From the IMG/VR virus record IMGVR_UViG_3300030685_000017, positions 1-64,000 of that record: DNA of 64,000 nucleotides; one strand, 5' to 3'. How positions within the stretch are numbered: the stretch's first letter is position 1; each line of letters begins with the position of its first letter. This document shows, in pieces, positions 1 through 64,000 of this stretch. Made by a program: the position numbers and the translations under genes. The notes under the pieces were generated by a model. It was not told the origin of the DNA, ran no database searches, and saw only the letters and a list, made by a program, of their open reading frames with translations. This DNA is from a virus.

Positions 1-309
1 AAATATAGTGTCGGAGCTATAATTTACATATTCTTTTAAAATATCATTATATAAACAAGTAATTGTTACTTCTTTTTCTCCATCAAATACCATAATATAT
101 TCATTATCAGTAATTTTTCCATTAACTATTTCTATGTCTACATTAAGTTCATAATTTGTATTTTTAGATAACCAATCTACAATTAATGTAATGTCTTCAA
201 AAAAACCAATAATTACATATTTTTTATTTGTATTTAATTTTACTTTTTCTATAATTAAATTACATAATACTCCTGTTTCTTTTACATATAATTCATTTAT
301 CTTTCTCAT
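1..309 (-). CDS. Hypothetical protein, 3' end beyond window
   Basis: An ATG at 309 (minus) opens a frame that runs without a stop to the window edge, giving about 103 residues beginning MRKINELYVKETG. An AAGGA ribosome binding site lies about 10 bases upstream. The protein is rich in Ile, Asn and Glu, has no signal peptide or membrane segment and matches no family I recognise. It is the most downstream gene visible in the leftward late block, after the ClpP-like gene. Confidence 0.6.
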   Translation of the reverse strand, partial: MRKINELYVKETGVLCNLIIEKVKLNTNKKYVIIGFFEDITLIVDWLSKNTNYELNVDIEIVNGKITDNEYIMVFDGEKEVTITCLYNDILKEYVNYSSDTIF

Positions 310-339
310 TTTTTATTACATCCTTTTCACTCATATATA

Positions 340-993
340 TTATAAGATTTCTGCAATATCAGTTACAACCAAGTCAGCTATATGATATGAAACCGCTTCG
401 TCTGCAAACATCCACCAATCTTTTCTATAGTTAGCATCATATTCTTTTTCTGTAATTGTAGAATTACTTAATATATATTCTTTCACATGTATTTCTGTTA
501 TTTTTAAAAATTCTGCCGTATCAATCATTTTTCCAGTAGTTCCACCAGCGGAAGTGTATCCATCATGAATTAATACCGTACAATCTTTTAATAAGTATCT
601 TTTTTGTCCTGCTAATAGTAACAAACAACCACTAGAATTACATTTACTTAATCCAATTGTATATACTGGAGTTTTTGAAATTTTAATAATATCACAAATA
701 GCCATTACAGCTTCTAAACTTCCACCATCTGAATTAATATATATTTTAATAGGAATTCTATCTTCAATAGGAATATTTGAACTTTCATCTTCTTTATTCC
801 ATTTAATAATATTATGATAATAATCTACAAAATCATCATTTATTAAACCATTTAGATAAATTTTACGTTCTTTAAGTCTTTCATAATATTCAACTAATTG
901 AGGATCTGGTAATCGTAAATTAGATAATTCTTCCATTCCTTCTGGAATTTCTACCGTTAAAAAATCTTTATTAATGCATTTTCCTTTTTTCAT
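340..993 (-). CDS. clpP: ClpP-like serine protease
   Basis: This 217-residue protein has the ClpP fold signature: IPIKIYINSDGGSLEAVMAI (strand and turn before the active site), then SKCNSSGCLLLLAG, where the serine of SSG occupies the catalytic position, then VLIHDG, whose His corresponds to ClpP MIHQP, and a C-terminal WMFADEAVSYHIADLVV resembling the ClpP FMSAEEA..YGLID end. Length fits ClpP (about 200 residues). Phage ClpP-like proteins can be head maturation proteases, but this phage has a separate prohead protease beside the capsid genes, so this copy may form or modify a Clp peptidase in the cytoplasm. A GGAAGAG site precedes the ATG. The tmRNA at 46.6 kb makes a role in degrading tagged peptides conceivable; that link is inference. 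Confidence 0.85.
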   Translation of the reverse strand: MKKGKCINKDFLTVEIPEGMEELSNLRLPDPQLVEYYERLKERKIYLNGLINDDFVDYYHNIIKWNKEDESSNIPIEDRIPIKIYINSDGGSLEAVMAICDIIKISKTPVYTIGLSKCNSSGCLLLLAGQKRYLLKDCTVLIHDGYTSAGGTTGKMIDTAEFLKITEIHVKEYILSNSTITEKEYDANYRKDWWMFADEAVSYHIADLVVTDIAEIL

Positions 994-1014
994 ATTTTTC
1001 TCTTCCTATTCATT

Positions 1015-2229
1015 TTAATCAATAAACAAAGTACTAAACATAGCAGAAGCTTTACTTCTTATATCTTCTTCAAGATATATACACCCAAAATTCGGATCAT
1101 TTTTAAATGCGTTACACATTTTAATTAATGGATTATCATATGTGCAATTAAATATCGCCTGTTTATAATCCCCAGAAAAGAATATACGACTCTTTTCTCC
1201 TAAGCGAGTACCAATTAAATGTACTTGTTTTTCACTTAAATCTTCTGCTTCGTCACATAATATGATGGTATCATTATATGTAGTACCTTTCATAAAATAA
1301 GGAATAGTAGTTGTTAATATACCTTTTTCTAATAGTTCTTCTAATTCTTGTTCTCCACCATCTAATTGTTGTATAAGTGGTGTAAAATAATTACCTGTTT
1401 TTTCTGCTTGAGTTCCCGGAAGAAACCCTATATCTCTTCCTTCTCCTATAGGTTCTCGGCATCCAAGTACATTAGACTGTTCTCCTTTTTTTACTACTTT
1501 ATAAATTCCCATTTGCATACTTAAAAATGTTTTACCTGATCCTACACCACCAATTATAGCTACAATAGGTATATTAGAATTATTTAACAAATCTAAAGCA
1601 CAACGTTGTAATGAATTTTTACCCTTTACTACTCTACTATCTGGTAATTTTAAAGGAACTAATTTAGTTCCATCATATCTTAATTCTGTAATATTATCTT
1701 GATCTATGTCTCGTATAACAATGTATTCATTAATGCATAATTCATTGTAATCAAGATTTTCCATACAAGCATTTATTTCAGCTGTAGTACCTGATATATA
1801 TTTATATCCTTTGTAAATTGCGTTATCTTTATTTTCTAATTTTTCTACTTTTAATTTAAAAATTTTTTCAGCAATAGTTCTACAACATAAATCATTTGTT
1901 ACAAATATTACATTAGGATCATCCATTGCTTTTACACAAGCCATAATTTTACAATCTGGAGTATCTTGCATACCAAATTCTTCTAAGATAGACAACATAG
2001 ATTTTTGAAAAATGATTACTTTATATTTATTACTATTTCTATCTAATAAATGTATCATTTTTCTAGCCTTATATTTAGTATTTTCGTCCTTATTGTAACT
2101 CACTTTAATATTTTCCAATTCTTGTAAAGTAATTGATGAAATAAAAAAGTCTTCTTTAAAAATATTCTGTTGTAATTCCAGTATTGCATTAGTATCATAA
2201 AATTTTATGTTTATAGCGGAAACACCCAC
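1015..2229 (-). CDS. phoH: PIN domain-PhoH family ATPase
   Basis: The N-terminal 130 residues are a PIN-type nuclease domain starting near IKFYDTNAIL (first acidic ligand D), with further acidic positions in TPDCKIMACV and FVTNDL. The C-terminal half is a PhoH-like P-loop ATPase: Walker A GGVGSGKTF, Walker B TIILCDEAEDL, and the PhoH-type GDYKQA motif. This two-domain form (as in Bacillus YlaK) is thought to act in RNA handling. The open frame has a GTG at 2229, but it overlaps the AGAAGGTGG ribosome binding site; the conserved PIN start would fit an ATA codon at 2214 (I/M-N-I-K-F-Y-D). The true start is therefore uncertain. Confidence 0.88.
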   Translation of the reverse strand: MGVSAINIKFYDTNAILELQQNIFKEDFFISSITLQELENIKVSYNKDENTKYKARKMIHLLDRNSNKYKVIIFQKSMLSILEEFGMQDTPDCKIMACVKAMDDPNVIFVTNDLCCRTIAEKIFKLKVEKLENKDNAIYKGYKYISGTTAEINACMENLDYNELCINEYIVIRDIDQDNITELRYDGTKLVPLKLPDSRVVKGKNSLQRCALDLLNNSNIPIVAIIGGVGSGKTFLSMQMGIYKVVKKGEQSNVLGCREPIGEGRDIGFLPGTQAEKTGNYFTPLIQQLDGGEQELEELLEKGILTTTIPYFMKGTTYNDTIILCDEAEDLSEKQVHLIGTRLGEKSRIFFSGDYKQAIFNCTYDNPLIKMCNAFKNDPNFGCIYLEEDIRSKASAMFSTLFID

Positions 2230-2332
2230 CTTCTATTAGATTACAGAGAAGTCTGTCGTTCTTTTCTGTTAAGATAATAATATCATATTCTTTAATAAAA
2301 AGCAATAGATATTCACTTATTTTACAAAGAAA

Positions 2333-2572
2333 TTATTTATTTTCTTTTCTACACCATATATCCCAAATTTCTTTTGTAGCTTCTTTATCAAAAACATAAA
2401 TTATAATAGGTTTTTGAGTTTTAAAATCTTTACTTGGATAAATATCTAATGGAATTAATCCATTATTCCAATAAACAGCCGCCTGTAATGGATTTAGAAT
2501 TCTAATTGTTCTATATGGATTATATTCTTTTTTACTTAAATTTAGATCACTTCTAACCTTAGTAGGTTCCAT
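2333..2572 (-). CDS. Small phage protein, YLxxGxxPxDIY type
   Basis: The 79-residue protein contains YRTIRILNPLQAAVYWNNG followed by LIPLDIYPS and IIIYVFDKEATKEIWDIW. The arrangement (a helix ending in a Tyr/Trp-Asn-Gly turn, a Pro-[IL]-Asp-Ile strand, then a strand and a helix ending in Trp) resembles short DUF5659-like proteins of Firmicutes phages; the family assignment is from memory. It is separated from the upstream gene by a strong terminator, so it probably has its own promoter or depends on readthrough. Confidence 0.7.
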   Translation of the reverse strand: MEPTKVRSDLNLSKKEYNPYRTIRILNPLQAAVYWNNGLIPLDIYPSKDFKTQKPIIIYVFDKEATKEIWDIWCRKENK

Positions 2573-2601
2573 TTTAATTCTTTTCTCCTCTTATTCAAAC
2601 T

Positions 2602-2642
2602 AAAAAAACGGCGATAATCCACTCTTTAGTGAATTATCGCCC
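2602..2642 (-). terminator. Intrinsic terminator after the zinc-ribbon gene
   Basis: Read on the minus strand, GGCGATAATTCAC and GTGGATTATCGCC form a 13-bp stem (one G-U pair) around a six-base loop, followed directly by seven U. It lies about 45 bases past the stop of the gene at 2686-2955. Confidence 0.85.
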
Positions 2643-2685
2643 AATATAATATTTCTATTATAAGTTTTTAATCAATTCACTGCTA

Positions 2686-2955
2686 TTAAGAAATAATAGC
2701 TCTAATCTGTTCTTGTATATCTACATCAAATGTATCAATATTTGTTAAATCACAAGCTTTTAATTTTTCAGTAGAAATTTCTTTTGTATCTTTTTGTAAA
2801 AAATTATCAACTAATATATCAAAAATATTTTTACAATTTTCCGTATCATACAAATTATACCAACTTGATTTCATTTGTGCATTTGCATCATTACATGTAG
2901 GACAAAAATAATATCCTGCACCACATAAAGCACAATGTCTATTTATTTTTGACAT
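2686..2955 (-). CDS. Zinc-ribbon protein
   Basis: This 89-residue protein begins with HCALCGAGYYFCPTCND, two CxxC pairs separated by 7 residues, a compact zinc knuckle. The remainder is acidic and helical. It directly follows the virion-protein gene at 2976-3761 in the same leftward operon (20-base gap) and is followed by a terminator. Similar small zinc-ribbon proteins occur in clostridial phage structural blocks, but I know of no defined function. Confidence 0.75.
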   Translation of the reverse strand: MSKINRHCALCGAGYYFCPTCNDANAQMKSSWYNLYDTENCKNIFDILVDNFLQKDTKEISTEKLKACDLTNIDTFDVDIQEQIRAIIS

Positions 2956-2975
2956 AATTTTTCCTTCTTGATTTA

Positions 2976-3761
2976 TTATGCTTCTTCTGGTACAATCAAT
3001 TTATACAAAACCTTTGAAGTATCGCAATAAGCTTGCTGACAGTTAATTGTAAATGGATGTGTACCATCTGTTGTAAATGTTACATCTACAGCCGCATCAA
3101 GTTTAGCATTTGGAAATACCAGAAATGCATGAATCTGAGTTGTAGGATCACAAACATCAGTACCAAGTACTTCAAGAACAAACTTACCAGCTTTAGGAAA
3201 GTTTACAGCATCTCCAACTACAGCTGTACCAGCTGTAATATTATAATCATACATTACAAGGAACTGTGTTCCTGCTGTTAATCCAAGAGGATAAGTGATA
3301 GTATGCGTACTAGAATCATATACAAATTTAGTTGTAGAAGCAGATGTACCTGCCGCATAAGCTGTACCAAGTGTACCATCACCATTTAAAAGATAAATAG
3401 CTGTGACAGCAGACAGCGGTACATTCTGTAATACTATAGTACCTGTTGACTGATATGTAATTGTCTCAAGAGCCGGTGTTGGAATTGTATTAGTAACAGA
3501 TGCAATTGTTTTATCTACACCATTCTGAGCCGCAAACAGACCAAGATCAAATAATGAGTTATTAGCTGTAAATACAGCTTTCTTACCACGGTTAAACGTG
3601 GTAATAGTAGTACCGAGAGCATCTTTAGCTTCTGCTGTATCAGATGTAATAGCAAGCTTTGGCTCGGTAATTTGGTTAATAGACCACATATAAGAACCAT
3701 CTGACGTAGAAGTCATAATTCCACGCAGAACGTGATCAATAACAAAGTTATTAATATTCAT
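2976..3761 (-). CDS. Probable virion structural protein (tail tube or Ig-like)
   Basis: The 261-residue protein is rich in Thr, Ala, Val and Gly, with few Cys or Met and long beta-strand stretches (TITYQSTGTIVLQNVPL, FLVMYDYNITAGTAVV). GC content is higher than in neighbouring genes, as in other abundant phage structural genes. The N-terminus MNINNFVIDHVLRGIM is followed by polar beta-rich repeats. Its position downstream of the neck genes and its composition suggest a major tail or surface protein, with the tail tube the leading guess. No motif proves it. Confidence 0.6.
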   Translation of the reverse strand: MNINNFVIDHVLRGIMTSTSDGSYMWSINQITEPKLAITSDTAEAKDALGTTITTFNRGKKAVFTANNSLFDLGLFAAQNGVDKTIASVTNTIPTPALETITYQSTGTIVLQNVPLSAVTAIYLLNGDGTLGTAYAAGTSASTTKFVYDSSTHTITYPLGLTAGTQFLVMYDYNITAGTAVVGDAVNFPKAGKFVLEVLGTDVCDPTTQIHAFLVFPNAKLDAAVDVTFTTDGTHPFTINCQQAYCDTSKVLYKLIVPEEA

Positions 3762-3796
3762 AATTTTTCCTCCATAAAAAATAAAATGATTTCAAG

Positions 3797-4567
3797 TTAC
3801 GATTGTTTTTTAGTAATTGCCATTCTCGTCCAATCAAATAACTCGGTATTAATTTTAGAAGTATCTACCATACCACTATAGCTACCTTGAAGTAATGCTA
3901 TACTTGATATATAAATTTGTGCTCCTAAATAGGTATCCATAAATTCAAAAATACCGCATTCTCTTAATTCAGACTTTTTATATTTAAAACCCGGATATCT
4001 CATCATAGCGGATATCATTGGTCTTAATTGTGATGTATAATCTTTAGATTGATTTTTATTTATTTCTTGTCGATCAACAGTAATTAATAATTTTTTTACG
4101 GTTTCTGTAGCTGGTTTTTCAACTTTATGACTTATTCCATTTATTTTATTTATAAAATTAGTTATCTTTGAATAAGCCAAAATATCAATAATAATATTCG
4201 TATGTTTTTCATCATATAATACTATTTGTTTATTTGCTTTATTTTCATCCATAATTAATTTTGATAAATCTAATTCTCCAAAGAAAATACTGGTATCTTC
4301 TTTAGTTAAATTTCGTGTCATAAACAAAAATAATTCATAATCGGTTAAAGTAGAGTAGTCTACTCCCATATCCCATAATCTACTTTTCATTTCACTTGGG
4401 ATACAAGTTAGAGCTCTAACTGTACTGTAATATTTTCGTTCACCAAATTCGATAATTTCTCCTATTGTTGGATGATGAATTGTAATATAATCATTAATTG
4501 TGTAATCTTCCCCGAAATACAATTTTAATTCATCTAAAAAAAGAGATTGATCATCCTTATTTTCCAT
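3797..4567 (-). CDS. Putative tail assembly chaperone-like protein
   Basis: A 256-residue, mainly helical, soluble protein that starts MENKDDQSLF after an AGGAGAT site. The segment YFGEDYTINDYITIHHPTIG EIIEFGE looks like the tail chaperone theme in which a folded substrate-like N-terminus (HPTIGEI) precedes helices. It lies between the tail-completion gene and the likely tail protein, the usual place for tail assembly chaperones in siphophages and myophages. I see no frameshifted second product. Assignment rests mainly on position. Confidence 0.5.
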   Translation of the reverse strand: MENKDDQSLFLDELKLYFGEDYTINDYITIHHPTIGEIIEFGERKYYSTVRALTCIPSEMKSRLWDMGVDYSTLTDYELFLFMTRNLTKEDTSIFFGELDLSKLIMDENKANKQIVLYDEKHTNIIIDILAYSKITNFINKINGISHKVEKPATETVKKLLITVDRQEINKNQSKDYTSQLRPMISAMMRYPGFKYKKSELRECGIFEFMDTYLGAQIYISSIALLQGSYSGMVDTSKINTELFDWTRMAITKKQS

Positions 4568-4571
4568 ATTT

Positions 4572-5195
4572 CTATCTCCTGCCAGTATTATTTACAACTA
4601 TATTTCCACTAGTAATATTGTTAGGTGTAACATTCTGAAATACAATTGTACGCATAGCATAAGTTTTATCTAAAATCGAAGGTTCATCAGATACTAATAA
4701 TAATTTTGTGCCAAAACAATTACTATAATTAAATTCATCAATAATAATTTGACCTAATAAATCATGACGCATTGCTCCAATTTCTGATACAATATCATTA
4801 TTATTATTTATGTCGCATAGCACATAAAAAATAATTTGACAATTTTTAAAAAAACCATCCAGATCATCAGATCTTAACTGATTATTTATTTCATAACATA
4901 TAAAATTTTTTACTGTGACTTGAGTTGTACTATTTAAAAAGAAATAAGGAAAAATATTGATATACATATAACTGTCTGATTCATCTTCATTTAATGTTGT
5001 ATTATTAAGTAAGTATAATAATTTTCTGCTATTGGTAGCAGTCTTTAATATATCTTCGGCTTTTGTACTTCTCGTTTGTCCTATTAAATGTTGTTTAATA
5101 ATTTCTTTATAATAGATATTATTTGAATCATAAACAGGGGTATTGTTTAATCCCTTTAAATTTATTAATTCGTTTTTGTCCTGTGCAGTTATCAT
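4572..5195 (-). CDS. Putative neck / tail completion protein
   Basis: The 207-residue protein is encoded between two structural genes with very short gaps (4 and 10 bases). The middle part has alternating hydrophobic strands (SYMYINIFPYFFL, CQIIFYVLCDI) and a MRHDLLGQIIIDEF helix, a pattern seen in tail terminator or head-tail joining proteins. No diagnostic motif. The ribosome binding site is AAGGAG, 7 bases before the ATG. Confidence 0.5.
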   Translation of the reverse strand: MITAQDKNELINLKGLNNTPVYDSNNIYYKEIIKQHLIGQTRSTKAEDILKTATNSRKLLYLLNNTTLNEDESDSYMYINIFPYFFLNSTTQVTVKNFICYEINNQLRSDDLDGFFKNCQIIFYVLCDINNNNDIVSEIGAMRHDLLGQIIIDEFNYSNCFGTKLLLVSDEPSILDKTYAMRTIVFQNVTPNNITSGNIVVNNTGRR

Positions 5196-5205
5196 AATAT
5201 ACTCC

Positions 5206-6405
5206 TTATAAACTAATAATTTCTAGTTGCATAATTGCAGTAATTATGTTATTATCATCAGTGACAGAACAATTAATAATTTTTCCCAAATAATTCTCAT
5301 TTCCAGTAAATTTAATTTTAATACTTGAATAATCTGTTCCATTTTGTACAAGAGTAATTAAATTATTTGTAAGATAATTTACATTATCAGTTCCTATAAA
5401 AGTCCACTTGTTTGTTGATATTTTGTAATTTGTTAATTCTGTATTATCTTTATTATAAAACTTTACAGTCATAATTTTATAATTACCATTTACTTTTATA
5501 TTATTATTTGTACTAATTACCTTGCCATAATCTGTTGTCACAATTGTAGTAGGATTATCAGTGGGAATAATATAAGAAGAATAATAATTGGCATACATTT
5601 CATAGGGTGTTTCTTTTATTAATGGAATATAATCTGTTGTAGAATTAAATTTATCTTGTGACAAAATTAATTTATTTATTCCTATCGGATATAAATTTTC
5701 AATTTTTGAAACAGACCATACAAATGGATCTGGTCTTACACTAGAAATAATTAAACGATCATCATAAGTTAAATCATCAGAATATATATTTTTAGGTAAC
5801 CAAAATTGATCATTAGCATCAACTTGTTGAGTCTTACTTCCACTATCTACTCCCGCACCAGAACTATTTTTATTACGCATTACTCCCCACATTTTATGCT
5901 TTATTCCATTTTTAATCCAATGAAAATAATAATTACATCTTAAAATATGATAAGAAATAAATTCTAGTTCCATATCTCTAAAACAAATGAGCCATTTACG
6001 ATAAATACCTTGTTCATCTGGTATATCTAAATACATTCCTATCGGAAATTCCATACCATAAGGAGTTTCATAAAAAGAGTCATAATAAGTTAAACAACAT
6101 GTCTGACTAGGTTTAAATTGAACAATATATTCAACATCTGTAGTAGAAATTGTTGGGTACTGTGTTATAACATATTTACATGATATAGCGGTTTTATTTG
6201 TAGTAACTGTATTATGTTGTATATTATAATTTTTATTAACCTCTGATACGTCGTCGTGCATATAATCATATATATAACAAGGTTTTACTTGTGGATCATA
6301 ATTCCATGTATTTTCTATTATATTAGCAGATTGATTTAGATGTGCATTTGCTACTTTAATAGAACTATTGGGGAGAACAGAAGAATAATTATCCAAAGTA
6401 ATCAT
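5206..6405 (-). CDS. Putative head-closure / connector protein with Ig-like C-terminus
   Basis: A 399-residue protein. Residues 1-260 are aromatic-rich, with YYDSFYETPYGMEFPIGMY and a segment around RWLICFRDMELEFISYHILRC, like the large neck proteins of gut phages. The C-terminal 100 residues (KVNGNYKIMTVKFYNKDNTE to IMQLEIISL) have strand spacing and composition of a bacterial Ig-like (Big2-type) domain. Translation appears coupled to the upstream 103-residue gene, whose stop overlaps the GGGGAGG site. Confidence 0.55.
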   Translation of the reverse strand: MITLDNYSSVLPNSSIKVANAHLNQSANIIENTWNYDPQVKPCYIYDYMHDDVSEVNKNYNIQHNTVTTNKTAISCKYVITQYPTISTTDVEYIVQFKPSQTCCLTYYDSFYETPYGMEFPIGMYLDIPDEQGIYRKWLICFRDMELEFISYHILRCNYYFHWIKNGIKHKMWGVMRNKNSSGAGVDSGSKTQQVDANDQFWLPKNIYSDDLTYDDRLIISSVRPDPFVWSVSKIENLYPIGINKLILSQDKFNSTTDYIPLIKETPYEMYANYYSSYIIPTDNPTTIVTTDYGKVISTNNNIKVNGNYKIMTVKFYNKDNTELTNYKISTNKWTFIGTDNVNYLTNNLITLVQNGTDYSSIKIKFTGNENYLGKIINCSVTDDNNIITAIMQLEIISL

Positions 6406-6407
6406 AT

Positions 6408-6719
6408 CTATTCCTCCCCAAGTTTATCAATAAGATTATGAGCATCTAATATTAATTTCCTATAAAGTTTAAAATCACAATCTGGTTTTAAATATTCATC
6501 ATAAGCCATTTGTAAATCTATCATTAAATCTAATACTTCTATGTCTTTATTTAAAATTTTATGTAATGTGGTAATTTGGGTAAGGACAGTAGTAAAATAT
6601 GCATCTAAAATTTCATTATTATCTTCTTTATATAAAAGTAACCAATGAATTTTATTATGCAATTTTTGCTTATATTTTTCAAATTGTTCGGCGGTAAGTT
6701 CTCCATACATTGTATTCAT
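6408..6719 (-). CDS. Small helical head-tail region protein
   Basis: A 103-residue, mostly helical acidic protein (MNTMYGELTAEQFEKYKQ). No clear ribosome binding site precedes the ATG; its start follows the stop of the upstream gene by two bases, so it is probably translated by coupling. Its position among connector genes suggests a small assembly or adaptor role, which is inference. Confidence 0.6.
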   Translation of the reverse strand: MNTMYGELTAEQFEKYKQKLHNKIHWLLLYKEDNNEILDAYFTTVLTQITTLHKILNKDIEVLDLMIDLQMAYDEYLKPDCDFKLYRKLILDAHNLIDKLGEE

Positions 6720-6721
6720 AT

Positions 6722-7192
6722 TTAAGATTTTAAATAAGAATTATTAATATATACATAGTTTTTTATAAGACGATAGAATGCCATCTTAGTTTCTATGTAC
6801 ATTTTTTCTAACTGAGCCATATGGTTTGCTTGAGAAGCCGCCTGTACTTCTCTGCCAGTAATAATAATACCAGCATTCAAATCAGAAAGATATTTTGGAG
6901 TTACCCACTTCCACGCAATACCATTTCCGAAAAGTTCAACTATATAATCCATATCAGAAATATCATCTCCTTGAGATTGAGATAATACACAAGTTATACT
7001 TCTATCTGTTTCATCTAATATAATAGATGAAAATAATTTTCTACATTTAGGATCAGATTTAATTGAAATCAGCCATTCATCTAATAAAAGTTTAGTAGTA
7101 TCTGCATCAGATTCATACTTTGCTTTTAAATCGTAAGCGGAAACCAATGACAAAAATCTTGAATAAACTTTATCATAAGTTATTGTCAACAT
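6722..7192 (-). CDS. Putative head-tail adaptor protein
   Basis: A 156-residue protein starting MLTITYDKVYSRFLSLVSAY, with a two-helix N-terminus and a central VELFGNGIAWKWVTPK strand-turn. The pattern (helical start, small beta core, C-terminal helix MAFYRLIKNYVYINNSYL) resembles gp6/gp15-type head-tail connectors, and it lies two genes downstream of the major capsid gene, where adaptors normally sit. AAGGAG precedes the start at 7192. Confidence 0.55.
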   Translation of the reverse strand: MLTITYDKVYSRFLSLVSAYDLKAKYESDADTTKLLLDEWLISIKSDPKCRKLFSSIILDETDRSITCVLSQSQGDDISDMDYIVELFGNGIAWKWVTPKYLSDLNAGIIITGREVQAASQANHMAQLEKMYIETKMAFYRLIKNYVYINNSYLKS

Positions 7193-7206
7193 GGCATCTC
7201 CTTTAC

Positions 7207-7818
7207 TTAGTTATTAGCTACATAGCTATTCATTAAATCAGTTCCAAGAACTTCATCAACGATTTTAATTTTGTTAATACTATCAAGACTACCGTCTTCA
7301 ATTTTACTCATAGCTATAGATCTAAATGTATTTTTAAGTCCATTTGGAGCTTCTGCTAAAATTCTCTTAAAATTACCAAGATCTAAATTAAAAGCTTCCT
7401 GAATGTCTTCTGGACTATAAAGTTTTGAATAAACTTCTTCATTAACCCCTTGCCATTCTTTAGTTTTAAGCAATTCTTCATCATCAATAATAAAAAGTGG
7501 TGAATAAATATACTGACTTTTAACCAATTTAGCGGCTTTAAGATCTTGATATTCCACAGCAGTTACATCTCCGTAACCGTTCCAAATATACATGTTTTCT
7601 GTTTTTTTGCCAATTAAAATTAATTTTCCTACAGTAATAGATTTACAGGGAATTTCATCTGTTGCGGCATAAACTTTTTCTTTCGCTGATACAGGTGATT
7701 TAACTTCCTCTATTTTAACTTCTTTTACTTCTTTAATTGGTTCTACCTTTACTACTTCTTTTCCTGCTACAATAGTAGCCTTTTTAACTGTACTTTTAGT
7801 TGTATTAGCTGTTGCCAT
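7207..7818 (-). CDS. Virion-associated protein with charged N-terminal tail
   Basis: I place the start at the ATG at 7818 (MATANTTKSTVKKATIV), which has AAGGAG 9 bases upstream; a longer frame to 7845 lacks such a site. The 203-residue protein has a Lys/Val/Glu-repeat tail (EVVKVEPIKEVKEVKIEEVK, low complexity) followed by a folded region with MYIWNGYGDV. It sits directly downstream of the major capsid protein. The tail could be a flexible or cleaved region; function unknown. Confidence 0.6.
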   Translation of the reverse strand: MATANTTKSTVKKATIVAGKEVVKVEPIKEVKEVKIEEVKSPVSAKEKVYAATDEIPCKSITVGKLILIGKKTENMYIWNGYGDVTAVEYQDLKAAKLVKSQYIYSPLFIIDDEELLKTKEWQGVNEEVYSKLYSPEDIQEAFNLDLGNFKRILAEAPNGLKNTFRSIAMSKIEDGSLDSINKIKIVDEVLGTDLMNSYVANN

Positions 7819-7906
7819 AATTTTAATCTCCTTGTAATTCTTCAATTTTTATTTTTATTTTTATATAGCGGAGGAAAATAAATTCCTCCGCTTAACCTAA
7901 CTATAA

Positions 7907-9025
7907 TTATGCTGTAATTGTCCAAATACCGAACAGTCTACTAATGACTACACCAACGCCCATTTTAGCCTGATATTCATATTCAAGCGTTTTATCAACG
8001 TTTGTAGTACCATCAGAAACTTCATTAACCATTGAGTCGCCTTCATTAATAAGTTTAATAAACTTATTATCATTTACATTCGGCATAATCAGTAATTTAG
8101 TATTATCTACAAGTCTAGTAGTAGTATCATTATCAGCAAAAGCCTGTGGAATTTCAAACAGAGTAATTCCTTCAAATGTACCGAGTCTACCTGTAGTATT
8201 TCTTTCCTGTTTCATTTCATTAGAAATCCAGTCAACAAGAGCAAGTTTGGTAAGATTAGAAAGAGCCGCTCTAGTACCCATAATAACTACATCAGTACCA
8301 TTTGCTGTCTGTACATCTTCAACTAACTGCATAAACTGATCTTTAGTAGTAGTAGACAAAGGTGAACTTACCTGCCACTGAGAACCAGCCGGAAGAGAAA
8401 TTCCAACACTTGTTACAGAACTGTAAACCATAGAGTTTACTTTCTTATCAAATGCTTCATATACTTTTTGGATAAACATAGCCCAGTCAATACGACCAGC
8501 CATAAACTGCTCATACTCAGCATAGATTTTAATTCCGTACCAATTTGTTTTAATAGAGTACTCAGCACCTTCTGTAAGTCTCTGTCTCAATAAGTTATGA
8601 TGATTACCAGAAACCTGTGAAACTGTAAGAATCATCTGTGTAGGAGCATAAAAGATATTCTCATCTCCATCATTGATATTCTTTGTCTCTACAAACTGCT
8701 GAAAAAATGGGTTAGCACCCCAACCAGATTGAAGCATATTCTGCAATGTATCTTCAACTACTTCAAATACATCAGTTTTATGTTTACGAATTGCTCTACG
8801 AATTGTTTTTCTATCAGAAGAAGCTTCAATTCCAAGTACATTAAACATAATATTTCTGATCTGATCATTGGCTTCAACTTTTGATACTGTATTTCCTTCA
8901 GCATCAAATATTTCTTTCTTACCGCCTACATCATTCATAAGTTCTGTAAAAGCGGCAAAAGAACATTTACTTTCATCAGCAAATACTGCTGTTGTATGTT
9001 CATTACTAAAATTCATTCTTGACAT
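7907..9025 (-). CDS. Major capsid protein (HK97-type, probable)
   Basis: A 372-residue protein with composition unlike its AT-rich surroundings: many Ala, Val and Gly and more GC-ending codons, as expected for the most abundant phage protein. It begins MSRMNFSNEHTTAVFADESK after an ideal GGGAGG site. The order portal, prohead protease/scaffold, decoration protein and then this gene is the classical HK97 head arrangement. Features such as the central QLVEDVQTANGTDVVIMGTR domain and the C-terminal KMGVGVVISRLFGIWTITA strand fit a capsid P/A-domain plan. A shared leader operon continues to the neck genes. Confidence 0.85.
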   Translation of the reverse strand: MSRMNFSNEHTTAVFADESKCSFAAFTELMNDVGGKKEIFDAEGNTVSKVEANDQIRNIMFNVLGIEASSDRKTIRRAIRKHKTDVFEVVEDTLQNMLQSGWGANPFFQQFVETKNINDGDENIFYAPTQMILTVSQVSGNHHNLLRQRLTEGAEYSIKTNWYGIKIYAEYEQFMAGRIDWAMFIQKVYEAFDKKVNSMVYSSVTSVGISLPAGSQWQVSSPLSTTTKDQFMQLVEDVQTANGTDVVIMGTRAALSNLTKLALVDWISNEMKQERNTTGRLGTFEGITLFEIPQAFADNDTTTRLVDNTKLLIMPNVNDNKFIKLINEGDSMVNEVSDGTTNVDKTLEYEYQAKMGVGVVISRLFGIWTITA

Positions 9026-9047
9026 TATTTTATTCCTCCCTTCTTAA

Positions 9048-9536
9048 TTATGCGCTAATTTTAACCTGTTTAGTAGTAGCATCAACGGTTACAGCGGCAT
9101 CAATAACTGGTGTACCCGAAAATCCTACGGCAGATAACTCAAAGGTATCACCCGGGAACAGCGGATATGAACGAACAACATCACCGTTAGCATTATAAAA
9201 AGCACTATCAGCTTTTATAATACTATTAAATTCATAAGTATTCATAGGTACTGCAAGCAGAAAATAAGCATTTACTGCTGTAAGTACATCTACATAAAAA
9301 TTACCATTACTTGCTTTTTCGTGACGGATTTTACCAGTAAATGTTGTTGCTACTGCTTCTGCATAAATTTCTCCAGTAACATTAGCACCTTTACCTACAA
9401 TAACTCCATTATCATGATCAGCGGTGATTTTAATATTAATACATCCTTCACCACCAACACCTTTAGTAGCAGTAAGGTTAGAACTACCAGCAACAGCATG
9501 TTTAGCCGCTGACAGATTTACTATACTCTGTGCCAT
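9048..9536 (-). CDS. Probable head decoration protein
   Basis: This 162-residue, Ala/Val/Thr/Gly-rich beta protein (MAQSIVNLSAAKHAVAGSSN) lies between the prohead protease/scaffold and the major capsid genes, the position of lambda gpD-like decoration or head-fiber proteins. It is preceded by AGGAGG and has GC-rich codon use like the capsid gene, indicating high expression. No diagnostic motif; assignment by position, size and composition. Confidence 0.65.
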   Translation of the reverse strand: MAQSIVNLSAAKHAVAGSSNLTATKGVGGEGCINIKITADHDNGVIVGKGANVTGEIYAEAVATTFTGKIRHEKASNGNFYVDVLTAVNAYFLLAVPMNTYEFNSIIKADSAFYNANGDVVRSYPLFPGDTFELSAVGFSGTPVIDAAVTVDATTKQVKISA

Positions 9537-9584
9537 ATTTTTTTCCTCCTAATTTAGAACTTAACATAAGTTCAAAAACGTTTA

Positions 9585-10508
9585 TTATTTAGATTTTTCA
9601 AACAATCCACTATAAGAAGCTCTTTTTGTATTTTCTTTAGCTACAGAAAAACCAATTTTATTGGATTTCTTTTTACTTTCTGCTGAAAACACCACATCTA
9701 CTTTATGTGTTTTACTAAAATTACCAAGAATAGCATCAGCTTCTTTAGTAAGCGCTTCAATAGAGTAATTTTCTTTACTTTCTTTTAATTCTTGAAATTC
9801 TTTTACATCTTTTAATTTAGAATAATCTTCTGAATTTAAAACAAGATCTTTTGATTCATTAAGAATTTTGGTTTCACTTGTTTCTTTATAATTTTTTAAT
9901 TCTTCATATGTAGTAGTCATATTATTAAGCTTTGCTTCTTCATCAGAGGTTAAGAAATTAACATATACTTCTTCACGATCCCCCGTAAGATTAAAAGTAT
10001 CATTTCCGCTATCTACATAAGACTGACGATAAAAACGACCATTCCAAAAATCACTCATAACTAGATAACCATCATATACTGTTACACAATAATAAGTATT
10101 ATCACTTTCGCTATAAGTCATATTAACTAAATCTTCCAAAGCACTTATTGTATCATTTAAAGAAATATCAAAATCTTTTGTAATACCTTCTGAATTAGTA
10201 ATAGAATACTTTTTCTTTTTGCTAGTACCCTCTGAACCACCAGAACCGCCACCGCATCCTTCTGTTACTACCGTTTCTGTTTCTGTAACTATAGTATCAG
10301 TTGTAGGCTCTTCTATTACAGCAGATGCATCTGCATTATCTTCTGCTTTAATTTCTGGTTCTACGTCAGTATCGATTTTTGTATCATCTGTATTTTCAAA
10401 TTTTTCTTTAAATAATTTTTCTAAGTCCTCATCAGATAAACCATCTGTTTCAAAAGTAATTTGTTCTTCTGTTACAGCATATTTTTCCATAAGTTCTTTA
10501 ATTGTCAT
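9585..10508 (-). CDS. Nested in-frame scaffold protein (internal start)
   Basis: Inside the protease-scaffold gene, AAAGGAGG is followed 13 bases later by an in-frame ATG at 10508 (MTIKELMEKYAVTEEQ). The 307-residue product would comprise only the acidic, helical scaffold portion. Lambda C/Nu3 and several other phages make their scaffold from such nested starts. The spacing is longer than ideal, so efficiency is uncertain. Confidence 0.5.
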   Translation of the reverse strand: MTIKELMEKYAVTEEQITFETDGLSDEDLEKLFKEKFENTDDTKIDTDVEPEIKAEDNADASAVIEEPTTDTIVTETETVVTEGCGGGSGGSEGTSKKKKYSITNSEGITKDFDISLNDTISALEDLVNMTYSESDNTYYCVTVYDGYLVMSDFWNGRFYRQSYVDSGNDTFNLTGDREEVYVNFLTSDEEAKLNNMTTTYEELKNYKETSETKILNESKDLVLNSEDYSKLKDVKEFQELKESKENYSIEALTKEADAILGNFSKTHKVDVVFSAESKKKSNKIGFSVAKENTKRASYSGLFEKSK

Positions 10509-11291
10509 TGATTTATTATTTCCTCCTTTCATCAAAGATTGATTTTTATTAAAACAAGAAATTAATAAATCTATTTTTTCTTGTAGTTCTTTAACATTAA
10601 ATGTTTGATTAACATCTTGAGTTGTATCTGCTGGAACTATATTACTACCTAGCATACCTTCTCCAATTGGATTTCCATTATCATCTTTTCCAAGAATCGT
10701 AACTCCTAAAAATATAAAATCATTTATAACCATCATTTTATTTTTAGCATCATAACTTAAATCGTTAATTGAAATTTCAACACTTACACTACATTTTTGT
10801 TCTCGTCTTAATATATCTGCCGCTTGTGTATAATCTTCATAGATAATTCCATTAATTACTACAAAATTTTTTTGATATTCATCACTAAATACAAGTTTTG
10901 CATCACAACTTTCAGGAATTACACCAACAGGTATTTCATCATAAACTACATTACCATTTTCGTCTTCATGTATATTATGCGAATAAAATTCTGGTTGACC
11001 ATTTACATCATGGATAAATCCAAGAATAGGACGATTTTTTAAAGAAGGGAGAGCATTGGTCATAATATCAGTATTAATAAAGGATTGATTTCTATTTAAC
11101 CCATCATGACAAGCTTCTAATACTACAGGCATTAATCCTTCTGTCATATTATCTACTTCAAATTTTACTTTTCCGGGAATAGAAACAATAATACTGGAAT
11201 ATTCATCTATAGCAGAAAATTTCACATCTTTATTTTTAGAAGTATAAAAATTATATAATGCTTCTAATGACATTAATTTGTGTTTTTCCAT
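9585..11291 (-). CDS. Prohead protease fused to scaffold
   Basis: The 568-residue protein has an N-terminal protease part (about residues 30-230): LKNRPILGFIHDVNG carries the likely catalytic His and CSVSVEISI the likely catalytic Ser of a herpesvirus-assemblin/S78-type prohead protease. The rest is acidic and coiled-coil-like with a glycine-rich linker (GCGGGSGGSEG) and a charged C-terminus, typical of scaffold. It sits between portal and decoration/capsid genes. A strong internal ribosome binding site allows a second, shorter in-frame scaffold product (see the nested entry). The start ATG follows AAAGGAGG. Confidence 0.78.
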   Translation of the reverse strand: MEKHKLMSLEALYNFYTSKNKDVKFSAIDEYSSIIVSIPGKVKFEVDNMTEGLMPVVLEACHDGLNRNQSFINTDIMTNALPSLKNRPILGFIHDVNGQPEFYSHNIHEDENGNVVYDEIPVGVIPESCDAKLVFSDEYQKNFVVINGIIYEDYTQAADILRREQKCSVSVEISINDLSYDAKNKMMVINDFIFLGVTILGKDDNGNPIGEGMLGSNIVPADTTQDVNQTFNVKELQEKIDLLISCFNKNQSLMKGGNNKSMTIKELMEKYAVTEEQITFETDGLSDEDLEKLFKEKFENTDDTKIDTDVEPEIKAEDNADASAVIEEPTTDTIVTETETVVTEGCGGGSGGSEGTSKKKKYSITNSEGITKDFDISLNDTISALEDLVNMTYSESDNTYYCVTVYDGYLVMSDFWNGRFYRQSYVDSGNDTFNLTGDREEVYVNFLTSDEEAKLNNMTTTYEELKNYKETSETKILNESKDLVLNSEDYSKLKDVKEFQELKESKENYSIEALTKEADAILGNFSKTHKVDVVFSAESKKKSNKIGFSVAKENTKRASYSGLFEKSK

Positions 11292-11311
11292 TTTTCCTCC
11301 TTTCTCCCACT

Positions 11312-11500
11312 TTACAAAAACATTTTATTAGAAAAACTAACATCTTCCCCTTGACTAAACTGATACTTTATGCTAGAATTATTAATAAATTTATATCTAT
11401 TTTCTTCCATACCAATATATTCATAACCAGCTTCAATTAATTTATCTTTTACTTCTTTATCATAAGTTAAGATAAAAGTATCCTTTTTTGATTTAATCAT
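11312..11500 (-). CDS. Small protein between portal and protease genes
   Basis: A frame extends to 11554, but the good start is the ATG at 11500 (MIKSKKDTFILTYDKEVKDK) with GAGGT 8 bases upstream; this avoids a 44-base overlap with the portal gene. The 62-residue protein pairs a short strand (TFILTY) with KLIEAGYEYIGMEENRYKFIN, a compact alpha/beta layout seen in small Firmicutes phage proteins. Function unknown. Confidence 0.65.
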   Translation of the reverse strand: MIKSKKDTFILTYDKEVKDKLIEAGYEYIGMEENRYKFINNSSIKYQFSQGEDVSFSNKMFL

Positions 11501-11510
11501 TTTCTTTACC

Positions 11511-13049
11511 TCAATTGTTATTCTTGTTTTGATCTCTTGTCTTTGCACCCTCATCTGTAAGCTTTGTAGTATCTATTGTCGGTGCACCACCAGAGGTGCT
11601 AGTACCACTTTGAGTATTAGATGATTGTAATGGTATAAATTCAGAAGACAAATTCAAACAATTTTCTTCCAAGAAATTAAGACTAAGCGTTTCTAATTCT
11701 GTATAACCATTCAATGTATTTAAAGTTAATTTAACAGGTATTCCATACATTGCATCTTTTTGCAAATCTGCTTTATAAGTAGCCTTATCATATGGAGTAA
11801 CTGCGAGTAATTTAATTCTAGCTGGTTTTGCTACATTATAAGCTATCCAACGATTTAACCAACTTTCAATTTGTGGTCTAATGATAGAGGTAGCGTATAA
11901 AATATCACTAACTATAGCTCCATTCCATGCAGTTCCACCACTAATTGTAGATGAGTTTAATACTTGTGCACCACCAGAAGAGTTATATAAAGTCTTAGTG
12001 GCGTTTTCAATAATATTAATATCAGATGCTTGATCATCTTTAAATGCTATTGCATTTACATCTACAGGAGATAAAATTGCATTTACATATTCTGGTAAAG
12101 CTTCTACAGCTCTATTAAAATACGCTATAGCAGTATCAGGATCTACAGTAAAATCATCCGCATCAGTTGCATCGGTTCTAGTATCCAAACTAAATACCAA
12201 AGTCTTATAAACAGACGCTTCATCTTTTGTAGCCTGTAAATCTTCTGTATCGCATAAATTTATGATAGAATTAAATAATGCCGTATATGGCGGCATTGGC
12301 ATTGTTGGATCATCTATATTTACTTTTATACAAAAACAATTTTCATCAGGCATTGATTGATATTTCATAGTCTGATCTTTTTGATAAGCACTATACATTG
12401 ATACAAATGGATCTCCATAAAATTGTAATTGCTCTTGTCTATTTGTAAAATAACTCATATCCATAGAAAAACTTAATGTACCATCAGTATACATTCCTGT
12501 TACCTTACAATAATTATAAGGCAATGGTAAAATAAATAGACCAGTATCATCATAATAAATACATCCATATGCAGTATCTTCTCTCCAAGCAATAAGATTC
12601 ATTTTTAGAATTTCTGACTGTAAATTAATACTATCAAGAACCCTTGCTGTATTATAAAATTGCTTTAAAGAAGATTGTGTATCATTTGTTTTTGTTAAAT
12701 TTATTAAAGGTATAATACTTCTAAAGTCTGGATTTATCATAGAAGCATTATACCAAATAATTTTTCTATAAGGATTACTTCTTGTGTATAAATATCTACT
12801 TAATTCTACTAATTTTAAATAATAACTAGCAGGATTCTTTAAATAAGTTCTTAAAGTCTCTCTACTAAAAGTAGTGTAAGTACGTGTCTCTGATTTAGAA
12901 GGATTAATTAATTGTAATGTATCTTTTATCTTTTGCGCATAACTACGTATTTCTTCTGCTGAATGAGTTTGAATTACTTCTTTTTTTACAGACGGTCTAC
13001 GTCCGCGTTTAGTAACAGTTCCATTACTTTCTGTCAACTTAACAGGCAT
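11511..13049 (-). CDS. Portal protein
   Basis: A 512-residue protein directly downstream (18 bases) of the large terminase and upstream of the prohead protease, the standard portal position. It has a basic N-terminus (KRGRRPSVKKE), a long helical domain with repeated YLYTRSNPYRKIIWY and SYFTNRQEQLQFYGDPF segments, and a disordered Ser/Thr/Gly C-terminus, all usual for portal proteins, which form the dodecameric DNA gate at the capsid vertex. Length fits. AAGGAG precedes the ATG. Confidence 0.82.
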   Translation of the reverse strand: MPVKLTESNGTVTKRGRRPSVKKEVIQTHSAEEIRSYAQKIKDTLQLINPSKSETRTYTTFSRETLRTYLKNPASYYLKLVELSRYLYTRSNPYRKIIWYNASMINPDFRSIIPLINLTKTNDTQSSLKQFYNTARVLDSINLQSEILKMNLIAWREDTAYGCIYYDDTGLFILPLPYNYCKVTGMYTDGTLSFSMDMSYFTNRQEQLQFYGDPFVSMYSAYQKDQTMKYQSMPDENCFCIKVNIDDPTMPMPPYTALFNSIINLCDTEDLQATKDEASVYKTLVFSLDTRTDATDADDFTVDPDTAIAYFNRAVEALPEYVNAILSPVDVNAIAFKDDQASDINIIENATKTLYNSSGGAQVLNSSTISGGTAWNGAIVSDILYATSIIRPQIESWLNRWIAYNVAKPARIKLLAVTPYDKATYKADLQKDAMYGIPVKLTLNTLNGYTELETLSLNFLEENCLNLSSEFIPLQSSNTQSGTSTSGGAPTIDTTKLTDEGAKTRDQNKNNN

Positions 13050-13066
13050 TTATTCTCCTTTCTTTC

Positions 13067-14881
13067 TCAGTCGAACATTTTATATCTTTTTACGGTTCTT
13101 ATCGGTAAAGTATTTCCTAAAATTATTTTTTCTATTTCAGATTTTTCTGGTTTTAATAAACGCTCCAATTGACATTGCACGTAATAGTTGTAAGACATAC
13201 TTGAATATCTATCTTTACGAGTTCCAGATCTTTCAAAAACTCTTACTGTATTACCTGTCGCTTCGTATTCCAAATTAAGTAATTCATTAATAGAAGCTGT
13301 GGTATGAATATAAGATGCTTTTAAATTTACTTGATCTACTGGATTCATTTTTATATAATTTTTAACAGAAGTCTTTAATATTTCATCTGCTTCAAATTCA
13401 GACACTAATAGATTAACTTTATTAAGCTGAAATCCGTTTCTTAAATTTTTAGCTGCGTCACTATTAAAAATAGGAGAACCAAGTATTCCCCAAATTACTT
13501 TATTAGCATTTTTTATTTTACATCTTGAAGCATAATCTTCAAGGGTAGCTCTGTTACTACCTGCGAGTCTTAATTGCTTATCACTGATAGTCATGGCTTT
13601 ATAAGTTACTCCAGTAGCGGGGTCAAATTGATCTCTTATAATAAAATCATATACACCCACTCCAAGACCCTTTATATCCACTGCTATATCTGTACAATTA
13701 TATTCATAAAATAATCTCATGACTCGTAGTCCTAATTCATCTGTAGTCATACCTTCATGACTTTCATAATATAAGAAATTTCCAGTATACGAAGTTTGAC
13801 TAGATTTTATTACATTATTAATCTGTAAGGATGCAGAGTCATTTGCTCTATTTTTAGAAGAAAGCAACGCTATATCTACTGATAAAATACGTCTTTCATT
13901 AGCTAATAATTTAGGTATTTTAAGATCTTTTATATTTTTATATATCTCTGGAGAAAAATAGCTATTCTTTAATTTACGACATTTAGAAACATCATTATAA
14001 TTAAAGAATGATCCGTCAGTATCTCCAAAAAATAAACATTCCAATTCCATTTGAAATTTTAAAGGATCAAAATCAGCTTCAGACATTTCATCTTCTATCT
14101 GACTTCTATCAAACATTTTTTCCTTAATGGAAAGTTGATAAGGTAATGCACAACAAAAATATTTTCTTGTATCATCAAGCATATTTACAAAATATGCCTT
14201 TAATTTATCATATGACCAATGACTTTGATACCAAGCCGAACTCATATAAATTTCTTTATTTCTTTCAAGTAAATCAGCATATTCCGGTTTAGAAATATAC
14301 CCCGGTCTTCTTGGTGCTGTAAGAAATCTACGAAGTACTGTATTAATAACATTAAGATCTACCATACGAAATTCATCAATAATAATAATATTCGCTCTTG
14401 CAGATCTAGCATTGTCAGAAGCAGTAACCACCTTTATATAAGAGCCATTTTTAAATTTACATTCGGCTTTATTTTGACCTATTGTAATAATTTTTATTTC
14501 AGAACGTAGATTTAAAGAACCCCATCCATAGTTTATCATAAAATCATCTTCAATTTTACTTAGTACTTCATTGGCTTGTGATCTACAACTTGATGCAATT
14601 ACAATTTTAGTCCCCGGAAATAATATACATCTAATAACACAAAATAAAGCAGTAAGCCAAGTTTTTCCAGATCCTCTTGCCGCAATATACATAAAATAAT
14701 TTTCATGCATCAAAGCATAAATTAAAATTTTTTGAAATAATGCGAGTTTAATATTTAAAAATTCTTTTACAAAACGTTGAGGATTTTCTCTATAAAAACT
14801 AGCGCGTCTTGCAATTGTAGTCATTACTCTTTTATATTTATCAAGATTTAATTCTTTTTCGCTCTTTTTTTGTTCTGCCAT
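13067..14881 (-). CDS. terL: Terminase large subunit
   Basis: A 604-residue packaging motor. The ATPase domain has Walker A AARGSGKTW (about residues 67-75), a Walker B IIIIDEF (about 167-173) and a following coupling region; the C-terminal nuclease domain has the acidic RRILSVDIAL and DIAVDIKGLG strands expected of the RNase H-like fold. It translocates DNA into the prohead through the portal and cuts the concatemer. The start follows GGTGAT, and the upstream zinc protein gene ends 8 bases away. Confidence 0.95.
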   Translation of the reverse strand: MAEQKKSEKELNLDKYKRVMTTIARRASFYRENPQRFVKEFLNIKLALFQKILIYALMHENYFMYIAARGSGKTWLTALFCVIRCILFPGTKIVIASSCRSQANEVLSKIEDDFMINYGWGSLNLRSEIKIITIGQNKAECKFKNGSYIKVVTASDNARSARANIIIIDEFRMVDLNVINTVLRRFLTAPRRPGYISKPEYADLLERNKEIYMSSAWYQSHWSYDKLKAYFVNMLDDTRKYFCCALPYQLSIKEKMFDRSQIEDEMSEADFDPLKFQMELECLFFGDTDGSFFNYNDVSKCRKLKNSYFSPEIYKNIKDLKIPKLLANERRILSVDIALLSSKNRANDSASLQINNVIKSSQTSYTGNFLYYESHEGMTTDELGLRVMRLFYEYNCTDIAVDIKGLGVGVYDFIIRDQFDPATGVTYKAMTISDKQLRLAGSNRATLEDYASRCKIKNANKVIWGILGSPIFNSDAAKNLRNGFQLNKVNLLVSEFEADEILKTSVKNYIKMNPVDQVNLKASYIHTTASINELLNLEYEATGNTVRVFERSGTRKDRYSSMSYNYYVQCQLERLLKPEKSEIEKIILGNTLPIRTVKRYKMFD

Positions 14882-14889
14882 AATATCAC

Positions 14890-16152
14890 CTATTCTTCAT
14901 CTTGGTCAGAACTTCCAAAAATATGATTAAATAAATCTTCTTGATCTGTTTCTTCATTATAATTTGGTTTTTCAACTGTATATTTTTTCATAACTCCATC
15001 ATATAAATTAGAAAAAGCATTTTTAAGTTTTAATACTTTTGCTAAATGACCCCTGAAAAATACATCTATATATAAACCAATTTTATCTATATCTTTAAAC
15101 TGTTCATCTACTTCTGGAATTGGTTCATTTTCTTCCCATTTTTGAATAAGCGTACCAAAAGTTTGTGCTTCTGAAATAGCATCATTTGAATTTTGTTTTG
15201 GTTGCAAATTTCCTGTAGACAATAAATTTTGATAAGTAGCGTCAAGATCTTTAGTACTTTCTGATCTACGAGTTGCTTGTAAAATTTCCCATTGTTTTAA
15301 ACATATTCTTTTAAATATTTCTTCTTGTGCTTTAGTTTTACATTCATGTCTTGAAACCCAATCATCATATTCATTCTGACAATAAATATATGCTTCATCA
15401 GGTAAACCAAAACCAAAGAACTTTTTACTTTTTTCAATTTTATCTACTATTTTATCTTTTAATTCAGTTTCATCTAAATATTCAAGACCACTTACAATAG
15501 TATATTCACCTTCTAAAATATTCTGAAAAGTTAATTTTTTAGAATTAATTGATAAAAATTCTCTATCACTATCATCAAATCCATAAATTCCATATGAAGG
15601 ACAGCATATTATTATTACATATGCATCCCAAATTGATTTATGTCTAGTATTTTTATCATTATAGGAATTAATAGCATCAACTATTTTATTTTTATATAAA
15701 ACAAAATCTGCTTTTTTTGCGGCAGAAAGAAAAGTTTCAAAAGTTTCTTTACTAGTACCGTCAGATGGATTATACCCATTTGCTATTTTATTTAAACAAG
15801 TACTACATATTGGTATTAGACCAGTAGCAGTTTTACTACTAGATAAAAATTCTGATCTAACCGTCATTCTGCCACAATTGTGACACATATATTTTTTCTT
15901 GTAAAGTTCAAATTCATTAAATAATTTATTATATTCATTTCTTACTTTTAAAGCTGTCATTTGTGATGTTTTATCAATCAGACCATCTTTATCTTCTATT
16001 GGTATACCACAAATTTTTTGAGCAAGAAGTTTTTTTGTTTCTTCTTCTTCAAATTTCTTTTTTTCACTAAGAGATTTTTTATCTTCTTTTATTATTTCCC
16101 GTTCTACAAAAGAAACAGCTCGTTCTAAAGCTATACCTTGATCCTTATTCAT
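14890..16152 (-). CDS. Zinc-ribbon protein next to TerL, possible small terminase
   Basis: A 420-residue protein with a lysine/glutamate-rich N-terminus, then YMCHNCGRMTVRSEFLSSS and IPICSTCLNKIANGY: CxxC and CxxC 29 residues apart form a zinc ribbon (about residues 94-125). The C-terminus is acidic. CxxCG..FLxS..ICxxCL proteins often precede terminase genes in clostridial phages and may act as the DNA-recognition subunit; this is inference from position. It could also be an unrelated DNA-binding protein. It ends with TAG, showing TAG is a stop in this arm. Confidence 0.6.
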   Translation of the reverse strand: MNKDQGIALERAVSFVEREIIKEDKKSLSEKKKFEEEETKKLLAQKICGIPIEDKDGLIDKTSQMTALKVRNEYNKLFNEFELYKKKYMCHNCGRMTVRSEFLSSSKTATGLIPICSTCLNKIANGYNPSDGTSKETFETFLSAAKKADFVLYKNKIVDAINSYNDKNTRHKSIWDAYVIIICCPSYGIYGFDDSDREFLSINSKKLTFQNILEGEYTIVSGLEYLDETELKDKIVDKIEKSKKFFGFGLPDEAYIYCQNEYDDWVSRHECKTKAQEEIFKRICLKQWEILQATRRSESTKDLDATYQNLLSTGNLQPKQNSNDAISEAQTFGTLIQKWEENEPIPEVDEQFKDIDKIGLYIDVFFRGHLAKVLKLKNAFSNLYDGVMKKYTVEKPNYNEETDQEDLFNHIFGSSDQDEE

Positions 16153-16189
16153 CGTTTTATTTCTCCTTTTATTTCTTATATATAAAATT

Positions 16190-16217
16190 TACTGGGAATA
16201 AATTAATATTCCCAGTA
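16190..16217 (-). terminator. Hairpin between fiber and zinc-ribbon genes
   Basis: TACTGGGAAT and ATTCCCAGTA form a perfect 10-bp stem with an 8-base loop just downstream of the fiber gene. The following sequence on the minus strand is AT-rich but lacks a clean U-run, so this may be a weak terminator or an RNA stability element. Confidence 0.5.
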
Positions 16218-16289
16218 ATATATTTTTATTAATTTATTATGAGCTGTAAGTATCACTGTTATACTTTGTGTAGATAAAACAAATATTAA

Positions 16290-18749
16290 TTAGGCAGTAC
16301 GTTTCCACATATAAACTGTAATATATGGTTGTATAATAGAATGATATCCATTTCCACCTTCATAACTAGTATAATCTGTACCTGTTGTTTCATCAGCCGC
16401 ATTATTTCCACCAGAACCACACGATTGTGTATAACTATGATTTTGAAACGAATGTCTATGTTGTGGCATTTCTGCTATGGTCAGTTGATGCGTATATTCT
16501 CCACCAGTAGTTGTAGTTGAAAATGCTCTTTGAGTGCCATTTGTATCAGTTCCTGTACCAGCACCAATCAAAACCCTACCTGATCCATATTGTACCCATG
16601 TTCCAAATCCTAAGTATGTAGATGGATTAGCTGAATTTTCAGTAATTTCTATATGTCCAACAGGATACATTAAATTTGCAACTTGTGTCATAAGACTTAC
16701 TGCATTTACAGCAGAAGATCCAATTTGTCTAATTATTGCCTTACTACCATTATTTGAACGAAATGTTGATGTACAATAACTAAGTATTATTCTTAATTTT
16801 ACAGTTTGATTAGTTGTCGGAGTATAAATAGCATGTATTTCGATATTATCACATTCAGGAACAGTTCTAGTAGATGGAACCAATATACCAACACTTTGAA
16901 AATTTGGTAACAATGATACATTTGTTGTTGCATCTACCCAATCTATTGTATTAAATCCTCCAGTAGCATCTGAATAACTTGTAAAGGCTGGTTCTCCTAT
17001 AAGTTCATAAGTTTTTCCTGCCGATAAAGTAGCAACACCAGTTGTTGTATTATAAGGAATATTACCAGATACAATAGAATTAAATATTAAATCACTATTT
17101 TGTCCCATTCCTGTTACATCTGATGTAATTCTTGCCACATTAAGATAATCCATAGTATTTATTACAGGTGCAGACTGAGATAATACACTTATTTTTATCC
17201 TAGACATTCCTGCCCCATAAATTGTATTTGTTCCGACAATAGTTGTGATTCTTAATTTTACTATGGTATCAACTGTCGTGGTTATAATATGAGATGTACA
17301 ATTTAAAGTACCACAATTATATGTATAGGTAGTAGGTCTTAATACCGTTTGTGCCCCAAGTATAACATTAGATACATCTGCCCAATTAATTCTTATTTCT
17401 CCATTTGCGGCACCAAAATCAGCCATAAAATAGGCTTCTAATAAATATGTTTTTCCTGCTTTTAAGGTAAAATTATTATCAGATAATGATATATCTGAAC
17501 CCGCAAAATTTAATGTTATTGGTGTTATATCTGAAATTGTGGATACAGTTCCTTGAGTTGGCGCTCCATAATAATAACTAGCTTGTGTAAAAACAGTTGT
17601 TCTGTTATCTGCTACAATTATATCATTATATCCATCAGAACGAATAACAACAGATTCACCTTTATTACATAAATAAACAGGATTTGTTGAACCTTCTAAT
17701 AATTCACTTCCGTAAGGTTTTATACAAACTACATTAGATGAATTGTCAACTTTTTTTATTTCTATTAATTTTCCAGTATTACCAGATGCAGTTAATAAAG
17801 TAATGGTTCTAGTAGAAGAAGAACTATCTACTTCTAATGTTGTAAACCACGCATTAGGAGAACCGTCAACATTTAATGTCTGAATAGTATTTATACCACT
17901 ACCAGAACTCCCTAAAGATTCCCAATAAGCAGATTCCGTTGAACCAAAAGTTGTTCCTGTAGTTCTAGCTGATAATGAACGAATAAATTGTCCGATTAAA
18001 AATGATCCATAACTGGTAGTACATTTTCTTACTTCTCCAAGTCTTACAACTGTACTTGCAGACCAATCTAAAACTGTTGAACTATCTGCTATATTTAATT
18101 TATTATTTAAAGCCGTTTGTGTTGCAGTAGAAATTGGCTTATTTGCATCAGAAGTATTATTAACCTGATCAAGACCAATATCTGTTTTAGCTAAAGTTAC
18201 AACACCAGTTTTACCATTTACAGACACAACCTGACTTGATACATTTCCCATTGAAAGCCAATTTGCAGAAATAGAAGGATCTAAATTAGCATTTATCCCA
18301 TAAGCATTTTTAGTATCTGCTTCTATGGCTACCATAAAATCTGAACATAAAGCAAGTGCCAATCTAGCCGCAGTATTTGTAACACCTAAAATTTTAGCAC
18401 CATTTATTGTTAAATATGTTAAATCTACTTTCCCATTTGCATTTAAAGGAACAACGCCATTTGAAGCACCTTTTTGAGATAATGGTATTTGAGCATCATT
18501 CGTAACATTACCCAATCCTATATCAGAAGAAGTAGGCATATGTGATAATTTACCACTTACATTAAGTGTCTCAACTCCATTAGCAATTCCCATTTCTGTA
18601 CGTTTTACTTGTGAATCATTCGTTACATTAGATAAATTAACATCATCTTTTGTTAAACTTACAACTCCGAATCTACCATTTACAGAAGATACCTCAGTTA
18701 TACCAGCATTCATAAGTGATAACGCTCTTGCAATCATATCTATTGCCAT
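16290..18749 (-). CDS. Tail fiber / collar-domain protein
   Basis: An 819-residue receptor-binding type protein. The N-terminal 250 residues contain repeated tail-fiber motifs of the form VNGRFGVVSLTKDDVNLSNV (again at VNGKTGVVTLAKTDIGLDQV, with LGNVTNDAQ between), the triple-stranded fiber repeat common in Firmicutes phages. The middle is beta-rich. The C-terminus has the phage tail collar signature: GHIEITENSANPSTYLGFGTW, then EMPQHRH and a GNGYHSIIQPYITVYMWKR end. It is transcribed before the terminase genes. A weak GGTGAA precedes the ATG. Confidence 0.88.
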   Translation of the reverse strand: MAIDMIARALSLMNAGITEVSSVNGRFGVVSLTKDDVNLSNVTNDSQVKRTEMGIANGVETLNVSGKLSHMPTSSDIGLGNVTNDAQIPLSQKGASNGVVPLNANGKVDLTYLTINGAKILGVTNTAARLALALCSDFMVAIEADTKNAYGINANLDPSISANWLSMGNVSSQVVSVNGKTGVVTLAKTDIGLDQVNNTSDANKPISTATQTALNNKLNIADSSTVLDWSASTVVRLGEVRKCTTSYGSFLIGQFIRSLSARTTGTTFGSTESAYWESLGSSGSGINTIQTLNVDGSPNAWFTTLEVDSSSSTRTITLLTASGNTGKLIEIKKVDNSSNVVCIKPYGSELLEGSTNPVYLCNKGESVVIRSDGYNDIIVADNRTTVFTQASYYYGAPTQGTVSTISDITPITLNFAGSDISLSDNNFTLKAGKTYLLEAYFMADFGAANGEIRINWADVSNVILGAQTVLRPTTYTYNCGTLNCTSHIITTTVDTIVKLRITTIVGTNTIYGAGMSRIKISVLSQSAPVINTMDYLNVARITSDVTGMGQNSDLIFNSIVSGNIPYNTTTGVATLSAGKTYELIGEPAFTSYSDATGGFNTIDWVDATTNVSLLPNFQSVGILVPSTRTVPECDNIEIHAIYTPTTNQTVKLRIILSYCTSTFRSNNGSKAIIRQIGSSAVNAVSLMTQVANLMYPVGHIEITENSANPSTYLGFGTWVQYGSGRVLIGAGTGTDTNGTQRAFSTTTTGGEYTHQLTIAEMPQHRHSFQNHSYTQSCGSGGNNAADETTGTDYTSYEGGNGYHSIIQPYITVYMWKRTA

Positions 18750-18751
18750 AA

Positions 18752-19087
18752 TTATTCACCTATTGCTCTTCCATAAACAAATACAGGATCTCCACTGGTA
18801 TCGGTAATATTTACTCTTATTTTATTAAGACCCGCTACTGGAAAATTATAAAAATAATTTGTATCATTTGTAGAAGTTACTATCGAATATGGAATAGATT
18901 CTTTTATAACAGGAATAGATTTATAATTGTTTAAATCTGCTTCACCTTCGAAATTTACAGTAACAGTACCAACAGTTGCGATTTCTATTCTTACACCCTC
19001 CTCATATGATGATACATTAATTTCATTTCCATAACCAGTTGTCGTAGTACCATCGTGGAATTTTATAATTCTTTGAAAGATTGGCAT
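18752..19087 (-). CDS. Small beta protein, possible fiber partner
   Basis: The ATG at 19087 (MPIFQRIIKFHDGTTTT) has AAGGAG upstream and is preferred to the longer frame from 19108. The 111-residue product is beta-rich (VRIEIATVGTVTVNFEGEAD) and ends two bases before the tail fiber start. Its position suggests a fiber-associated or surface protein; nothing more specific is visible. Confidence 0.6.
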   Translation of the reverse strand: MPIFQRIIKFHDGTTTTGYGNEINVSSYEEGVRIEIATVGTVTVNFEGEADLNNYKSIPVIKESIPYSIVTSTNDTNYFYNFPVAGLNKIRVNITDTSGDPVFVYGRAIGE

Positions 19088-19156
19088 GACTAACTCCTTT
19101 CTATGCATAGCATATGAGATTTTTAATAATATAATAAGTTGTCATACTTATTATAG

Positions 19157-19229
19157 AGCCACAGGAAGGAGTCGAACCCTCGACCTTCTCCTTACAAGGG
19201 AGTCGTTCTTCCAACTGAACTACTGTGGC
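19157..19229 (-). tRNA. tRNA-Thr (anticodon TGT)
   Basis: Seventy-three bases with a full cloverleaf: acceptor GCCACAG/CTGTGGC, D arm, anticodon stem CTCCC/GGGAG with loop TTGTAAG (anticodon TGT, reads ACA), and T arm with GGTTCGACTCC. Discriminator U. CCA is not encoded. It is the only tRNA on the minus strand and sits inside the late operon. Confidence 0.95.
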
Positions 19230-19299
19230 ACAATACCCCTAAAGAATGTTAATCTATCTCTAGGGGTTAAACTCATAATTAAATATGAGTACTTTTTAT

Positions 19300-20352
19300 T
19301 TAATTTAAACAAACTAATTTAGTTTTATCTTTAATAATATTTCCATTTTTATCTTGACAGATATATATAAATCCTTCTTTTTGAGAATTTACAAGCGCTC
19401 CATCTGAATAATTAATGGCTTTTACATCACAGACACAACCTTGTTCATAAATAGTTGTATTACCAATTACATATTCTCCAACTCTATGAGTGTGTGCCAT
19501 AATTAAAGATGTAAAATTGTATCCCTCATTTCTAAAATATAACATTGCTTTTTCAGAAGTTTTTAATATTCCACTAGAAAAAGCAAGAGGGTGACAAAAA
19601 ATAGTTTGTCCAATCTGTGAAAACCAATTATCTGTATATTCAATTTCAACATCATCAATTACTTCAATAAGTGGTTTATATTCAATCTTTGTTCTCTCTA
19701 ATTTGTTATAATGTTTAAATCCATCAACAAAAATTAATTCTAAAGAAGTCTTTGGCATTAATTCAAGTAAATCTGTATCTAAATTCTTAGCAAAATAACT
19801 TTGAAATCTTAAATCATGATTTCCATAATTGATAGATACTTTTTTAGGTTTAATTAATTCTATTAAAGCAAGAATATATTGTCTTGTTTCAATTAATTCT
19901 TCCATTGGACTAACTCTATAAGTTTTCGGAAATTTAGAAATTGCTTGACAATCTGATAAATCTCCATTTAATTGTAATATGTCTACGCACCCAACATAAT
20001 CTTTAAAAGTCTCAACAGGTAATTGAAAAGGTATATGAAAATCACTAATACTCAAAATTCTTTTATAAATACCACTTTCATCTTTAGTACGTTCATAAAT
20101 ACGTCCCATATTAAATGACTTATAATGTTTTCTATAAGTGCTTTCTCCAAAATCATTACCAGTTTCATAATTTAATAATTTGGATATATCCACAGTATTA
20201 ATACCATATAGATTTTTATTTTCAAAAAGTCTCACAAAATAATCGGTATAATCTTCATTCTTTTGTCTTTTAATAACATCCTTAGTATTATCTAAAACAT
20301 TGAAATTTAATTCTTCTTTCGTTTCACTTTCACCATTTTTATAAATATCCAT
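19300..20352 (-). CDS. Calcineurin-like metallophosphoesterase
   Basis: The 350-residue protein carries the metallophosphoesterase signature in order: SDFHIPF (DxH), QLNGDLSDCQ (GDxxD-like), INYGNHDLRF (GNHD) and MAHTHRVGEY (GHxH-like). These residues bind two metal ions. The N-terminal 80 residues are helical and basic and may be a DNA-binding or regulatory part. Related phage proteins include DNA-ligase-associated and ICC-like phosphoesterases. GGAG precedes the ATG. Confidence 0.85.
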   Translation of the reverse strand: MDIYKNGESETKEELNFNVLDNTKDVIKRQKNEDYTDYFVRLFENKNLYGINTVDISKLLNYETGNDFGESTYRKHYKSFNMGRIYERTKDESGIYKRILSISDFHIPFQLPVETFKDYVGCVDILQLNGDLSDCQAISKFPKTYRVSPMEELIETRQYILALIELIKPKKVSINYGNHDLRFQSYFAKNLDTDLLELMPKTSLELIFVDGFKHYNKLERTKIEYKPLIEVIDDVEIEYTDNWFSQIGQTIFCHPLAFSSGILKTSEKAMLYFRNEGYNFTSLIMAHTHRVGEYVIGNTTIYEQGCVCDVKAINYSDGALVNSQKEGFIYICQDKNGNIIKDKTKLVCLN

Positions 20353-20364
20353 ATGTCTCCGTTT

Positions 20365-20541
20365 CTATCCCTTAACGATAATCTGATTTTTATAATCTGT
20401 TAATACTCTGATCAATTTAGAACTTTCTGTTGCAAAGTATGTTGTCTTTTTACCCATACTTCTAGTTCTGTGTAAATCTGTCGTATATACAAAACCTTTA
20501 CCCTGCAAATATTCTTTTTCTCTTTTAGATATCTCTACCAT
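20365..20541 (-). CDS. Small phage protein
   Basis: The preferred start is the ATG at 20541 (MVEISKREKEYLQGKGFVYT), with GGAG six bases before it; the frame could also start at 20553. The 58-residue basic protein has a short helix, then a beta hairpin containing THE pattern YTTDLHRTRSMGKKTTYFA. It overlaps the end of the upstream 213-residue gene by 17 bases, so translation is probably coupled. Function unknown. Confidence 0.6.
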   Translation of the reverse strand: MVEISKREKEYLQGKGFVYTTDLHRTRSMGKKTTYFATESSKLIRVLTDYKNQIIVKG

Positions 20542-21166
20542 ACGCTTCTCCATTTAATTCTTTGTTTTTATATTTTTCTTTATAAGCATAAAATTCGTCA
20601 AAATAGAATTTACGATTTTCACTTGTAATTACTTTTTTATCCAACCAATTTAATAATTGTACTTCTCTAATTAAAAAAGTATCTTCCTTAACCACCTTTA
20701 ATTCACAATATCCTCGTGATATATTGTGCTTTAAAGAAGTATCAATATTGGTTACGATATTTACATGATGTTGACAAGCAAATCTTGAACCACTTAATTG
20801 TAATTCTTTATAATTAATACCTTTAGCAATTTTACGTTTTTCTTGATCTTTAGTAGCTATTTTACCATTCGTTGTCCTTAAAATTCTATCTTTCAAATAT
20901 ATTAAACAAATTTGAACGCTTGGTAAGATATTTATAATTAATGGTTTTTCAACATCTTTCAGAATACCTTTTTCAATTATAATTTGTTCTCCTGTATTTA
21001 AAATTTCTTTAATATCTGTTTCTCTAAATCCCGTCTTTTGTGCAATAATATGTATATATTCATTAAAATCAATAAGATCTGCTATTTCTTTTATTCTTTT
21101 AAAATCACTAGGAGTATAATTAATGTTCCTGCGATTATAATTTCTTTTCCTTTTTTCTGTGTCCAT
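20525..21166 (-). CDS. Putative DNA-binding protein with HU-like N-terminus
   Basis: The ATG at 21166 (MDTEKRKRNYNRRNI) follows GGAGAG and is preferred to the one at 21187. The 213-residue protein has YIHIIAQKTGFRETDIKEIL, then a long helix and IEKGIL, resembling the N-terminal helices of HU/IHF proteins (the ..AxxTGxSxxDVxxVL pattern). The C-terminal part (NWLDKKVITSENRKFYFDEF) is unlike HU. It lies between the RNA polymerase and the phosphoesterase in the late operon. The HU resemblance is suggestive only. Confidence 0.5.
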   Translation of the reverse strand: MDTEKRKRNYNRRNINYTPSDFKRIKEIADLIDFNEYIHIIAQKTGFRETDIKEILNTGEQIIIEKGILKDVEKPLIINILPSVQICLIYLKDRILRTTNGKIATKDQEKRKIAKGINYKELQLSGSRFACQHHVNIVTNIDTSLKHNISRGYCELKVVKEDTFLIREVQLLNWLDKKVITSENRKFYFDEFYAYKEKYKNKELNGEAYGRDI

Positions 21167-21229
21167 TTTTCTCTCTCCATAATACACCCATTATACTTTC
21201 TAAAAAGCCGCAGTTATACGGCATATCAA

Positions 21230-21363
21230 AAAATTAATTCGGCAGTTTTTAAGAGTTTTTTATTTATTTTTTATCCCCTTCATATTGCACCTATTAGCTT
21301 TTTGATATATTATAGCATTTATGCGGCTTTTAAGAAATATCTAAAATTAATTCGGCAGTTTTT
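21230..21363. repeat. 21-bp direct repeat including the 3' end of the RNA polymerase gene
   Basis: The sequence AAAATTAATTCGGCAGTTTT (plus one T) occurs at 21230-21250 and 21343-21363. The second copy contains the end of the polymerase gene (CTGCCGAATTAA on the minus strand). Between them, AAAGCCGCA and ATATCAAAAA motifs recur in inverted orientation (around 21204-21232 and 21299-21333). It looks like a duplicated gene terminus, perhaps left by a past recombination. Confidence 0.7.
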
Positions 21364-24055
21364 TGAATTGATCTAAAAACTTAGTTTTATTTGTTTTATA
21401 AAGCATATTTAAAATCTTACGTGTATATTTAACATTTTTACCTTTTGTCAATTTACTAGCACCAACTCCAGTATCTATACCAAATGCAGTTTCAATTAAT
21501 CTATTGATTGTTACTACATTGGTAATTTTTATTTTATTTAACTGGCTAATAAAGTCTTCTGTTACTTTTAAATATTCTTCTAAATTGTCAAGACTAAGTG
21601 CTCGATTATGTTTGATATAATTATCATATTTATTAATTATCGTAATAAATTTCTGCATCTGTCTATTATTTGGTTTACCCACTAACTTAATAAAAAATTC
21701 ATTTATAGGAATAGATATAGAAGTAGAATTATTTTTTATATCATCTAAACATTCTTCTAACCAATTCATTGGACAAGTTAAATCGGAATTAATTCTTTGC
21801 TTAATTTTATTTTTACTTCGTTGTACTTGTTCAAAAGGAATTTCTTTTCCATCTTTTGTATATTTAATTTCTCTAGTATATTTCATAAAAGTCGGAAAAT
21901 CTTTTTTCAAAGTAAGTATATCTCCAGTGGCAGTTATAAAATCTTTTGTACAAACCATAGACGGTAATCTACTTATTCTTGCAATTTCTTGTAAAGCATC
22001 TATTTCATATTCTCTTTTACAACTATCAATTACAACTTGAGCAAGTACACTAAGTATTACAAAATTATTATATAATTCTTTTAGTATTTGCTGATTAGGA
22101 TGTTCTTTTGCAAGTTCTGTCCAATAATAAGTTATAGCTAATTGAGCTAAATTACTAGAATAACCAATTCCCATACGAGATTTAGAAAATTTATTATCCA
22201 TCTCTGCATAATCTGATTTAAGATTTTTATAAGTAATACCACTTTCTTTTAAATCATTTACTATTGTCTTATACTCTAAAAAACATCGTTTAGCATTTAA
22301 CACAATAACAGGATTATCAGTAGCTAAAATAAAATCTGAATCATAATCACATCCGTTCAACCGAGCTTGTATATCTGTATGAATTCCATTAACAGCTATA
22401 GTATTTCTACTTAGACAAATATATTTAGTTAGTCTATCACTACGTTGTTTATCAATATTAAACAAGTAGCAACAATTATTGGGACTATTATGTGGTGATC
22501 TAAATCCCGCTAAGAAAATTTCATTGTCAAATCTAGGTGTATAACATTCTATTGAATCGTGCCTTTGTTTAAATATTTCTCCTTTATCTCCCATTGCATA
22601 TAACAATAATTCATATGGATTACCACATATCGTTAAGTTATCTCCGTTAATAAATATTTTACCTTTACGCATACGTTTTACATATTGCTTAATGATATCA
22701 GTTTTTTCTCTTCTGAAAAAACTACAATTACTAAATTCATGATTTTGTTTATAAAGATCTGCAAGCATTTCATAATTATTAATTTCATTATTGTTCTTGC
22801 GTAAGAACTTTTCAAATTCATTATTATCAGTTTTTAATTTTTCAATATAAGTAACACTATCAGAAGCAATATATCTCATTTCTTCTTCGGTACAGGGTAA
22901 TGTATTAACCATCTGATAACTTAATTGTTGATTATTACCTAGTTTACTTATATGGTCTGTTTTTACTATTCCCCAGATATCTCCATCAGCATGTATTCTA
23001 TCACACCAATATTCATAAGGATTATCTCCCATTAAGTTCATAAACTTTTTCCACTTAATAGCATTATCTGTAGTAATCATTTTAATATCTTTTACAAAAT
23101 GTAATTTACCAAACATATCATGTATTTGATAAGTATTATAATCTAAATTATGTGAGCGACAATAATCTCTAAAAAATAATTGTAAGTTAGATCTAAACCC
23201 ACAAGCTTTAAATAAATGATTTCTAAGTAGAATGGTTGTATTAATAAATTCTGGTAAAATATTATTTTCTACTAAAGCCATTCCATCCCATAATGTACTT
23301 TTTATTTGTGTTTCTTTTTGAGTAACAATACAGTGTTTATTTTTATCTGCCATAACAACATTAGCAATAGCGGTAAAGAAAGAATCTTGATCTTTTAAAA
23401 TTAAGATATCTTCAACCGGTATATGTATACTATCAATAATAGTAGATGTGGTTAAAGGAGCATAAGCAGACATTTCTACGATCTTTGCATTATCTTTATC
23501 CATTTTATCCCCAAGACCAATAGTAAGCCAATCATAAGCTTTCTTATATAACTTAGAATTAATAAACATTACCTGACCAAGTTTAGCTTTAGCGTTAGTA
23601 CGAAATAACATTTCATAATGAATTGTAACATCATTAATCCACTTGTTTAATTCCTTATCAAATTTCTTATAAGTGATATCTACACCATGTTCATAAAAAG
23701 CTGTTCTAATTGCTTCTCGCTTTAATGGAGAATATAGTTCTTTCTTCTGTTCAATATTTTGTAAAGTATTTAAAACTCTTTTTTTGGTATCTTCATCTTG
23801 TACCTGTGATAGAAATCTAGTTAGACGTTTATGTTCTGCATCATAATCTCTACTACCAAAATCATAATCCAAACAGATTATATCTCTAGTACTTTCTTTC
23901 TTATGAACACTTAATCCGTTACGTTGTAAAAAGAAGTTAAACAGACTGTTACTAAACATAGCATCAGTATAAGTGAAGTAATCTCTTATACCAAGATTCA
24001 CATCATATATCATACCAGCTGATATATTCTTAATTTTTAATCCATAAGTAGTCAC
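21347..24055 (-). CDS. Single-chain two-barrel RNA polymerase, YonO-like
   Basis: The 902-residue protein shows a run of motifs from the two-double-psi-barrel polymerase superfamily (QDE-1/RdRP, crAss-phage RNAP, SPbeta YonO, about 905 residues). In order: TLWDGMALVE (DGxG-like), a LLRNHLFKACGF segment (the ..FKG.. region with Lys), TTDNAIKWKKF, AGFRSPHNSPNN (like RxPxxHPGDI), and the catalytic loop LNGCDYDSDFIL with the three metal-binding Asp of the DxDxD motif, here with Ser in place of the usual Gly. YonO transcribes SPbeta late genes, and this gene heads the late block, so it probably makes late mRNA. The start is GTG at 24055 after GGAGG. Confidence 0.78.
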   Translation of the reverse strand: MTTYGLKIKNISAGMIYDVNLGIRDYFTYTDAMFSNSLFNFFLQRNGLSVHKKESTRDIICLDYDFGSRDYDAEHKRLTRFLSQVQDEDTKKRVLNTLQNIEQKKELYSPLKREAIRTAFYEHGVDITYKKFDKELNKWINDVTIHYEMLFRTNAKAKLGQVMFINSKLYKKAYDWLTIGLGDKMDKDNAKIVEMSAYAPLTTSTIIDSIHIPVEDILILKDQDSFFTAIANVVMADKNKHCIVTQKETQIKSTLWDGMALVENNILPEFINTTILLRNHLFKACGFRSNLQLFFRDYCRSHNLDYNTYQIHDMFGKLHFVKDIKMITTDNAIKWKKFMNLMGDNPYEYWCDRIHADGDIWGIVKTDHISKLGNNQQLSYQMVNTLPCTEEEMRYIASDSVTYIEKLKTDNNEFEKFLRKNNNEINNYEMLADLYKQNHEFSNCSFFRREKTDIIKQYVKRMRKGKIFINGDNLTICGNPYELLLYAMGDKGEIFKQRHDSIECYTPRFDNEIFLAGFRSPHNSPNNCCYLFNIDKQRSDRLTKYICLSRNTIAVNGIHTDIQARLNGCDYDSDFILATDNPVIVLNAKRCFLEYKTIVNDLKESGITYKNLKSDYAEMDNKFSKSRMGIGYSSNLAQLAITYYWTELAKEHPNQQILKELYNNFVILSVLAQVVIDSCKREYEIDALQEIARISRLPSMVCTKDFITATGDILTLKKDFPTFMKYTREIKYTKDGKEIPFEQVQRSKNKIKQRINSDLTCPMNWLEECLDDIKNNSTSISIPINEFFIKLVGKPNNRQMQKFITIINKYDNYIKHNRALSLDNLEEYLKVTEDFISQLNKIKITNVVTINRLIETAFGIDTGVGASKLTKGKNVKYTRKILNMLYKTNKTKFLDQFKKLPN

Positions 24056-24190
24056 ATTTTTCCTCCATCTAAATATAGTTTTTTAAAATTTACAAGTTTT
24101 GATGTCAAAATTCCTTTATTTTACGGTAAATGTTATCACTAAAATTTTACTTATATTTACCCAATGCATAGCCAGCTACAAGGCATCTAG

Positions 24191-24226
24191 TATTAACTAT
24201 AATATTAACTATAATATTAACTATTA
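24191..24226. repeat. Tandem 12-bp repeats (iteron-like)
   Basis: Three consecutive copies of TATTAACTATAA, the last slightly changed (TATTAACTATTA). Direct tandem repeats of this size are typical of initiator-binding iterons. Confidence 0.75.
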
Positions 24227-24296
24227 ATAACGATTATATAATAAAAGATATAATAATAAAACATAATATATATAATAAGAAAATTGTTCTATGTGG

Positions 24297-24323
24297 ACGT
24301 AGTTTTGCGAAGCAAAAGTACGT
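24297..24323. other. Hairpin in GC-rich block
   Basis: ACGTAGTTTTGC and GCAAAAGTACGT form a 12-bp stem with one mismatch and a GAA loop. It stands out from flanking sequence that is almost pure A/T. Confidence 0.6.
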
Positions 24324-24593
24324 TTACATAAACATTTAACCGCGAACGAATGAACACACGACAGTGTGGAATGAGAGAGCGAGTTAAATATAATAAAAGA
24401 TATAATAATAGAGAGAGTTAATTATATAAGTATTTAATCTTTTAATATATAAGTAAATTAATATTTTATATTATATTATAACATTTATAATATAATTGAG
24501 AAAAGATACAATAGTTAAAATTATTAGTCATATAATCTTTTGACTTATAGATATAAGTAACTCATGAAAATGAGTGGTAATAATATAACCTTT

Positions 24594-25517
24594 TTACCTT
24601 TTTATATATTTGTCTATTAAATTATATAAAAACTCCATATCATAATCTATTTGTTCTCCTTTTTTATTTATAAAAGACGTATGTTGCTCTATATATGCTT
24701 TAAATTTATTAATGAACATATCATTTAATATTTGTTGATATTCATTTATTTTTTCTTTATCTAATTTTTGTACATCTCTATTTAATAATCTAATTTTCAT
24801 ACAAGAAAATATAGTATCATATTTAGAAAAGAAATTTTTATATTGAATTACTTTATTATGAAAAATTACTTCACAATAATTATTAAGTCCTAAACTCTTT
24901 AACGCTAATTGTTCTATTTCATATATTTCTTCTAATTCCATTTCACTTGCAACATGATTATTTATCATATAGGTATTATATATTTCTATAATTCCTTGTC
25001 GTTCCATTTTATGTAACGCATATTTTATAAAAGTATTAAATCTATTAAAAAGTAAATTAGTAAAATGTCTGGTTTCAAAAATTTTTTCTTCTTTACTTAA
25101 ATTATGACTTTGATAATTAATATTTATTATTCCCAATAATTTTGCTATATCGGTAACAGTATAACATTTATCTTCTAATACATTACATAAAATTGGTATT
25201 GTATATGATACATAACATTTTCTTATATGTTGTACTTTCTTCTTTTCTTTTTTTTCCTTTTCTTTCTTTTTAATTTCTGGTTGTAATTCATATATATCTT
25301 TTACTGTAAGTTGTTGCCCTGAATATCCTAACATTACTACTGAATTAATTATTCTTAATTGCGCCGCTTTAGAACAAGATTTTCCTAATGGAATATTAAG
25401 ATAATTACATAATTCTTTATAATTCTTAAATACTTGTCCTACATATAATAAATGTCTTATTTTTTTTCTTTCCTCTTTTTTTTGTTCTGCTGATAATTTA
25501 CTACTTCTAATGTTCAT
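24594..25517 (-). CDS. Putative DNA-binding protein (regulator or replication initiator)
   Basis: A 307-residue basic protein. Residues 30-70 (YKELCNYLNIPLGKSCSKAAQ) look like a helix-turn-helix; a lysine-rich linker (KKKEKEKKEKKK) follows; then CYTVTDIAKLLGI is a second HTH-like unit, with helical segments after it. It faces the iteron-like repeats downstream of its 3' end and has a strong early-type promoter upstream (25566-25594). The two-HTH plan with a basic linker fits an initiator or transcription regulator; the family is not recognised. Confidence 0.55.
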   Translation of the reverse strand: MNIRSSKLSAEQKKEERKKIRHLLYVGQVFKNYKELCNYLNIPLGKSCSKAAQLRIINSVVMLGYSGQQLTVKDIYELQPEIKKKEKEKKEKKKVQHIRKCYVSYTIPILCNVLEDKCYTVTDIAKLLGIININYQSHNLSKEEKIFETRHFTNLLFNRFNTFIKYALHKMERQGIIEIYNTYMINNHVASEMELEEIYEIEQLALKSLGLNNYCEVIFHNKVIQYKNFFSKYDTIFSCMKIRLLNRDVQKLDKEKINEYQQILNDMFINKFKAYIEQHTSFINKKGEQIDYDMEFLYNLIDKYIKR

Positions 25518-25565
25518 GTTTCATTTTTTCTCCTTTTTATTTATACAAAACTTGTTTGTGAACTA

Positions 25566-25594
25566 ATTCTATCATATTTTAATTAGAAAGTCAA
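25566..25594 (-). promoter_or_regulatory. Sigma-A promoter with extended -10
   Basis: On the minus strand TTGACT, a 17-base spacer ending in TGA, then TAGAAT. It is correctly placed to drive the gene at 24594-25517 and is divergent from the promoter at 25681. Confidence 0.8.
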
Positions 25595-25680
25595 GTAAAA
25601 GTTATAAAAAGTATTACTTACTTATATAATAAAATATTAATAAGTAATGCAAAAATTATTAAAAATATTTCTTTTTTCTC

Positions 25681-25709
25681 TTGACATTTATATATTAATA
25701 TGATAAAAT
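25681..25709 (+). promoter_or_regulatory. Sigma-A promoter with extended -10 for the rightward operon
   Basis: TTGACA, a 17-base spacer ending in TGA, then TAAAAT. This is a near-ideal host-type promoter about 40 bases before the first small gene and probably starts the early operon to 33.4 kb. Confidence 0.85.
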
Positions 25710-25748
25710 TAACTTAACAATAAAACGAAAGAAAGAGAGGAAACTTAT

Positions 25749-25856
25749 ATGCAATTATTCTTATTTTTAATTTTTTTATTTCTATTAATTGTATGTCCAC
25801 CTTTAGGATTTGGTTTATTACTTATAGTATTAGCTTATAAAATTTTTTGTAAATAA
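25749..25856 (+). CDS. 35-residue membrane microprotein
   Basis: ATG at 25749 follows AGAGGA and starts a 35-residue peptide, MQLFLFLIFLFLLIVCPPLG and a second hydrophobic half ending in AYKIFCK. Nearly all residues are hydrophobic, with a Cys-Pro-Pro turn in the middle, so it is probably a single or hairpin membrane peptide. It is the first gene after the strong promoter. Function unknown. Confidence 0.6.
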   Translation: MQLFLFLIFLFLLIVCPPLGFGLLLIVLAYKIFCK

Positions 25857-25867
25857 GGAGAATAGTA

Positions 25868-26401
25868 ATGTCAGCAAAACCAGATTTTAATATATTAATA
25901 GAAACTTATAGAGGTCAACCAGTTATTAGTTTATTTGAAGTATCTATTATTACTGGTATGACATATAAAACTATTAAAGAAGCCGCAGAATTTTTACAAT
26001 ACTTATTTCAAGGAGAAGATCATTTTCATATTTTTAAATGTAAATTAGATGGTATCAATGTTAATAATTTAAAATATAAAGTAATTATTGATTATTACTA
26101 TGCTGATTTCACTGGAGCTTTAATGATTATAAAATTATGTAAAAACAAGTACGCTAAATATATTGAAGATCGTTATCTAAAAACATTTCAAGAAGCAGTA
26201 AGTCATATAAAAACTTTAAAAGAAGTTGATAGAACCAATTTTAAATTACTTGGACGTGGAGAGGGACATAGATTTTTTAGAACTCAAGATTATATAGAGA
26301 CAAAAGAAAAAGCAACAAGAGAAAAAATCATATGGAGTACTAAAGGACATAGTGGTTGGTCTTATACAGAAAAATCTTTTACGGAGATGACAAAAGAGTG
26401 A
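25868..26401 (+). CDS. Putative regulatory protein, ORF6N/antirepressor-like
   Basis: A 177-residue protein after AAGGAG. The segment QPVISLFEVSIITGMTYKTI followed by LFQGEDHFHIF is like the N-terminal region of ORF6N/KilA-N-type phage regulators, where a short strand and HTH-like helices recognise DNA, and TGALMIIKLCKNKYAKYI continues as a helix. The C-terminus is basic. The match is loose. It is the second gene of the early operon and overlaps the next start by four bases. Confidence 0.5.
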   Translation: MSAKPDFNILIETYRGQPVISLFEVSIITGMTYKTIKEAAEFLQYLFQGEDHFHIFKCKLDGINVNNLKYKVIIDYYYADFTGALMIIKLCKNKYAKYIEDRYLKTFQEAVSHIKTLKEVDRTNFKLLGRGEGHRFFRTQDYIETKEKATREKIIWSTKGHSGWSYTEKSFTEMTKE

Positions 26402-26724
26402 ATTTAGAAGAAAATATTATTAAAGAAATTGGTAAAAAATCTTTACAATTATTTCAAGCAAGTCTATGTGCTAGTATAGATATAGAAGAATATTCTTGGT
26501 CTTATGATACTTTAAATAAATTAGTATATAATTTAGATAAAGAGAAATATAGCAGATATAGAACACCTACTGTAAATAAAAACTTTTATGAATTAACTTG
26601 TAATATAATGTATTTAATTAAATTATCTGGAAACAATATTATTCAGGTAACTATATATAAAGATAATAATAATAAAATATGTGATTGGAAACACATTAAA
26701 CTTACTTTTTTTAGGAAAAAATAA
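26398..26724 (+). CDS. N-terminal part of a split BCS1-like AAA+ protein
   Basis: A GTG at 26398 (overlapping the previous TGA) with GGAG upstream starts a 108-residue frame. Its content (SYDTLNKLVYNLDKEKYSRY ... KHIKLTFF) matches the kind of N-terminal domain that precedes the ATPase of BCS1-like proteins. The frame ends just after a T7 run, and the +1 frame continues directly into the AAA+ ATPase at 26681-27469. The two were probably one gene of about 360 residues; the break is either mutation, sequence error or frameshifting. Confidence 0.6.
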   Translation: MNLEENIIKEIGKKSLQLFQASLCASIDIEEYSWSYDTLNKLVYNLDKEKYSRYRTPTVNKNFYELTCNIMYLIKLSGNNIIQVTIYKDNNNKICDWKHIKLTFFRKK

Positions 26725-27469
26725 ATATAGACTTAGAGAAATTATTTTACGCAAAGTATTAAATGATAAAAATAAAAATGAAATTAAAGTTAAATATCTT
26801 GGAGAAAAAGTAATTAATTATACTATTAAACCACATGATTTTAAAAATATGGTACTTAAATCAGAAATAAAAGATAGAATTATTAATGGATTGACTTATT
26901 GGAATGAAAAGAAAGAATGGTATAAATCGCATCAACTTGTACATAAAATAGGTGTTCTTCTATATGGTAAACCCGGAACAGGTAAATCTACAATAGCTAG
27001 ATGTATTAGTAATATGTTTGATAATGCTACTATACTTGTTATTAATCCTAATGATATTATGATATCTGTAGCAAAGATATTAGAGGAAAGAAAAAAGAGT
27101 ATTGGAAAACTTATTATACTTATTGAAGATTTTGATATGTATTTTTATGATAGAAGTAAACAAGAAACGGAAGAAACAAAGAAAAAAGCTAATAATCAAA
27201 ATGTTCTTTTTCAAATACTTGATGGAGTGTATTCAACAGAAGATACAATCTATATCGCTACTACTAATTATAAAGATAAAATTAATGCTGGAATGATTAG
27301 ATATGGAAGTTTTGATATTCAAGAAGAAATAGGATACTTTGATAAAGATATGTGTGATCAATTTTGTATTATGATGAATACTAAATTAGATACAGAATAT
27401 CCATCAGAATTAGTAGAACCTGCATGGTTACAAGGTAAAATAATGGAATTAAATAGTAAAAAACAATAA
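26681..27469 (+). CDS. AAA+ ATPase (BCS1/FtsH-type core)
   Basis: The ATPase has Walker A LLYGKPGTGKST, Walker B KLIILIEDFDMYF, and sensor/second-region IYIATTNYKDKINAGMIRYG with the arginine-finger-like MIRYG. The alpha/beta core spans about residues 75-240. The listed GTG start at 26681 is inside the preceding frame; real translation probably enters from 26398 by a +1 change around 26708-26720. BCS1-type ATPases remodel proteins or complexes. Its target is unknown. Confidence 0.8.
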   Translation: MIGNTLNLLFLGKNKYRLREIILRKVLNDKNKNEIKVKYLGEKVINYTIKPHDFKNMVLKSEIKDRIINGLTYWNEKKEWYKSHQLVHKIGVLLYGKPGTGKSTIARCISNMFDNATILVINPNDIMISVAKILEERKKSIGKLIILIEDFDMYFYDRSKQETEETKKKANNQNVLFQILDGVYSTEDTIYIATTNYKDKINAGMIRYGSFDIQEEIGYFDKDMCDQFCIMMNTKLDTEYPSELVEPAWLQGKIMELNSKKQ

Positions 27470-27544
27470 AAAATATATATTTTTATGTAAAAACTATTAA
27501 AAAACTATTAAAAAGTATATAAAAACAAGGAAAAAAGGATAAAA

Positions 27545-28108
27545 ATGAGAAGAAAACTAGCAATTGCAGTCAATCCTGACGCAAAAAGAGAAGAAAATGA
27601 CTATTATGCAACAGATCCTAATGCAATGAGAATAGTAGTTCCATTGTTAAAAGAATTAGGAATAAGTAATAATATATGGGAATGTTCATGTGGAGAGGGA
27701 CATTTAAGTAAAGTATTAGTTGAACAAGGTTTTAATGTACGCTCCACCGATTTAATTAATAGAGGTTTTGGTGAAGTACAAAACTTTTTAACCCGTACAG
27801 AAAAATGGAATGGTGATATTTTAACTAATCCACCTTTTAAATTAGCAGAAGAATTCGTAGAAAAAAGTATGGAATTATTGGAAGATGGAAATAAAGCTAT
27901 ATTTTTTCTTAAAGTTCAATTCTTAGAAAGTGAATCACGAAAGAAACTTTTTGAAAAATATAATCCTAAATTTGTTATTGTAAATTCTAAACGACAACAA
28001 TGTGCAATGAATGGTGATTTTGAACATTATCATGTAAATACTATATGTTACTGTTGGTTTATTTTTGAAAAAGGATATAAAGGAGATAGTAAATTATTAT
28101 GGGTTTAA
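27545..28108 (+). CDS. SAM-dependent DNA methyltransferase
   Basis: A 187-residue protein with motif I WECSCGEGHLSKVLVEQG and motif IV DILTNPPFKLA, the NPPF of N6-adenine methylases. A YATDP motif at residues 20-24 is also typical of phage Dam-like methyltransferases. No target-recognition domain is added, as is usual for such short phage enzymes, which can protect DNA from host nucleases. GGATAAAA precedes the ATG and the next gene overlaps its end. Confidence 0.88.
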   Translation: MRRKLAIAVNPDAKREENDYYATDPNAMRIVVPLLKELGISNNIWECSCGEGHLSKVLVEQGFNVRSTDLINRGFGEVQNFLTRTEKWNGDILTNPPFKLAEEFVEKSMELLEDGNKAIFFLKVQFLESESRKKLFEKYNPKFVIVNSKRQQCAMNGDFEHYHVNTICYCWFIFEKGYKGDSKLLWV

Positions 28109-28488
28109 TTAAAAAGTATTTAGATAGTTATTATGCATTGGATCATGAAATATTGAATAGTGAAATAAAATTATTAAAAGAAAAAGAAATTAAAGAATTA
28201 ACAATACAAATTAATGATTTAAAAGAAGAAATAAGTCTTATTAAATTTCCTAATGGAAGATTAATATCAAAGTATGTATTTAAAGGAGCACTAAATTATT
28301 TTGTAACAGGCATTGTGTATAATTACAAAAATAAAAATTATATATTACCTACTGATAAGACAGATATAAAAAATAATTATACTTTTATAAGAGAAAATAA
28401 TATGATATATATTTCTTTAGAAGATGAATTTTTTGTTATTAAAAATGAAAATATAATTAGAACAGATAGTAGATGGAGAATAATCTAA
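28099..28488 (+). CDS. Small protein with N-terminal coiled coil
   Basis: A 129-residue protein: a charged helix (IKLLKEKEIKELTIQINDLK EE, residues about 24-45) followed by a beta-rich half with YFVTGIVYNYKNKNYIL and FFVIKNENIIRTDSRWRII. A related but interrupted copy lies at 39125-39493. It overlaps the methyltransferase by 10 bases. Function unknown. Confidence 0.6.
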   Translation: MGLIKKYLDSYYALDHEILNSEIKLLKEKEIKELTIQINDLKEEISLIKFPNGRLISKYVFKGALNYFVTGIVYNYKNKNYILPTDKTDIKNNYTFIRENNMIYISLEDEFFVIKNENIIRTDSRWRII

Positions 28489-28641
28489 AGAAAAGAGAAT
28501 AATACAATGATGATGATATTAAAAAAGAAGATGATTTTGTTAAATTAATGATAGGTTGAATGTATTGTATGATTTCATTAGGTATTACACTTATCGCTTT
28601 ATTAATATTATTTTGTAAAGTATTTTTAAAAAAGGAGAAAA

Positions 28642-28857
28642 ATGTGCGATTTTAGAAATCATAATTTAATAGAAATATATAGGAAAAATAGTTCAGAATT
28701 TAGTGAAGATATTATAGTTAGATGGTGTGTGGATTGTGGTGGAGTTGTAGTAGATGAAGAAATAGATGGAAGATTATATAATCATTATATGAAAATGAAA
28801 TTTTCTAAAATTACTTATGATTATTTAAAAGAGCATAAAGGAGAAAAAATTAAATGA
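28642..28857 (+). CDS. Small zinc-binding protein
   Basis: A 71-residue acidic protein with IIVRWCVDCGGVVVDEEIDG: a CxxC pair and His/Cys at the N-terminus (MCDFRNHN) could form a zinc site. Similar short CxxCG proteins are common in Firmicutes phages and mobile elements (the xxxRWCxxCGxxxxxE type). Ribosome binding site AAAGGAG. Confidence 0.65.
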   Translation: MCDFRNHNLIEIYRKNSSEFSEDIIVRWCVDCGGVVVDEEIDGRLYNHYMKMKFSKITYDYLKEHKGEKIK

Positions 28858-29354
28858 TAATATGGATGGCTTTAATTTTATTAATTATTACAGATATTGT
28901 TTTATTTATTCTTAATCGTTGGAGTTATAGTCAACTTGAAAATATAGATGATAATCAAAGAAATGCATATTATAAAATTATTCAGAGGATAGAAAATGTA
29001 CCTGTTATATCTATTTATTTATATCTTGCAATATTAGTAATATGTCTTTGTAGTTGTTTCGCTACTGTTTTATTTTCAAATTATAAATATTCATCATACA
29101 AAGAATGTAAAGAAATTAAAATTTGTAGTATGAATAATACGACAGATAATTATTATAAATTAGATAATGATAATAATAAATATTCTTATATGGAATTGTG
29201 TTCAGATGATAGTAAACAATTTAGTAAATTAGATGCACAGAATACAAAAATTATTAATAATAGTAAAGATAATAAAATAGTATTTTATAAAAGTACCGGA
29301 ATATTAAAAGATCCTTTACTTGGAATATGTTATGATAAAGATACTGAATATTAA
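28854..29354 (+). CDS. Two-pass membrane protein
   Basis: A 166-residue protein with hydrophobic helices at residues 2-20 (IWMALILLIITDIVLFIL) and 52-75 (IYLYLAILVICLCSCFATVLF), a short cytoplasmic loop between, and a polar Asn/Asp/Lys-rich C-terminus with several Cys. Starts on an ATGA overlap with the previous gene. Function unknown; perhaps a superinfection or membrane-interaction protein. Confidence 0.65.
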   Translation: MIIWMALILLIITDIVLFILNRWSYSQLENIDDNQRNAYYKIIQRIENVPVISIYLYLAILVICLCSCFATVLFSNYKYSSYKECKEIKICSMNNTTDNYYKLDNDNNKYSYMELCSDDSKQFSKLDAQNTKIINNSKDNKIVFYKSTGILKDPLLGICYDKDTEY

Positions 29355-29385
29355 TATAAAATATGTTTAAAGGGAGACAAATAAA

Positions 29386-29544
29386 ATGACGGCACAAGAT
29401 ATTTTTAATATTATAATTATAGTTACAATTATTTTTAGTATAGTATTATTTGTTATACATGATCGTAAAATGGATAAAAAAATTCAGGAATTAGAAAGAA
29501 TAAGAAAACATTATACAAATGGATTGGGAAGATTTGATAATTAA
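29386..29544 (+). CDS. 52-residue membrane-anchored protein
   Basis: MTAQDIFNIIIIVTIIFSIV starts a 52-residue peptide with one membrane helix followed by a charged helix (DKKIQELERIRKHY). Ribosome binding site AGGGAG. Function unknown. Confidence 0.6.
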   Translation: MTAQDIFNIIIIVTIIFSIVLFVIHDRKMDKKIQELERIRKHYTNGLGRFDN

Positions 29545-29558
29545 GGGAGATAAATAAT

Positions 29559-29717
29559 ATGACAATAAATGAAGAAGTGAAAGAATTAATACATAATAAA
29601 TTTTCAGAAATAGATGATAAATTAGTAGATATAATTAATGATATTGGGAATTTTGATTTAACCAAAAGAAAAGAAATAATGAATAGATTAGAAGAAATAA
29701 GAAAGTGGGTATATTAA
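29559..29717 (+). CDS. 52-residue acidic helical protein
   Basis: MTINEEVKELIHNKFSEIDD and a second helix ending in RKWVY. The start follows AGGGAGA with an A-rich spacer. Two predicted helices and no Cys. Function unknown. Confidence 0.5.
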   Translation: MTINEEVKELIHNKFSEIDDKLVDIINDIGNFDLTKRKEIMNRLEEIRKWVY

Positions 29718-29718
29718 A

Positions 29719-29889
29719 ATGACATTTAAAGAAGCTTATATGCAGTGTAAAACATTTGAGAATTTAGATAGAATGGTAAAACGAGATACCAAATTTGCAA
29801 TGGTACTCAATCCGGATAGACTTAGAGTAATTGAAAAAGCAATGAGTGAAACTATTAATGAAAAGGGATGGGAAGAATATGTCAAGTAA
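29719..29889 (+). CDS. 56-residue phage protein
   Basis: MTFKEAYMQCKTFENLDRMV and a C-terminal RVIEKAMSETINEKGWEEYV. It starts two bases after the preceding stop. The MTFKEAY..CKT..EL pattern is familiar from small Firmicutes phage proteins. Function unknown. Confidence 0.55.
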   Translation: MTFKEAYMQCKTFENLDRMVKRDTKFAMVLNPDRLRVIEKAMSETINEKGWEEYVK

Positions 29890-29894
29890 AGTGA

Positions 29895-29923
29895 TTGAAA
29901 AATAATTAAATATATGGTATAAT
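29895..29923 (+). promoter_or_regulatory. Sigma-A promoter with extended -10
   Basis: TTGAAA, a 17-base spacer ending in TGG, and a perfect TATAAT, located before the broken methylase gene. Confidence 0.8.
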
Positions 29924-29951
29924 TAGATAAAAGGAGAAAGCTATAAAATAT

Positions 29952-30717
29952 ATGGGAAGTAAAAGTAGAATTGCTAGATATATAGTACCAATAATTCAAA
30001 AATAAATTGATGATAATCATATTAATACTTATATAGAACCTTTTACTGGTGGTATGAATATTATTGATAAAATTCATTGTGAACAAAGAATAGCAATAGA
30101 TAATAATAAATATTTGATTGCGTTATTTAGACATTTACAATGTGATGGTAAATTATTAGATAGTGTAATATGATGATATACGAAGTACTTATAAAAATAT
30201 AGATTGTAAATATGAAGATTGGTTAATAGATAATATTGGATTTCTAGCTAATTATAATGAAAAATTTTTTGATGGTGGTTATGCTAAAAATGGTATAGAA
30301 AAAATAAAAATGAAAGATGGTATTGTTAAAGAAAGATATAGAGATTATTATCAAGAAGCAAAAAATAATATAGAAGAACAAAGTAAATTAATTAAAGACA
30401 TTATATTAGGTATAGATGATTATAGAGAATGTGTTGCTAATATGGAATATAACTGCGTTATATATTGTGATCCACCTTATGCTAATACAAAGGAATATAA
30501 TAATGCAAAAGGATTTAACTATGACGAATTTTGGGATTTAATGAGAATATGGTCTAAAAATAATATTGTATTAATTAGTGAAGAACATGTACCAAAAGAT
30601 TTTAAATGTATATGGGAAAAAGAAACAAGTAGAAGTATTAAAGCTGGTGATAAAAGTACATCAGTAGAAAAATTATGGAGATACCATTTGGACAATGGAT
30701 CAAAGAAAGAAGATTAA
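29952..30717 (+). pseudogene. Dam-like DNA adenine methylase, interrupted twice
   Basis: The reading starts MGSKSRIARYIVPIIQK and has a Dam-like EPFTGGMNI motif I, but a TAA interrupts at 30003-30005 and a +1 frame change is needed at about 30171, where ATA TGA TGA meets the frame of DDIRSTYKNIDC. From 30172 the frame is open and carries IYCDPPYANTKEYN (the DPPY motif) to 30717. The open segment from 30310 alone would lack the SAM site. With both lesions the protein is inactive unless it is recoded. Confidence 0.75.
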
Positions 30718-30720
30718 ATT

Positions 30721-31218
30721 ATGATATTAAATGTAAATGGATTAACAAAAGAACAAATTTCTTTATTAGAAAGTCAATGTGATAAGTATAAAGCAGAGAA
30801 TGCTAAAACTAAATTTCAGATTGATTATACAAATGGATATGTGGCAACATCACCAACTTATACAAGTGGATTAACTTCAAATATTACAGATAAAACACAG
30901 ATCGATACACTTGGATTATTGGGATTATATCGTGATACAAAAGTAGATTTAGATAAAGTATTAACTAAAATAAAAATTCACGAACAATTAAGACGTTGGA
31001 GTTTACTGTGTAGTGATAAAATTGATTGGACTAATGGAGATCAATTAAAATTTTATATATGTAAAGTTTATCAGGGAGTAAATACTCATGTGGAAATAGT
31101 TTATTCACAAGTGAACGCCGGTAATCATATTTATTTTACTGATAAAGATGTTCTAGTGAGAGCAATACAATCTATTGGTGAACAAAATTTGTTTGATAAT
31201 TATTTTATTCAACTATGA
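30721..31218 (+). CDS. Hypothetical 165-residue phage protein
   Basis: Starts MILNVNGLTKEQISLLESQC and continues with ASP/THR-rich beta sequence (YVATSPTYTSGLTSN). The middle has a helix RRWSLLCSDKIDW and the C-terminal part IYFTDKDVLVRAIQSIGEQN. No membrane helix or signal. A nearly non-overlapping member of the early operon; function unknown. Confidence 0.6.
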   Translation: MILNVNGLTKEQISLLESQCDKYKAENAKTKFQIDYTNGYVATSPTYTSGLTSNITDKTQIDTLGLLGLYRDTKVDLDKVLTKIKIHEQLRRWSLLCSDKIDWTNGDQLKFYICKVYQGVNTHVEIVYSQVNAGNHIYFTDKDVLVRAIQSIGEQNLFDNYFIQL

Positions 31219-31454
31219 GAATACAAGATATTAAAATTGGAGAATGGTATAGACTTCAAAATACAAGTGGAGAATTTTGTAAATATTATGGATGGGTTAA
31301 AGTGTTGGAAATTTATAAAAAGAATGATTACAATAATCCTCTAAGAAATAAAAAGTCAGTAGTTAAATGTAAACATGTTATTAATAAACGAAATACCGCT
31401 GGATTTATTAGATACTTTAACCCAAAAGAATTAGTAGGTACTAAAGGAGAATAA
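31215..31454 (+). CDS. Small SH3-like protein
   Basis: A 79-residue protein beginning MRIQDIKIGEWYRLQNTSGE. The IKIGxWY..... K(V)LEIY pattern and the many basic residues resemble the short SH3-like phage proteins expanded in the right arm. Starts on an ATGA overlap. No tail motif of the F-x-T-F-K type. Confidence 0.55.
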   Translation: MRIQDIKIGEWYRLQNTSGEFCKYYGWVKVLEIYKKNDYNNPLRNKKSVVKCKHVINKRNTAGFIRYFNPKELVGTKGE

Positions 31455-31455
31455 A

Positions 31456-31824
31456 ATGGATATATATTATTTGAAAGTTAATACACAAAAAGAGTCAGGA
31501 AAAAATTTCTTGGCTCTTTACGGAATAACAGAAAAAGATTTATTTGATAGAAGATACAGGGTAGAACATAGTATATGTGTTACTGTATATGAAGATAGAC
31601 ATACGTTTTATATAACCGCCCCTTGGGGATACGGTGATAGACTAGTTTCCAGAATTATGGAAAATTCTAATGAAGATTTAAGTGAAGTATTATTTGGTTG
31701 GAATATTAATGAAACATATCATGTTAATGGACTTGGTAGTATGGAAGAAAGAGAAGATATAGATGGAAAAAAATGGCTTGAATGGACACAAATTAATATA
31801 GGAACGATTTATAATAAAGATTGA
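31456..31824 (+). CDS. Hypothetical protein, 122 residues
   Basis: A soluble alpha/beta protein with FYITAPWGYGDRLVSRIME and LFGWNINETYHVNGLGSME, no membrane segment. Preceded by AAAGGAG. Not recognised. Confidence 0.6.
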   Translation: MDIYYLKVNTQKESGKNFLALYGITEKDLFDRRYRVEHSICVTVYEDRHTFYITAPWGYGDRLVSRIMENSNEDLSEVLFGWNINETYHVNGLGSMEEREDIDGKKWLEWTQINIGTIYNKD

Positions 31825-31842
31825 ATATAAAAGGAGAAGTAA

Positions 31843-32058
31843 ATGATAAAAGCATATTCTCGTGGATGGGAAATATACTATGATGGAAATAATTGGAGAT
31901 ATACAGATACAAATAAAATTGATAATGATTTAAGATCATGTAAAAATTGTGGTAAATTTACAACAAAAGAAGGATATGATGCTTGTATAGGATATATTGA
32001 TGGAGCAAAATCTGCATGTTGTGGTCATGGAGTTAAAAAGAGTTATATAATTTATTAA
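31843..32058 (+). CDS. Small cysteine-rich protein
   Basis: A 71-residue protein with SCKNCGKFTTKEGYDACIG and ACCGHGVKKSYI: CxxC, then C and CCGHG, a zinc-binding pattern. MIKAYSRGWEIYYDGNNWRY at the start is typical of phage proteins of this size. Function unknown. Confidence 0.65.
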   Translation: MIKAYSRGWEIYYDGNNWRYTDTNKIDNDLRSCKNCGKFTTKEGYDACIGYIDGAKSACCGHGVKKSYIIY

Positions 32059-32090
32059 AAAAATTTTGAATTAAAAGGAGAAATAAATAA

Positions 32091-32375
32091 ATGAAAACGA
32101 TTTTATATATTTATTTAGGGATTAGCATATTAACATTTATTATGTGTACTTTAGAAGATATAAGTGCAATCCACAGAGCTAAGAGTATTCTAATTAAAAG
32201 GGGTAAATCAGATATTGCTGGAGTAATTCAAACATTTATTAAATTAACGATTATGAGTTTTATTCCGATATTAAACTTAATATTATTAATTACTTTAGTA
32301 TTTGCAGGAGATAAAATAGATAATGAAATTGATAAAATGATTAATGAAGCAAATAAAAATATGGGAGAGGAATAA
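32091..32375 (+). CDS. Small membrane protein with two helices
   Basis: A 94-residue protein: ILYIYLGISILTFIMCTLED is a first membrane helix, and IMSFIPILNLILLITLVFAG a second near the C-terminus. A short basic loop between. Preceded by AAAGGAG. Function unknown. Confidence 0.65.
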   Translation: MKTILYIYLGISILTFIMCTLEDISAIHRAKSILIKRGKSDIAGVIQTFIKLTIMSFIPILNLILLITLVFAGDKIDNEIDKMINEANKNMGEE

Positions 32376-32594
32376 ATGAAAGAAATTAATAAAGCGGAAG
32401 AATTAAAAATTTTGGTATATGATATTGCAAATCAGTTAGAAAATGCAAGACTAAAAATATATCAAACAGAAAAATGTTCATGGGAAGAATTGGGTCAAGA
32501 AATAGATGATAAATTATTTAGTCTTCAAAGTCAGATTAGAAATATATCAGAAGAAATAGGATGGATGGATTTTAAAGTAGATAATATAAATTAA
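32376..32594 (+). CDS. Small coiled-coil protein
   Basis: A 72-residue acidic helical protein (MKEINKAEELKILVYDIANQ) whose heptad-like leucine spacing suggests a coiled coil. Starts directly at the previous stop after GGGAGAGGA. Function unknown. Confidence 0.55.
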   Translation: MKEINKAEELKILVYDIANQLENARLKIYQTEKCSWEELGQEIDDKLFSLQSQIRNISEEIGWMDFKVDNIN

Positions 32595-32604
32595 AGGAGA
32601 GAAA

Positions 32605-32904
32605 ATGAATCATAAAAATAGATATTGGGAAATTGGTCAAAAGGAAGATGGAACATTAGTAGGTAAATTATATTTAATAGATAATAATAGTAAAAGATTA
32701 TTATTGAATTTTTGGCAAGATAAAGAAAATAGATCATATTATTATTATGAATCAAAAGAATTTAATTGTGAAGAATTTATTACAGTAAATTCATTAAGAG
32801 AAGCTAAAGAGAAATTTGAAGAGTATGTTATGTTGTGGATAGCTCTTGAAATAGATCATTGGGAAATAATGAAAGAACAATTTAATGAAGAGGAAACGGA
32901 ATAA
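32605..32904 (+). CDS. Hypothetical protein, 99 residues
   Basis: MNHKNRYWEIGQKEDGTLVG begins a beta hairpin; then a helix EFITVNSLREAKEKFEEYVM with many Glu/Lys. Preceded by AAAGGAG. Function unknown. Confidence 0.55.
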   Translation: MNHKNRYWEIGQKEDGTLVGKLYLIDNNSKRLLLNFWQDKENRSYYYYESKEFNCEEFITVNSLREAKEKFEEYVMLWIALEIDHWEIMKEQFNEEETE

Positions 32905-32909
32905 ATCAA

Positions 32910-33098
32910 ATGAATAATAAAATATTTGCTGTAGATATGGATTTAGAACAATTATTAAATAGCATTGGAATAAAAATAAAATATTTTAATATATTTAAAA
33001 AATCAACATATAAAATTTTAAAAGAAATATCTAAAAAATGGAAATATTTAGATAAAGATATTAAAGACGAAATTACAAAATTAATAATGGAAGATTGA
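32910..33098 (+). CDS. Hypothetical 62-residue basic protein
   Basis: MNNKIFAVDMDLEQLLNSIG then a lysine-rich helix (KKSTYKILKEISKKWKYLDK) and a C-terminal EITKLIMED. Preceded by GAGGAAACGG. Function unknown. Confidence 0.5.
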   Translation: MNNKIFAVDMDLEQLLNSIGIKIKYFNIFKKSTYKILKEISKKWKYLDKDIKDEITKLIMED

Positions 33099-33117
33099 TA
33101 TTAATAAGGAAAAGATT

Positions 33118-33411
33118 ATGATCATAGAAAATATGGAAAAAGTTATTAGAGAATGCATTGAAAGATATGGCGAAGATAAAAAATCATGTATGGCTACGGA
33201 AGAATGCGCTGAACTAATACAGGCAATAAATAAAGTAAAACGAAAAATTAAAGAAAATAAAGAAGCAATAGATAATTTAATAGAAGAAATTAGTGACGTG
33301 GAAATAATGATAGAACAATTAAAAATTATGTATGGAATAGATGATGGAAAAATAAATCAAATGATGATGGAAAAGTTAGAGAGACAATTGGATAGAATGT
33401 TAAAAGAATGA
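33118..33411 (+). CDS. MazG-like NTP pyrophosphohydrolase
   Basis: A 97-residue helical protein with ATEECAELIQAI and LIEEISDVEIMIEQLKIMYG, the paired EExxE and ExxD motifs of the MazG/all-alpha NTP pyrophosphatase fold. These proteins hydrolyse nucleoside triphosphates or ppGpp analogues and are common in phages. It is the last gene of the operon, 48 bases before a strong terminator. Confidence 0.8.
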   Translation: MIIENMEKVIRECIERYGEDKKSCMATEECAELIQAINKVKRKIKENKEAIDNLIEEISDVEIMIEQLKIMYGIDDGKINQMMMEKLERQLDRMLKE

Positions 33412-33458
33412 TAAATGGATTTACAAATGGAATATAAATGGAATATAAATAGAATGAT

Positions 33459-33501
33459 AGACTTATCTTGGTTCGGTGACGAACTAGGGTAGGTCTTTTT
33501 T
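33459..33501 (+). terminator. Strong intrinsic terminator of the early operon
   Basis: A 17-bp stem (with G-U pairs) with a GUGA loop, followed by six U. The stem starts AGACTTATC and closes GGTAGGTCT. Confidence 0.92.
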
Positions 33502-34370
33502 AGGTGAGTAAAGGGAAGAATAAGGGTTAAATGGATCAAAATGGAACGATAGGTGGGTTAGTGGAGAAGTATGGGTTGAAGATAAATAAAAGAAAATAGG
33601 GGATGTGAACGTGGATATAAGTTAATAGAAAATGTGAGAGGGTGGAAAAATAGAGTCGATGTGCACGTATGACTGGTTATAGGCTTTGCCAATAAAAAAA
33701 TGACATTCCAGTTTTTTCTACCCCCTATATGTGACTACAAACAATAATAATTGTTTTTCGTCATAAGCTCAAGAATGGCGTATTTACGTTGTGGTAGTTT
33801 TATAGAATTTCATTTTTTCCTTTACAAAGGTTTTGTATATGTTACTATGAATGAGTACTAAAGGTTTTGTAGCAAAAAAGTTTTTACATTGCAAAACGCG
33901 ACACACTGTCTTGTGGTCATACCACGTACATCATATGTCGCTATCCACCCATATAAGACCGATAGTCACTCATGCCGTGGTCATACCACGGCGATCATCA
34001 GACCAGACAGGTGACAAGGTACAGCGTACCCACTCTATACCCATCAGAGCGTCGGCAACACCCTGACAAACAGCATAACTTATTATATTTGCCTACTGGC
34101 AATAGCGACTTGTCCGACAAGCGTACGTTGACCAGACCACCTACGATAAGCTAACCTACTCGCTCATACATCCGCACTCCTTGTAAGTGAAGTGTAACCA
34201 GTCCATGCTGTCGCATAAAGCACAGCAGACGACGGTTTTAATCATAGATGGGGTGACTATCACAGGTCACCTTATCACTCTGGATTGTTCGGCCAACTTG
34301 TAATAGCACAAGCGTTCGAGCATATCCGATTTTTAGTCTGGCATTGACCAGACGGAAAGACAGGTTTTAT
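33502..34370. other. GC-rich structured island, no supported gene
   Basis: Nearly 870 bases with no convincing gene: frames here lack a ribosome binding site. GC content rises from about 15-20% in the preceding operon to about 45% near 33900. Hairpins include GTGGTCATACCAC at 33913-33925, GCCGTGG/CCACGGC at 33974-33992, CTTGTC/GACAAG, GGTGAC/GTCACC near 34251-34272 and GTCTGG/CCAGAC at 34336-34353. It is either a structured RNA or an operator-rich control region; see the finding. Confidence 0.5.
33974..33992. promoter_or_regulatory. Palindrome GCCGTGG-TCATA-CCACGGC
   Basis: A perfect 7-bp inverted repeat; its core GTGGTCATACCAC also occurs at 33913-33925, 60 bases upstream. Could be paired operator sites or RNA hairpins. 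Confidence 0.6.
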
Positions 34371-35300
34371 ATGTCAAAATCTAAACAGTCCACACTTGCA
34401 CCCATTTCAAAACTTGTTGTACCTGTTTCTGTACCGCAGTCAGATAAGCCAATTTCTGCTGATGCACAGGACAAACTTGTTACACCTGTTACACCTGTTC
34501 CAAAAGACAAAACATCCGGACGTTTTAATGTGTCTCTTTTTCAATCTGCTTTTAAAGCTCACCAGTTCGAACAACTGGTTGATTATTCGCTGCTGACATC
34601 AAAGCATATCTCACTGTCAGCCGGTATTGAAAAGTCAATCGCTAACGGTAACAAAATACAAGAAGTCGAGTTACGTCAGCAGTTACACGATCTGGAGACG
34701 TCCGATCTGTATATTAAGATTGTCACGGAAGCCAATAAGGCATTTTTTGATACTCTATCATCGGTTGACATCGAATTGATCAATCTGTACAACGATCGTT
34801 TGAATGTAGGTTTCCACGAACTCTGGCAAGCGTCTTGTTATGCCAAACCCGTAAAGTCACTCATTAAGAAGTTGACTTCTCATATTGGCAGACTGACGGC
34901 GCAGTCCGAGTATTTCAACCCACGTTTTGTAGCACCAATTACAACCTTTTCTATTGGCGCTACTGCCATGAAGTCAGTCGATGAGGTGTTCTTTGCCCTT
35001 GCTGTTAAGGGTTTCACACCTAATGGTAAACTCTCATCATTGCCGGAAAAAGGGTTTATGAGACAGGTATCAAGGTATCTCACATTGACCATTGCGACTT
35101 CATCTGCCTTTATCGACCAAAAGTCGATGAACGATCCCGAGCCAATCACCATTCCGTCAGATTATAAGTACGGAAAGTCTCTTAAAATTGAAGAAAAAGA
35201 AATTCCTCTGACCGATGCACAGTCTACAGTTGTTCAAGACTCTGTGCCGACTCCGTCTCCGGAAGAAACAAAACCAGAAGAAACGACGGCAGTAGCTTAA
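34371..35300 (+). CDS. Hypothetical protein with raised GC content
   Basis: ATG at 34371 (MSKSKQSTLAPISKLVVPVS) follows AGACAGG; the 309-residue product uses GTC, CTG, CGT and GCC much more than neighbouring genes. It has Pro/Val-rich disordered ends and a central helical region (LQSAFKAHQFEQLVDYSLLT-like, TVSQ.. LTIATSSAFIDQ). No membrane segment. The gene sits after the GC-rich island and may come with it from another replicon. Function unknown. Confidence 0.6.
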   Translation: MSKSKQSTLAPISKLVVPVSVPQSDKPISADAQDKLVTPVTPVPKDKTSGRFNVSLFQSAFKAHQFEQLVDYSLLTSKHISLSAGIEKSIANGNKIQEVELRQQLHDLETSDLYIKIVTEANKAFFDTLSSVDIELINLYNDRLNVGFHELWQASCYAKPVKSLIKKLTSHIGRLTAQSEYFNPRFVAPITTFSIGATAMKSVDEVFFALAVKGFTPNGKLSSLPEKGFMRQVSRYLTLTIATSSAFIDQKSMNDPEPITIPSDYKYGKSLKIEEKEIPLTDAQSTVVQDSVPTPSPEETKPEETTAVA

Positions 35301-35321
35301 TATCTTATATTTTATGTCTTA

Positions 35322-35355
35322 GGGCGGATAACCATCAAAAGTTATCTGTCCTTTT
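35322..35355 (+). terminator. Terminator after the GC-rich gene
   Basis: GGATAAC and GTTATCTGTCC form a stem of about 7-10 bp with an 8-base loop (CATCAAAA), followed by TTTT. Confidence 0.6.
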
Positions 35356-35480
35356 GCGTGAACTTTTTCATTGAGGTTTTTCATACCGCATCTCTTAAGT
35401 AAAAACCTACAACTTTTTGTTTTAACAATACGTTTATGCCATTTCAACGTGTTCTCTTTGAGCACCAGAATAGGAGGATT

Positions 35481-35654
35481 ATGATTCAAAATTCAAAGGG
35501 TAGAGAATGTTTGACTCTTGCTTTATGTGAGAGCAGACACGCATATCCAGAATGGATAACAGGCTCGATATTTCCAGAAAAGATACTCGATCCTACAGAC
35601 ATTTCAGAAAAGGATGAATTTTATCCCCTATTACACGAAGGGGGATATATGTAA
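35481..35654 (+). CDS. Hypothetical protein, 57 residues
   Basis: I choose ATG 35481 (MIQNSKGRECLTLALCESRH), close behind AGGAGG, over a longer frame from 35436 without such a site. The 57-residue product has an SRHAYPEWITGSIFPEKILD segment. Not recognised. Its stop overlaps the ribosome binding site of the next gene. Confidence 0.5.
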   Translation: MIQNSKGRECLTLALCESRHAYPEWITGSIFPEKILDPTDISEKDEFYPLLHEGGYM

Positions 35655-36109
35655 TGAAAATTGAAGAAAAGACCGAAAATGGTCTGGTAACATCTACTGT
35701 TTACACGGGCACAGCTACAGAAATCCGTGAATTGTATGAAATGATTGAAGCTGAAATTATGAATCATCATTCATATTTACGCATGTATTTGAGACACGCA
35801 CCTAAATTTTTTCAGAAAAAATTATATTGGCTATCAATTGATTCCGGTTCAATTCATATCGGAACAAGAGGTATAGATTTTACTAGTAAATTAGTACTTA
35901 ACACGAAACATGGTCATGTCTATGAATACATGCATTTTGTATTTCCTGATTCATTTTTACTTCTTAGACGTAGCAACGAGTATGAATATCGTATTGTTGA
36001 TAATGCGATACAGTTCAGACGTTTACACACGTCATTTCCATTCATAGTAGATACTTTATTTATGGAACGGTTGTTAAAAATAGACAGCGTGAAAGTGAGA
36101 TTAATATGA
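35654..36109 (+). CDS. Hypothetical protein, 151 residues
   Basis: A helical and then beta-rich protein (MKIEEKTENGLVTSTVYTGT) with aromatic-rich YWLSIDSGSIHIGTRGIDF. ATG starts inside a GGGGGATATATGTA context and overlaps the preceding stop. It shares codon use with the next gene. Function unknown. Confidence 0.55.
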   Translation: MKIEEKTENGLVTSTVYTGTATEIRELYEMIEAEIMNHHSYLRMYLRHAPKFFQKKLYWLSIDSGSIHIGTRGIDFTSKLVLNTKHGHVYEYMHFVFPDSFLLLRRSNEYEYRIVDNAIQFRRLHTSFPFIVDTLFMERLLKIDSVKVRLI

Positions 36110-36597
36110 GTATGCGTAAATATAACGTTTGTAAAGCTTTCGGCTTTATCATTGAGGATTTTAAAATTCCTTATGGGAGTATTTTTGGACGTGATAACTA
36201 TGGTCTGTACGTTTTCACACGTCCGTCTTATATAAATAAACAGGGTGAACTTCCTGTTTACCGTTTATATCCGTCAGAAGGATGGCAGTGTAATATTGAG
36301 TCCACTCCTACTACATGGCACATTATTGACCATTATCAGACTTTGTGCCTGTCTATGCGTAGTGGTTTTCGTGATCCACGCACAACACTTGCTAAAAAAA
36401 TGTTACAGGCTGATCAACAAATTCATCAGATCGCCATGTGTTGTAAGCGTAAAGAACCACAGAAATATAACACACGTGGTCAATTCGGCTATATGGTGAA
36501 CCCTTTTATAGGGATAGAAAGCGATAAACCGTCACAGATTGATTTGTTTTTAATGGCACATAAGAAAGTACCTAACAACTTAAAACGCGAGAAATAA
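36106..36597 (+). CDS. Hypothetical protein, 163 residues
   Basis: Starts MSMRKYNVCKAFGFIIEDFK and overlaps the upstream gene by four bases, so translation is coupled. The composition is mixed with Tyr and Pro in YGLYVFTRPSYINKQGELPV and a helical C-terminus (MLQADQQIHQIAMCCKRKEP). Not recognised; possibly related in role to the upstream partner. Confidence 0.5.
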   Translation: MSMRKYNVCKAFGFIIEDFKIPYGSIFGRDNYGLYVFTRPSYINKQGELPVYRLYPSEGWQCNIESTPTTWHIIDHYQTLCLSMRSGFRDPRTTLAKKMLQADQQIHQIAMCCKRKEPQKYNTRGQFGYMVNPFIGIESDKPSQIDLFLMAHKKVPNNLKREK

Positions 36598-36678
36598 GCC
36601 AATTAAACAGTAAATAATATACAAGAAACACAGCCTAAACACTGTGTTTTTTTGTGTGCAATGAAATGAGGTAAAATA

Positions 36679-36969
36679 ATGAAATGTCCCTATAGACGTT
36701 TTGAAAATGGAGAGTTTAAAAACTGCATTGGAAAAGAATGTCCGGCAGTAATTGCTGAATCTCATACTGAAAAAGTATTTGAGTATGACAAAACAGAATA
36801 TAGTGGGAATTCATACCATCCATATAATATGATAGAAAGAGAGAAAATCATAACAACTATCATAGGATGCAAATATACTAATTCAGGAATTGCACCCACC
36901 ACACAACAAGATATAATAAAAGTATCTCAAAATGTTGGTGTAACAACGGTTCACAGAGGATTATTTTAA
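36679..36969 (+). CDS. Small cysteine-rich protein
   Basis: A 96-residue protein starting MKCPYRRFENGEFKNCIGKE followed by CPAVI: CxxxxxxxxxxxxC..C, a possible zinc site, and C at GCKYTN. Preceded by GAGGTAAAATA. Its end precedes a frame with a degenerate start. Function unknown. Confidence 0.55.
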   Translation: MKCPYRRFENGEFKNCIGKECPAVIAESHTEKVFEYDKTEYSGNSYHPYNMIEREKIITTIIGCKYTNSGIAPTTQQDIIKVSQNVGVTTVHRGLF

Positions 36970-36984
36970 CCAAAAGGAGAAAAT

Positions 36985-37390
36985 ATAAAAGTTTATATAA
37001 ACTTTGAATATGATCGTTATGATCACAAGTATATTGTAAATGCAACATCCAATGCAGAAGAAGCTAGAATATTTTCTGATATTAATCAAACAGAATTATA
37101 TGAAGATGCATCAAAATTATAAAAGTCAATATTGTTATTGCAACTTTTCAGATGAAATGTGTCATATCTCATTCAATCTTTCTCTTTTAACATCGGAATA
37201 TGATAGCAAAAAAGCAGAAAGCGAATTACAAGATAAATTCAGTTCTATAATTACGCTTGTAGAAAAATTAATTTCTACTAAGCATACAGTAAAAGAAATT
37301 AATAAAACTCTTTCAGAACTTTATCCGAGTATTAAGTATTGTCCTGATGGAATACAGTTGCATGAAGAAGAAGTAATAGATCCATCTTAA
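36985..37390 (+). pseudogene. Small protein with ATA start and +1 frame change
   Basis: AAGGAG is followed by ATA AAA GTT TAT, an ATA in the start position, then 45 residues including INFEYDRYDHKYIVNATSNA EEARIF and a TAA at 37120. The +1 frame continues coherently as HQNYKSQYCYCNFSDEMCHI and ends at 37390 with 92 or more residues. The whole would be one gene of about 135 residues if ATA initiates and a +1 change occurs. Otherwise only the second part (from an ATG at 37100, without a good ribosome site) could be made. Confidence 0.45.
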
Positions 37391-37487
37391 CAAAATTTGA
37401 TCTGGCACTATACACATCAGACATGAAATATCAGTTAAAATTAGGAATAAAAGGTAAATAATCCTTAAGATTATGGGAGGAATTATT

Positions 37488-38366
37488 ATGTGTGAATTTA
37501 TATCGGGTATTATCTTTAAATCAAAAATTGTATTATGTGATAGAAATAATTCACATTCAGATTTACTTGAGCAATTAGATATTGAAGATACTACAGAAAC
37601 AGCTCGTACATTATTTGTACGAGCTGAACTTATGCCATGTGAGGATGTTAGTGACGAGAGATATGATTCTTCTCTTTTCTCTCATATAAATCGATGGGAA
37701 TTTAATGTAGATCAGGATATCTTACCAGATTGGTTTACAGAAGATCCAGAGAAATATGAAACAGAATTCCGTGACAAAGTTAAAGAGTGGATATCAACTC
37801 ACGTATTCATAAATAAAAAAATGGATGTAAACTTATGTTCAAATAGTATATATCTTATTTATGGAGATTCAGAGTTGACTTCTTCTAATCATTTTTCAAA
37901 TTGCAGTATATATATGTATAATACTTCAATTTTTCATGCAAATTGTCACAATTGTACTTTTATCCTGAATGATAAAGCACAATTAAATAATGTTTGCCGG
38001 AATAGCAGTATTTATATGTATGGTAAATCTCAATGTTCTTGCGAAGATAGTACGGTTTATGTAGATCATAAAGCAGTAGTGACAGCCACCGGAAAAAGTC
38101 ATGTATATATACATTCTCCACAAGTAATAATTAATGCTTATAATTTTACTATTGTTCATGCTGTTAGTAAATATCCTACATTTATTGGTAAACAAAAGCC
38201 TAAAATTAATGCTCATCAATATGCGGTTATTTTATCAAACTACGCAAAAAAATATTTTCAGTTATCTTTATACGATGCCGCTATATTTATTGATGTTAAG
38301 AAGCAAACTGAAAAGAATATGAAAGCAAATGTATTAAAGCAGGAAGGAAAATATTCATGGCAATAG
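37488..38366 (+). CDS. Beta-helix-like protein with a PDW motif
   Basis: ATG 37488 (MCEFISGIIFKSKIVLCDRN) follows GGGAGG, so the shorter start is used. The 292-residue protein has SHINRWEFNVDQDILPDWFT, then a Ser/Tyr/Asn-rich repeating part (NSSIYMYGKSQ, STVYVDHKAVVTATGKS) like a right-handed beta helix or bactofilin fold. The PDW..YE..FR..V..W region recurs in the next gene, so the two are paralogs. Function unknown; could be a surface or polymer-forming protein. Confidence 0.55.
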   Translation: MCEFISGIIFKSKIVLCDRNNSHSDLLEQLDIEDTTETARTLFVRAELMPCEDVSDERYDSSLFSHINRWEFNVDQDILPDWFTEDPEKYETEFRDKVKEWISTHVFINKKMDVNLCSNSIYLIYGDSELTSSNHFSNCSIYMYNTSIFHANCHNCTFILNDKAQLNNVCRNSSIYMYGKSQCSCEDSTVYVDHKAVVTATGKSHVYIHSPQVIINAYNFTIVHAVSKYPTFIGKQKPKINAHQYAVILSNYAKKYFQLSLYDAAIFIDVKKQTEKNMKANVLKQEGKYSWQ

Positions 38367-38923
38367 TAGGACTTATAAAGGAATCAGGCGAAATAATTCT
38401 TGATGAAGAAACAAAAACAGGTTATTTTATGTCGGATTTTACTAGCATTGGATTTATTTATGGTAATGGTAAATATGATTTTTTGGGAAGATATGACTGG
38501 GAAGATAAAGAAACAATAAAAAGTTTCCCTCACACTGTTATCAATAAAATATTTGTAGAAAATTCGAAAGAAGTGATAGAAACAACTTACGTACAAGCAG
38601 AATTAGATATGGGATTTTTATCACATAGTATAACTTTGAATTGGGGTAAACCTGTTTCATCATGGAAATTCCAAGTATGCTATACACAAGATATAGTACC
38701 AGATTGGTACTTGCAACAACCGGCTTTCTATGAAAATAAATTCAGAGAAGCTGTGCAAGGATGGGTTGATCGGCATGTTATTTTTAATCAGCCAGATTTC
38801 AAAATAATAAAACCCGAATATTATATACCTTGGGGTACTACCACAATTTCTGATTTTCCAGCAGGAACTACAATATATGGTAATGGTGCAGATTATATTT
38901 TTGATAAAGGTTTACACGAATAA
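38357..38923 (+). CDS. Paralog of the upstream PDW-motif protein
   Basis: A 188-residue protein sharing the ..SWKFQVCYTQDIVPDWYL, NKFREAVQGWVDRHV segment with its upstream neighbour (overlap 10 bases) but without the long repeat region; it ends in a Tyr/Gly-rich PEYYIPWGTTTISDFPAG. The ATG follows GGAAGG. Function unknown. Confidence 0.55.
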   Translation: MAIVGLIKESGEIILDEETKTGYFMSDFTSIGFIYGNGKYDFLGRYDWEDKETIKSFPHTVINKIFVENSKEVIETTYVQAELDMGFLSHSITLNWGKPVSSWKFQVCYTQDIVPDWYLQQPAFYENKFREAVQGWVDRHVIFNQPDFKIIKPEYYIPWGTTTISDFPAGTTIYGNGADYIFDKGLHE

Positions 38924-38945
38924 ATAAAAGAAAGGTTATTTTATC

Positions 38946-39107
38946 ATGCAGAATTGTAAAAATTGTTCTGATCGTCACTTAAGTTGTCATTCAACCTGTT
39001 CTGTTTATTTAGATTTTCGCAAGAGAAAAGATGCTGAAAACAAGAAGAAAAAAATTGAAAATGAACAAAATTTTCTGTGTTCTTGTTATCACCCTCTTAT
39101 CGTATAA
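38946..39107 (+). CDS. 53-residue cysteine-rich protein
   Basis: MQNCKNCSDRHLSCHSTCSV has CxxC, C and C in a short span, and the C-terminus has FLCSCYHPLIV. It resembles small zinc-finger proteins of Firmicutes phages (CxxC..R..CHxxCxxY). It follows AAAGG. Function unknown. Confidence 0.6.
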   Translation: MQNCKNCSDRHLSCHSTCSVYLDFRKRKDAENKKKKIENEQNFLCSCYHPLIV

Positions 39108-39124
39108 TTAAGAAAGGAAGAACT

Positions 39125-39493
39125 GTGAAAAATTTTATACAAAAATATATAGAACAAAAACAGAATATCGTAAATATCATGGTAAACATTACAAGGTAGG
39201 ATAAGGAAATAACAAGTTTAAGAAATGAAATTTATTACTTAAAACATCCAATTGGAGAAATAGTATTTAATTTTGGAAATTTTTCTCCGGAAACACCATC
39301 AAAAGATACATATTTTATTGTATCTTATCTTTATAAAGGTACATTTTACAAATTATGTACCGCAAAGAAACGGCATAAAAATTATACAATTGAAAGAAAA
39401 GAAGATCAGGCGTTCATTACCATTGGTAAAAAATTTTTTATTGTAGCTAATGGATGTGTTTTTAAATCAGATAAAAATTGGAATTTTAAATGA
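39125..39493 (+). pseudogene. Interrupted paralog of the 28.1-kb coiled-coil protein
   Basis: A GTG after AAGGAAG starts a frame with a single TAG at 39197-39199. Past it, EITSLRNEIYYLKHPIGEIV and FFIVANGCVFKSDKNWNFK match the layout of the protein at 28099-28488. Without readthrough only 24 residues are made. The rest of the frame is intact, so the stop is probably recent. Confidence 0.55.
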
Positions 39494-39539
39494 TATTTTA
39501 ATGGTCGTCCTGTGGCGATATGATATGAAAGGAAATTAA

Positions 39540-39722
39540 ATGATTAATAAATATATTGGATTTATACTCATAATTTTTTTATTAATTGTGACATCTGCTT
39601 TAAGTAGTATAATTCAAGGAAGACAGGAAAAAAGGGAAAAAAATATGTTTTTCCAAAACAAAAAATTCTTAGAAGTATGGAGGTTATTAAATGTTACCAA
39701 AATTAAATGTTATAAAAATTAA
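39540..39722 (+). CDS. Small membrane-anchored protein
   Basis: A 60-residue protein with an N-terminal membrane helix (YIGFILIIFLLIVTSALSSI) and a basic C-terminal tail (RQEKREKN). It overlaps the next gene by 32 bases. Preceded by AAAGG. Function unknown. Confidence 0.55.
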   Translation: MINKYIGFILIIFLLIVTSALSSIIQGRQEKREKNMFFQNKKFLEVWRLLNVTKIKCYKN

Positions 39723-41298
39723 TAAAGGTATGTTAAAAGGATCTTACTTCGTTGACGAATGGGATGCTAAATCAGTCTATAAAGTGCATGACAAACCTCA
39801 TTGTACAACTGTAGTAGAAAAAAATAGTTGCTCTTTGATGGTTAAAGGTGATTACATTAATGATATTTTAAAATGTAATTATGATGATTTCTGGAAATGG
39901 TTTAAAGAGAGTGGTAAAATAATATATGTTTCTTGTAATGATCCGATACAAGCCGCTATTTTTTCATTTTTACTTGGTCAACATCAGCAAGATATAATAT
40001 CAGATTATGAAATAGATTTCACTGGTTTTACCCAGTGGGACAATGATTTTAAATTCATGTATTATACAAATGATGGAGATATTTTATTTAAAGCTTATTT
40101 AGATTTTCCTACTGATAGGGGTAAAGAATTTTCAGATATTTTTCTTTCTTCTCCTCCAGTATTAATAAAAAATTCTCCAAGTAATTTCTGGAATTTTTTC
40201 TTCCACAGTAAAATTGTCCAAGGTGTACATTGTAAAACAAAAAAAGAAGCAATAGAATTCTGTGAAATAGCGAACACTCTTGGACAGAAATGGGGTGATA
40301 GAACTGATTACTCAAAAGATATAACCCGTTGGGAAAATTATAAAAAGGGGACTTATTATTCCAATGATGGCAGATATGGTATAATAGATTATTTCAATGA
40401 AAATAATTATACCATTTATGAGTTTTCTGACATTGTCAGTCAAAAATCAGAAAGCACTACAGCTGTAATAGATACCAAACAAATAAAATCAGATATCAGC
40501 GCACAGAGCGCGGGAAAAGAAAAGGAAGGTAGAAATATGAAAAACAATCTTATGGAAAAAATGATGGAAAGCTTTATGCCGAAGCAGGTATCAGGAGATG
40601 AAGTTGCTTTGACAATGGACGGCAGGATTGCCGTAAAACGTGGGAATGGAGATTATGTGGTGTACAACACCGATACAAAAACAATTGAAAATCAGATGAA
40701 TTTGGTACTGAACGGCGAAGATATCTCAAAGCTGTGTTTCTTCATGCCTACACAGGTCTTGGTAATCGGCGATATTTACAAAGAAAATCAGACGTTCTAT
40801 TGTGTTACCGGTGATACTAACGGCATTGTAAAAACTGTAAATCTGTCAACTGGCAGGGGAGCAAGTTCCGTAAAAGAAACCAATGTAATCTTGGGGACGA
40901 AATTCTTCCAGAAAGTTACTTCTTTATTTAATATGACAAATGGTGCGGCAGGTGGAATGAACCCGATGATGATGGCTATGATGATGGACGGAGACTATTA
41001 TGAATCAGGTGAAAGCACTGACAGTATGTTTAAAATGATTGCTCTTTCACAAATGATGGGTCAGGGTGAAAACACTGGTATGGCGATTAATCCGATGATG
41101 ATGGCTATGATGATGGGTAAATCTTCCGGAGGTGATGGAGATATGATAAAAATGATGATGATGAGCCAGATGATGAGCGGTCAGGGTGTAAATCCTTTTC
41201 AGACCATGTTCGGTGCACAGACTCCGGTATCAGTAAAACCTGAAACCGAAAAGACGAGAAAGAAGTCAACGGAAACCGCAGTTGTAGATGAGAGGTAA
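39691..41298 (+). CDS. A-module protein fused to Met-rich domain, 535 residues
   Basis: Residues 1-255 hold diverged modules of the VHCKT family, including NFFFHSKIVQGVHCKTKKEA, IEFCEIANTLGQKWGDRTDY, TYYSNDGRYG and TIYEFSDIV. After a linker (DISAQSAGKEKEG), a separate domain starts at ATG 40537 (GGAAGG just upstream), with GC-richer codons and a Met-rich C-terminus (MNPMMMAMMMDGD and INPMMMAMMMGKS). It seems to be an in-frame join of two genes; the 253-residue second part could also be made from its own start. Function unknown. Confidence 0.6.
   Translation: MLPKLNVIKINKGMLKGSYFVDEWDAKSVYKVHDKPHCTTVVEKNSCSLMVKGDYINDILKCNYDDFWKWFKESGKIIYVSCNDPIQAAIFSFLLGQHQQDIISDYEIDFTGFTQWDNDFKFMYYTNDGDILFKAYLDFPTDRGKEFSDIFLSSPPVLIKNSPSNFWNFFFHSKIVQGVHCKTKKEAIEFCEIANTLGQKWGDRTDYSKDITRWENYKKGTYYSNDGRYGIIDYFNENNYTIYEFSDIVSQKSESTTAVIDTKQIKSDISAQSAGKEKEGRNMKNNLMEKMMESFMPKQVSGDEVALTMDGRIAVKRGNGDYVVYNTDTKTIENQMNLVLNGEDISKLCFFMPTQVLVIGDIYKENQTFYCVTGDTNGIVKTVNLSTGRGASSVKETNVILGTKFFQKVTSLFNMTNGAAGGMNPMMMAMMMDGDYYESGESTDSMFKMIALSQMMGQGENTGMAINPMMMAMMMGKSSGGDGDMIKMMMMSQMMSGQGVNPFQTMFGAQTPVSVKPETEKTRKKSTETAVVDER
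40537..41298 (+). CDS. Possible separate start of the Met-rich protein
   Basis: AAGGAAGGTAGAAAT precedes an in-frame ATG; MKNNLMEKMMESFMPKQVSG starts a 253-residue product with a beta-rich region (VLNGEDISKLCFFMPTQVLV) and two NPMMMAMMM repeats. Codon usage differs sharply from the first half of the larger frame, so this was probably the original gene. Confidence 0.55.
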   Translation: MKNNLMEKMMESFMPKQVSGDEVALTMDGRIAVKRGNGDYVVYNTDTKTIENQMNLVLNGEDISKLCFFMPTQVLVIGDIYKENQTFYCVTGDTNGIVKTVNLSTGRGASSVKETNVILGTKFFQKVTSLFNMTNGAAGGMNPMMMAMMMDGDYYESGESTDSMFKMIALSQMMGQGENTGMAINPMMMAMMMGKSSGGDGDMIKMMMMSQMMSGQGVNPFQTMFGAQTPVSVKPETEKTRKKSTETAVVDER

Positions 41299-41303
41299 AT
41301 TAA

Positions 41304-41630
41304 ATGAAAAAAATGATATTTTCTTGGAAGAAGTTTTGTAATCATCGTTATAAAATGGGTGTTCATTGTAATACTTTGTCAGAAACAAAACAGTTTTGTG
41401 AATTATTAAATCGTCACGGATTAACATGGTGGACTGGTGATAGTTATTTAGAAGGTATTGAAGACAATTGGCAAAGATATAAAGATAGAGTAGTATTTAA
41501 TAATCAAGGAAGTGTAACCTGTTTAGAGAATCATCTTCCTAAAAGGATATATGAATTTTCTGAACTTATACCAGAAGATTTTAAATTTCAAACTGTACAA
41601 CAAAGAACTATGATAAGTCAGAAAGGATAA
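41304..41630 (+). CDS. A-module protein with F-x-T tail
   Basis: A 108-residue protein showing the complete module: FSWKKFCNHRYKMGVHCNT, then ETKQFCELLNRHGLTWWTGD, then RVVFNNQGSV and KRIYEFSELIPED, ending with KFQTVQQRTMISQKG. Conserved Cys, HG and W positions suggest a compact fold. The tail FQTVQQR is a variant of the shared C-terminal motif. GAGAGGT precedes the ATG. Confidence 0.65.
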   Translation: MKKMIFSWKKFCNHRYKMGVHCNTLSETKQFCELLNRHGLTWWTGDSYLEGIEDNWQRYKDRVVFNNQGSVTCLENHLPKRIYEFSELIPEDFKFQTVQQRTMISQKG

Positions 41631-41633
41631 AAT

Positions 41634-41831
41634 ATGAATAAAGTATCAGCAGAAATTGTTCAGCATAAAAATCGTCTTGAAGAAATTTTGGGTATGAAAA
41701 TTACTTTAAGTCAACTCTTTGCTATCCGCACTGGATGGAATGTCTTTTATGAAAATCCAGAAGTATACGGAGCTTCGTTAGTAACAGAAATGATTAAATT
41801 ATGTTTATCAAATCAGGAACAAAAGGAGTAA
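41634..41831 (+). CDS. Hypothetical protein, 65 residues
   Basis: MNKVSAEIVQHKNRLEEILG and SQLFAIRTGWNVFYENPEVY. Helical N-terminus, acidic end. AAAGGAT precedes. Function unknown. Confidence 0.5.
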   Translation: MNKVSAEIVQHKNRLEEILGMKITLSQLFAIRTGWNVFYENPEVYGASLVTEMIKLCLSNQEQKE

Positions 41832-41835
41832 GAAC

Positions 41836-42135
41836 ATGAATAAAGATATGTGTTTAACTACTCAAGATCAATTTGTATTTGGGGAGTTGACAAAAGATGG
41901 AACAATTTTTGGTGATGAAATCACTCAACAGATTATTCCGGCTATACAAATAGTAGAAGATAGAATTAAAAGTTTTACTAATTCTGTCATTAATTTATTT
42001 ATTACAGAAAAAGAGTTTTATTCTTTCAATTTATCTGCTGTTATTATAGCATGTAAAGATTGTAATATACCATTAACTTTGTGGTATTATGATACAGTAA
42101 CTAATAACTATGTTTCAAAGGAGATTTTGTCATGA
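41836..42135 (+). CDS. Hypothetical protein, 99 residues
   Basis: MNKDMCLTTQDQFVFGELTK then QIIPAIQIVEDRIKSFTNSV and the beta/helical FSAVIIACKDCNIPLTL. It overlaps the next gene by ATGA, so both are coupled. AAGGAG precedes. Function unknown. Confidence 0.5.
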   Translation: MNKDMCLTTQDQFVFGELTKDGTIFGDEITQQIIPAIQIVEDRIKSFTNSVINLFITEKEFYSFNLSAVIIACKDCNIPLTLWYYDTVTNNYVSKEILS

Positions 42136-42299
42136 CGCTTTCAATTTTCAATAAGAATGGTATTCGCAGAGAAAAACGCGAAGTAGCTTCAATTAAAGAA
42201 GCAAAGCAGATAAGGCATTCATATCTGCGTTTAGGATATCCGTGTCCTAAATTATTTGATGCCAATGGACAGGAAATTAAAGATTTCGCAATCTGTTGA
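42132..42299 (+). CDS. 55-residue protein
   Basis: MTLSIFNKNGIRREKREVAS, then KEAKQIRHSYLRLGYPCPKL. GC content is higher than the neighbours, as in 42318-42770. Starts on an ATGA overlap. Basic; function unknown. Confidence 0.55.
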   Translation: MTLSIFNKNGIRREKREVASIKEAKQIRHSYLRLGYPCPKLFDANGQEIKDFAIC

Positions 42300-42317
42300 T
42301 TGCAAGAAAGGGTAAAT

Positions 42318-42770
42318 ATGAAAGCTAAAATTGTTTCAACAATTTTGGTACTTGGTTTATGTATAGCAATACCAAATATGGTATCTGCTCATACTTCTGA
42401 ACGTTCCAGTTCTGTATTATATATTCATGGAACGTTTTATGATTACGGAGATATTTTTATCTCTGACTCTAGTGAAAAATGGAATATGACAGCCTTTGAT
42501 ATGCCGGAGTATTCATCAGGAACGACAGGAACGGTAGTATTTGACGGATATAATACATCATCTTTTAAAGATGATGATTTTATTACATCTTATCCTGATA
42601 ATTCTGTCTCTATTCCTTATCCTGCTGATTATATTCCCATAGAGGATATTGCAGAATATTCAGATGTTTCTGGTAATATTGTCCTTTACTTAAAGGATGT
42701 ATCATACAGAAATGATGATCCAAAAGACTTATCTTATTCAGAGATACTTAAAACAGTTAGCAAGCGGTAA
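42318..42770 (+). CDS. Secreted or membrane-exposed small protein
   Basis: ATG 42318 (MKAKIVSTILVLGLCIAIPN) follows GAAAGGG and starts a standard signal peptide: positive start, hydrophobic core, and VSA/HTS cleavage near residue 25. The mature part of about 125 residues is acidic, aromatic and soluble (SSGTTGTVVFDGYNTSSF). It is the clearest exported protein in the window. Function unknown. Confidence 0.65.
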   Translation: MKAKIVSTILVLGLCIAIPNMVSAHTSERSSSVLYIHGTFYDYGDIFISDSSEKWNMTAFDMPEYSSGTTGTVVFDGYNTSSFKDDDFITSYPDNSVSIPYPADYIPIEDIAEYSDVSGNIVLYLKDVSYRNDDPKDLSYSEILKTVSKR

Positions 42771-42822
42771 TCCGCTCACTATATAAAATTCAAAGTTAAA
42801 AGAAAGATTAAAGGTAATTAAA

Positions 42823-43023
42823 ATGAAAAAAATCAAAGAGTTCGTAGACAGTTCAGAAGCGGTTCAGGTAACAGTAGCATTCCCGGAAATCGTTGGATCA
42901 GTAACAATACAGGAGATTGAACATCGTCCTACTCCAAAAGATCCACTGGTAAATTCAATCGGAAGAATGTTTAATTTCAAGGTTGATCACAGAACAGGTC
43001 AGGTATCTACAGCTCGTAGATAA
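42823..43023 (+). CDS. Hypothetical protein, 66 residues
   Basis: MKKIKEFVDSSEAVQVTVAF, then EIVGSVTIQEIEHRPTPKDP. Beta-rich and with GC-richer codons. AAAGGT precedes the ATG. Function unknown. Confidence 0.55.
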   Translation: MKKIKEFVDSSEAVQVTVAFPEIVGSVTIQEIEHRPTPKDPLVNSIGRMFNFKVDHRTGQVSTARR

Positions 43024-43045
43024 ACGAGAGAGGGAGGATATTCAA

Positions 43046-43699
43046 ATGACAAAAGCTACATACAACGGAAGATTGAAAATAATTGCTTATCTTGAATCTT
43101 TCAAAGATAGTAATATAGGTAAAAAGATAGCAGAATTTTGTGCCTGTAATTCTCCCAAGCTTCTGAAAGAAATTAAAGTAATGGTACAGAAAAGTGAATT
43201 TGAGATATGGGTTCAAGATAATTATCCAAAACACGAATCCAGTGTAATGGAACCGTGTTTTTATGATGTGTTACAAAAGAAAATAGATACATATAAACAT
43301 AATTTATATATACAAAGATATACTAAAGCAATCGAAGAAACAAAAGAATTTTTGATAACTTTTAAAAATAGCGAAATAGGACTATTAATTGCTGATTTTT
43401 GTAAAAAAAAATACAAAAGATAAGTTAGAGGTTATTAAATCTAAGTTACTTGATTGTGGATTTACAATTAATATTATTTGCAAAAACAAACGAAAACCAT
43501 ATGCTTCTGATAATTATTTCACACTTGATTTACCGGAAGAAGTATTAAAAAGCAAAAAAAAATGCAGGATGTTTTTACTCTGGATTTATGTATTACTTCG
43601 ATTATTTTGATATTGAAGATGATATAAAAGCATATACAATCGAGGAGGAAAAAGAATTAAATCAGTTATTATATGGATTGGTGGAATTATTGTTGTAGT
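43046..43699 (+). pseudogene. Two-repeat protein with two frame changes at A9 runs
   Basis: ATG 43046 follows GGGAGG (MTKATYNGRLKIIAYLESFK). The first 125 residues contain an internal repeat (ESFKDSNIGKKIAEFC and ITFKNSEIGLLIADFC). At A9 runs 43403-43411 and 43554-43562 the coherent frame shifts by +1 each time; the continuation is KLEVIKSKLLDCGF and then DIEDDIKAYTIEEEKELNQL, to 43699. The unbroken protein would be about 215 residues. As read it stops at 43423. Confidence 0.55.
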
Positions 43700-43802
43700 T
43701 GTAATAAGCCTTGCTTTATTATTTGGTACCGGTTACGCTGGGGTATTGTACACTAACGTAATTAGAACAAAACAGGCAAGTGCTAATAATAATACTGCCT
43801 AA
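43656..43802 (+). CDS. Small membrane protein with ATT start
   Basis: A perfect GAGGAGG is followed 7 bases later by ATT AAA TCA GTT, then a 48-residue peptide with one membrane helix (VIIWIGGIIVVVVISLALLF) and a GTGYAGVLY turn. No ATG or GTG is available in this frame, so ATT would have to initiate. It overlaps the +1 frame of the preceding pseudogene. Confidence 0.45.
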   Translation: MKSVIIWIGGIIVVVVISLALLFGTGYAGVLYTNVIRTKQASANNNTA

Positions 43803-43839
43803 TCGGCTGATTATTAAATGATTTTAAATGTAAGAAAGG

Positions 43840-44060
43840 GTTGGGATTTGTAAAAAAATCGCCGAGAGCTAAAATGGGCGCTTTGGAAAATACGAGTAAA
43901 TTACCAACAGATTTGAGGGGTTATAGTTAAATGTGTAGTCATTTGTATAACCGCAAGATAAGTGAGGGAAATACTAGTTAGTAGCTAAAGTTAGTATAGT
44001 CCCCGTGGGTTGACTATACGAAAACGTGAAACATTACTTTTCTTACATTTTTAATAAATA
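43840..44060 (+). ncRNA. Candidate structured RNA
   Basis: No gene is visible from 43803 to 44090. It has strong hairpins: GGTTATA/TATAACC with inner AAATG/CATTT (43919-43952), GTATAGTC/GACTATAC with a CCCGTGGGTT loop (43994-44019), and CGCC/GGCG near 43861. It lies just before tRNA-Glu (44263). Purine- and GC-rich relative to neighbours. The family is not identified. Confidence 0.4.
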
Positions 44061-44091
44061 TTATTTTACCTTGAAAGAGGAGAAAAAAGAA

Positions 44092-44139
44092 ATGAAAATC
44101 GGATTACAAATTCGGCTGAATAACTATGGATATGGATAG
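44092..44139 (+). CDS. Possible 15-residue peptide
   Basis: GAGGAG and an A-rich spacer precede ATG; the peptide is MKIGLQIRLNNYGYG. A strong ribosome site with such a short frame may be a microprotein or truncated gene. Low certainty. Confidence 0.3.
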   Translation: MKIGLQIRLNNYGYG

Positions 44140-44217
44140 TAAATGAATATTTATACATTGTGCTTGGCATCGTATGCTAAATAATAATTTTACAAATTAA
44201 AATGATAAAAATAAATG

Positions 44218-44261
44218 AAAAACGCTTTTAATTTGATTAAATTCGAAATAAAAGCGTTTTT
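44218..44261 (+). terminator. Hairpin with U-run directly before tRNA-Glu
   Basis: AAAACGCTTTTA and TAAAAGCGTTTT form a stem around a loop of about 18 bases, followed by five T. The tRNA acceptor begins two bases later. Confidence 0.7.
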
Positions 44262-44262
44262 A

Positions 44263-44335
44263 GGCTCTGTGGTCAAACGGATTAAGACGTTTACCTCTCC
44301 GGTAAAAATTGGGGGTTCGAGTCCTCCCAGAGTCA
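44263..44335 (+). tRNA. tRNA-Glu (CTC), atypical base 37
   Basis: Full cloverleaf: acceptor GGCTCTG/CAGAGTC, anticodon stem TTTAC/GTAAA with loop CTCTCCG, T arm GGGGG TTCGAGT CCTCC, discriminator A. The D arm and acceptor resemble tRNA-Glu. Anticodon CTC reads GAG; C at position 37 is unusual. Confidence 0.75.
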
Positions 44336-44358
44336 TTTAATCTTAGAAAGGATAATAA

Positions 44359-44664
44359 ATGGATACATTAAAATTTTCTTGGAATAAATTTTGTGATAAT
44401 TCTCATATGTGTGTCTGTTGTGTTACTGAATAAGAAGCACAGAAATTTTGTAAATTAATGGATAAACACGAATTAGAATAGGCTAACGGTGATAGTTACT
44501 TAAATCGTACAAGTTATTTATATCATCCAGAAAATATATGTTATTTTGAAGATGGAACAATGTCTAGTGCTATTTATGCCATTGACCATAATTCAGAATT
44601 CTATTATTATTCACAAATTTTTAAAGCTTCTGTTAATTTTCAAACTTTTAAAGAAAGGATATAA
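44359..44664 (+). pseudogene. A-module gene interrupted by TAA and TAG
   Basis: ATG 44359 (MDTLKFSWNKFCDNSHMCVC) follows AGAAAGGA. In-frame TAA at 44431 and TAG at 44479 interrupt the module; otherwise it reads ..CVTE*EAQKFCKLMDKHELE*ANGD.. and ends NFQTFKERI. The same TAA lies at the same place in the copy at 54679-54999, where the second position is TGG. Without readthrough only 24 residues are made. Confidence 0.65.
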
Positions 44665-44704
44665 ATTGAATATATAATTTTCGGCTGATTAGTCAAGTGG
44701 ATAA
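44665..44704 (+). repeat. 40-bp repeat upstream of and into tRNA, copy 1
   Basis: The block ATTGAATATATAATTTTCGG followed by the first 20 or so bases of the tRNA also occurs at 52029-52068. It joins a gene end to a tRNA in both places. Confidence 0.7.
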
Positions 44705-44754
44705 AACATCACCTTCTCAGGGTGAAAACATGGGTTCAAATCCTATATCAGTCA
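44683..44754 (+). tRNA. tRNA-Glu (CTC)
   Basis: Acceptor GGCTGAT/ATCAGTC, anticodon stem TCACC/GGTGA with loop TTCTCAG, giving anticodon CTC with A37. T arm ATGGG TTCAAAT CCTAT. Discriminator A. The D stem GTC/AAC is imperfect. Confidence 0.75.
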
Positions 44755-44774
44755 TAAAAAAGATTGGAGGAAAA

Positions 44775-44909
44775 ATGATTAAAATTAAATTTCTTTGGAA
44801 AAAGTTTAAAATTATCTTTTTTGGGATAAGATTTAGAAATAATCCAAATGTATGTATTTACTGTAAAACAGAATCAGAAGCAATTCAGTTTTGTAAAATG
44901 ATGGATTAA
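44775..44909 (+). CDS. Truncated A-module protein
   Basis: ATG 44775 after GGAGG starts MIKIKFLWKKFKIIFFGIRF then VCIYCKTESEAIQFCKMMD: only the first half of the module (44 residues), ending where others continue with HG..W. It directly follows tRNA-Glu. Possibly a decay product of a duplication. Confidence 0.55.
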   Translation: MIKIKFLWKKFKIIFFGIRFRNNPNVCIYCKTESEAIQFCKMMD

Positions 44910-44919
44910 TGGAGATATC

Positions 44920-45051
44920 ATGTTATATGTGGGAGAAGTAATTTTCTCAAAAGAACTTGGGGAGAAAAATCCTGTCTATATTTTATTAGATGTTGTCACA
45001 AATAAATTAGTTTGTTGCACTAAAAAAGCATTTGTTCCAGTTATTGATTAG
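44920..45051 (+). CDS. Small GEV-module protein
   Basis: MLYVGEVIFSKELGEKNPVY and ILLDVVTNKLVCCTKKAFV, 43 residues. The same module is residues about 125-170 of the 676-residue protein (MSIYGEVTFPDELGEDPVFI LLD..ICC) and has a variant at 52574-52744. Its TAG stop lies within the tRNA-like element at 45046-45094. GGAGAT precedes the ATG. Confidence 0.55.
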   Translation: MLYVGEVIFSKELGEKNPVYILLDVVTNKLVCCTKKAFVPVID

Positions 45052-45094
45052 TCTGAAGGCTCAGAATTTATAGGTTCAATCCCTATACTAATCA
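45046..45094 (+). other. Mini tRNA-like element (49 bases)
   Basis: Acceptor-like stem GATTAGT/ACTAATC, a T arm ATAGG TTCAATC CCTAT, and between them only a small CTGA/TCAG hairpin instead of D and anticodon arms. It could be a degraded tRNA or an RNA element. It shares GATTAGTC with the tRNA-Glu genes. Confidence 0.5.
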
Positions 45095-45118
45095 TTTGCG
45101 CAATAGTGCGCGATTTAA

Positions 45119-45132
45119 GCTACTATAGTAGC
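45119..45132. repeat. 14-bp palindrome GCTACTATAGTAGC
   Basis: Perfect inverted repeat between the tRNA-like element and the next small gene; a possible operator or RNA hairpin. Confidence 0.55.
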
Positions 45133-45147
45133 AAGAAAGGAGTTATT

Positions 45148-45231
45148 ATGACTAAACCGTATTTTGAAGAAGAAGAGGAAGAAGAACATCCGGTAGATCC
45201 ACGTACTTTGGATCACGAATCAACAAAGTAG
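45148..45231 (+). CDS. 27-residue acidic peptide
   Basis: AAAGGAG precedes ATG; the peptide is MTKPYFEEEEEEEHPVDPRT LDHESTK, with seven consecutive Glu. Highly acidic microprotein; a DNA-mimic role is conceivable but unsupported. Confidence 0.5.
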   Translation: MTKPYFEEEEEEEHPVDPRTLDHESTK

Positions 45232-45241
45232 TAAAAATGAG

Positions 45242-45269
45242 GGGGAATAATATTTTAAATTTATTCCCC
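45242..45269. terminator. Hairpin after the acidic peptide
   Basis: GGGGAATAA and TTATTCCCC form a 9-bp stem with a 10-base loop. It lacks a clear U-run, so terminator function is uncertain. Confidence 0.45.
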
Positions 45270-45276
45270 TATATTA

Positions 45277-45305
45277 TTGACTTTTACTAAATTTTATGGT
45301 AATCA
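45277..45305 (+). promoter_or_regulatory. Possible promoter of the large RNA candidate
   Basis: TTGACT, a 17-base spacer ending in TGG, and TAATCA. The -35 and extended -10 are good, the -10 is weak. Confidence 0.45.
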
Positions 45306-45808
45306 GAAAGTAATGCTATAACAACGATTGAAATTAATTATTAAATAATAATTTCACTGTATAATGAAATTTTACAAATTACGCCTATTCTATGTTTTCG
45401 CTTAGTGGTTCATAGAATTAAAACTTAAATAAAATTAAGCATTGAAGAGACTTTTTAATCTCACACTATGGTAAGTGTATAATAGATCAAAATATAATAC
45501 AAATGTTTACTGATTATTTATCATAATTCCACATATGTGGTGATAAGTAATCAGTAGAACAAAGGACTGTAAAGTTTAAAATTTAAAACTCTTAAATCAA
45601 AGTTTAAAAGCTAAAAGATCTTTTATAGCCGTTTCAGGCTTTTAAAGTTTAAACAAAAACGTTCACAGTTAAAAGTTTGATAAAATCTTTCTATTTAAAA
45701 AAGGTTTGGGGTTAGGCGCAAATACCCCGTAAGTACCGCAAAGCTATTATATAGTGATAATATTTATTTTATAATACTAATCCTCATGTTTAAAACATGA
45801 GGATTTTT
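45306..45808 (+). ncRNA. Candidate large structured RNA
   Basis: About 500 bases with no reading frame of note, flanked by a possible promoter and a strong terminator and lying between tRNA genes. Visible structure: hairpin TTCTATG/CATAGAA (45388-45417); a 14-bp hairpin 45510-45554 whose inner CCACATATGTGG is itself palindromic; GGGG/CCCC closing a TTAGGCGCAAATA loop near 45708-45728, whose TAGGCG can pair with CGCCTA at 45382-45387 as a pseudoknot. Size and location fit the large phage RNAs ROOL and GOLLD; the identity is not proven. Confidence 0.6.
45782..45808 (+). terminator. Terminator directly before tRNA-Glu
   Basis: CCTCATGTTT and AAACATGAGG form a 10-bp stem around a single A, followed by ATTTTT. 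The tRNA starts two bases later. Confidence 0.85.
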
Positions 45809-45809
45809 A

Positions 45810-45881
45810 GGCTCTGTAGTCAAGTGGATAAGACGTTGCATTCTCAGTGCAAAAACGGAAGTTCAAATCTTCCCAGAGTCA
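45810..45881 (+). tRNA. tRNA-Glu (CTC)
   Basis: Acceptor GGCTCTG/CAGAGTC, anticodon stem TTGCA/TGCAA with loop TTCTCAG (CTC), T arm GGAAG TTCAAAT CTTCC. Discriminator A. Cleanest of the five Glu-like genes. Confidence 0.85.
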
Positions 45882-45920
45882 TAAACATAAATAGATTTAT
45901 ATTTGAAAGGAATAATTATA

Positions 45921-46256
45921 ATGACAGATAATATTTCTTTTTGGGAACATTTCTTGAATTACAAAGAATTATCTATATGTACCATTGGTTTTAAACAGGC
46001 TGTTCATTGTAAAACAAAAAGAGAAGCAAAACTATTTTGTAAAATGTTGCATGAGCATGGTAGAAAGTGGTGTGATGGTTCTTCATATTTGTCTACAACA
46101 GAATTTTATTATTATGGAGATAATTCATATTATACTAATGATGGTCATGTTTTTGGTGGAATTTATGTGGAGCAAAAATATATTCCTATTTATGAATTTC
46201 ATGATATTTTTCCTATTAATATTGATTTTCAAACGATAAAACAAAGAGGAGTATAA
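45921..46256 (+). CDS. A-module protein with F-x-T tail
   Basis: ATG 45921 (MTDNISFWEHFLNYKELSIC) follows AAAGGA. The 111-residue product has the full module: FKQAVHCKTKREAKLFCKML, HEHGRKWCDGSSYL, YYTNDGHVFG and IPIYEFHDIFPIN, ending DFQTIKQRGV. Thr of the tail is encoded by ACG. Follows tRNA-Glu by about 40 bases. Confidence 0.65.
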   Translation: MTDNISFWEHFLNYKELSICTIGFKQAVHCKTKREAKLFCKMLHEHGRKWCDGSSYLSTTEFYYYGDNSYYTNDGHVFGGIYVEQKYIPIYEFHDIFPINIDFQTIKQRGV

Positions 46257-46262
46257 AATGAT

Positions 46263-46628
46263 ATGAAAACTGATATTATAGAATGGTATAAAGTAAAAAT
46301 TCAAAATGAAATTAGACAGCAGAGATTAGACCAGTCAACATATATAGCATTACAAATAAAACATATAGATGCTGATAAGTACAGAGATGAAATAGTCTGT
46401 GGTGGGGGAAATATTGCATTTATTTGTAATGGTATGGGTGATATTTACGCTTTAGTAGGTTTATGTGAATATTATAAAATCCCATTTCCCATTTATGAAG
46501 ATTTTATGTATAAAGAACAGACATATCCAATTTATTATTATCGAATAGATAATAATAAAGATACAGTATTTTCTTATAGTACAGATCCAAGAACAGAAGA
46601 AATCTATGATATAATTCATATAGATTAA
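46263..46628 (+). CDS. Hypothetical protein, 121 residues
   Basis: MKTDIIEWYKVKIQNEIRQQ then SLQIKHIDADKY-like beta/helical sequence with CGGGNIAFICNGMGDIYALV. It has no F-x-T tail. It ends 7 bases before the tmRNA. An ATG two codons upstream is out of frame (ATG ATA TGA), so the listed start is used. Function unknown. Confidence 0.5.
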   Translation: MKTDIIEWYKVKIQNEIRQQRLDQSTYIALQIKHIDADKYRDEIVCGGGNIAFICNGMGDIYALVGLCEYYKIPFPIYEDFMYKEQTYPIYYYRIDNNKDTVFSYSTDPRTEEIYDIIHID

Positions 46629-46635
46629 ATATTAA

Positions 46636-46932
46636 GGGCACGCAAAGGTTTCGACAGGGATTAGAACATTATGATTTCGCTCGGTTGATCTCGTTATAGA
46701 TCAAAAAATAAATATAAACGCAAACAAATTACAAGCTGTAGCTTAATTGCTACTCCAAAAAACTTCCGAGATATTACTGGTAGGTTGTTGAGGATTAGAG
46801 ACAAGTAACAGTTTTCCTATTTATGAAAATGGGATGGTGGATTAGGCAGAATTCGTTTTCTCGCCCCTAAACAGCGTAAAGAATTATAAATAGTATAATC
46901 TTTGGACATGGGTTCGATTCCCATCGTGTCCA
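46636..46932 (+). ncRNA. ssrA: Transfer-messenger RNA (tmRNA)
   Basis: The 297-base sequence starts GGGCACGCAAAGGTTTCGAC and ends GGACATGGGTTCGATTCCCA TCGTGTCCA, the classic tmRNA ends: a 7-bp acceptor stem (GGGCACG/CGTGTCC) and an alanine-type T arm. A tag frame GCA AAC AAA TTA CAA GCT GTA GCT TAA lies at 46720-46746 (A-N-K-L-Q-A-V-A). The stop sits in a GTAGC/GCTAC hairpin, as in helix 5. tmRNA frees stalled ribosomes and adds the tag to the unfinished protein. CCA is not encoded. Confidence 0.95.
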
Positions 46933-46955
46933 GTATAGTTTTACAAGGAGAATAT

Positions 46956-47189
46956 ATGAAATCTTTTAGAATGAAATGTATAGACAACAGAAATAATAAA
47001 ACTGATTATACAATAGGAAAAATATACATTGTTGTTAATGGAATTTTTATGACCGATGGAGAAAATCTAATGCCGACTAACTCATTTGAAGATTGGGAAT
47101 CTTATTCTAGTTCCATATGGGAATTATTACCAGATATTCCAAAAGAATTTTGTACCTTTAAAACTAGAAAGAGGAATATGAACTGTTAA
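46956..47189 (+). CDS. Small protein with F-x-T tail
   Basis: ATG 46956 follows AAGGAG. The 77-residue protein starts MKSFRMKCIDNRNNKTDYTI and has a SIWELLPDIPKEFCTFKTRK end. The layout is like short SH3-like phage proteins whose C-terminus WELL(P) is common; the tail FCTFKTR fits the shared motif with ACC as Thr codon. Confidence 0.6.
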   Translation: MKSFRMKCIDNRNNKTDYTIGKIYIVVNGIFMTDGENLMPTNSFEDWESYSSSIWELLPDIPKEFCTFKTRKRNMNC

Positions 47190-47581
47190 TTTCAAAAACA
47201 GATAAAAATATCTTAGAATACTATGAAGAATATTATAAGAATACATCTTATCGTTTAGCTCATTCTTTTTGTTTTATTTGTAATAGTAAGCATGATGTAA
47301 TTATTTTTATATCATGGTGTTTTAAAAATCATATTAAATTTTATGATAATATACAAGATCGAACAAATAAAGCAAAAGTATTAGATTTCTATATAAGACA
47401 ATATAATTATTGTATTAATATACAACATGAATCCTTAATAATAGCTCCAGATGGTGTACCTTATATTGGATGCGTTGGTAATATTTTTAATGTACATTTT
47501 TATGTAAAAGATTTAGCAAGAACCTTTTCACCGTTTGATACAATGAAAGAAAGAATGGTTTTTATGGGAGAGAGCAAATAA
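47183..47581 (+). CDS. Small protein without a standard start
   Basis: The frame is open from just upstream of 47183 to the TAA at 47579 and encodes IICNSKHDVIIFISWCFKN-like sequence ending FSPFDTMKERMVFMGESK, with a degenerate F-x-T-x-K-E-R. No ATG exists early in the frame; CTG at 47183 after AAAGAGG is the best candidate. A base loss at the ATG 47178 (frame mismatch) could also explain it. Confidence 0.4.
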   Translation: MLISKTDKNILEYYEEYYKNTSYRLAHSFCFICNSKHDVIIFISWCFKNHIKFYDNIQDRTNKAKVLDFYIRQYNYCINIQHESLIIAPDGVPYIGCVGNIFNVHFYVKDLARTFSPFDTMKERMVFMGESK

Positions 47582-47619
47582 CTAACAATAGCATTCCCTT
47601 TTTATTTATCTGATTAAGT

Positions 47620-47640
47620 CGTTTATTGTAGCGATAAACG
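47620..47640 (+). other. Perfect 7-bp hairpin before tRNA-like element
   Basis: CGTTTAT and ATAAACG flank the 7-base loop TGTAGCG, an anticodon-arm-like geometry, immediately upstream of the element at 47649. Confidence 0.5.
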
Positions 47641-47648
47641 GCTGATTC

Positions 47649-47700
47649 GTGGCTAAGTAAAAGAAATTGGTACTTATCAGTTCAAATCTGAATAGCCACA
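47649..47700 (+). other. Mini tRNA-like element (52 bases)
   Basis: Acceptor GTGGCTA/TAGCCAC with discriminator A, T arm TCAG TTCAAAT CTGA, and between them a single AAGTA/TACTT hairpin with an 11-base loop instead of D and anticodon arms. A degraded tRNA or a functional small RNA. Confidence 0.5.
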
Positions 47701-47718
47701 TATAGAGAGGAAAATAAT

Positions 47719-48018
47719 ATGTTTAAAATAGGCTGTATGGTAAAAATAAAATCATGGGAAAAATTAACTAAAGAAAATACAATTAATGAAGATGGTGATA
47801 TTTTATTATACAATTCAAATGATTATTTCTTTAAAGAAGATAGACAATTATGTGGACAAGTATGTGTTATAGAAAAAAATATAAGCAGATTATGGAAAGG
47901 ATACATAAAAATTAAAGTATTAAAAACAGGAGTAATAAAAATAAGACCTTGGCAGATACTTGAACATTATACTATTAATCCTTTATTTAAAACTTTTAAG
48001 GAAAGAAGAAATGAATAA
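47719..48018 (+). CDS. B-module (SH3-like) protein with F-x-T tail
   Basis: A 99-residue protein: MFKIGCMVKIKSWEKLTKEN, then YFFKEDRQLCGQVCVIEKNI, RIRPWQILEHYTINPLFKTF KERRNE-like ending. The GxxVxIKSW and LCG positions recur in the other B-module proteins. AAGGAAAG overlapping its end serves the next gene. AGAGAGGAA precedes the ATG. Confidence 0.65.
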   Translation: MFKIGCMVKIKSWEKLTKENTINEDGDILLYNSNDYFFKEDRQLCGQVCVIEKNISRLWKGYIKIKVLKTGVIKIRPWQILEHYTINPLFKTFKERRNE

Positions 48019-48220
48019 TAACTTAATTTGTTTTATAATTGATGATGGAAAAAATTTTATAGCAGTTATTAAAAATCTGCATAAAAATACATCTTTATAT
48101 TTTTCAAATGATACAATAAATTTTGGTCAATTTACAATTATTATTAATGATTTAGGAAAAGAAAATATATTTATGGTTTCAGATTTTACTTTTCCTGAAA
48201 TATGTAATTGGTGTTTATAG
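48011..48220 (+). CDS. Small protein, 69 residues
   Basis: ATG 48011 (MNNNLICFIIDDGKNFIAVI) overlaps the previous stop and is preceded by AAGGAAAGAAG, part of the upstream tail sequence. Beta-rich, with a short C-terminal FTFPEICNWCL. Ends with TAG. Function unknown. Confidence 0.5.
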   Translation: MNNNLICFIIDDGKNFIAVIKNLHKNTSLYFSNDTINFGQFTIIINDLGKENIFMVSDFTFPEICNWCL

Positions 48221-48236
48221 CCAGAGAGGAAATATT

Positions 48237-48563
48237 ATGAAACAAATAGAAAAACTGGAACTTATAATAAAGAATTTTACCAAACGTTTTTTAAAAAAGA
48301 GAAGGAGAAAATTTATGGATTTCTTAAATGAGTTAGCCAAAAATATGTCAGAAGAGAACAAAAATAAAATTGCTACCGAACTCGAATTAGGAGGGTGGCA
48401 TTTGGGAGATACTTTTCCTAATAATAAGGAAGTAACAACAGTTCTTTTCTTTATTGAGAATAAAATCCCAATTTTATGTAGAGCCATCTACGATGAAGAA
48501 GTATCCGGTTGGAAAGATGTTCGAAATGATTCTATAGTAAGTAATGTATTGGCTTGGAAATAA
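48237..48563 (+). CDS. Hypothetical protein, 108 residues
   Basis: MKQIEKLELIIKNFTKRFLK has a basic helix, KKRRRKF, then MDFLNELAKNMSEENKNKIA and a beta-rich LFFIENKIPILCRAIYDEEV. The internal ATG (48315) with GAGAAGGAG could be the real start, giving about 82 residues. Function unknown. Confidence 0.5.
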   Translation: MKQIEKLELIIKNFTKRFLKKRRRKFMDFLNELAKNMSEENKNKIATELELGGWHLGDTFPNNKEVTTVLFFIENKIPILCRAIYDEEVSGWKDVRNDSIVSNVLAWK

Positions 48564-48577
48564 GGAAGGATAAATAG

Positions 48578-49072
48578 ATGAACAATAAGAGAAAAATAGG
48601 AAGTACTATAATTTTGGTGTTTGTGTTTGTTTTCTTAGTAATAGTAGACTATAAGTCTATACATAATACTCCAAAACATCAATTGTCGGTACAGCAGAAT
48701 AAACTAATTGAAGTGAAACAGCAGGTAAAAACATATAGTAATCAGGTAGATCAATATCACACTACTATTGATGCATTAACTGTATCGGAAAATGATTTAC
48801 AGGATAAAGTAAATCAGTTAAAGGCTGAAAGCGGTCAGGCTCAATATTTGGTGACATTTGGTATCAAACAGTCTCATGTATTCTGGCAGGTAAAGGATAA
48901 TATCAAAGATTCTATACAGGCATTAGATCTACAGGTTGCTGTTAGTAAAGAATACTATGACAGTGTTCAGATAGGTCAAACGATTAATGATGATTTTCGT
49001 ATGGCATCTTTTGTATTCGACGGTTCTATCGGTAACTGGGATATTACTGTAAAAAACAAAGAAATAAAATAA
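48578..49072 (+). CDS. Membrane-anchored coiled-coil protein
   Basis: A 164-residue protein: TM helix at residues 7-23 (IGSTIILVFVFVFLVIVDY), a coiled coil (QQNKLIEVKQQVKTYSNQVD, VNQLKAESGQ), then a beta domain LVTFGIKQSHVFWQVKDNIK to FDGSIGNWDITVKNKEIK. This last domain (..KxSH....xxx..DxxxFRxxSxxxxGSxGxWxI) is widespread in Firmicutes phage proteins. AAGGAAGGA precedes the ATG. Function unknown. Confidence 0.65.
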   Translation: MNNKRKIGSTIILVFVFVFLVIVDYKSIHNTPKHQLSVQQNKLIEVKQQVKTYSNQVDQYHTTIDALTVSENDLQDKVNQLKAESGQAQYLVTFGIKQSHVFWQVKDNIKDSIQALDLQVAVSKEYYDSVQIGQTINDDFRMASFVFDGSIGNWDITVKNKEIK

Positions 49073-49080
49073 AGAAATGT

Positions 49081-49159
49081 GTGTCCTTAACTCAATCGGG
49101 AGAGTAGTCGGTTTTATATAGACAAACAGGCTATTTGGGTTCGAATCCCAAAGGATACA
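49081..49159 (+). tRNA. Unusual tRNA, possible UAA-reading anticodon
   Basis: Good ends: acceptor GTGTCCT/AGGATAC, D stem ACTC/GAGT, T arm TTGGG TTCGAAT CCCAA, discriminator A. Between them is 28 bases, so the anticodon arm plus variable region is longer than normal. The best stem is GTCGG/TAGAC (three Watson-Crick pairs, one wobble, one mismatch), giving a TTTTATA loop and anticodon TTA, which would read UAA. An 11-base variable region follows. Either a suppressor-like tRNA or a decayed gene. Confidence 0.5.
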
Positions 49160-49340
49160 TTGAAATTTGATAAAATGTTGGCTTAGAGGTAGCCATCATC
49201 TAAGGAGTGGGACGAAATTAAAAGTGTGAGATAATATACATGTCTAATTGAACTACTTTTAATGGATAGTAAAAAGTCACCCCGTAAATGGTAAGGATTG
49301 ATTTCCCTTTGGTGTAAAAACACATTATCAAATTTCTCAT
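49160..49340. other. Non-coding stretch between tRNA genes
   Basis: No convincing gene. A perfect 9-bp inverted repeat ATTAAAAGT/ACTTTTAAT lies at 49217-49263. No tRNA could be assembled from it. Confidence 0.5.
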
Positions 49341-49413
49341 TGGGCTATCGCCAAGCGGTAAGGCACAGGACTTTGACTCCTGCATTTCACCAGTTCGAAT
49401 CTGGTTAGCCCAG
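49341..49413 (+). tRNA. tRNA-Gln (TTG)
   Basis: Acceptor TGGGCTA/TAGCCCA, anticodon stem CAGGA/TCCTG with loop CTTTGAC (anticodon TTG), T arm ACCAG TTCGAAT CTGGT, discriminator G. Canonical tRNA-Gln features. Confidence 0.95.
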
Positions 49414-49442
49414 TTCATAAAGAATATATTTAAGGAGGTATT

Positions 49443-49574
49443 ATGAAAAAATCCAATGATAATAATATAATTGATAAATATACTTTATTTTTAATATTAA
49501 CTCCGTTGGTAGGAGTATTTTTAGTAATATTAATGATGCTATTTTTTGTACTTATACTAAAGTATATTATTTAA
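49443..49574 (+). CDS. 43-residue membrane protein
   Basis: AAGGAGG precedes ATG. MKKSNDNNIIDKYTLFLILT and a long hydrophobic segment ending VLILKYII form one membrane helix. Between two tRNA-Gln genes. Function unknown. Confidence 0.6.
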   Translation: MKKSNDNNIIDKYTLFLILTPLVGVFLVILMMLFFVLILKYII

Positions 49575-49589
49575 TAAGTGATAAAATTA

Positions 49590-49663
49590 GGGACTATAGC
49601 CAAGAGGTTAAGGCACAAGACTCTGTTTCTTGCAGTTCGTTGGTTCGAATCCAACTAGTCCCA
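49590..49663 (+). tRNA. tRNA-Gln (CTG)
   Basis: Acceptor GGGACTA/TAGTCCC, anticodon stem CAAGA/TCTTG with loop CTCTGTT (anticodon CTG), T arm TTGG-TTCGAAT-CCAA, discriminator A. Base 37 is U, which is unusual. Confidence 0.8.
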
Positions 49664-49690
49664 TTAGTAAGAAAAGAAAGGAGTATTGAA

Positions 49691-49969
49691 ATGGAATTTT
49701 CATGGGAATATTTTTGTAATGATAATGAAATGGTAGCGGTTCATTGTCCTACTCCAGAAAATGCAAGAAAGTTTTGCAGATTAATGTCTGAACATAATTT
49801 AGTATGGCAGACCGGACGTAATTATTTGGGTAAAAATTTGTGGTATGATCACAAAGAAAAAACTTGTTATACTAATCAAGGTTCTTATTTATCTCTTGAA
49901 GATGCTTATAGTAATTATAATATTTATGAATTTTCAGAAGTAATGCAGGTAGAAGAAAATGACATATAA
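49691..49969 (+). CDS. A-module protein without tail
   Basis: ATG 49691 (MEFSWEYFCNDNEMVAVHCP) follows AAAGGAG; the 92-residue product has TPENARKFCRLMSEHNLVWQ and IYEFSEVMQVEEND. It ends with END instead of the F-x-T tail and overlaps the next gene. Confidence 0.65.
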   Translation: MEFSWEYFCNDNEMVAVHCPTPENARKFCRLMSEHNLVWQTGRNYLGKNLWYDHKEKTCYTNQGSYLSLEDAYSNYNIYEFSEVMQVEENDI

Positions 49970-50276
49970 ATTTAAGGTTGGAGATAAAGTTATTTTTAAA
50001 ACATGGAATGAGATGGAAAAAGAATAAGGAATTAATGAAGATGGAAATATTTGTGTACCATGTACATTTATGCGTGAGATGGAACGATCATCATATGGAA
50101 GAATTTTTATTATAACAAGTCAAGAAATAGATAATTATACTTTTAATGGGGAATCATGTCAATTTATAGAATTAACTCCAAATACAGGCTATTCTATTAG
50201 TGCTCAAATGTTAAAACCTGTTATTCCTTTTATTCCCTTTATGACTTTTAAAAATAAAATGAGGTATTCAAAATGA
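49959..50276 (+). pseudogene. B-module gene with in-frame TAA at a Tyr position
   Basis: ATG 49959 (MTYKFKVGDKVIFKTWNEME) overlaps the upstream stop. TAA at 50025-50027 stands where relatives have the Tyr of E-Y-G. The rest is intact: GINEDGNICVPCTFMREMER ... PFIPFMTFKNKMRYSK. Readthrough would give a normal 105-residue protein; otherwise 22 residues. Confidence 0.65.
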
Positions 50277-50560
50277 TTTATACTTTTAAAGTTGGAGATA
50301 GAGTTAAGTTTAAATCTAACGAACAAATGTATGGGGTTAAGTGCCCTTCTGGATTTACTAAAGAAATGGGAGATACATTAGGCGGTAAAGAATCTATAAT
50401 TCTACGTATACATCAGGAAAGAGGATATCAATATATTGATATTTCGATGGGTAAAAAACCATATGTAGCATGGAATTTTGATAATTCTATGTTTATTCCT
50501 GTTCCACATCATTTATCTTTTATGACTTTAAAAGAAAAAAGAACAATTTCAAAAAGATAA
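50273..50560 (+). CDS. B-module protein with F-x-T tail
   Basis: MIYTFKVGDRVKFKSNEQMY, GFTKEMGDTLGGKESIILRI and a tail LSFMTLKEKRTISKR, 95 residues. Starts on an ATGA overlap. Relatives have SW where this has SN. Confidence 0.65.
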   Translation: MIYTFKVGDRVKFKSNEQMYGVKCPSGFTKEMGDTLGGKESIILRIHQERGYQYIDISMGKKPYVAWNFDNSMFIPVPHHLSFMTLKEKRTISKR

Positions 50561-50619
50561 TTATACATTTTATGCATTATTAATGCATAAATATACATAA
50601 TAAAAGTGGGGATATTAAA

Positions 50620-50985
50620 ATGGAATTCTCATGGAAAGATTTTATAAATAGTTATAAAGAAAATTATAACAGAAATTTTATTGCTTTAAGACAAAATAAG
50701 ATGGAGTGGGAATTTAATGGTGATAAAGAAAATCTGCAACAATTACATAAGATTTTTATAGCAAAAAGAACGTTTTTAATTCATACAGCAAAATTATATG
50801 GATTAAAATTAGAGAAAGATGTATGGGATTCATCTTCTATTGAAGAATATAACACTGCTTTTGTTTTATATAATGATGGTTTATAGAAGAGACTATGATA
50901 TTGTAGAAATATATGGCTTTTCTACTAATCCAGATAAAGCTATGGATATCTCTATTTCTGGACGGATTTGTTTATTTAATCGGTA
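50620..50985 (+). pseudogene. A-module relative with +1 frame change
   Basis: ATG 50620 (MEFSWKDFINSYKENYNRNF) after GGGGAT; 88 residues to a TAG at 50884. The +1 frame continues RRDYDIVEIYGFSTNPDKAM to a stop at 50985, matching the Y-x-IYEFS end of the module. The full protein would be about 121 residues. Confidence 0.5.
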
Positions 50986-51001
50986 AGGGAGAAAAATTAG
51001 A

Positions 51002-51274
51002 ATGGGTAAAATAAATCGTTATAATTATGAACAAATTGTTGATAAATCTTTAAAATATACTGAAAAATATTTTGATAAACTTAAAGGTAAAACAATTACT
51101 CCTGAAACAAGAGTTATTGTTATTTCAGAAAATGTCAAGATATTTATTAGACATTTATATATTACTGGATTAGAAATTGTTGTAAATCACAAAGTAAAAT
51201 CTATTGCATTACCAGATCAAAAAAGAAAAATTTGCTTTACAGATCATGAAAATAAATGTTATGATATTTTATAA
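51002..51274 (+). CDS. Hypothetical protein, 90 residues
   Basis: MGKINRYNYEQIVDKSLKYT then VRVISENVKIFIRHLYITGL-type strands ending CYDIL. Basic start, beta-rich; no tail. GGGAG precedes. Function unknown. Confidence 0.5.
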   Translation: MGKINRYNYEQIVDKSLKYTEKYFDKLKGKTITPETRVIVISENVKIFIRHLYITGLEIVVNHKVKSIALPDQKRKICFTDHENKCYDIL

Positions 51275-51285
51275 GAGGGAATAGT

Positions 51286-51600
51286 ATGAACAAATGGCTT
51301 AAAGAATATGATAAAGGAAAATATTATAAGCATATGGGTATTATTTGTTGTAATGCAGTTCAAGTTACACAAGTATATCAACATAATATACGTTTACGTC
51401 CATTTTTTCATTCTTATGATTTAGAAAAAATGTTAGAGATACTTTCACGTTATGGTATTATAATTATTACAAATCTCAATACCTATTGTGCTACAATATT
51501 AAGTGCAGAACGTACTTATGATATAGTTAAAAAGTATGAAGATGTATTTGAAAAACGTTCTTCTGAATTTCAGACGTTTAGGGAGAAACTGCATGAATAA
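51286..51600 (+). CDS. Paralog pair member 1 with F-x-T tail
   Basis: MNKWLKEYDKGKYYKHMGII, CCNAVQVTQVYQHNIRLRPF and LEILSRYGIIIITNLNTYCA, 104 residues, ending SSEFQTFREKLHE (Thr = ACG). The HMGIICC start is a diverged version of the VHCKT strand. Followed by its own paralog. Confidence 0.6.
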   Translation: MNKWLKEYDKGKYYKHMGIICCNAVQVTQVYQHNIRLRPFFHSYDLEKMLEILSRYGIIIITNLNTYCATILSAERTYDIVKKYEDVFEKRSSEFQTFREKLHE

Positions 51601-51922
51601 ATTATTAAAAATATATACTGATTGCCCAAAAGATCATATGGGCATATGTTGTGTCACGGAAGATCAAATGTTTCGAGTTATGGAGTATAATAGAAATCAT
51701 CATTTGGATTGTCAATCTAATTGTCAATCTACTTCTAATAGATCTTTAAAACAAATATTACATGAGTATAACATGATTATAATAACAAATAGAAATACTT
51801 TTTGCGTTACAATGGCACATGCATCTTTTTGTTATGATACAATATTTACATTTAAAGATGTGTTTACAAGAACAGTTAAACCAGATTTTTTAACTTTAAG
51901 AGAAAAGATAGAATTAAAGTAA
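51593..51922 (+). CDS. Paralog pair member 2 with F-x-T tail
   Basis: ATG 51593 overlaps the upstream stop. MNKLLKIYTDCPKDHMGICC, SLKQILHEYNMIIITNRNTF and a tail PDFLTLREKIELK, 109 residues. About a third of positions match its upstream neighbour, clear evidence of tandem duplication. Confidence 0.6.
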   Translation: MNKLLKIYTDCPKDHMGICCVTEDQMFRVMEYNRNHHLDCQSNCQSTSNRSLKQILHEYNMIIITNRNTFCVTMAHASFCYDTIFTFKDVFTRTVKPDFLTLREKIELK

Positions 51923-51932
51923 GAATAAATCT

Positions 51933-52050
51933 TTGATTTCATATTGTGATTATGTGATTTATGAATTTTCTGATATTAATAAAATTAATTCTGATTTTTT
52001 TAACCATGAAGAAAAGAAAAGAACTTTAATTGAATATATAATTTTCGGCT
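51933..52050 (+). pseudogene. Remnant of an A-module gene
   Basis: The frame CDYVIYEFSDINKINSDFFN HEEKKRTL keeps only the last part of the module. There is no start. The block downstream is the 40-bp repeat leading to tRNA-Glu, so the remnant marks a past recombination joint. Confidence 0.5.
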
Positions 52051-52068
52051 GATTAGTCAAGTGGATAA
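52029..52068 (+). repeat. 40-bp repeat upstream of and into tRNA, copy 2
   Basis: Second copy of the block at 44665-44704, leading into the tRNA at 52047. Confidence 0.7.
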
Positions 52069-52118
52069 GACGCTTATCTCTCCGATAAGAAACATGGGTT
52101 CAAATCCTATATCAGTCA
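52047..52118 (+). tRNA. tRNA-Glu (CTC), atypical base 37
   Basis: Acceptor GGCTGAT/ATCAGTC, anticodon stem CTTAT/ATAAG with loop CTCTCCG (CTC, C37), T arm ATGGG TTCAAAT CCTAT. Discriminator A. Nearly identical to 53935-54006. Confidence 0.7.
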
Positions 52119-52142
52119 TTTGAATAGAAAAGGAGAAGTAAT

Positions 52143-52574
52143 ATGTCATTATTATCAATAATATTGGAGATTTTTTTATATAATATAATAATAATTAGTA
52201 TTTTTTGTTCTTTGAATATTAAAATAAAAGATTATTATAAAGCAAAAACTGATCTTTTTGCATATCTGAATAATGATAATGCTATTTATATGGTTTATAA
52301 ACGTGGATTAATGATACATGGTAAGCATTATAAATATTTAATTGGAGATAAATTTAGATTTGGTAATAATTATGCTATAATAACTGGTTATGATCATTCA
52401 GAATTAGAACTATATGGAGATCTTTATTATATAGTAGAACAATGTAATTCAATGGGGATATCTATTTCTAGTGAATTCTGTATATCAGAAAGAACATTAT
52501 CTCAAGCACAATGGATAAATAAACCAAATAAAAAAGAAGAATTTAAAACCTTTAAGGAGAAAATACGAACATAA
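52143..52574 (+). CDS. Membrane-anchored protein with F-x-T tail
   Basis: An N-terminal membrane helix (LLSIILEIFLYNIIIISIFC) precedes a beta domain with YKYLIGDKFRFGNNYAIITG, like a B-module, and a C-terminal EEFKTFKEKIRT (Thr = ACC). 143 residues. The tail is present even though the protein is membrane-bound, which is notable. AAAGGAG precedes. Confidence 0.65.
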   Translation: MSLLSIILEIFLYNIIIISIFCSLNIKIKDYYKAKTDLFAYLNNDNAIYMVYKRGLMIHGKHYKYLIGDKFRFGNNYAIITGYDHSELELYGDLYYIVEQCNSMGISISSEFCISERTLSQAQWINKPNKKEEFKTFKEKIRT

Positions 52575-52744
52575 TGTTCTGGGTAGGAGAAGTATTAATT
52601 AATAAATTAAATAATAAAAGAGCAAAAGTTATAGAAGCTATTTATAAACGTAATGAAAAACCACTTATTACGGTAGAAATGATAGATGAAAACAAAATAG
52701 TTTATATTACAATTTTTCCAGAAGAATGGAAGGATGGGGAATAA
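52574..52744 (+). CDS. GEV-module small protein
   Basis: MFWVGEVLINKLNNKRAKVI and ITIFPEEWKDGE, 56 residues, starting on an overlap with the previous stop. Its GEV start resembles the 44920 gene and part of the 676-residue protein. Confidence 0.5.
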   Translation: MFWVGEVLINKLNNKRAKVIEAIYKRNEKPLITVEMIDENKIVYITIFPEEWKDGE

Positions 52745-52745
52745 T

Positions 52746-52925
52746 ATGAAAGAAAAAGAATTACAGGAATTAAAGAAGAAAGCAGAAAATTGTGTATTAA
52801 ATTCAGTAATATGCTCTAAATCTGAATTATGTGAAGCATGTCCTAACAATGTTTCGGCATCAGAAGTGTTACGTTTATGTTTGGATTATGAATTTTTAAG
52901 ACATAATTATAATTTATTTGGTTAA
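52746..52925 (+). CDS. Small protein with Cys motif
   Basis: ATG 52746 (MKEKELQELKKKAENCVLNS) follows GATGGGG. 59 residues with CSKSELCEACPNN (CxxxxxxCxxC). The terminal YEFLRHNYNLF is helical. Function unknown. Confidence 0.55.
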   Translation: MKEKELQELKKKAENCVLNSVICSKSELCEACPNNVSASEVLRLCLDYEFLRHNYNLFG

Positions 52926-52947
52926 AAATCTGCGAAAGCAGTTTTTT
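52924..52947 (+). terminator. Intrinsic terminator with GAAA loop
   Basis: CTGC/GCAG stem extended by A/T pairs, GAAA tetraloop, then six T. Confidence 0.75.
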
Positions 52948-52993
52948 ATATAGTAATTGTAGACGGGATTTCTTGATGAAAAGGAGGTTTGCT

Positions 52994-53038
52994 ATGAAGG
53001 GTATTAGAGCACCTAGCATTTTTAGAAAAGTTTTATAA
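52994..53038 (+). CDS. Possible 14-residue basic peptide
   Basis: A perfect AAGGAGG, then ATG; the peptide is MKGIRAPSIFRKVL, net charge strongly positive. It lies between a terminator and a strong promoter and may be a microprotein or a false frame. Confidence 0.35.
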   Translation: MKGIRAPSIFRKVL

Positions 53039-53044
53039 AAAGTA

Positions 53045-53073
53045 TTGACAAAGTAACCGAAACGTGGTAAAAT
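53045..53073 (+). promoter_or_regulatory. Consensus sigma-A promoter with extended -10
   Basis: TTGACA, a 17-base spacer ending in TGG, and TAAAAT. Drives the two-repeat protein at 53127. Confidence 0.9.
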
Positions 53074-53126
53074 GAACTTACAAAAACAAAGAGCAAAAAG
53101 CTCGCCTAAAAATGGAGGAAATAATT

Positions 53127-53888
53127 ATGTCTAAATCAAAAGAAGTTGGATTCGTAAAAGTTGCACTGGTAAAAATTCTGAAAGCTGATGGAAGTGATTT
53201 TGTTACATCTAAGTTTGCAATTGCTTCTTCAATCGCTGATACTGTATTTGCAGGTTCTCTTGTAACCGTAACTGGTGAGTACAGTGATACTCCGGTACGT
53301 GTCGCAGAAGTTATTACTGCCGATGAGTGTGCAAGAAGATACAAGAATTCCGTGTACAATCATGTTGTATCTCTGCTTAATCCTGATTATGTGGATGACG
53401 ACGAGATTATCGGTCTTACCGCAGAGGATGCTAACACATTTGTACCGGCAAAAGACAAGAAAATCGCTCTTATCTGCGTTATGAAAGCTGATGGTATCAA
53501 GTGGACAAACTACAAACTTGCTATTCCGGCAAGAATGCCTGTAAAAGCAGGAGACATTGTTACAAATGATCTCTTTGACGGTTCTTATCTCAGAGTTCGT
53601 GAGGTAATTACAGCTGACGAGTGCGCTCGTAGATACGAGAAACCGGTAACACATGCAGTACATTCTGTTGTTGTTGATGTACCGGCTGGAGAGAAAGTAT
53701 ATGGTTTGACTCCGAGTGAGAGACCTGAGGATATTGAAGCGGCTACTAAGGCAAGAGATGCGAGAGCATATACTAAAGTTGATCGCAGAACACCAATCTC
53801 TATCGACTTTTCTTCTGTTGGAGAGACAAGTAGAGAAGACGCAATTGTTGCTATCGTTCTTGCGGCAATTGATGCTCTCAAAGATTGA
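53127..53888 (+). CDS. Two-repeat protein under its own strong promoter
   Basis: ATG 53127 (MSKSKEVGFVKVALVKILKA) after GGAGG. The 253-residue product has two copies of a unit ending RVAEVITADECARRYKN and RVREVITADECARRYEK, each preceded by a KADG..... strand region, then a third, shorter basic/acidic part. Codons are GC-rich compared with all neighbours. With a consensus promoter and terminator it is probably a separate, highly expressed gene. I do not recognise the family. Confidence 0.7.
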   Translation: MSKSKEVGFVKVALVKILKADGSDFVTSKFAIASSIADTVFAGSLVTVTGEYSDTPVRVAEVITADECARRYKNSVYNHVVSLLNPDYVDDDEIIGLTAEDANTFVPAKDKKIALICVMKADGIKWTNYKLAIPARMPVKAGDIVTNDLFDGSYLRVREVITADECARRYEKPVTHAVHSVVVDVPAGEKVYGLTPSERPEDIEAATKARDARAYTKVDRRTPISIDFSSVGETSREDAIVAIVLAAIDALKD

Positions 53889-53902
53889 TAATTAATTAAA
53901 TT

Positions 53903-53933
53903 AAAGCGTCTACAGTAATGTAGGCGCTTTTTT
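53903..53933 (+). terminator. Terminator directly before tRNA-Glu
   Basis: AAGCGTCTAC/GTAGGCGCTT stem with a 6-base loop and six T. The tRNA starts two bases later. Confidence 0.9.
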
Positions 53934-53934
53934 C

Positions 53935-54006
53935 GGCTGATTAGTCAAGTGGATAAGACGCTTATCTCTCCGATAAGAAACATGGGTTCAAATCCTATAC
54001 CAGTCA
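53935..54006 (+). tRNA. tRNA-Glu (CTC), atypical base 37
   Basis: As 52047-52118 but the acceptor end ACCAGTC leaves one A-C mismatch with GGCTGAT. Anticodon loop CTCTCCG (CTC). Confidence 0.7.
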
Positions 54007-54026
54007 TAAAAAGATTGGAGTATAAA

Positions 54027-54338
54027 ATGTCTGAACAATTTAAAATTGGAGAACGAGTATGAATAAAATCTTGGAAAGAATTAATTAAAGAGTTTCCGTT
54101 AAGAGATTCGACTACTGTATCAATTTATAATAACGTGACAGAATCACATTTATATACGTTTTATACTAAAAATTTTATTGATTTATACAAATATGGGAGA
54201 ATAATTACAATTCAAGATTCATGGAAGGATAGAACTAATGTAATTATTAAAACTGAAATTGAAACAATAATTATTGATATGAAATTAATAACTAAAATAA
54301 ATCCTATATTTATAACATTAAAGGAAAGAAGAAAATAA
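54027..54338 (+). pseudogene. B-module gene with in-frame TGA
   Basis: ATG 54027 (MSEQFKIGERV) and TGA at 54060-54062, then IKSWKELIKEFPLRDSTTVS to INPIFITLKERRK. The stop is at the variable residue of GxxVxIKSW. If translated through, the product is a normal B-module with the shared tail (Thr = ACA). Confidence 0.6.
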
Positions 54339-54339
54339 A

Positions 54340-54675
54340 ATGAAAATTATCTTAGAAAAACAATTTTGGGAAGAATTTTTAAATCAAAATAATGATATTG
54401 TTGTTTGTTGTCATACAAAAATAGAAGCAGAAACATTCTGTAAATTAATGCACGAACATGGATTAAAATGGAAAAGTGGTAACAGTTATTTAGATATTAA
54501 TAGGTGGAATAATCTATGTATTGATAAAAAATATAGTGTTAATTATACTAATCACGGATGTTACGGTACTTGTCTGGATTTTGAAAAGAGACATGACTAT
54601 ATGATTTATGAATTTTCTGATATTATATTTAAAAAAAATATTTCTTTTTTAACATTAGCTCAAAGGAGTTTATAA
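54340..54675 (+). CDS. A-module protein with F-x-T tail
   Basis: 111 residues: MKIILEKQFWEEFLNQNNDI, VVCCHTKIEAETFCKLMHEH, GLKWKSGNSYLDINRW, YTNHGCYG and YMIYEFSDII, ending SFLTLAQRSL. AAGGAAAGAAG from the upstream tail precedes it. Confidence 0.65.
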   Translation: MKIILEKQFWEEFLNQNNDIVVCCHTKIEAETFCKLMHEHGLKWKSGNSYLDINRWNNLCIDKKYSVNYTNHGCYGTCLDFEKRHDYMIYEFSDIIFKKNISFLTLAQRSL

Positions 54676-54678
54676 ATT

Positions 54679-54999
54679 ATGATTAATTTAGAAATCTTTT
54701 GGAAACAATTTTGTGATCGTCATAATCATATAGCTGTTAATTGTGTTACTGAATAAGAAGCACAGAAATTTTGTAAATTAATGGATAAACACGAATTAGA
54801 ATGGGCTAACGGTTGTTGTTATAATACAGAAAATACAGGATGGAATTGTTATAATAAATCTATGTGTTATAGTAACAGCGGAACATACTGTAACCTAGAT
54901 GGCTATCGAGTACGTCATTATACTATTTATAAATTTTCTGATATATTTATTACAGATAATTCTAAATTTATGACTGTAAAGCAGAGGAATACAAAATGA
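54679..54999 (+). pseudogene. A-module gene interrupted by TAA
   Basis: ATG 54679 (MINLEIFWKQFCDRHNHIAV) after AAAGGAG; TAA at 54754-54756 in NCVTE*EAQKFCKLMDKHELE. The rest (WANGCCYNTENTGWNC ... KFMTVKQRNTK) is intact. The interrupted segment closely matches the copy at 44359-44664. Confidence 0.65.
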
Positions 55000-55322
55000 T
55001 AAGTCAAGAGGAATTTTGGAAAAAATTTTGTGAACAAAGATTTCATATGACCGTTCATTGTAAAACAGAACAACAAGCACAACAATTTTGTCAAATGATG
55101 AAAGAGCATGGATTAACATGGAGATCAGGGAATGAACACTTAAAAAATAACACTTATTGGGAAGATTATAAAGAAGATACATGTTATTCTAATGATGGTG
55201 GCTATGGATTTATGGAGTTTTATACAAATTGTGATTATGTGATTTATGAATTTTCTAAGATATTTATTACAAAAAACACTATGTTTATGACTTTTAAGCA
55301 AAAATCATATAAATGCGGATGA
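54996..55322 (+). CDS. A-module protein with F-x-T tail
   Basis: 108 residues: MISQEEFWKKFCEQRFHMTV, HCKTEQQAQQFCQMMKEHGL, TWRSGNEHL, CYSNDGGYGFMEFY, YVIYEFSKI and a tail MFMTFKQKSYKCG. Best preserved member of the family. Starts on an ATGA overlap. Confidence 0.7.
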   Translation: MISQEEFWKKFCEQRFHMTVHCKTEQQAQQFCQMMKEHGLTWRSGNEHLKNNTYWEDYKEDTCYSNDGGYGFMEFYTNCDYVIYEFSKIFITKNTMFMTFKQKSYKCG

Positions 55323-55372
55323 AATCTTCCTTTCATTGAATAATAAAATGTACTAAATAATGAGGTAAAAAT

Positions 55373-55684
55373 ATGCATAAAATATTTACGATAGAAAAAT
55401 TTGTGAAAGAAAAAGATAAGCATAAAATGGCTATAATTTGTAAAACAGAGAATGAAGCAAAATTACTTTGTAAAGAACTTGATAAACAGGGGCTTTGTTG
55501 GAGTACTGGAGTGAGTTATGTTGGTAATACTAGGTGGTCTCTATTTAGTCCACAAACTAGAGCTAGATTTTATACAAATAATAATAAAATAGGTATTATT
55601 GGTAACGGAGATATGGAAGGTTTAGATTATTGCTTTTTTACAGAAACTCGAATGAAAAATAGAATTTCAAACATTTTCAAATAG
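55373..55684 (+). CDS. A-module protein with tail lost to a frame change
   Basis: MHKIFTIEKFVKEKDKHKMA, CKTENEAKLLCKELDKQGLC and WSTGVSYVGNTRW, 103 residues. The frame ends RISNIFK; the +1 frame there reads EFQTFSNRQENSKL, i.e. the family tail is still encoded but out of frame. GAGGTAAAAT precedes the ATG. Confidence 0.55.
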   Translation: MHKIFTIEKFVKEKDKHKMAIICKTENEAKLLCKELDKQGLCWSTGVSYVGNTRWSLFSPQTRARFYTNNNKIGIIGNGDMEGLDYCFFTETRMKNRISNIFK

Positions 55685-55689
55685 ACAAG

Positions 55690-55789
55690 AAAATTCTAAA
55701 TTATAATATAGTTATTGTTCCTGTTATTCTTATAAAATCTAATAATAATGATAATGTGTTTTTTCAAACTTTTAAAGAGAGGATATAGA
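55690..55789 (+). pseudogene. Remnant of a B-module gene end
   Basis: In one frame, IVIVPVILIKSNNNDNVFFQ TFKERI to a TAG at 55787. It matches the end of the intact gene at 56098 (IPVSLIEPCNNLNFQTFKER), but the start is gone. Shows recombination within the family. Confidence 0.55.
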
Positions 55790-56098
55790 ATGCACACTTT
55801 TACAGCAGGTCAGAAAATAAAAATAAAAAGTTTAAAAAAATTAATAAGACAGTATGGTACAGTACAAAGTATAACTGTCCTTGGTATGAAAACATTTCTA
55901 AATTTACCGGAACGTTCTATGACTTTAGATTATATATCTTGGGTATATGGGTATGAAAAACATTATACAATCATACGTAAAGTGGAATGCGCATATTATG
56001 AAGTAAAAGAACTTTCTAGTGTACATCTAATTCCCGTATCGTTAATAGAACCATGTAATAATTTAAACTTTCAGACTTTTAAAGAAAGGACTGGATAG
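55790..56098 (+). CDS. B-module protein with F-x-T tail
   Basis: ATG 55790 (MHTFTAGQKIKIKSLKKLIR) follows GAGAGGATATAG; 102 residues, ending NLNFQTFKERTG. The leading frame from 55748 lacks a ribosome site. Confidence 0.65.
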   Translation: MHTFTAGQKIKIKSLKKLIRQYGTVQSITVLGMKTFLNLPERSMTLDYISWVYGYEKHYTIIRKVECAYYEVKELSSVHLIPVSLIEPCNNLNFQTFKERTG

Positions 56099-56102
56099 AA
56101 TT

Positions 56103-56441
56103 ATGACTAGTTTTAAATTTTGGAAAAATTTTAATGATCAAAATTTAGATATCATGATTTCTGTAAAAAATGTATTAGAATATTTTGCTTTATGTAAATT
56201 ATTAACTGATAAAGGATATCATCATGCGGGTGGTGCAAGTTATTTAGAATATGCGTTACAAAACGCAATTACTCATGGAGAAATGCGGGGAATATCTAAT
56301 CATGGATTATATATGATGGCAAGAGTTCCTGCGAATATGTATCGTTATACCATTTATGATTATGAAACAGTCCTATCTTTTATAGGATTAGAAAACACAG
56401 ATTTTTGTACTTTTAAAGATAAAATAAAAGTACTTAAATAG
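56103..56441 (+). CDS. Diverged A-module protein with F-x-T tail
   Basis: 112 residues: MTSFKFWKNFNDQNLDIMIS, LCKLLTDKGYHHAGGASYLE, YTIYDYETV and NTDFCTFKDKIKVLK. The module Cys and HG are partly replaced, so this is an old copy. Confidence 0.6.
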   Translation: MTSFKFWKNFNDQNLDIMISVKNVLEYFALCKLLTDKGYHHAGGASYLEYALQNAITHGEMRGISNHGLYMMARVPANMYRYTIYDYETVLSFIGLENTDFCTFKDKIKVLK

Positions 56442-56508
56442 AATTTATGAATTATTGTAACTTGAAACTTAAAAAAATTATTAAAAAAAAAGAAAAGAGG
56501 ATATTAGA

Positions 56509-58539
56509 ATGGGTCAGAAAGTAATTTATTTAAATAAAGTAATAGAAATTGGTGGAAAATATTATTTCACTTCTCATGAAAAAATGGGAGAAGTTCTTTC
56601 AGTAAGTGAAGATACAAAATCTATGGATGTACAATGGGCTGATGGAACAAAAGAAACTCTTTCAGATGCATTAAATACTATTAAATCCACAGTCGTTATT
56701 GTGGATAATACGGAAGTATATTGTAGTATTACTTCTCGTGTAGCTGAAAAAATGGGAATTCCAATTGAGAAATTTAAGAAAGATCCTACACCGGCAGTAG
56801 AAGAAGGAACAGAAAATATTCCTCCGGTTGAAGAAGAAATGATTAACGCAATGTCTCATAACGGAGATATCATGAGTATTTATGGAGAGGTAACTTTTCC
56901 CGACGAACTGGGAGAAGATCCTGTCTTTATATTACTTGACCCAACAGATGATAAATTGATCTGTTGCAATGTAGAAGCATTCAAAGAGAAATATGTTATA
57001 GAAGAAATAGTTTCTACAACATTGGCAATGAGTGGAAATTGGTCTCCAACTCCCGCAATAGTTAAGGAATTGAATAAACAGATCATAACTTTGCTAACAG
57101 AATATAAGCATAAGGCTAGTTTTGCCGGAGTTCAAAAGAACTTGGAAGTTTGGGCACAAAATAAGGCGGGTCTTGCTAATATGATGAGTAAACATCCGGG
57201 GTGGAATCCTGATAAACTGTGGATTGAAACAGAAGAGCCGTTTGATCTACAGAAAAATCCTGAAAATATACAGATGTTCTTTGATACAATCATAGATAAA
57301 TCTAATGAGGTATTAAAGCTATCTGTATTTGAAGTCGGAGGAGATACATATACTTATGATGAACTTGCAAATTTTGTAAGTGGGATACAACGTTTACTTG
57401 AGTGTGGATTTCAGGCAAAGAATACTTCTGGAAGATATAAAACAATTCTTAATCCGACATATGATACAAAAATGCGTAGTAAAATTGTTGTATCATACGA
57501 TGGTAAAACAGAAGATGAAATAAGAGGGTTTTATAAAGAAATTCATAGAATTTATCACGATGCTGATCAGTATACAAAAGAATCTAAAGATAATTATGAT
57601 AAGATTAAGAGGTTCTGTAATAAATTTAGAGAAATTACAGAAGATTTCATCACGGGAGATCTGAAAATGTGGGTGGATAATTATTTTCCTGAATTATCTG
57701 TTCATGATGGTCAAAAAACTTCAAAAATTGTTCGTAAATTCTTTGATCAATTCCCTGACATTACAGGTATTAAGGGAACTAAAGAAGAAGTTGTTATGGA
57801 TGAGAATGGAGAACACACAACTCGTACAAAGACTATAAATGTATTTGAGATTGCTTTTGCTAAATATTCGGATTCTATTAATCCGGTTGCCGCAAAACGT
57901 AAAGTAATTTTCTCTATCAATCCAATCGACTTTTTAACTGAAAGTTTTGGTGTAAATTGGAGTTCATGCCATACAATTGATAAGCAGAATCTTAGACATG
58001 TTGATTCTTCTCATAATTATCAGGGTATGAATTGTGGAGGTTGTGTATCTTACATGAACGATAGTTGTTCTATTGTAATGTATACGGTTGATGGGAAATA
58101 TAAAGGTAAAGAATTCTGCTTTGAATCTAAAATTCAGAGAAATATCTTCTTTGTTGGAAAAGACTATTTTGTACAGTCAAGACAGTATCCTGATGGTCGT
58201 GATGGAGGACAAAAATCTCTTGCAGAGCAGTTCAGAAAATATTTCATTAAAATGCTGGGCGATTGCACGGAGCTTGAGAACACTAATACTAAATGGAAAA
58301 AAGTTTCAGGTTCAAATGAGTGTTCTAATGTAGCAACAGATTATCAGGGAGCTTTCCATTATCCTGATTATCGAAATGCTTCTGAATGTTCGGTAAGTTA
58401 TTACAAGTATACATCTTCTAAGACGGCAAAAGTAAATGCAAAAGATAAGATTGTCGTTGGATATACTGCATTCAGTATGGTTGATGGAACACCTCTTGAA
58501 AAGAAAGACAGACTTGATAATAAGGGCTGTGAAGATTAA
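56509..58539 (+). CDS. Large conserved phage protein, unknown function
   Basis: A 676-residue protein with well-preserved codons. Residues about 125-170 are the GEV module (MSIYGEVTFPDELGEDPVFI), also found as small genes at 44920 and 52574. The C-terminal third has SINPIDFLTESFGVNWSSCH, then a Gly/Cys-rich NCGGCVSYMNDSCSIVMYTV and a region ending RQYPDGRDGG. The WSSCH....GCxSYM pattern is familiar from other large Firmicutes phages. The role is unknown. It ends 10 bases before a strong hairpin terminator. Confidence 0.7.
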   Translation: MGQKVIYLNKVIEIGGKYYFTSHEKMGEVLSVSEDTKSMDVQWADGTKETLSDALNTIKSTVVIVDNTEVYCSITSRVAEKMGIPIEKFKKDPTPAVEEGTENIPPVEEEMINAMSHNGDIMSIYGEVTFPDELGEDPVFILLDPTDDKLICCNVEAFKEKYVIEEIVSTTLAMSGNWSPTPAIVKELNKQIITLLTEYKHKASFAGVQKNLEVWAQNKAGLANMMSKHPGWNPDKLWIETEEPFDLQKNPENIQMFFDTIIDKSNEVLKLSVFEVGGDTYTYDELANFVSGIQRLLECGFQAKNTSGRYKTILNPTYDTKMRSKIVVSYDGKTEDEIRGFYKEIHRIYHDADQYTKESKDNYDKIKRFCNKFREITEDFITGDLKMWVDNYFPELSVHDGQKTSKIVRKFFDQFPDITGIKGTKEEVVMDENGEHTTRTKTINVFEIAFAKYSDSINPVAAKRKVIFSINPIDFLTESFGVNWSSCHTIDKQNLRHVDSSHNYQGMNCGGCVSYMNDSCSIVMYTVDGKYKGKEFCFESKIQRNIFFVGKDYFVQSRQYPDGRDGGQKSLAEQFRKYFIKMLGDCTELENTNTKWKKVSGSNECSNVATDYQGAFHYPDYRNASECSVSYYKYTSSKTAKVNAKDKIVVGYTAFSMVDGTPLEKKDRLDNKGCED

Positions 58540-58548
58540 TAAAAGTTA

Positions 58549-58592
58549 CGCAAAAACCGATAGCATAATTACTATCGGTTTTTGCGCTTTCA
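58549..58592 (+). terminator. Intrinsic terminator
   Basis: CGCAAAAACCGATAG pairs perfectly with CTATCGGTTTTTGCG (15 bp, 8-base loop). Could act in both directions. Confidence 0.85.
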
Positions 58593-58644
58593 AATATATA
58601 TAATAGTTATGTATATTTTAGAGCGCAAAATAGAAAGGGTATAT

Positions 58645-61158
58645 ATGGAAAATTTTACTTGGGAGTGGTTTAAAGATCAAAAACAGTCAAAAGCCATTAT
58701 ATGTCACGCATATAATGAAACAGTTATTTTATTTAAGATGTTAGACGCTCTAAATTTAGGTTGGGGATGGAATTTACCTGATAGATCTACAGATGAGATT
58801 ATTGATCCTTACTCTAAGTACAATCCTTGGACAATTGATAGTGATTGTTTATATGTAGATAATAAGGGTGATGCCGTACATACATTAAAATCTGCATTAG
58901 AGCGTTATGAAATTATTATTGATTTTAAAGATATACCGATAGAACTTAAAAATGAATTTTATGATAAACCTATTTTAAATTCTAATAACTTTTTCCAGAG
59001 ATTCGTGGCAGAAAGTTTTAATATAGGAATAACATGTACAAATAAAAAGCAATTTTTACAATTTTTAGTGCTGATTGTTGAAAAGCATCCAGAAATTATT
59101 TTGGATGAATTTTTAAATACACATTTTAATGAAATTATACAAGAAGCTTATTCGGAAGTTAATCGAGTTGCCGCATATAAAAAATATTATTTTTATTGCG
59201 TTTATAATACAGATGATCAGAATATTTGTTATGTGGGATATATTTATGATGAAGATATTAATGGCTTACAATTATGGGAAAAGTTAAATCATTTATATGA
59301 TTTTTATGAAGTATTTCCATATATAACAGAAAGGGTAAATGAGATGAAAAAAGAACATGATGTACCATTTTCTTGGGAAGATTTCTTTAATGATAGTAAT
59401 TATTATTACGTTTATTGCAAAACAAGACAGGAGATATCACAATTTTTTGATTTTCTAATTCAAGCCGGAATAGCTACGTATGTAGAACTGGAAGAAATGA
59501 TTAAAGATAGAGAAGTATTTTTAAATCAGGTTTTAGACGGATCAAAAAATGGTATACTGGTAGATAACCGCGGTGCATGGTACAGTTATCGAGATATAGA
59601 TGCAAGAGATAAATATGTCTATACTTTCGAAGAAGTACTTGAAAACAGTAAGGGAGAACAAATGGACTTTAATCAAGTAGACGAAGTAATAAAGAATGGA
59701 GAAATAGAAATGGATAATACAGAAGAAGTAAAAGAAAAAGAAGTAACAGAAACAAAAGCGACGGGAACTGAAATTACTATAAATACAGTAGTGGATAAAG
59801 AATTACCAATAAAAAATACAGCTTATTCAAGTAAATGTTGGAAAATGAAAGTTACAGCAATTTCTGCTATATCAACAGCTCCAATAGGTAGTGTAATTTT
59901 AAATAAAATTTATGAAGTAAAAGATGGAATTATAATATTGGAAAATGGGATTAAGGCTAAAAAATCTTATTTTTCATATTATAATTTTCATACAGAAGAT
60001 ACAGATTATGGAGATAAGGCTGGTATATCTTGGCAATATATTTATAATTATACAGATACGAAAAAAGAAAAGAAAAAAGAAAAAGTTGTTGACACAGGTA
60101 TACCTTGTAATAAATTTCTTGAAAGATGTTTTAGACCAAAACAGGATAAGCTAAAAGAACAACTTATTAAAGATCTGAAAGAAGTGGGATATGCTCCGAT
60201 AGTTGGTGATGGATATATTTATGCTGTGGGAGATTTTCCTGTTCTTTTAACAGCACATATGGATACGGTTCATAAAAGTGCTCCATATGTAATTGCTATG
60301 GGATATTTAGAAAGAGATAAAAAGAAACTAACTGGAGTAATGTCTCCTCAAGGAATAGGTGGGGATGATCGTTGTGGTATTTATATGATTTTACAATTAG
60401 TGAAAACATATAAATGTTCTATACTTTTTTGTGAAGATGAAGAAATTGGTTGTGTAGGAGTTAAGAAATTTATAAAGTCAATGCCGGGAGTAGTAAATAA
60501 TTTAAAAATTCAATGTAATTATATAATTGAACTTGATCGTAAAGGCAGTGATGATGCTGTATTTTATAATTGTGATAATAAAGATTTTGAGACCTTTATC
60601 ACAACTAAAACTAAATTTAAAAAAGCTTTCGGATCTTGTTCTGATATATCTTATCTTGCACCAGCGGTAGGACTTGCGGCAGTAAATTTCAGTTGTGCTT
60701 ATTATAATCCTCATACGGATGATGAATATGTACTTTTGGAAGAGTTGGAAGAAAATATAGAGGAAATTAAAAAACTTCTTACCATATCAGAAACCTGTGG
60801 CGCATATGATTATATAGAAAAAACTTATAATTATGCCGGTGGTAAAGGTTATACAAATAATTATCATAATTATAATGCAGATGATGCTTATGATGCTGAA
60901 GAGGATTATGCTAAAAGTTATTTCAAACCTGTTAAAGCTACAAAGAAAGATAAAAAGTCTTCTGTTATAAATAAATCAAAACCGAAATCTATTCCTGCGG
61001 ACACTTTAGATATCACTATGGAAGTAATATTTTTTCGTTCTGGTATTGAAACCACTACAGAAGTATCTGGATTCACTAAAGCAGAACTTTGGTTTAATTT
61101 TTTCATGGATAATCCAGATATCTGTTATAACGATGTCTCAGATTACAGTATTTTTTAA
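58645..61158 (+). CDS. Three A-modules fused to an M20/M28-type zinc peptidase
   Basis: ATG 58645 (MENFTWEWFKDQKQSKAIIC) follows GAAAGGG. The 837-residue protein begins with three A-like modules (about 1-115, 120-240, 250-345; ..FSWEDFFNDSNYYYVYCKT). A charged linker follows. The peptidase core (about 535-740) has LLTAHMDTVHKSAP, GIGGDDRCGIYMIL, LFCEDEEIGCVG, IIELDRKGSDDAV and YYNPHTDDEYVLL: the His, Asp, Glu-Glu, Asp and His of a two-zinc peptidase. The C-terminus has a Tyr/Asn-rich YNYAGGKGYTNNYHNYN region. Its target is unknown; the modules may hold substrates. Confidence 0.8.
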   Translation: MENFTWEWFKDQKQSKAIICHAYNETVILFKMLDALNLGWGWNLPDRSTDEIIDPYSKYNPWTIDSDCLYVDNKGDAVHTLKSALERYEIIIDFKDIPIELKNEFYDKPILNSNNFFQRFVAESFNIGITCTNKKQFLQFLVLIVEKHPEIILDEFLNTHFNEIIQEAYSEVNRVAAYKKYYFYCVYNTDDQNICYVGYIYDEDINGLQLWEKLNHLYDFYEVFPYITERVNEMKKEHDVPFSWEDFFNDSNYYYVYCKTRQEISQFFDFLIQAGIATYVELEEMIKDREVFLNQVLDGSKNGILVDNRGAWYSYRDIDARDKYVYTFEEVLENSKGEQMDFNQVDEVIKNGEIEMDNTEEVKEKEVTETKATGTEITINTVVDKELPIKNTAYSSKCWKMKVTAISAISTAPIGSVILNKIYEVKDGIIILENGIKAKKSYFSYYNFHTEDTDYGDKAGISWQYIYNYTDTKKEKKKEKVVDTGIPCNKFLERCFRPKQDKLKEQLIKDLKEVGYAPIVGDGYIYAVGDFPVLLTAHMDTVHKSAPYVIAMGYLERDKKKLTGVMSPQGIGGDDRCGIYMILQLVKTYKCSILFCEDEEIGCVGVKKFIKSMPGVVNNLKIQCNYIIELDRKGSDDAVFYNCDNKDFETFITTKTKFKKAFGSCSDISYLAPAVGLAAVNFSCAYYNPHTDDEYVLLEELEENIEEIKKLLTISETCGAYDYIEKTYNYAGGKGYTNNYHNYNADDAYDAEEDYAKSYFKPVKATKKDKKSSVINKSKPKSIPADTLDITMEVIFFRSGIETTTEVSGFTKAELWFNFFMDNPDICYNDVSDYSIF

Positions 61159-61173
61159 GAAAGAGGTGATATA

Positions 61174-61227
61174 ATGGGTGGAGATAAAACAGTAGGTGGC
61201 TATATTTCTGACATTGATCGTGGTTAA
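61174..61227 (+). CDS. Possible 17-residue peptide
   Basis: AAGAGGTGAT precedes ATG; MGGDKTVGGYISDIDRG. A strong ribosome site with a short frame. May be a microprotein. Confidence 0.35.
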   Translation: MGGDKTVGGYISDIDRG

Positions 61228-61260
61228 ATAATGTATCACAAACATTGTTAAAATTGGAGT

Positions 61261-61325
61261 ACTTAGTTGGTCTAAATGGAAGGACGCTTATGCGTAGAAA
61301 CGTGAGTTCGATTCTCACACTGAGA
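61261..61325 (+). other. tRNA-like element with shortened anticod arm
   Basis: CTTAGT/ACTGAG acceptor (6 bp), D arm GTC..GAC and a good T arm GTGAG TTCGATT CTCAC, but the anticodon arm is only CGC TTAT GCG. It resembles the Glu tRNAs with six anticodon-loop bases missing. Probably a broken tRNA. Confidence 0.5.
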
Positions 61326-61342
61326 TTATTGGAGGTATATAA

Positions 61343-61678
61343 ATGAGACAATTTAAAGTTGGACAAAAAATTAAAATTAAAAAATTAGAAGAATTAAAAA
61401 AGTATGGTGAAATAGACTGTGATGGTAATTTACGTTTTTATGATAGTGAATGTTATTTTATACGGAAAGATGAATATAAAGCAATAAAAAATAAATATAT
61501 GACCATTACAGATATTCATTATGGTATAAAACAGAAGGGACTTCAATATTTAGGTTTTAACGCAGAAAAAGAATATGATGGATTTTTAACAAATGAAATG
61601 GTAACAACATCAACAAGTGAAAGTCCTTTCTTTATGACTTTCAAAGATATTATACTGAGAATAGATAATGAAAAGTGA
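61343..61678 (+). CDS. B-module protein with F-x-T tail
   Basis: 111 residues: MRQFKVGQKIKIKKLEELKK, YGEIDCDGNLRFYDSECYFI and a tail PFFMTFKDIILRIDNEK. GGAGGTAT precedes the ATG. Confidence 0.65.
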   Translation: MRQFKVGQKIKIKKLEELKKYGEIDCDGNLRFYDSECYFIRKDEYKAIKNKYMTITDIHYGIKQKGLQYLGFNAEKEYDGFLTNEMVTTSTSESPFFMTFKDIILRIDNEK

Positions 61679-61997
61679 TATGAATAAATTTATAGAGCGT
61701 AAAGATGATATTGAAATACTTGTTACAACAAAAGATCAAGCAAGAATTGTTTGTAAATTTATGAAAAGATTAGGTTGGACATGGGAACACGGAACATCAT
61801 ATAATAATACTTATTGGTCTGAATGTATTTCAAGGGTGTATTATGATAATCATGGGGGCGCACATACCGTTCCACATAGTTTGTCAAAAACCACTATTTC
61901 GTTTCAAGAATTTATAGAATTTTTAATATTTTCTAAACATAAGAATTTTTTAACTTTTAAAGAGAAAGAAGAATATACAAATTTTATAAATAGTTAA
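61668..61997 (+). CDS. A-module protein with F-x-T tail
   Basis: 109 residues: MKSDMNKFIERKDDIEILVT, TKDQARIVCKFMKRLGWTWE, HGTSYNNTYW, YDNHGGAHTV, ending NFLTFKEKEEYTNFINS. It overlaps the upstream gene. Confidence 0.65.
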   Translation: MKSDMNKFIERKDDIEILVTTKDQARIVCKFMKRLGWTWEHGTSYNNTYWSECISRVYYDNHGGAHTVPHSLSKTTISFQEFIEFLIFSKHKNFLTFKEKEEYTNFINS

Positions 61998-62021
61998 TAT
62001 AATTAGACAGGAGAGACTACA

Positions 62022-62915
62022 ATGAAATATATAGAAAGATTAAATTATAACAATAAAATAACCATTAAATTAGTGATACCAAGTTCATGTAATGCTCATT
62101 GTCAATTTTGTTATATGAATGATTATAAAGATATAATGAAAAATAATCAACAAGAATTTTTAAATCATTTTATTGATTCTTTGAATTATCTATTAAAAAA
62201 GATCAATAATAAAGATTCTGTGTCTTTAGATATTACTGGAAATGAACCTACATTTGATATAGAATTATTAATAAAAGTATTAAATATGTTGAAGCAATAT
62301 AATATTCAAGATAAAGTTTCTAGGGTTACATTTACAACAAATGGATTTAATCTATTAAAAGTAATTCCATATTTTAAAAATGTGATTAATTATGTTAATA
62401 TTTCAATGCATCATTATAATCAGGAAGAAAGAAATAAAATATTCAAAACGAATACTCCTTCCAATTATGATTATAAATTAATGGTAGATAAATTAGCAGA
62501 TATTGGAATAAAAACATCTTCTACCTGTGTAACATATAAATCTATTGAAAATTTTAAAAAGTTTATGAATATTTATATATCTTTTTGTAAAGAAATTGGT
62601 TTTGTTTCTGTTAGATTTAGGGATAATGTTTTTTGGAAAGATAGTCAATTTGATATTTATATGAATTTAGCTTTGAATGATGATCAATTTGAAGTTATTC
62701 AGTGTGAGAATACTTCCGATAGTAAATGGTGCAGACTTAAAATGAAAGATAAATTTAGAGTCTTTTTTTTACATGGAGTAAAAGATACTTCTTCTGTAAG
62801 TAAAGGAATAGAATATGTAATTGCAGATGATGGAAAATGTTATACTGATTTTTATAAAAAAGAATCGATAGAAAATTATAAATTGTTAATTGGTAAAATA
62901 TACGATATTAAGTGA
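62022..62915 (+). CDS. Radical SAM enzyme
   Basis: A 297-residue protein with the radical SAM motif SSCNAHCQFCYMN (CxxxCxxC, residues about 21-28), DITGNEPTFD (a GGEP-like SAM-binding motif) and a strand/helix series (FTTNGFNLL). The C-terminus lacks an obvious extra iron-sulfur Cys cluster. AGGAGAG precedes the ATG. It lies amid the F-x-T tail genes. Its substrate is unknown: a peptide-modifying or nucleotide-modifying role are both possible. Confidence 0.85.
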   Translation: MKYIERLNYNNKITIKLVIPSSCNAHCQFCYMNDYKDIMKNNQQEFLNHFIDSLNYLLKKINNKDSVSLDITGNEPTFDIELLIKVLNMLKQYNIQDKVSRVTFTTNGFNLLKVIPYFKNVINYVNISMHHYNQEERNKIFKTNTPSNYDYKLMVDKLADIGIKTSSTCVTYKSIENFKKFMNIYISFCKEIGFVSVRFRDNVFWKDSQFDIYMNLALNDDQFEVIQCENTSDSKWCRLKMKDKFRVFFLHGVKDTSSVSKGIEYVIADDGKCYTDFYKKESIENYKLLIGKIYDIK

Positions 62916-62930
62916 ATGGAGATATAAAAT

Positions 62931-63188
62931 ATGTATAAAAAATTACAATTGATTAAAAATATATATGTAATAGATGCACAAGAAGAAGAAACAGATTTAA
63001 TGATTTACGGAAATATTTCTTTTAAAAGACAAAATCGTAATCATTTTACATTTGTAGTTGGACAAACATATGATTATAAATCAGTTGAGAATGGTATCAT
63101 TATTTTTTCAGATAATCAAAGAAATGATAATGAATTTAAAATTTTGATTCCACAAAAACGAATATTACAGTATGTTTGTGTAAATTAA
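62931..63188 (+). CDS. Hypothetical protein, 85 residues
   Basis: MYKKLQLIKNIYVIDAQEEE, then FTFVVGQTYDYKSVENGIII, a B-like strand region; ends QYVCVN without the tail. GGAGAT precedes. Confidence 0.55.
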   Translation: MYKKLQLIKNIYVIDAQEEETDLMIYGNISFKRQNRNHFTFVVGQTYDYKSVENGIIIFSDNQRNDNEFKILIPQKRILQYVCVN

Positions 63189-63206
63189 AAAAAAGGATGA
63201 ATTATT

Positions 63207-63446
63207 ATGACAAAAAGACAAAATGAAAATTTGGATAATTGTTCAAAAGAACAATTAATTAATATAATTAAACAAATGTATTCTAATGAATTTTCGATTT
63301 CTGAAATTTTAATAGATGCTTCTAAACAACATATAGATAATGATGTGGCTTTAGAAAAAATAAGACTACATTTATACAATAATAGTTTTGATTTTTCTAT
63401 TTCTATACCAGAACAAATCAAATATTTTTTAAAGATAAGGAAATAA
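63207..63446 (+). CDS. Hypothetical helical protein, 79 residues
   Basis: MTKRQNENLDNCSKEQLINI and further helices; acidic and polar. AAAGGAT precedes the ATG. Function unknown. Confidence 0.5.
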   Translation: MTKRQNENLDNCSKEQLINIIKQMYSNEFSISEILIDASKQHIDNDVALEKIRLHLYNNSFDFSISIPEQIKYFLKIRK

Positions 63447-63450
63447 TATT

Positions 63451-63768
63451 ATGATAAATCCATCTAATACTTATTTTTTTAAAGAAGGAGATATGGTAAC
63501 TATAAAATCATGGTCAGAGATGGAAAAAGAATATGGAACTTTTTTTGGGAATATTTGTACACCTTGTCGTTTTAGGCGGGATATGGAATCTTTATGTGGG
63601 TATAGTTTTATAATAAAGGGTATCACAAATTCGCATAGTAATAGATTTGGAAAATATCAAACATTTTTGTTTAAACGTCGTTATTTTATTGATAATTGGA
63701 TGCTTAAACCGTATAAAAGAACAGAATTTATGACATTTAAAGAAAAGTTAAAGGTGGAATTATTATGA
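63451..63768 (+). CDS. B-module protein with F-x-T tail
   Basis: 105 residues: FFKEGDMVTIKSWSEMEKEY, GTFFGNICTPCRFRRDMESL, CGYSFIIKGI and a tail EFMTFKEKLKVELL. Best example of the B-module; the next gene starts within its end. Confidence 0.7.
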   Translation: MINPSNTYFFKEGDMVTIKSWSEMEKEYGTFFGNICTPCRFRRDMESLCGYSFIIKGITNSHSNRFGKYQTFLFKRRYFIDNWMLKPYKRTEFMTFKEKLKVELL

Positions 63769-64000
63769 CATATCATTTTAAAATAGGACAGGAAGTTCAG
63801 TTTAAAAGTTGGGAAGAAATGAAAAAAGAATACGGATTAGATGAAGATGAAGATGGAGATATAAAGACACCGATGTGTTTTTGTACAAGAATGAAACATT
63901 TTTGCGGAACGAGCGACATAGTAGAAGAAATTAAGGAATATGAAGATGATTATGGAGGATTTTATCAAAAAATTGTACTTAGTTACTTTAAAAGTAATAG
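63765..64000 (+). CDS. B-module protein, cut by window end
   Basis: MTYHFKIGQEVQFKSWEEMK, KEYGLDEDEDGDIKTPMCFC and IVEEIKEYEDDYGGF. Open to the last base; the tail is not visible. Confidence 0.65.
   Translation, partial: MTYHFKIGQEVQFKSWEEMKKEYGLDEDEDGDIKTPMCFCTRMKHFCGTSDIVEEIKEYEDDYGGFYQKIVLSYFKSN

What the first reader, a model, noticed from the sequence alone, without database searches (positions are those of the whole stretch)
46636..46932. Phage-encoded tmRNA with short tag ANKLQAVA
The ends, T arm, tag start GCA AAC and hairpin-held stop are all those of tmRNA. The tag is 8 residues, ending AVA rather than the common LAA. A phage tmRNA could rescue ribosomes stalled on degraded or truncated mRNA and direct the products to a chosen protease.
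Basis: partly seen in the sequence, partly recalled or inferred. Interest (0 to 1): 0.78.

Follow-up and report, generated by a model that had tools for sequence, protein, structure and literature searches.

The report
Phage-borne ribosome-rescue RNA (tmRNA)
A virus of bacteria carries its own complete copy of tmRNA, the bacterial RNA that frees stuck ribosomes and tags their unfinished proteins for destruction; this is a good new example of something phages are already known to do, with an unusually short tag whose ending recurs in related phages.

Summary
Positions 46636-46932 (+) hold a full one-piece tmRNA (Rfam RF00023, 91.8 bits, threshold 47), with tag ANKLQAVA. It lies in a 124.6-kb virus record with portal, terminase and tail genes. 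Seven phage tmRNAs of the same subtype keep the proposed helices through 26 pairs changed on both sides (4-10 in slid controls). All seven keep the alanine identity pair G3·U70 and the frame-setting A four bases before the tag.

It is not novel in kind: one survey counted tmRNA in 402 of 18,146 phage genomes. The short AVA-ending tag is not unique either. ANRRMLAVA and ANRQMLAVA occur in two members of the subtype. ANTQLAVA occurs in Lactococcus phages (949 group; 20 records carry this tmRNA, none annotated as tmRNA), where the tag is conserved through silent changes.

The phage has no SmpB, so it must use the host's SmpB, alanyl-tRNA synthetase and CCA-adding enzyme. The most likely role is rescuing ribosomes stalled on cut mRNA during infection. 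'A chosen protease' is unproven; the phage does encode a ClpP-like peptidase (340-993, minus strand), but it does not track with tmRNA across relatives.

In passing: 22 small proteins share a C-terminal F-x-T-F-K-E-R motif (0.3 expected).

The parts
46636..46932 (+). one-piece tmRNA (ssrA) gene, mature part without CCA
   Evidence: ARAGORN; Rfam RF00023 91.8 bits; covariation
46636..46642 (+). acceptor stem 5' strand GGGCACG; G3 of G3-U70
   Evidence: 7/7 pairs with 46925-46931; G3-U70 in 7/7 phage tmRNAs of the subtype
46655..46677 (+). 5' strands of the long connecting helix (CAGGGAUUA and UUAUGAUUU)
   Evidence: two 9-bp stems with 46881-46889 and 46896-46904; 11 of 18 pairs with changes on both sides
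46685..46704 (+). PK1-position hairpin UUGAUCU/AGAUCAA; second pseudoknot stem not recognised
46715..46719 (+). UAAAC upstream of the resume codon; A at -4 matches the frame-setting A86 of E. coli
   Evidence: role of A86 from PMC2481249
46720..46746 (+). tag reading frame GCA AAC AAA TTA CAA GCT GTA GCT TAA = ANKLQAVA-stop
46738..46753 (+). hairpin GUAGC/GCUAC holding the tag stop codon in its loop
   Evidence: 5-bp stem, 89% of cells paired in 7 phages
46774..46808 (+). PK2-region stem UUACU/AGUAA
   Evidence: 68% of cells paired; alignment poor here; absent in the shorter L053 form
46908..46924 (+). T arm AUGGG-UUCGAUU-CCCAU
   Evidence: compensatory changes
46925..46932 (+). acceptor 3' strand CGUGUCC plus discriminator A; no encoded CCA
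46263..46628 (+). upstream ORF (121 aa, unknown family), ending 7 nt before the tmRNA
340..993 (-). ClpP-like serine peptidase (217 aa), triad S121/H143/D192; possible partner only
   Evidence: PF00574 89.6 bits; best scores to ClpP models, below their cut-offs; alignment to solved ClpP

Best explanation
This is a working-type, one-piece tmRNA encoded by a tailed phage of a probable Bacillota host. Its transcript is trimmed by host tRNA enzymes, given CCA by the host CCA-adding enzyme and charged with alanine by host AlaRS at the G3-U70 pair (inferred). With host SmpB it enters ribosomes stalled at the 3' ends of cut or decaying mRNA, which are likely to be common during infection. It accepts the unfinished chain, switches translation to GCA at 46720, adds A plus ANKLQAVA, and stops at the UAA in the hairpin loop. 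This recycles ribosomes for the phage and marks the product with a hydrophobic C-terminal degron, most simply for host ClpXP. Shown here: sequence, structure, and conservation of structure and of a related tag. Inferred: expression, charging, tagging and degradation.
For: RF00023 at 91.8 bits over the full model. Seven related phage tmRNAs: 91% of 387 cells paired, 26 pairs and 54 cells with changes on both sides, covariation 0.443 against 0.08-0.11 in slid controls. G3-U70 in 7/7, and A at -4 in all. In six Lactococcus phages the tag ANTQLAVA is unchanged while third codon positions vary, with 2 variable synonymous sites and no amino-acid change; that suggests selection on the peptide in a second phage group. 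It sits among phage tRNA genes. Phage tmRNA is common in the literature (PMC9004378).
Against: No RNA or proteomic data. No SmpB in the 124.6-kb record. The surrounding region contains decayed tRNA-ORF cassettes, so decay of the tmRNA too cannot be fully ruled out, though no defect is visible. A two-stem PK1 was not recognised. The host and its own tag are unknown.
Confidence: 0.84

Rival explanations
1. A passenger or integration relic: a host ssrA copy captured by the phage, for example at an attachment site in ssrA, with no function of its own.
For: Phages often integrate in ssrA and carry fragments of it (PMC9004378). This record has three tyrosine-integrase matches. The near-complete relatives found through the RNAP-like protein lack tmRNA.
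Against: The gene is complete and internal, about 31 kb from the nearest integrase match. Its subtype recurs in other phages with different short tags and compensatory changes. The related ANTQLAVA tag is conserved through silent changes.
Confidence: 0.08
2. A decoy or inhibitor of host trans-translation, like the tRNA-like-domain-only RNA of mycobacteriophage DS6A, which may titrate SmpB.
For: Precedent reported in PMC4131195 and PMC11915505.
Against: DS6A lacks a tag frame. Here the resume signal, tag, stop hairpin and downstream structure are all present, and the tag is conserved in Lactococcus phages.
Confidence: 0.04
3. A phage-run quality-control branch: the phage tmRNA marks products with a tag suited to a proteolytic complex containing the phage's own ClpP-like peptidase rather than only the host ClpP. 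(This is an extension of the best explanation, not exclusive of it.)
For: A ClpP-like peptidase with intact Ser-His-Asp triad is encoded at 340-993 (-). Another phage with the same tmRNA subtype, L176/G018, also has one. The tag ending AVA recurs in related phages.
Against: No association across relatives: Lactococcus phage LW81 has the tmRNA but no ClpP; G011, PJN02 and MT835469 have ClpP but no tmRNA. No Clp/Hsp100-type unfoldase in the phage. The protein scores similarly to phage head maturation proteases.
Confidence: 0.08

Closest known systems
Bacterial one-piece tmRNA (ssrA, Rfam RF00023)
   Same: tRNA-like domain with G3-U70 and T arm, GCA resume codon with A at -4, tag ending in a hairpin-held stop, long connecting helix
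   Different: shorter (297 nt), 8-residue tag ending AVA, CCA not encoded, PK1 reduced to one recognisable stem, fewer downstream structural elements, carried by a phage without smpB
tmRNA of gut and environmental phages in the same subtype (MT835874/L003, L024, L053, L174, L175, L176)
   Same: shared sequence signatures UUCGCU and AACAGCGUAAAG (one base differs in L003) and the same helices; six of the seven tags are 8-9 residues
   Different: tag sequences differ (ANNRCLAAA, ANNEVRMAA, ANEYQMAA, ANRRMLAVA, ANRQMLAVA; AKIINLFRGSRSVAMAA in L174)
tmRNA of Lactococcus 949-group phages (Audreyjarvisvirus: LW81, AM1, WRP3, phiL47, P1048; also PMBT69)
   Same: 8-residue tag ending AVA (ANTQLAVA); tmRNA among phage tRNA genes; distantly related portal protein
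   Different: longer (about 346 nt), different internal sequence, known host; not annotated as a tmRNA in the records examined
tmRNA of Bacillus phage G and mycobacteriophages Bxz1, Wildcat and others
   Same: complete phage-encoded tmRNA (PMC4131195)
   Different: other hosts and lineages; tag sequences not compared here
Two-piece tmRNA of marine myophages (Melnitz, pelagimyophages)
   Same: phage-encoded tmRNA
   Different: permuted two-piece gene; the permuted examples found here mostly carry ANxxxFALAA-type tags

Membership tests
one-piece tmRNA (RF00023) | covariance-model score above the curated threshold over the full model | tested here: met
   91.8 bits vs 47, model 1-374
one-piece tmRNA (RF00023) | 7-bp acceptor stem with the G3-U70 alanine identity pair and discriminator A | tested here: met
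   G3-U70 in 7/7 relatives
one-piece tmRNA (RF00023) | T arm and D-loop-like segment, no anticodon arm, long connecting helix | tested here: met
   compensatory changes in the T stem and helix
one-piece tmRNA (RF00023) | Ala resume codon with A at -4, in-frame tag, stop codon in a hairpin | tested here: met
   A86 role from PMC2481249
one-piece tmRNA (RF00023) | pseudoknots (typically four) | tested here: inconclusive
   one stem of PK1 and a PK2-region stem found; full pseudoknots not resolved
one-piece tmRNA (RF00023) | partner SmpB available | not testable with these tools
   absent from the phage record; host not identified, host SmpB presumed
one-piece tmRNA (RF00023) | alanine charging, ribosome rescue, tagging | not testable with these tools
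   needs experiments
permuted two-piece tmRNA | circularly permuted gene order with an intervening spacer | tested here: not met
   standard gene order
tRNA-like-domain-only decoy (DS6A type) | no tag reading frame | tested here: not met
   tag frame present
ATP-dependent Clp protease ClpP (for the 340-993 gene) | NCBIfam cut-off and catalytic triad | tested here: inconclusive
   triad S121/H143/D192 present but 83 bits is below the ClpP cut-offs and head maturation families score similarly

The most novel reading that the evidence does not exclude
The phage runs its own tag-and-destroy branch. Its tmRNA writes a phage-type AVA degron that is handled by a proteolytic complex containing the phage ClpP-like peptidase, so that trans-translation products in infected cells are diverted from the host's normal route.
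Probability: 0.08. Interest if true: 0.75.

Novelty: new member of a known kind. Interest (0 to 1): 0.36.

Why it matters
It adds a subtype of phage tmRNA with very short tags, and shows in Lactococcus phages with a culturable host that a phage tag is kept at the peptide level. That makes an open point testable: whether phage tmRNA serves only to free ribosomes or whether its tag also matters. A knock-out of the tmRNA, or a stop codon at the start of the tag, in a Lactococcus phage would separate the two.

Tried and rejected
Exact-tag searches (27-mer coding for ANKLQAVA) found nothing in viral or genome contigs, so the tag is specific to this phage so far. Megablast of structural genes against known phages: no match. 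Host identification by portal protein in genome contigs gave no relatives; the RNAP-like protein is absent from plasmids; the genome search does not accept a taxon name. The host's own tag therefore could not be compared. A first broad pattern scan returned mostly two-piece tmRNAs. A search for near-identical copies of this tmRNA in other contigs found none. An idea that in-frame UAA/UAG codons in small ORFs (44361 on) are read by the UUA-anticodon tRNA at 49080 was left open: the affected ORFs look like decaying paralogs and the tRNA has a mismatch in its anticodon stem. The idea that the C-terminal FxTFKER motif is shared by related phages was tested with one DNA pattern and not supported in seven RNAP-defined relatives.

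Full report
What is there. ARAGORN and Rfam agree on one complete tmRNA at 46636-46932 (+) with tag ANKLQAVA. The Rfam match spans the whole model at 91.8 bits, well above the curated 47. It is the only such gene in the 124,607-base virus record. Folding gives a mild z-score of -2.15, so the case rests on the covariance model and on comparison rather than on folding energy.

Anatomy. The acceptor stem GGGCACG/CGUGUCC is fully paired, with G3-U70, the identity element for alanyl-tRNA synthetase (established knowledge), and discriminator A; CCA is not encoded. The T arm AUGGG-UUCGAUU-CCCAU is canonical. Two 9-bp stems form the long connecting helix. The resume codon GCA at 46720 is preceded by UAAAC, with A at -4, the position shown in E. 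coli (A86) to set the reading frame (PMC2481249). The tag GCA AAC AAA TTA CAA GCT GTA GCT ends at UAA in the loop of GUAGC/GCUAC. The PK1 position has a 7-bp hairpin; a second stem completing a pseudoknot was not recognised.

Relatives and selection. A BLAST match in a human faecal phage contig (MT835874, L003) carries tag ANNRCLAAA. Pattern scans of IMG/VR gave L024 (ANNEVRMAA), L053 (ANEYQMAA, 255 nt), L174 (AKIINLFRGSRSVAMAA), L175 (ANRRMLAVA) and L176 (ANRQMLAVA). The seven align with shared signatures UUCGCU and AACAGCGUAAAG, with few exceptions. For a structure drawn from the window sequence, 91% of cells pair, 26 pairs change on both sides and the covariation score is 0.443. Slid controls give 4-10 such pairs and 0.08-0.11, and no shuffle reaches the observed values. 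Since the structure was derived from one of these sequences, the paired percentage is favoured, but that does not by itself produce double-sided changes. None of the seven encodes CCA.

A second phage group. The portal protein places the phage near SPbeta-like, Sundance-like and Lactococcus 949-like siphophages (26-31% identity), hence a probable Bacillota host. LW81 of the last group has a tmRNA at 109.6 bits, tag ANTQLAVA. Twenty Lactococcus phage records carry it, with no tmRNA feature under the match; two hypothetical proteins are called across it in PMBT69. Across six of them the tag codons vary only at synonymous positions: AAC/AAT and GCC/GCA/GCT. ARAGORN starts four of these tags upstream of GCA (VKTKLNIIANTQLAVA), which the alignment shows is a mis-call of the start. 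The phiL47 paper ran ARAGORN and reported 8 tRNAs; the passages I searched do not report a tmRNA (PMC3888941).

Mechanism. The phage lacks SmpB, as do five tmRNA-bearing viral contigs (some short) and LW81, so it must use the host's. The simplest reading is that the phage adds tmRNA to a host pool strained by cut mRNAs. Whether the tag matters is open; its conservation in Lactococcus phages suggests that it does there. AVA is compatible with ClpXP recognition in principle, since LVA-ended variants of the E. coli tag are used as degrons (PMC9382460), but the tag's own behaviour is untested.

Protease. A 217-aa ClpP-like peptidase is encoded at 340-993 (-), with Ser121, His143 and Asp192 aligned to the ClpP triad. 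It scores below ClpP cut-offs and similarly to head maturation proteases. In Bacillus phage PJN02 two stand-alone homologues lie among nucleotide-metabolism and DNA-ligase genes, which argues against a purely capsid role. Presence across 18 records (this one and the 17) does not track with tmRNA. No Clp/Hsp100-type AAA_2 unfoldase was found.

Literature. Hudson et al. 2014 list ten phages with ssrA (PMC4131195). Al-Shayeb et al. 2020 report tmRNA and SmpB in huge phages (PMC7162821). A 2022 study counted 402 of 18,146 phage genomes with 133 distinct tmRNA forms (PMC9004378). A 2025 database paper gives 10 residues as the commonest tag length and reports tags of only 2 residues (PMC11915505), so an 8-residue tag is not exceptional.

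Verdict. A real, probably functional phage tmRNA: a new member of a known kind, modest interest. The most surprising thing seen in the neighbourhood is a different one. Twenty-two small ORFs from nine sequence groups end in a motif close to F-x-T-[FL]-K-[EQDN]-[RK] plus a few residues, against 0.28 expected from shuffles, and the motif is nearly absent elsewhere in the proteins.

Noticed in passing
window 45903-46256, 47719-48018, 50070-50560, 51286-51922, 52143-52574, 54135-55322, 55748-56441, 61668-61997, 63451-63768; further copies to 74.3 kb in L154: 22 small + strand ORFs in nine sequence groups share a C-terminal motif close to F-x-T-[FL]-K-[EQDN]-[RK] followed by up to 9 residues; 0.28 expected from shuffles, and only 2 internal occurrences in 45,924 aa. 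It often overlaps the next gene's Shine-Dalgarno, but codons vary, so it looks like a protein-level tag of unknown use. One DNA pattern for it was not found in seven relatives.
   Followed up: partly
window 44263-54006: Repeated cassettes of a tRNA gene plus a small ORF: five tRNA-Glu(CTC) copies, two tRNA-Gln, and paralogous ORFs, some broken by in-frame TAA/TAG (for example 44361 on). A tRNA remnant with acceptor and T arm but no anticodon arm lies at about 45043-45095.
   Followed up: partly
window 49080-49160: A tRNA-like gene with anticodon TTA that would read UAA, with an anticodon-stem mismatch (40.4 bits): suppressor tRNA or decaying gene.
   Followed up: partly
window 340-993 (-): ClpP-like peptidase with an intact catalytic triad in a phage that also encodes tmRNA.
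   Followed up: partly
window 21347-24055 (-): 902-aa protein (phrog_8308); a distant relative in Enterocloster phage PMBT24 is annotated as RNA-dependent RNA polymerase, so possibly a phage single-subunit RNA polymerase.
   Followed up: no
G000 coordinates 77905-78351 (+) in L154, 103740-104225 (-) at the L155/L156 border, 123378-123884 (-) in L156: Three tyrosine-recombinase/integrase matches in one phage record.
   Followed up: no
Lactococcus phage records, e.g. NC_049855.1 52287-52633 (L164, L178): tmRNA with tag ANTQLAVA in 949-group Lactococcus phages, not annotated as tmRNA; PMBT69 has two hypothetical proteins called across it.
   Followed up: yes
L040 463-1877: A viral contig with a tmRNA (tag ANVDYSTEYYAVAA) next to a GOLLD giant RNA and a tRNA.
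   Followed up: no
L172 2379-2454 (viral contig IMGVR_UViG_3300021400_002167): A CTA-anticodon tRNA (called tRNA-Pyl) near a very short 255-nt phage tmRNA that lacks the PK2 region.
   Followed up: no
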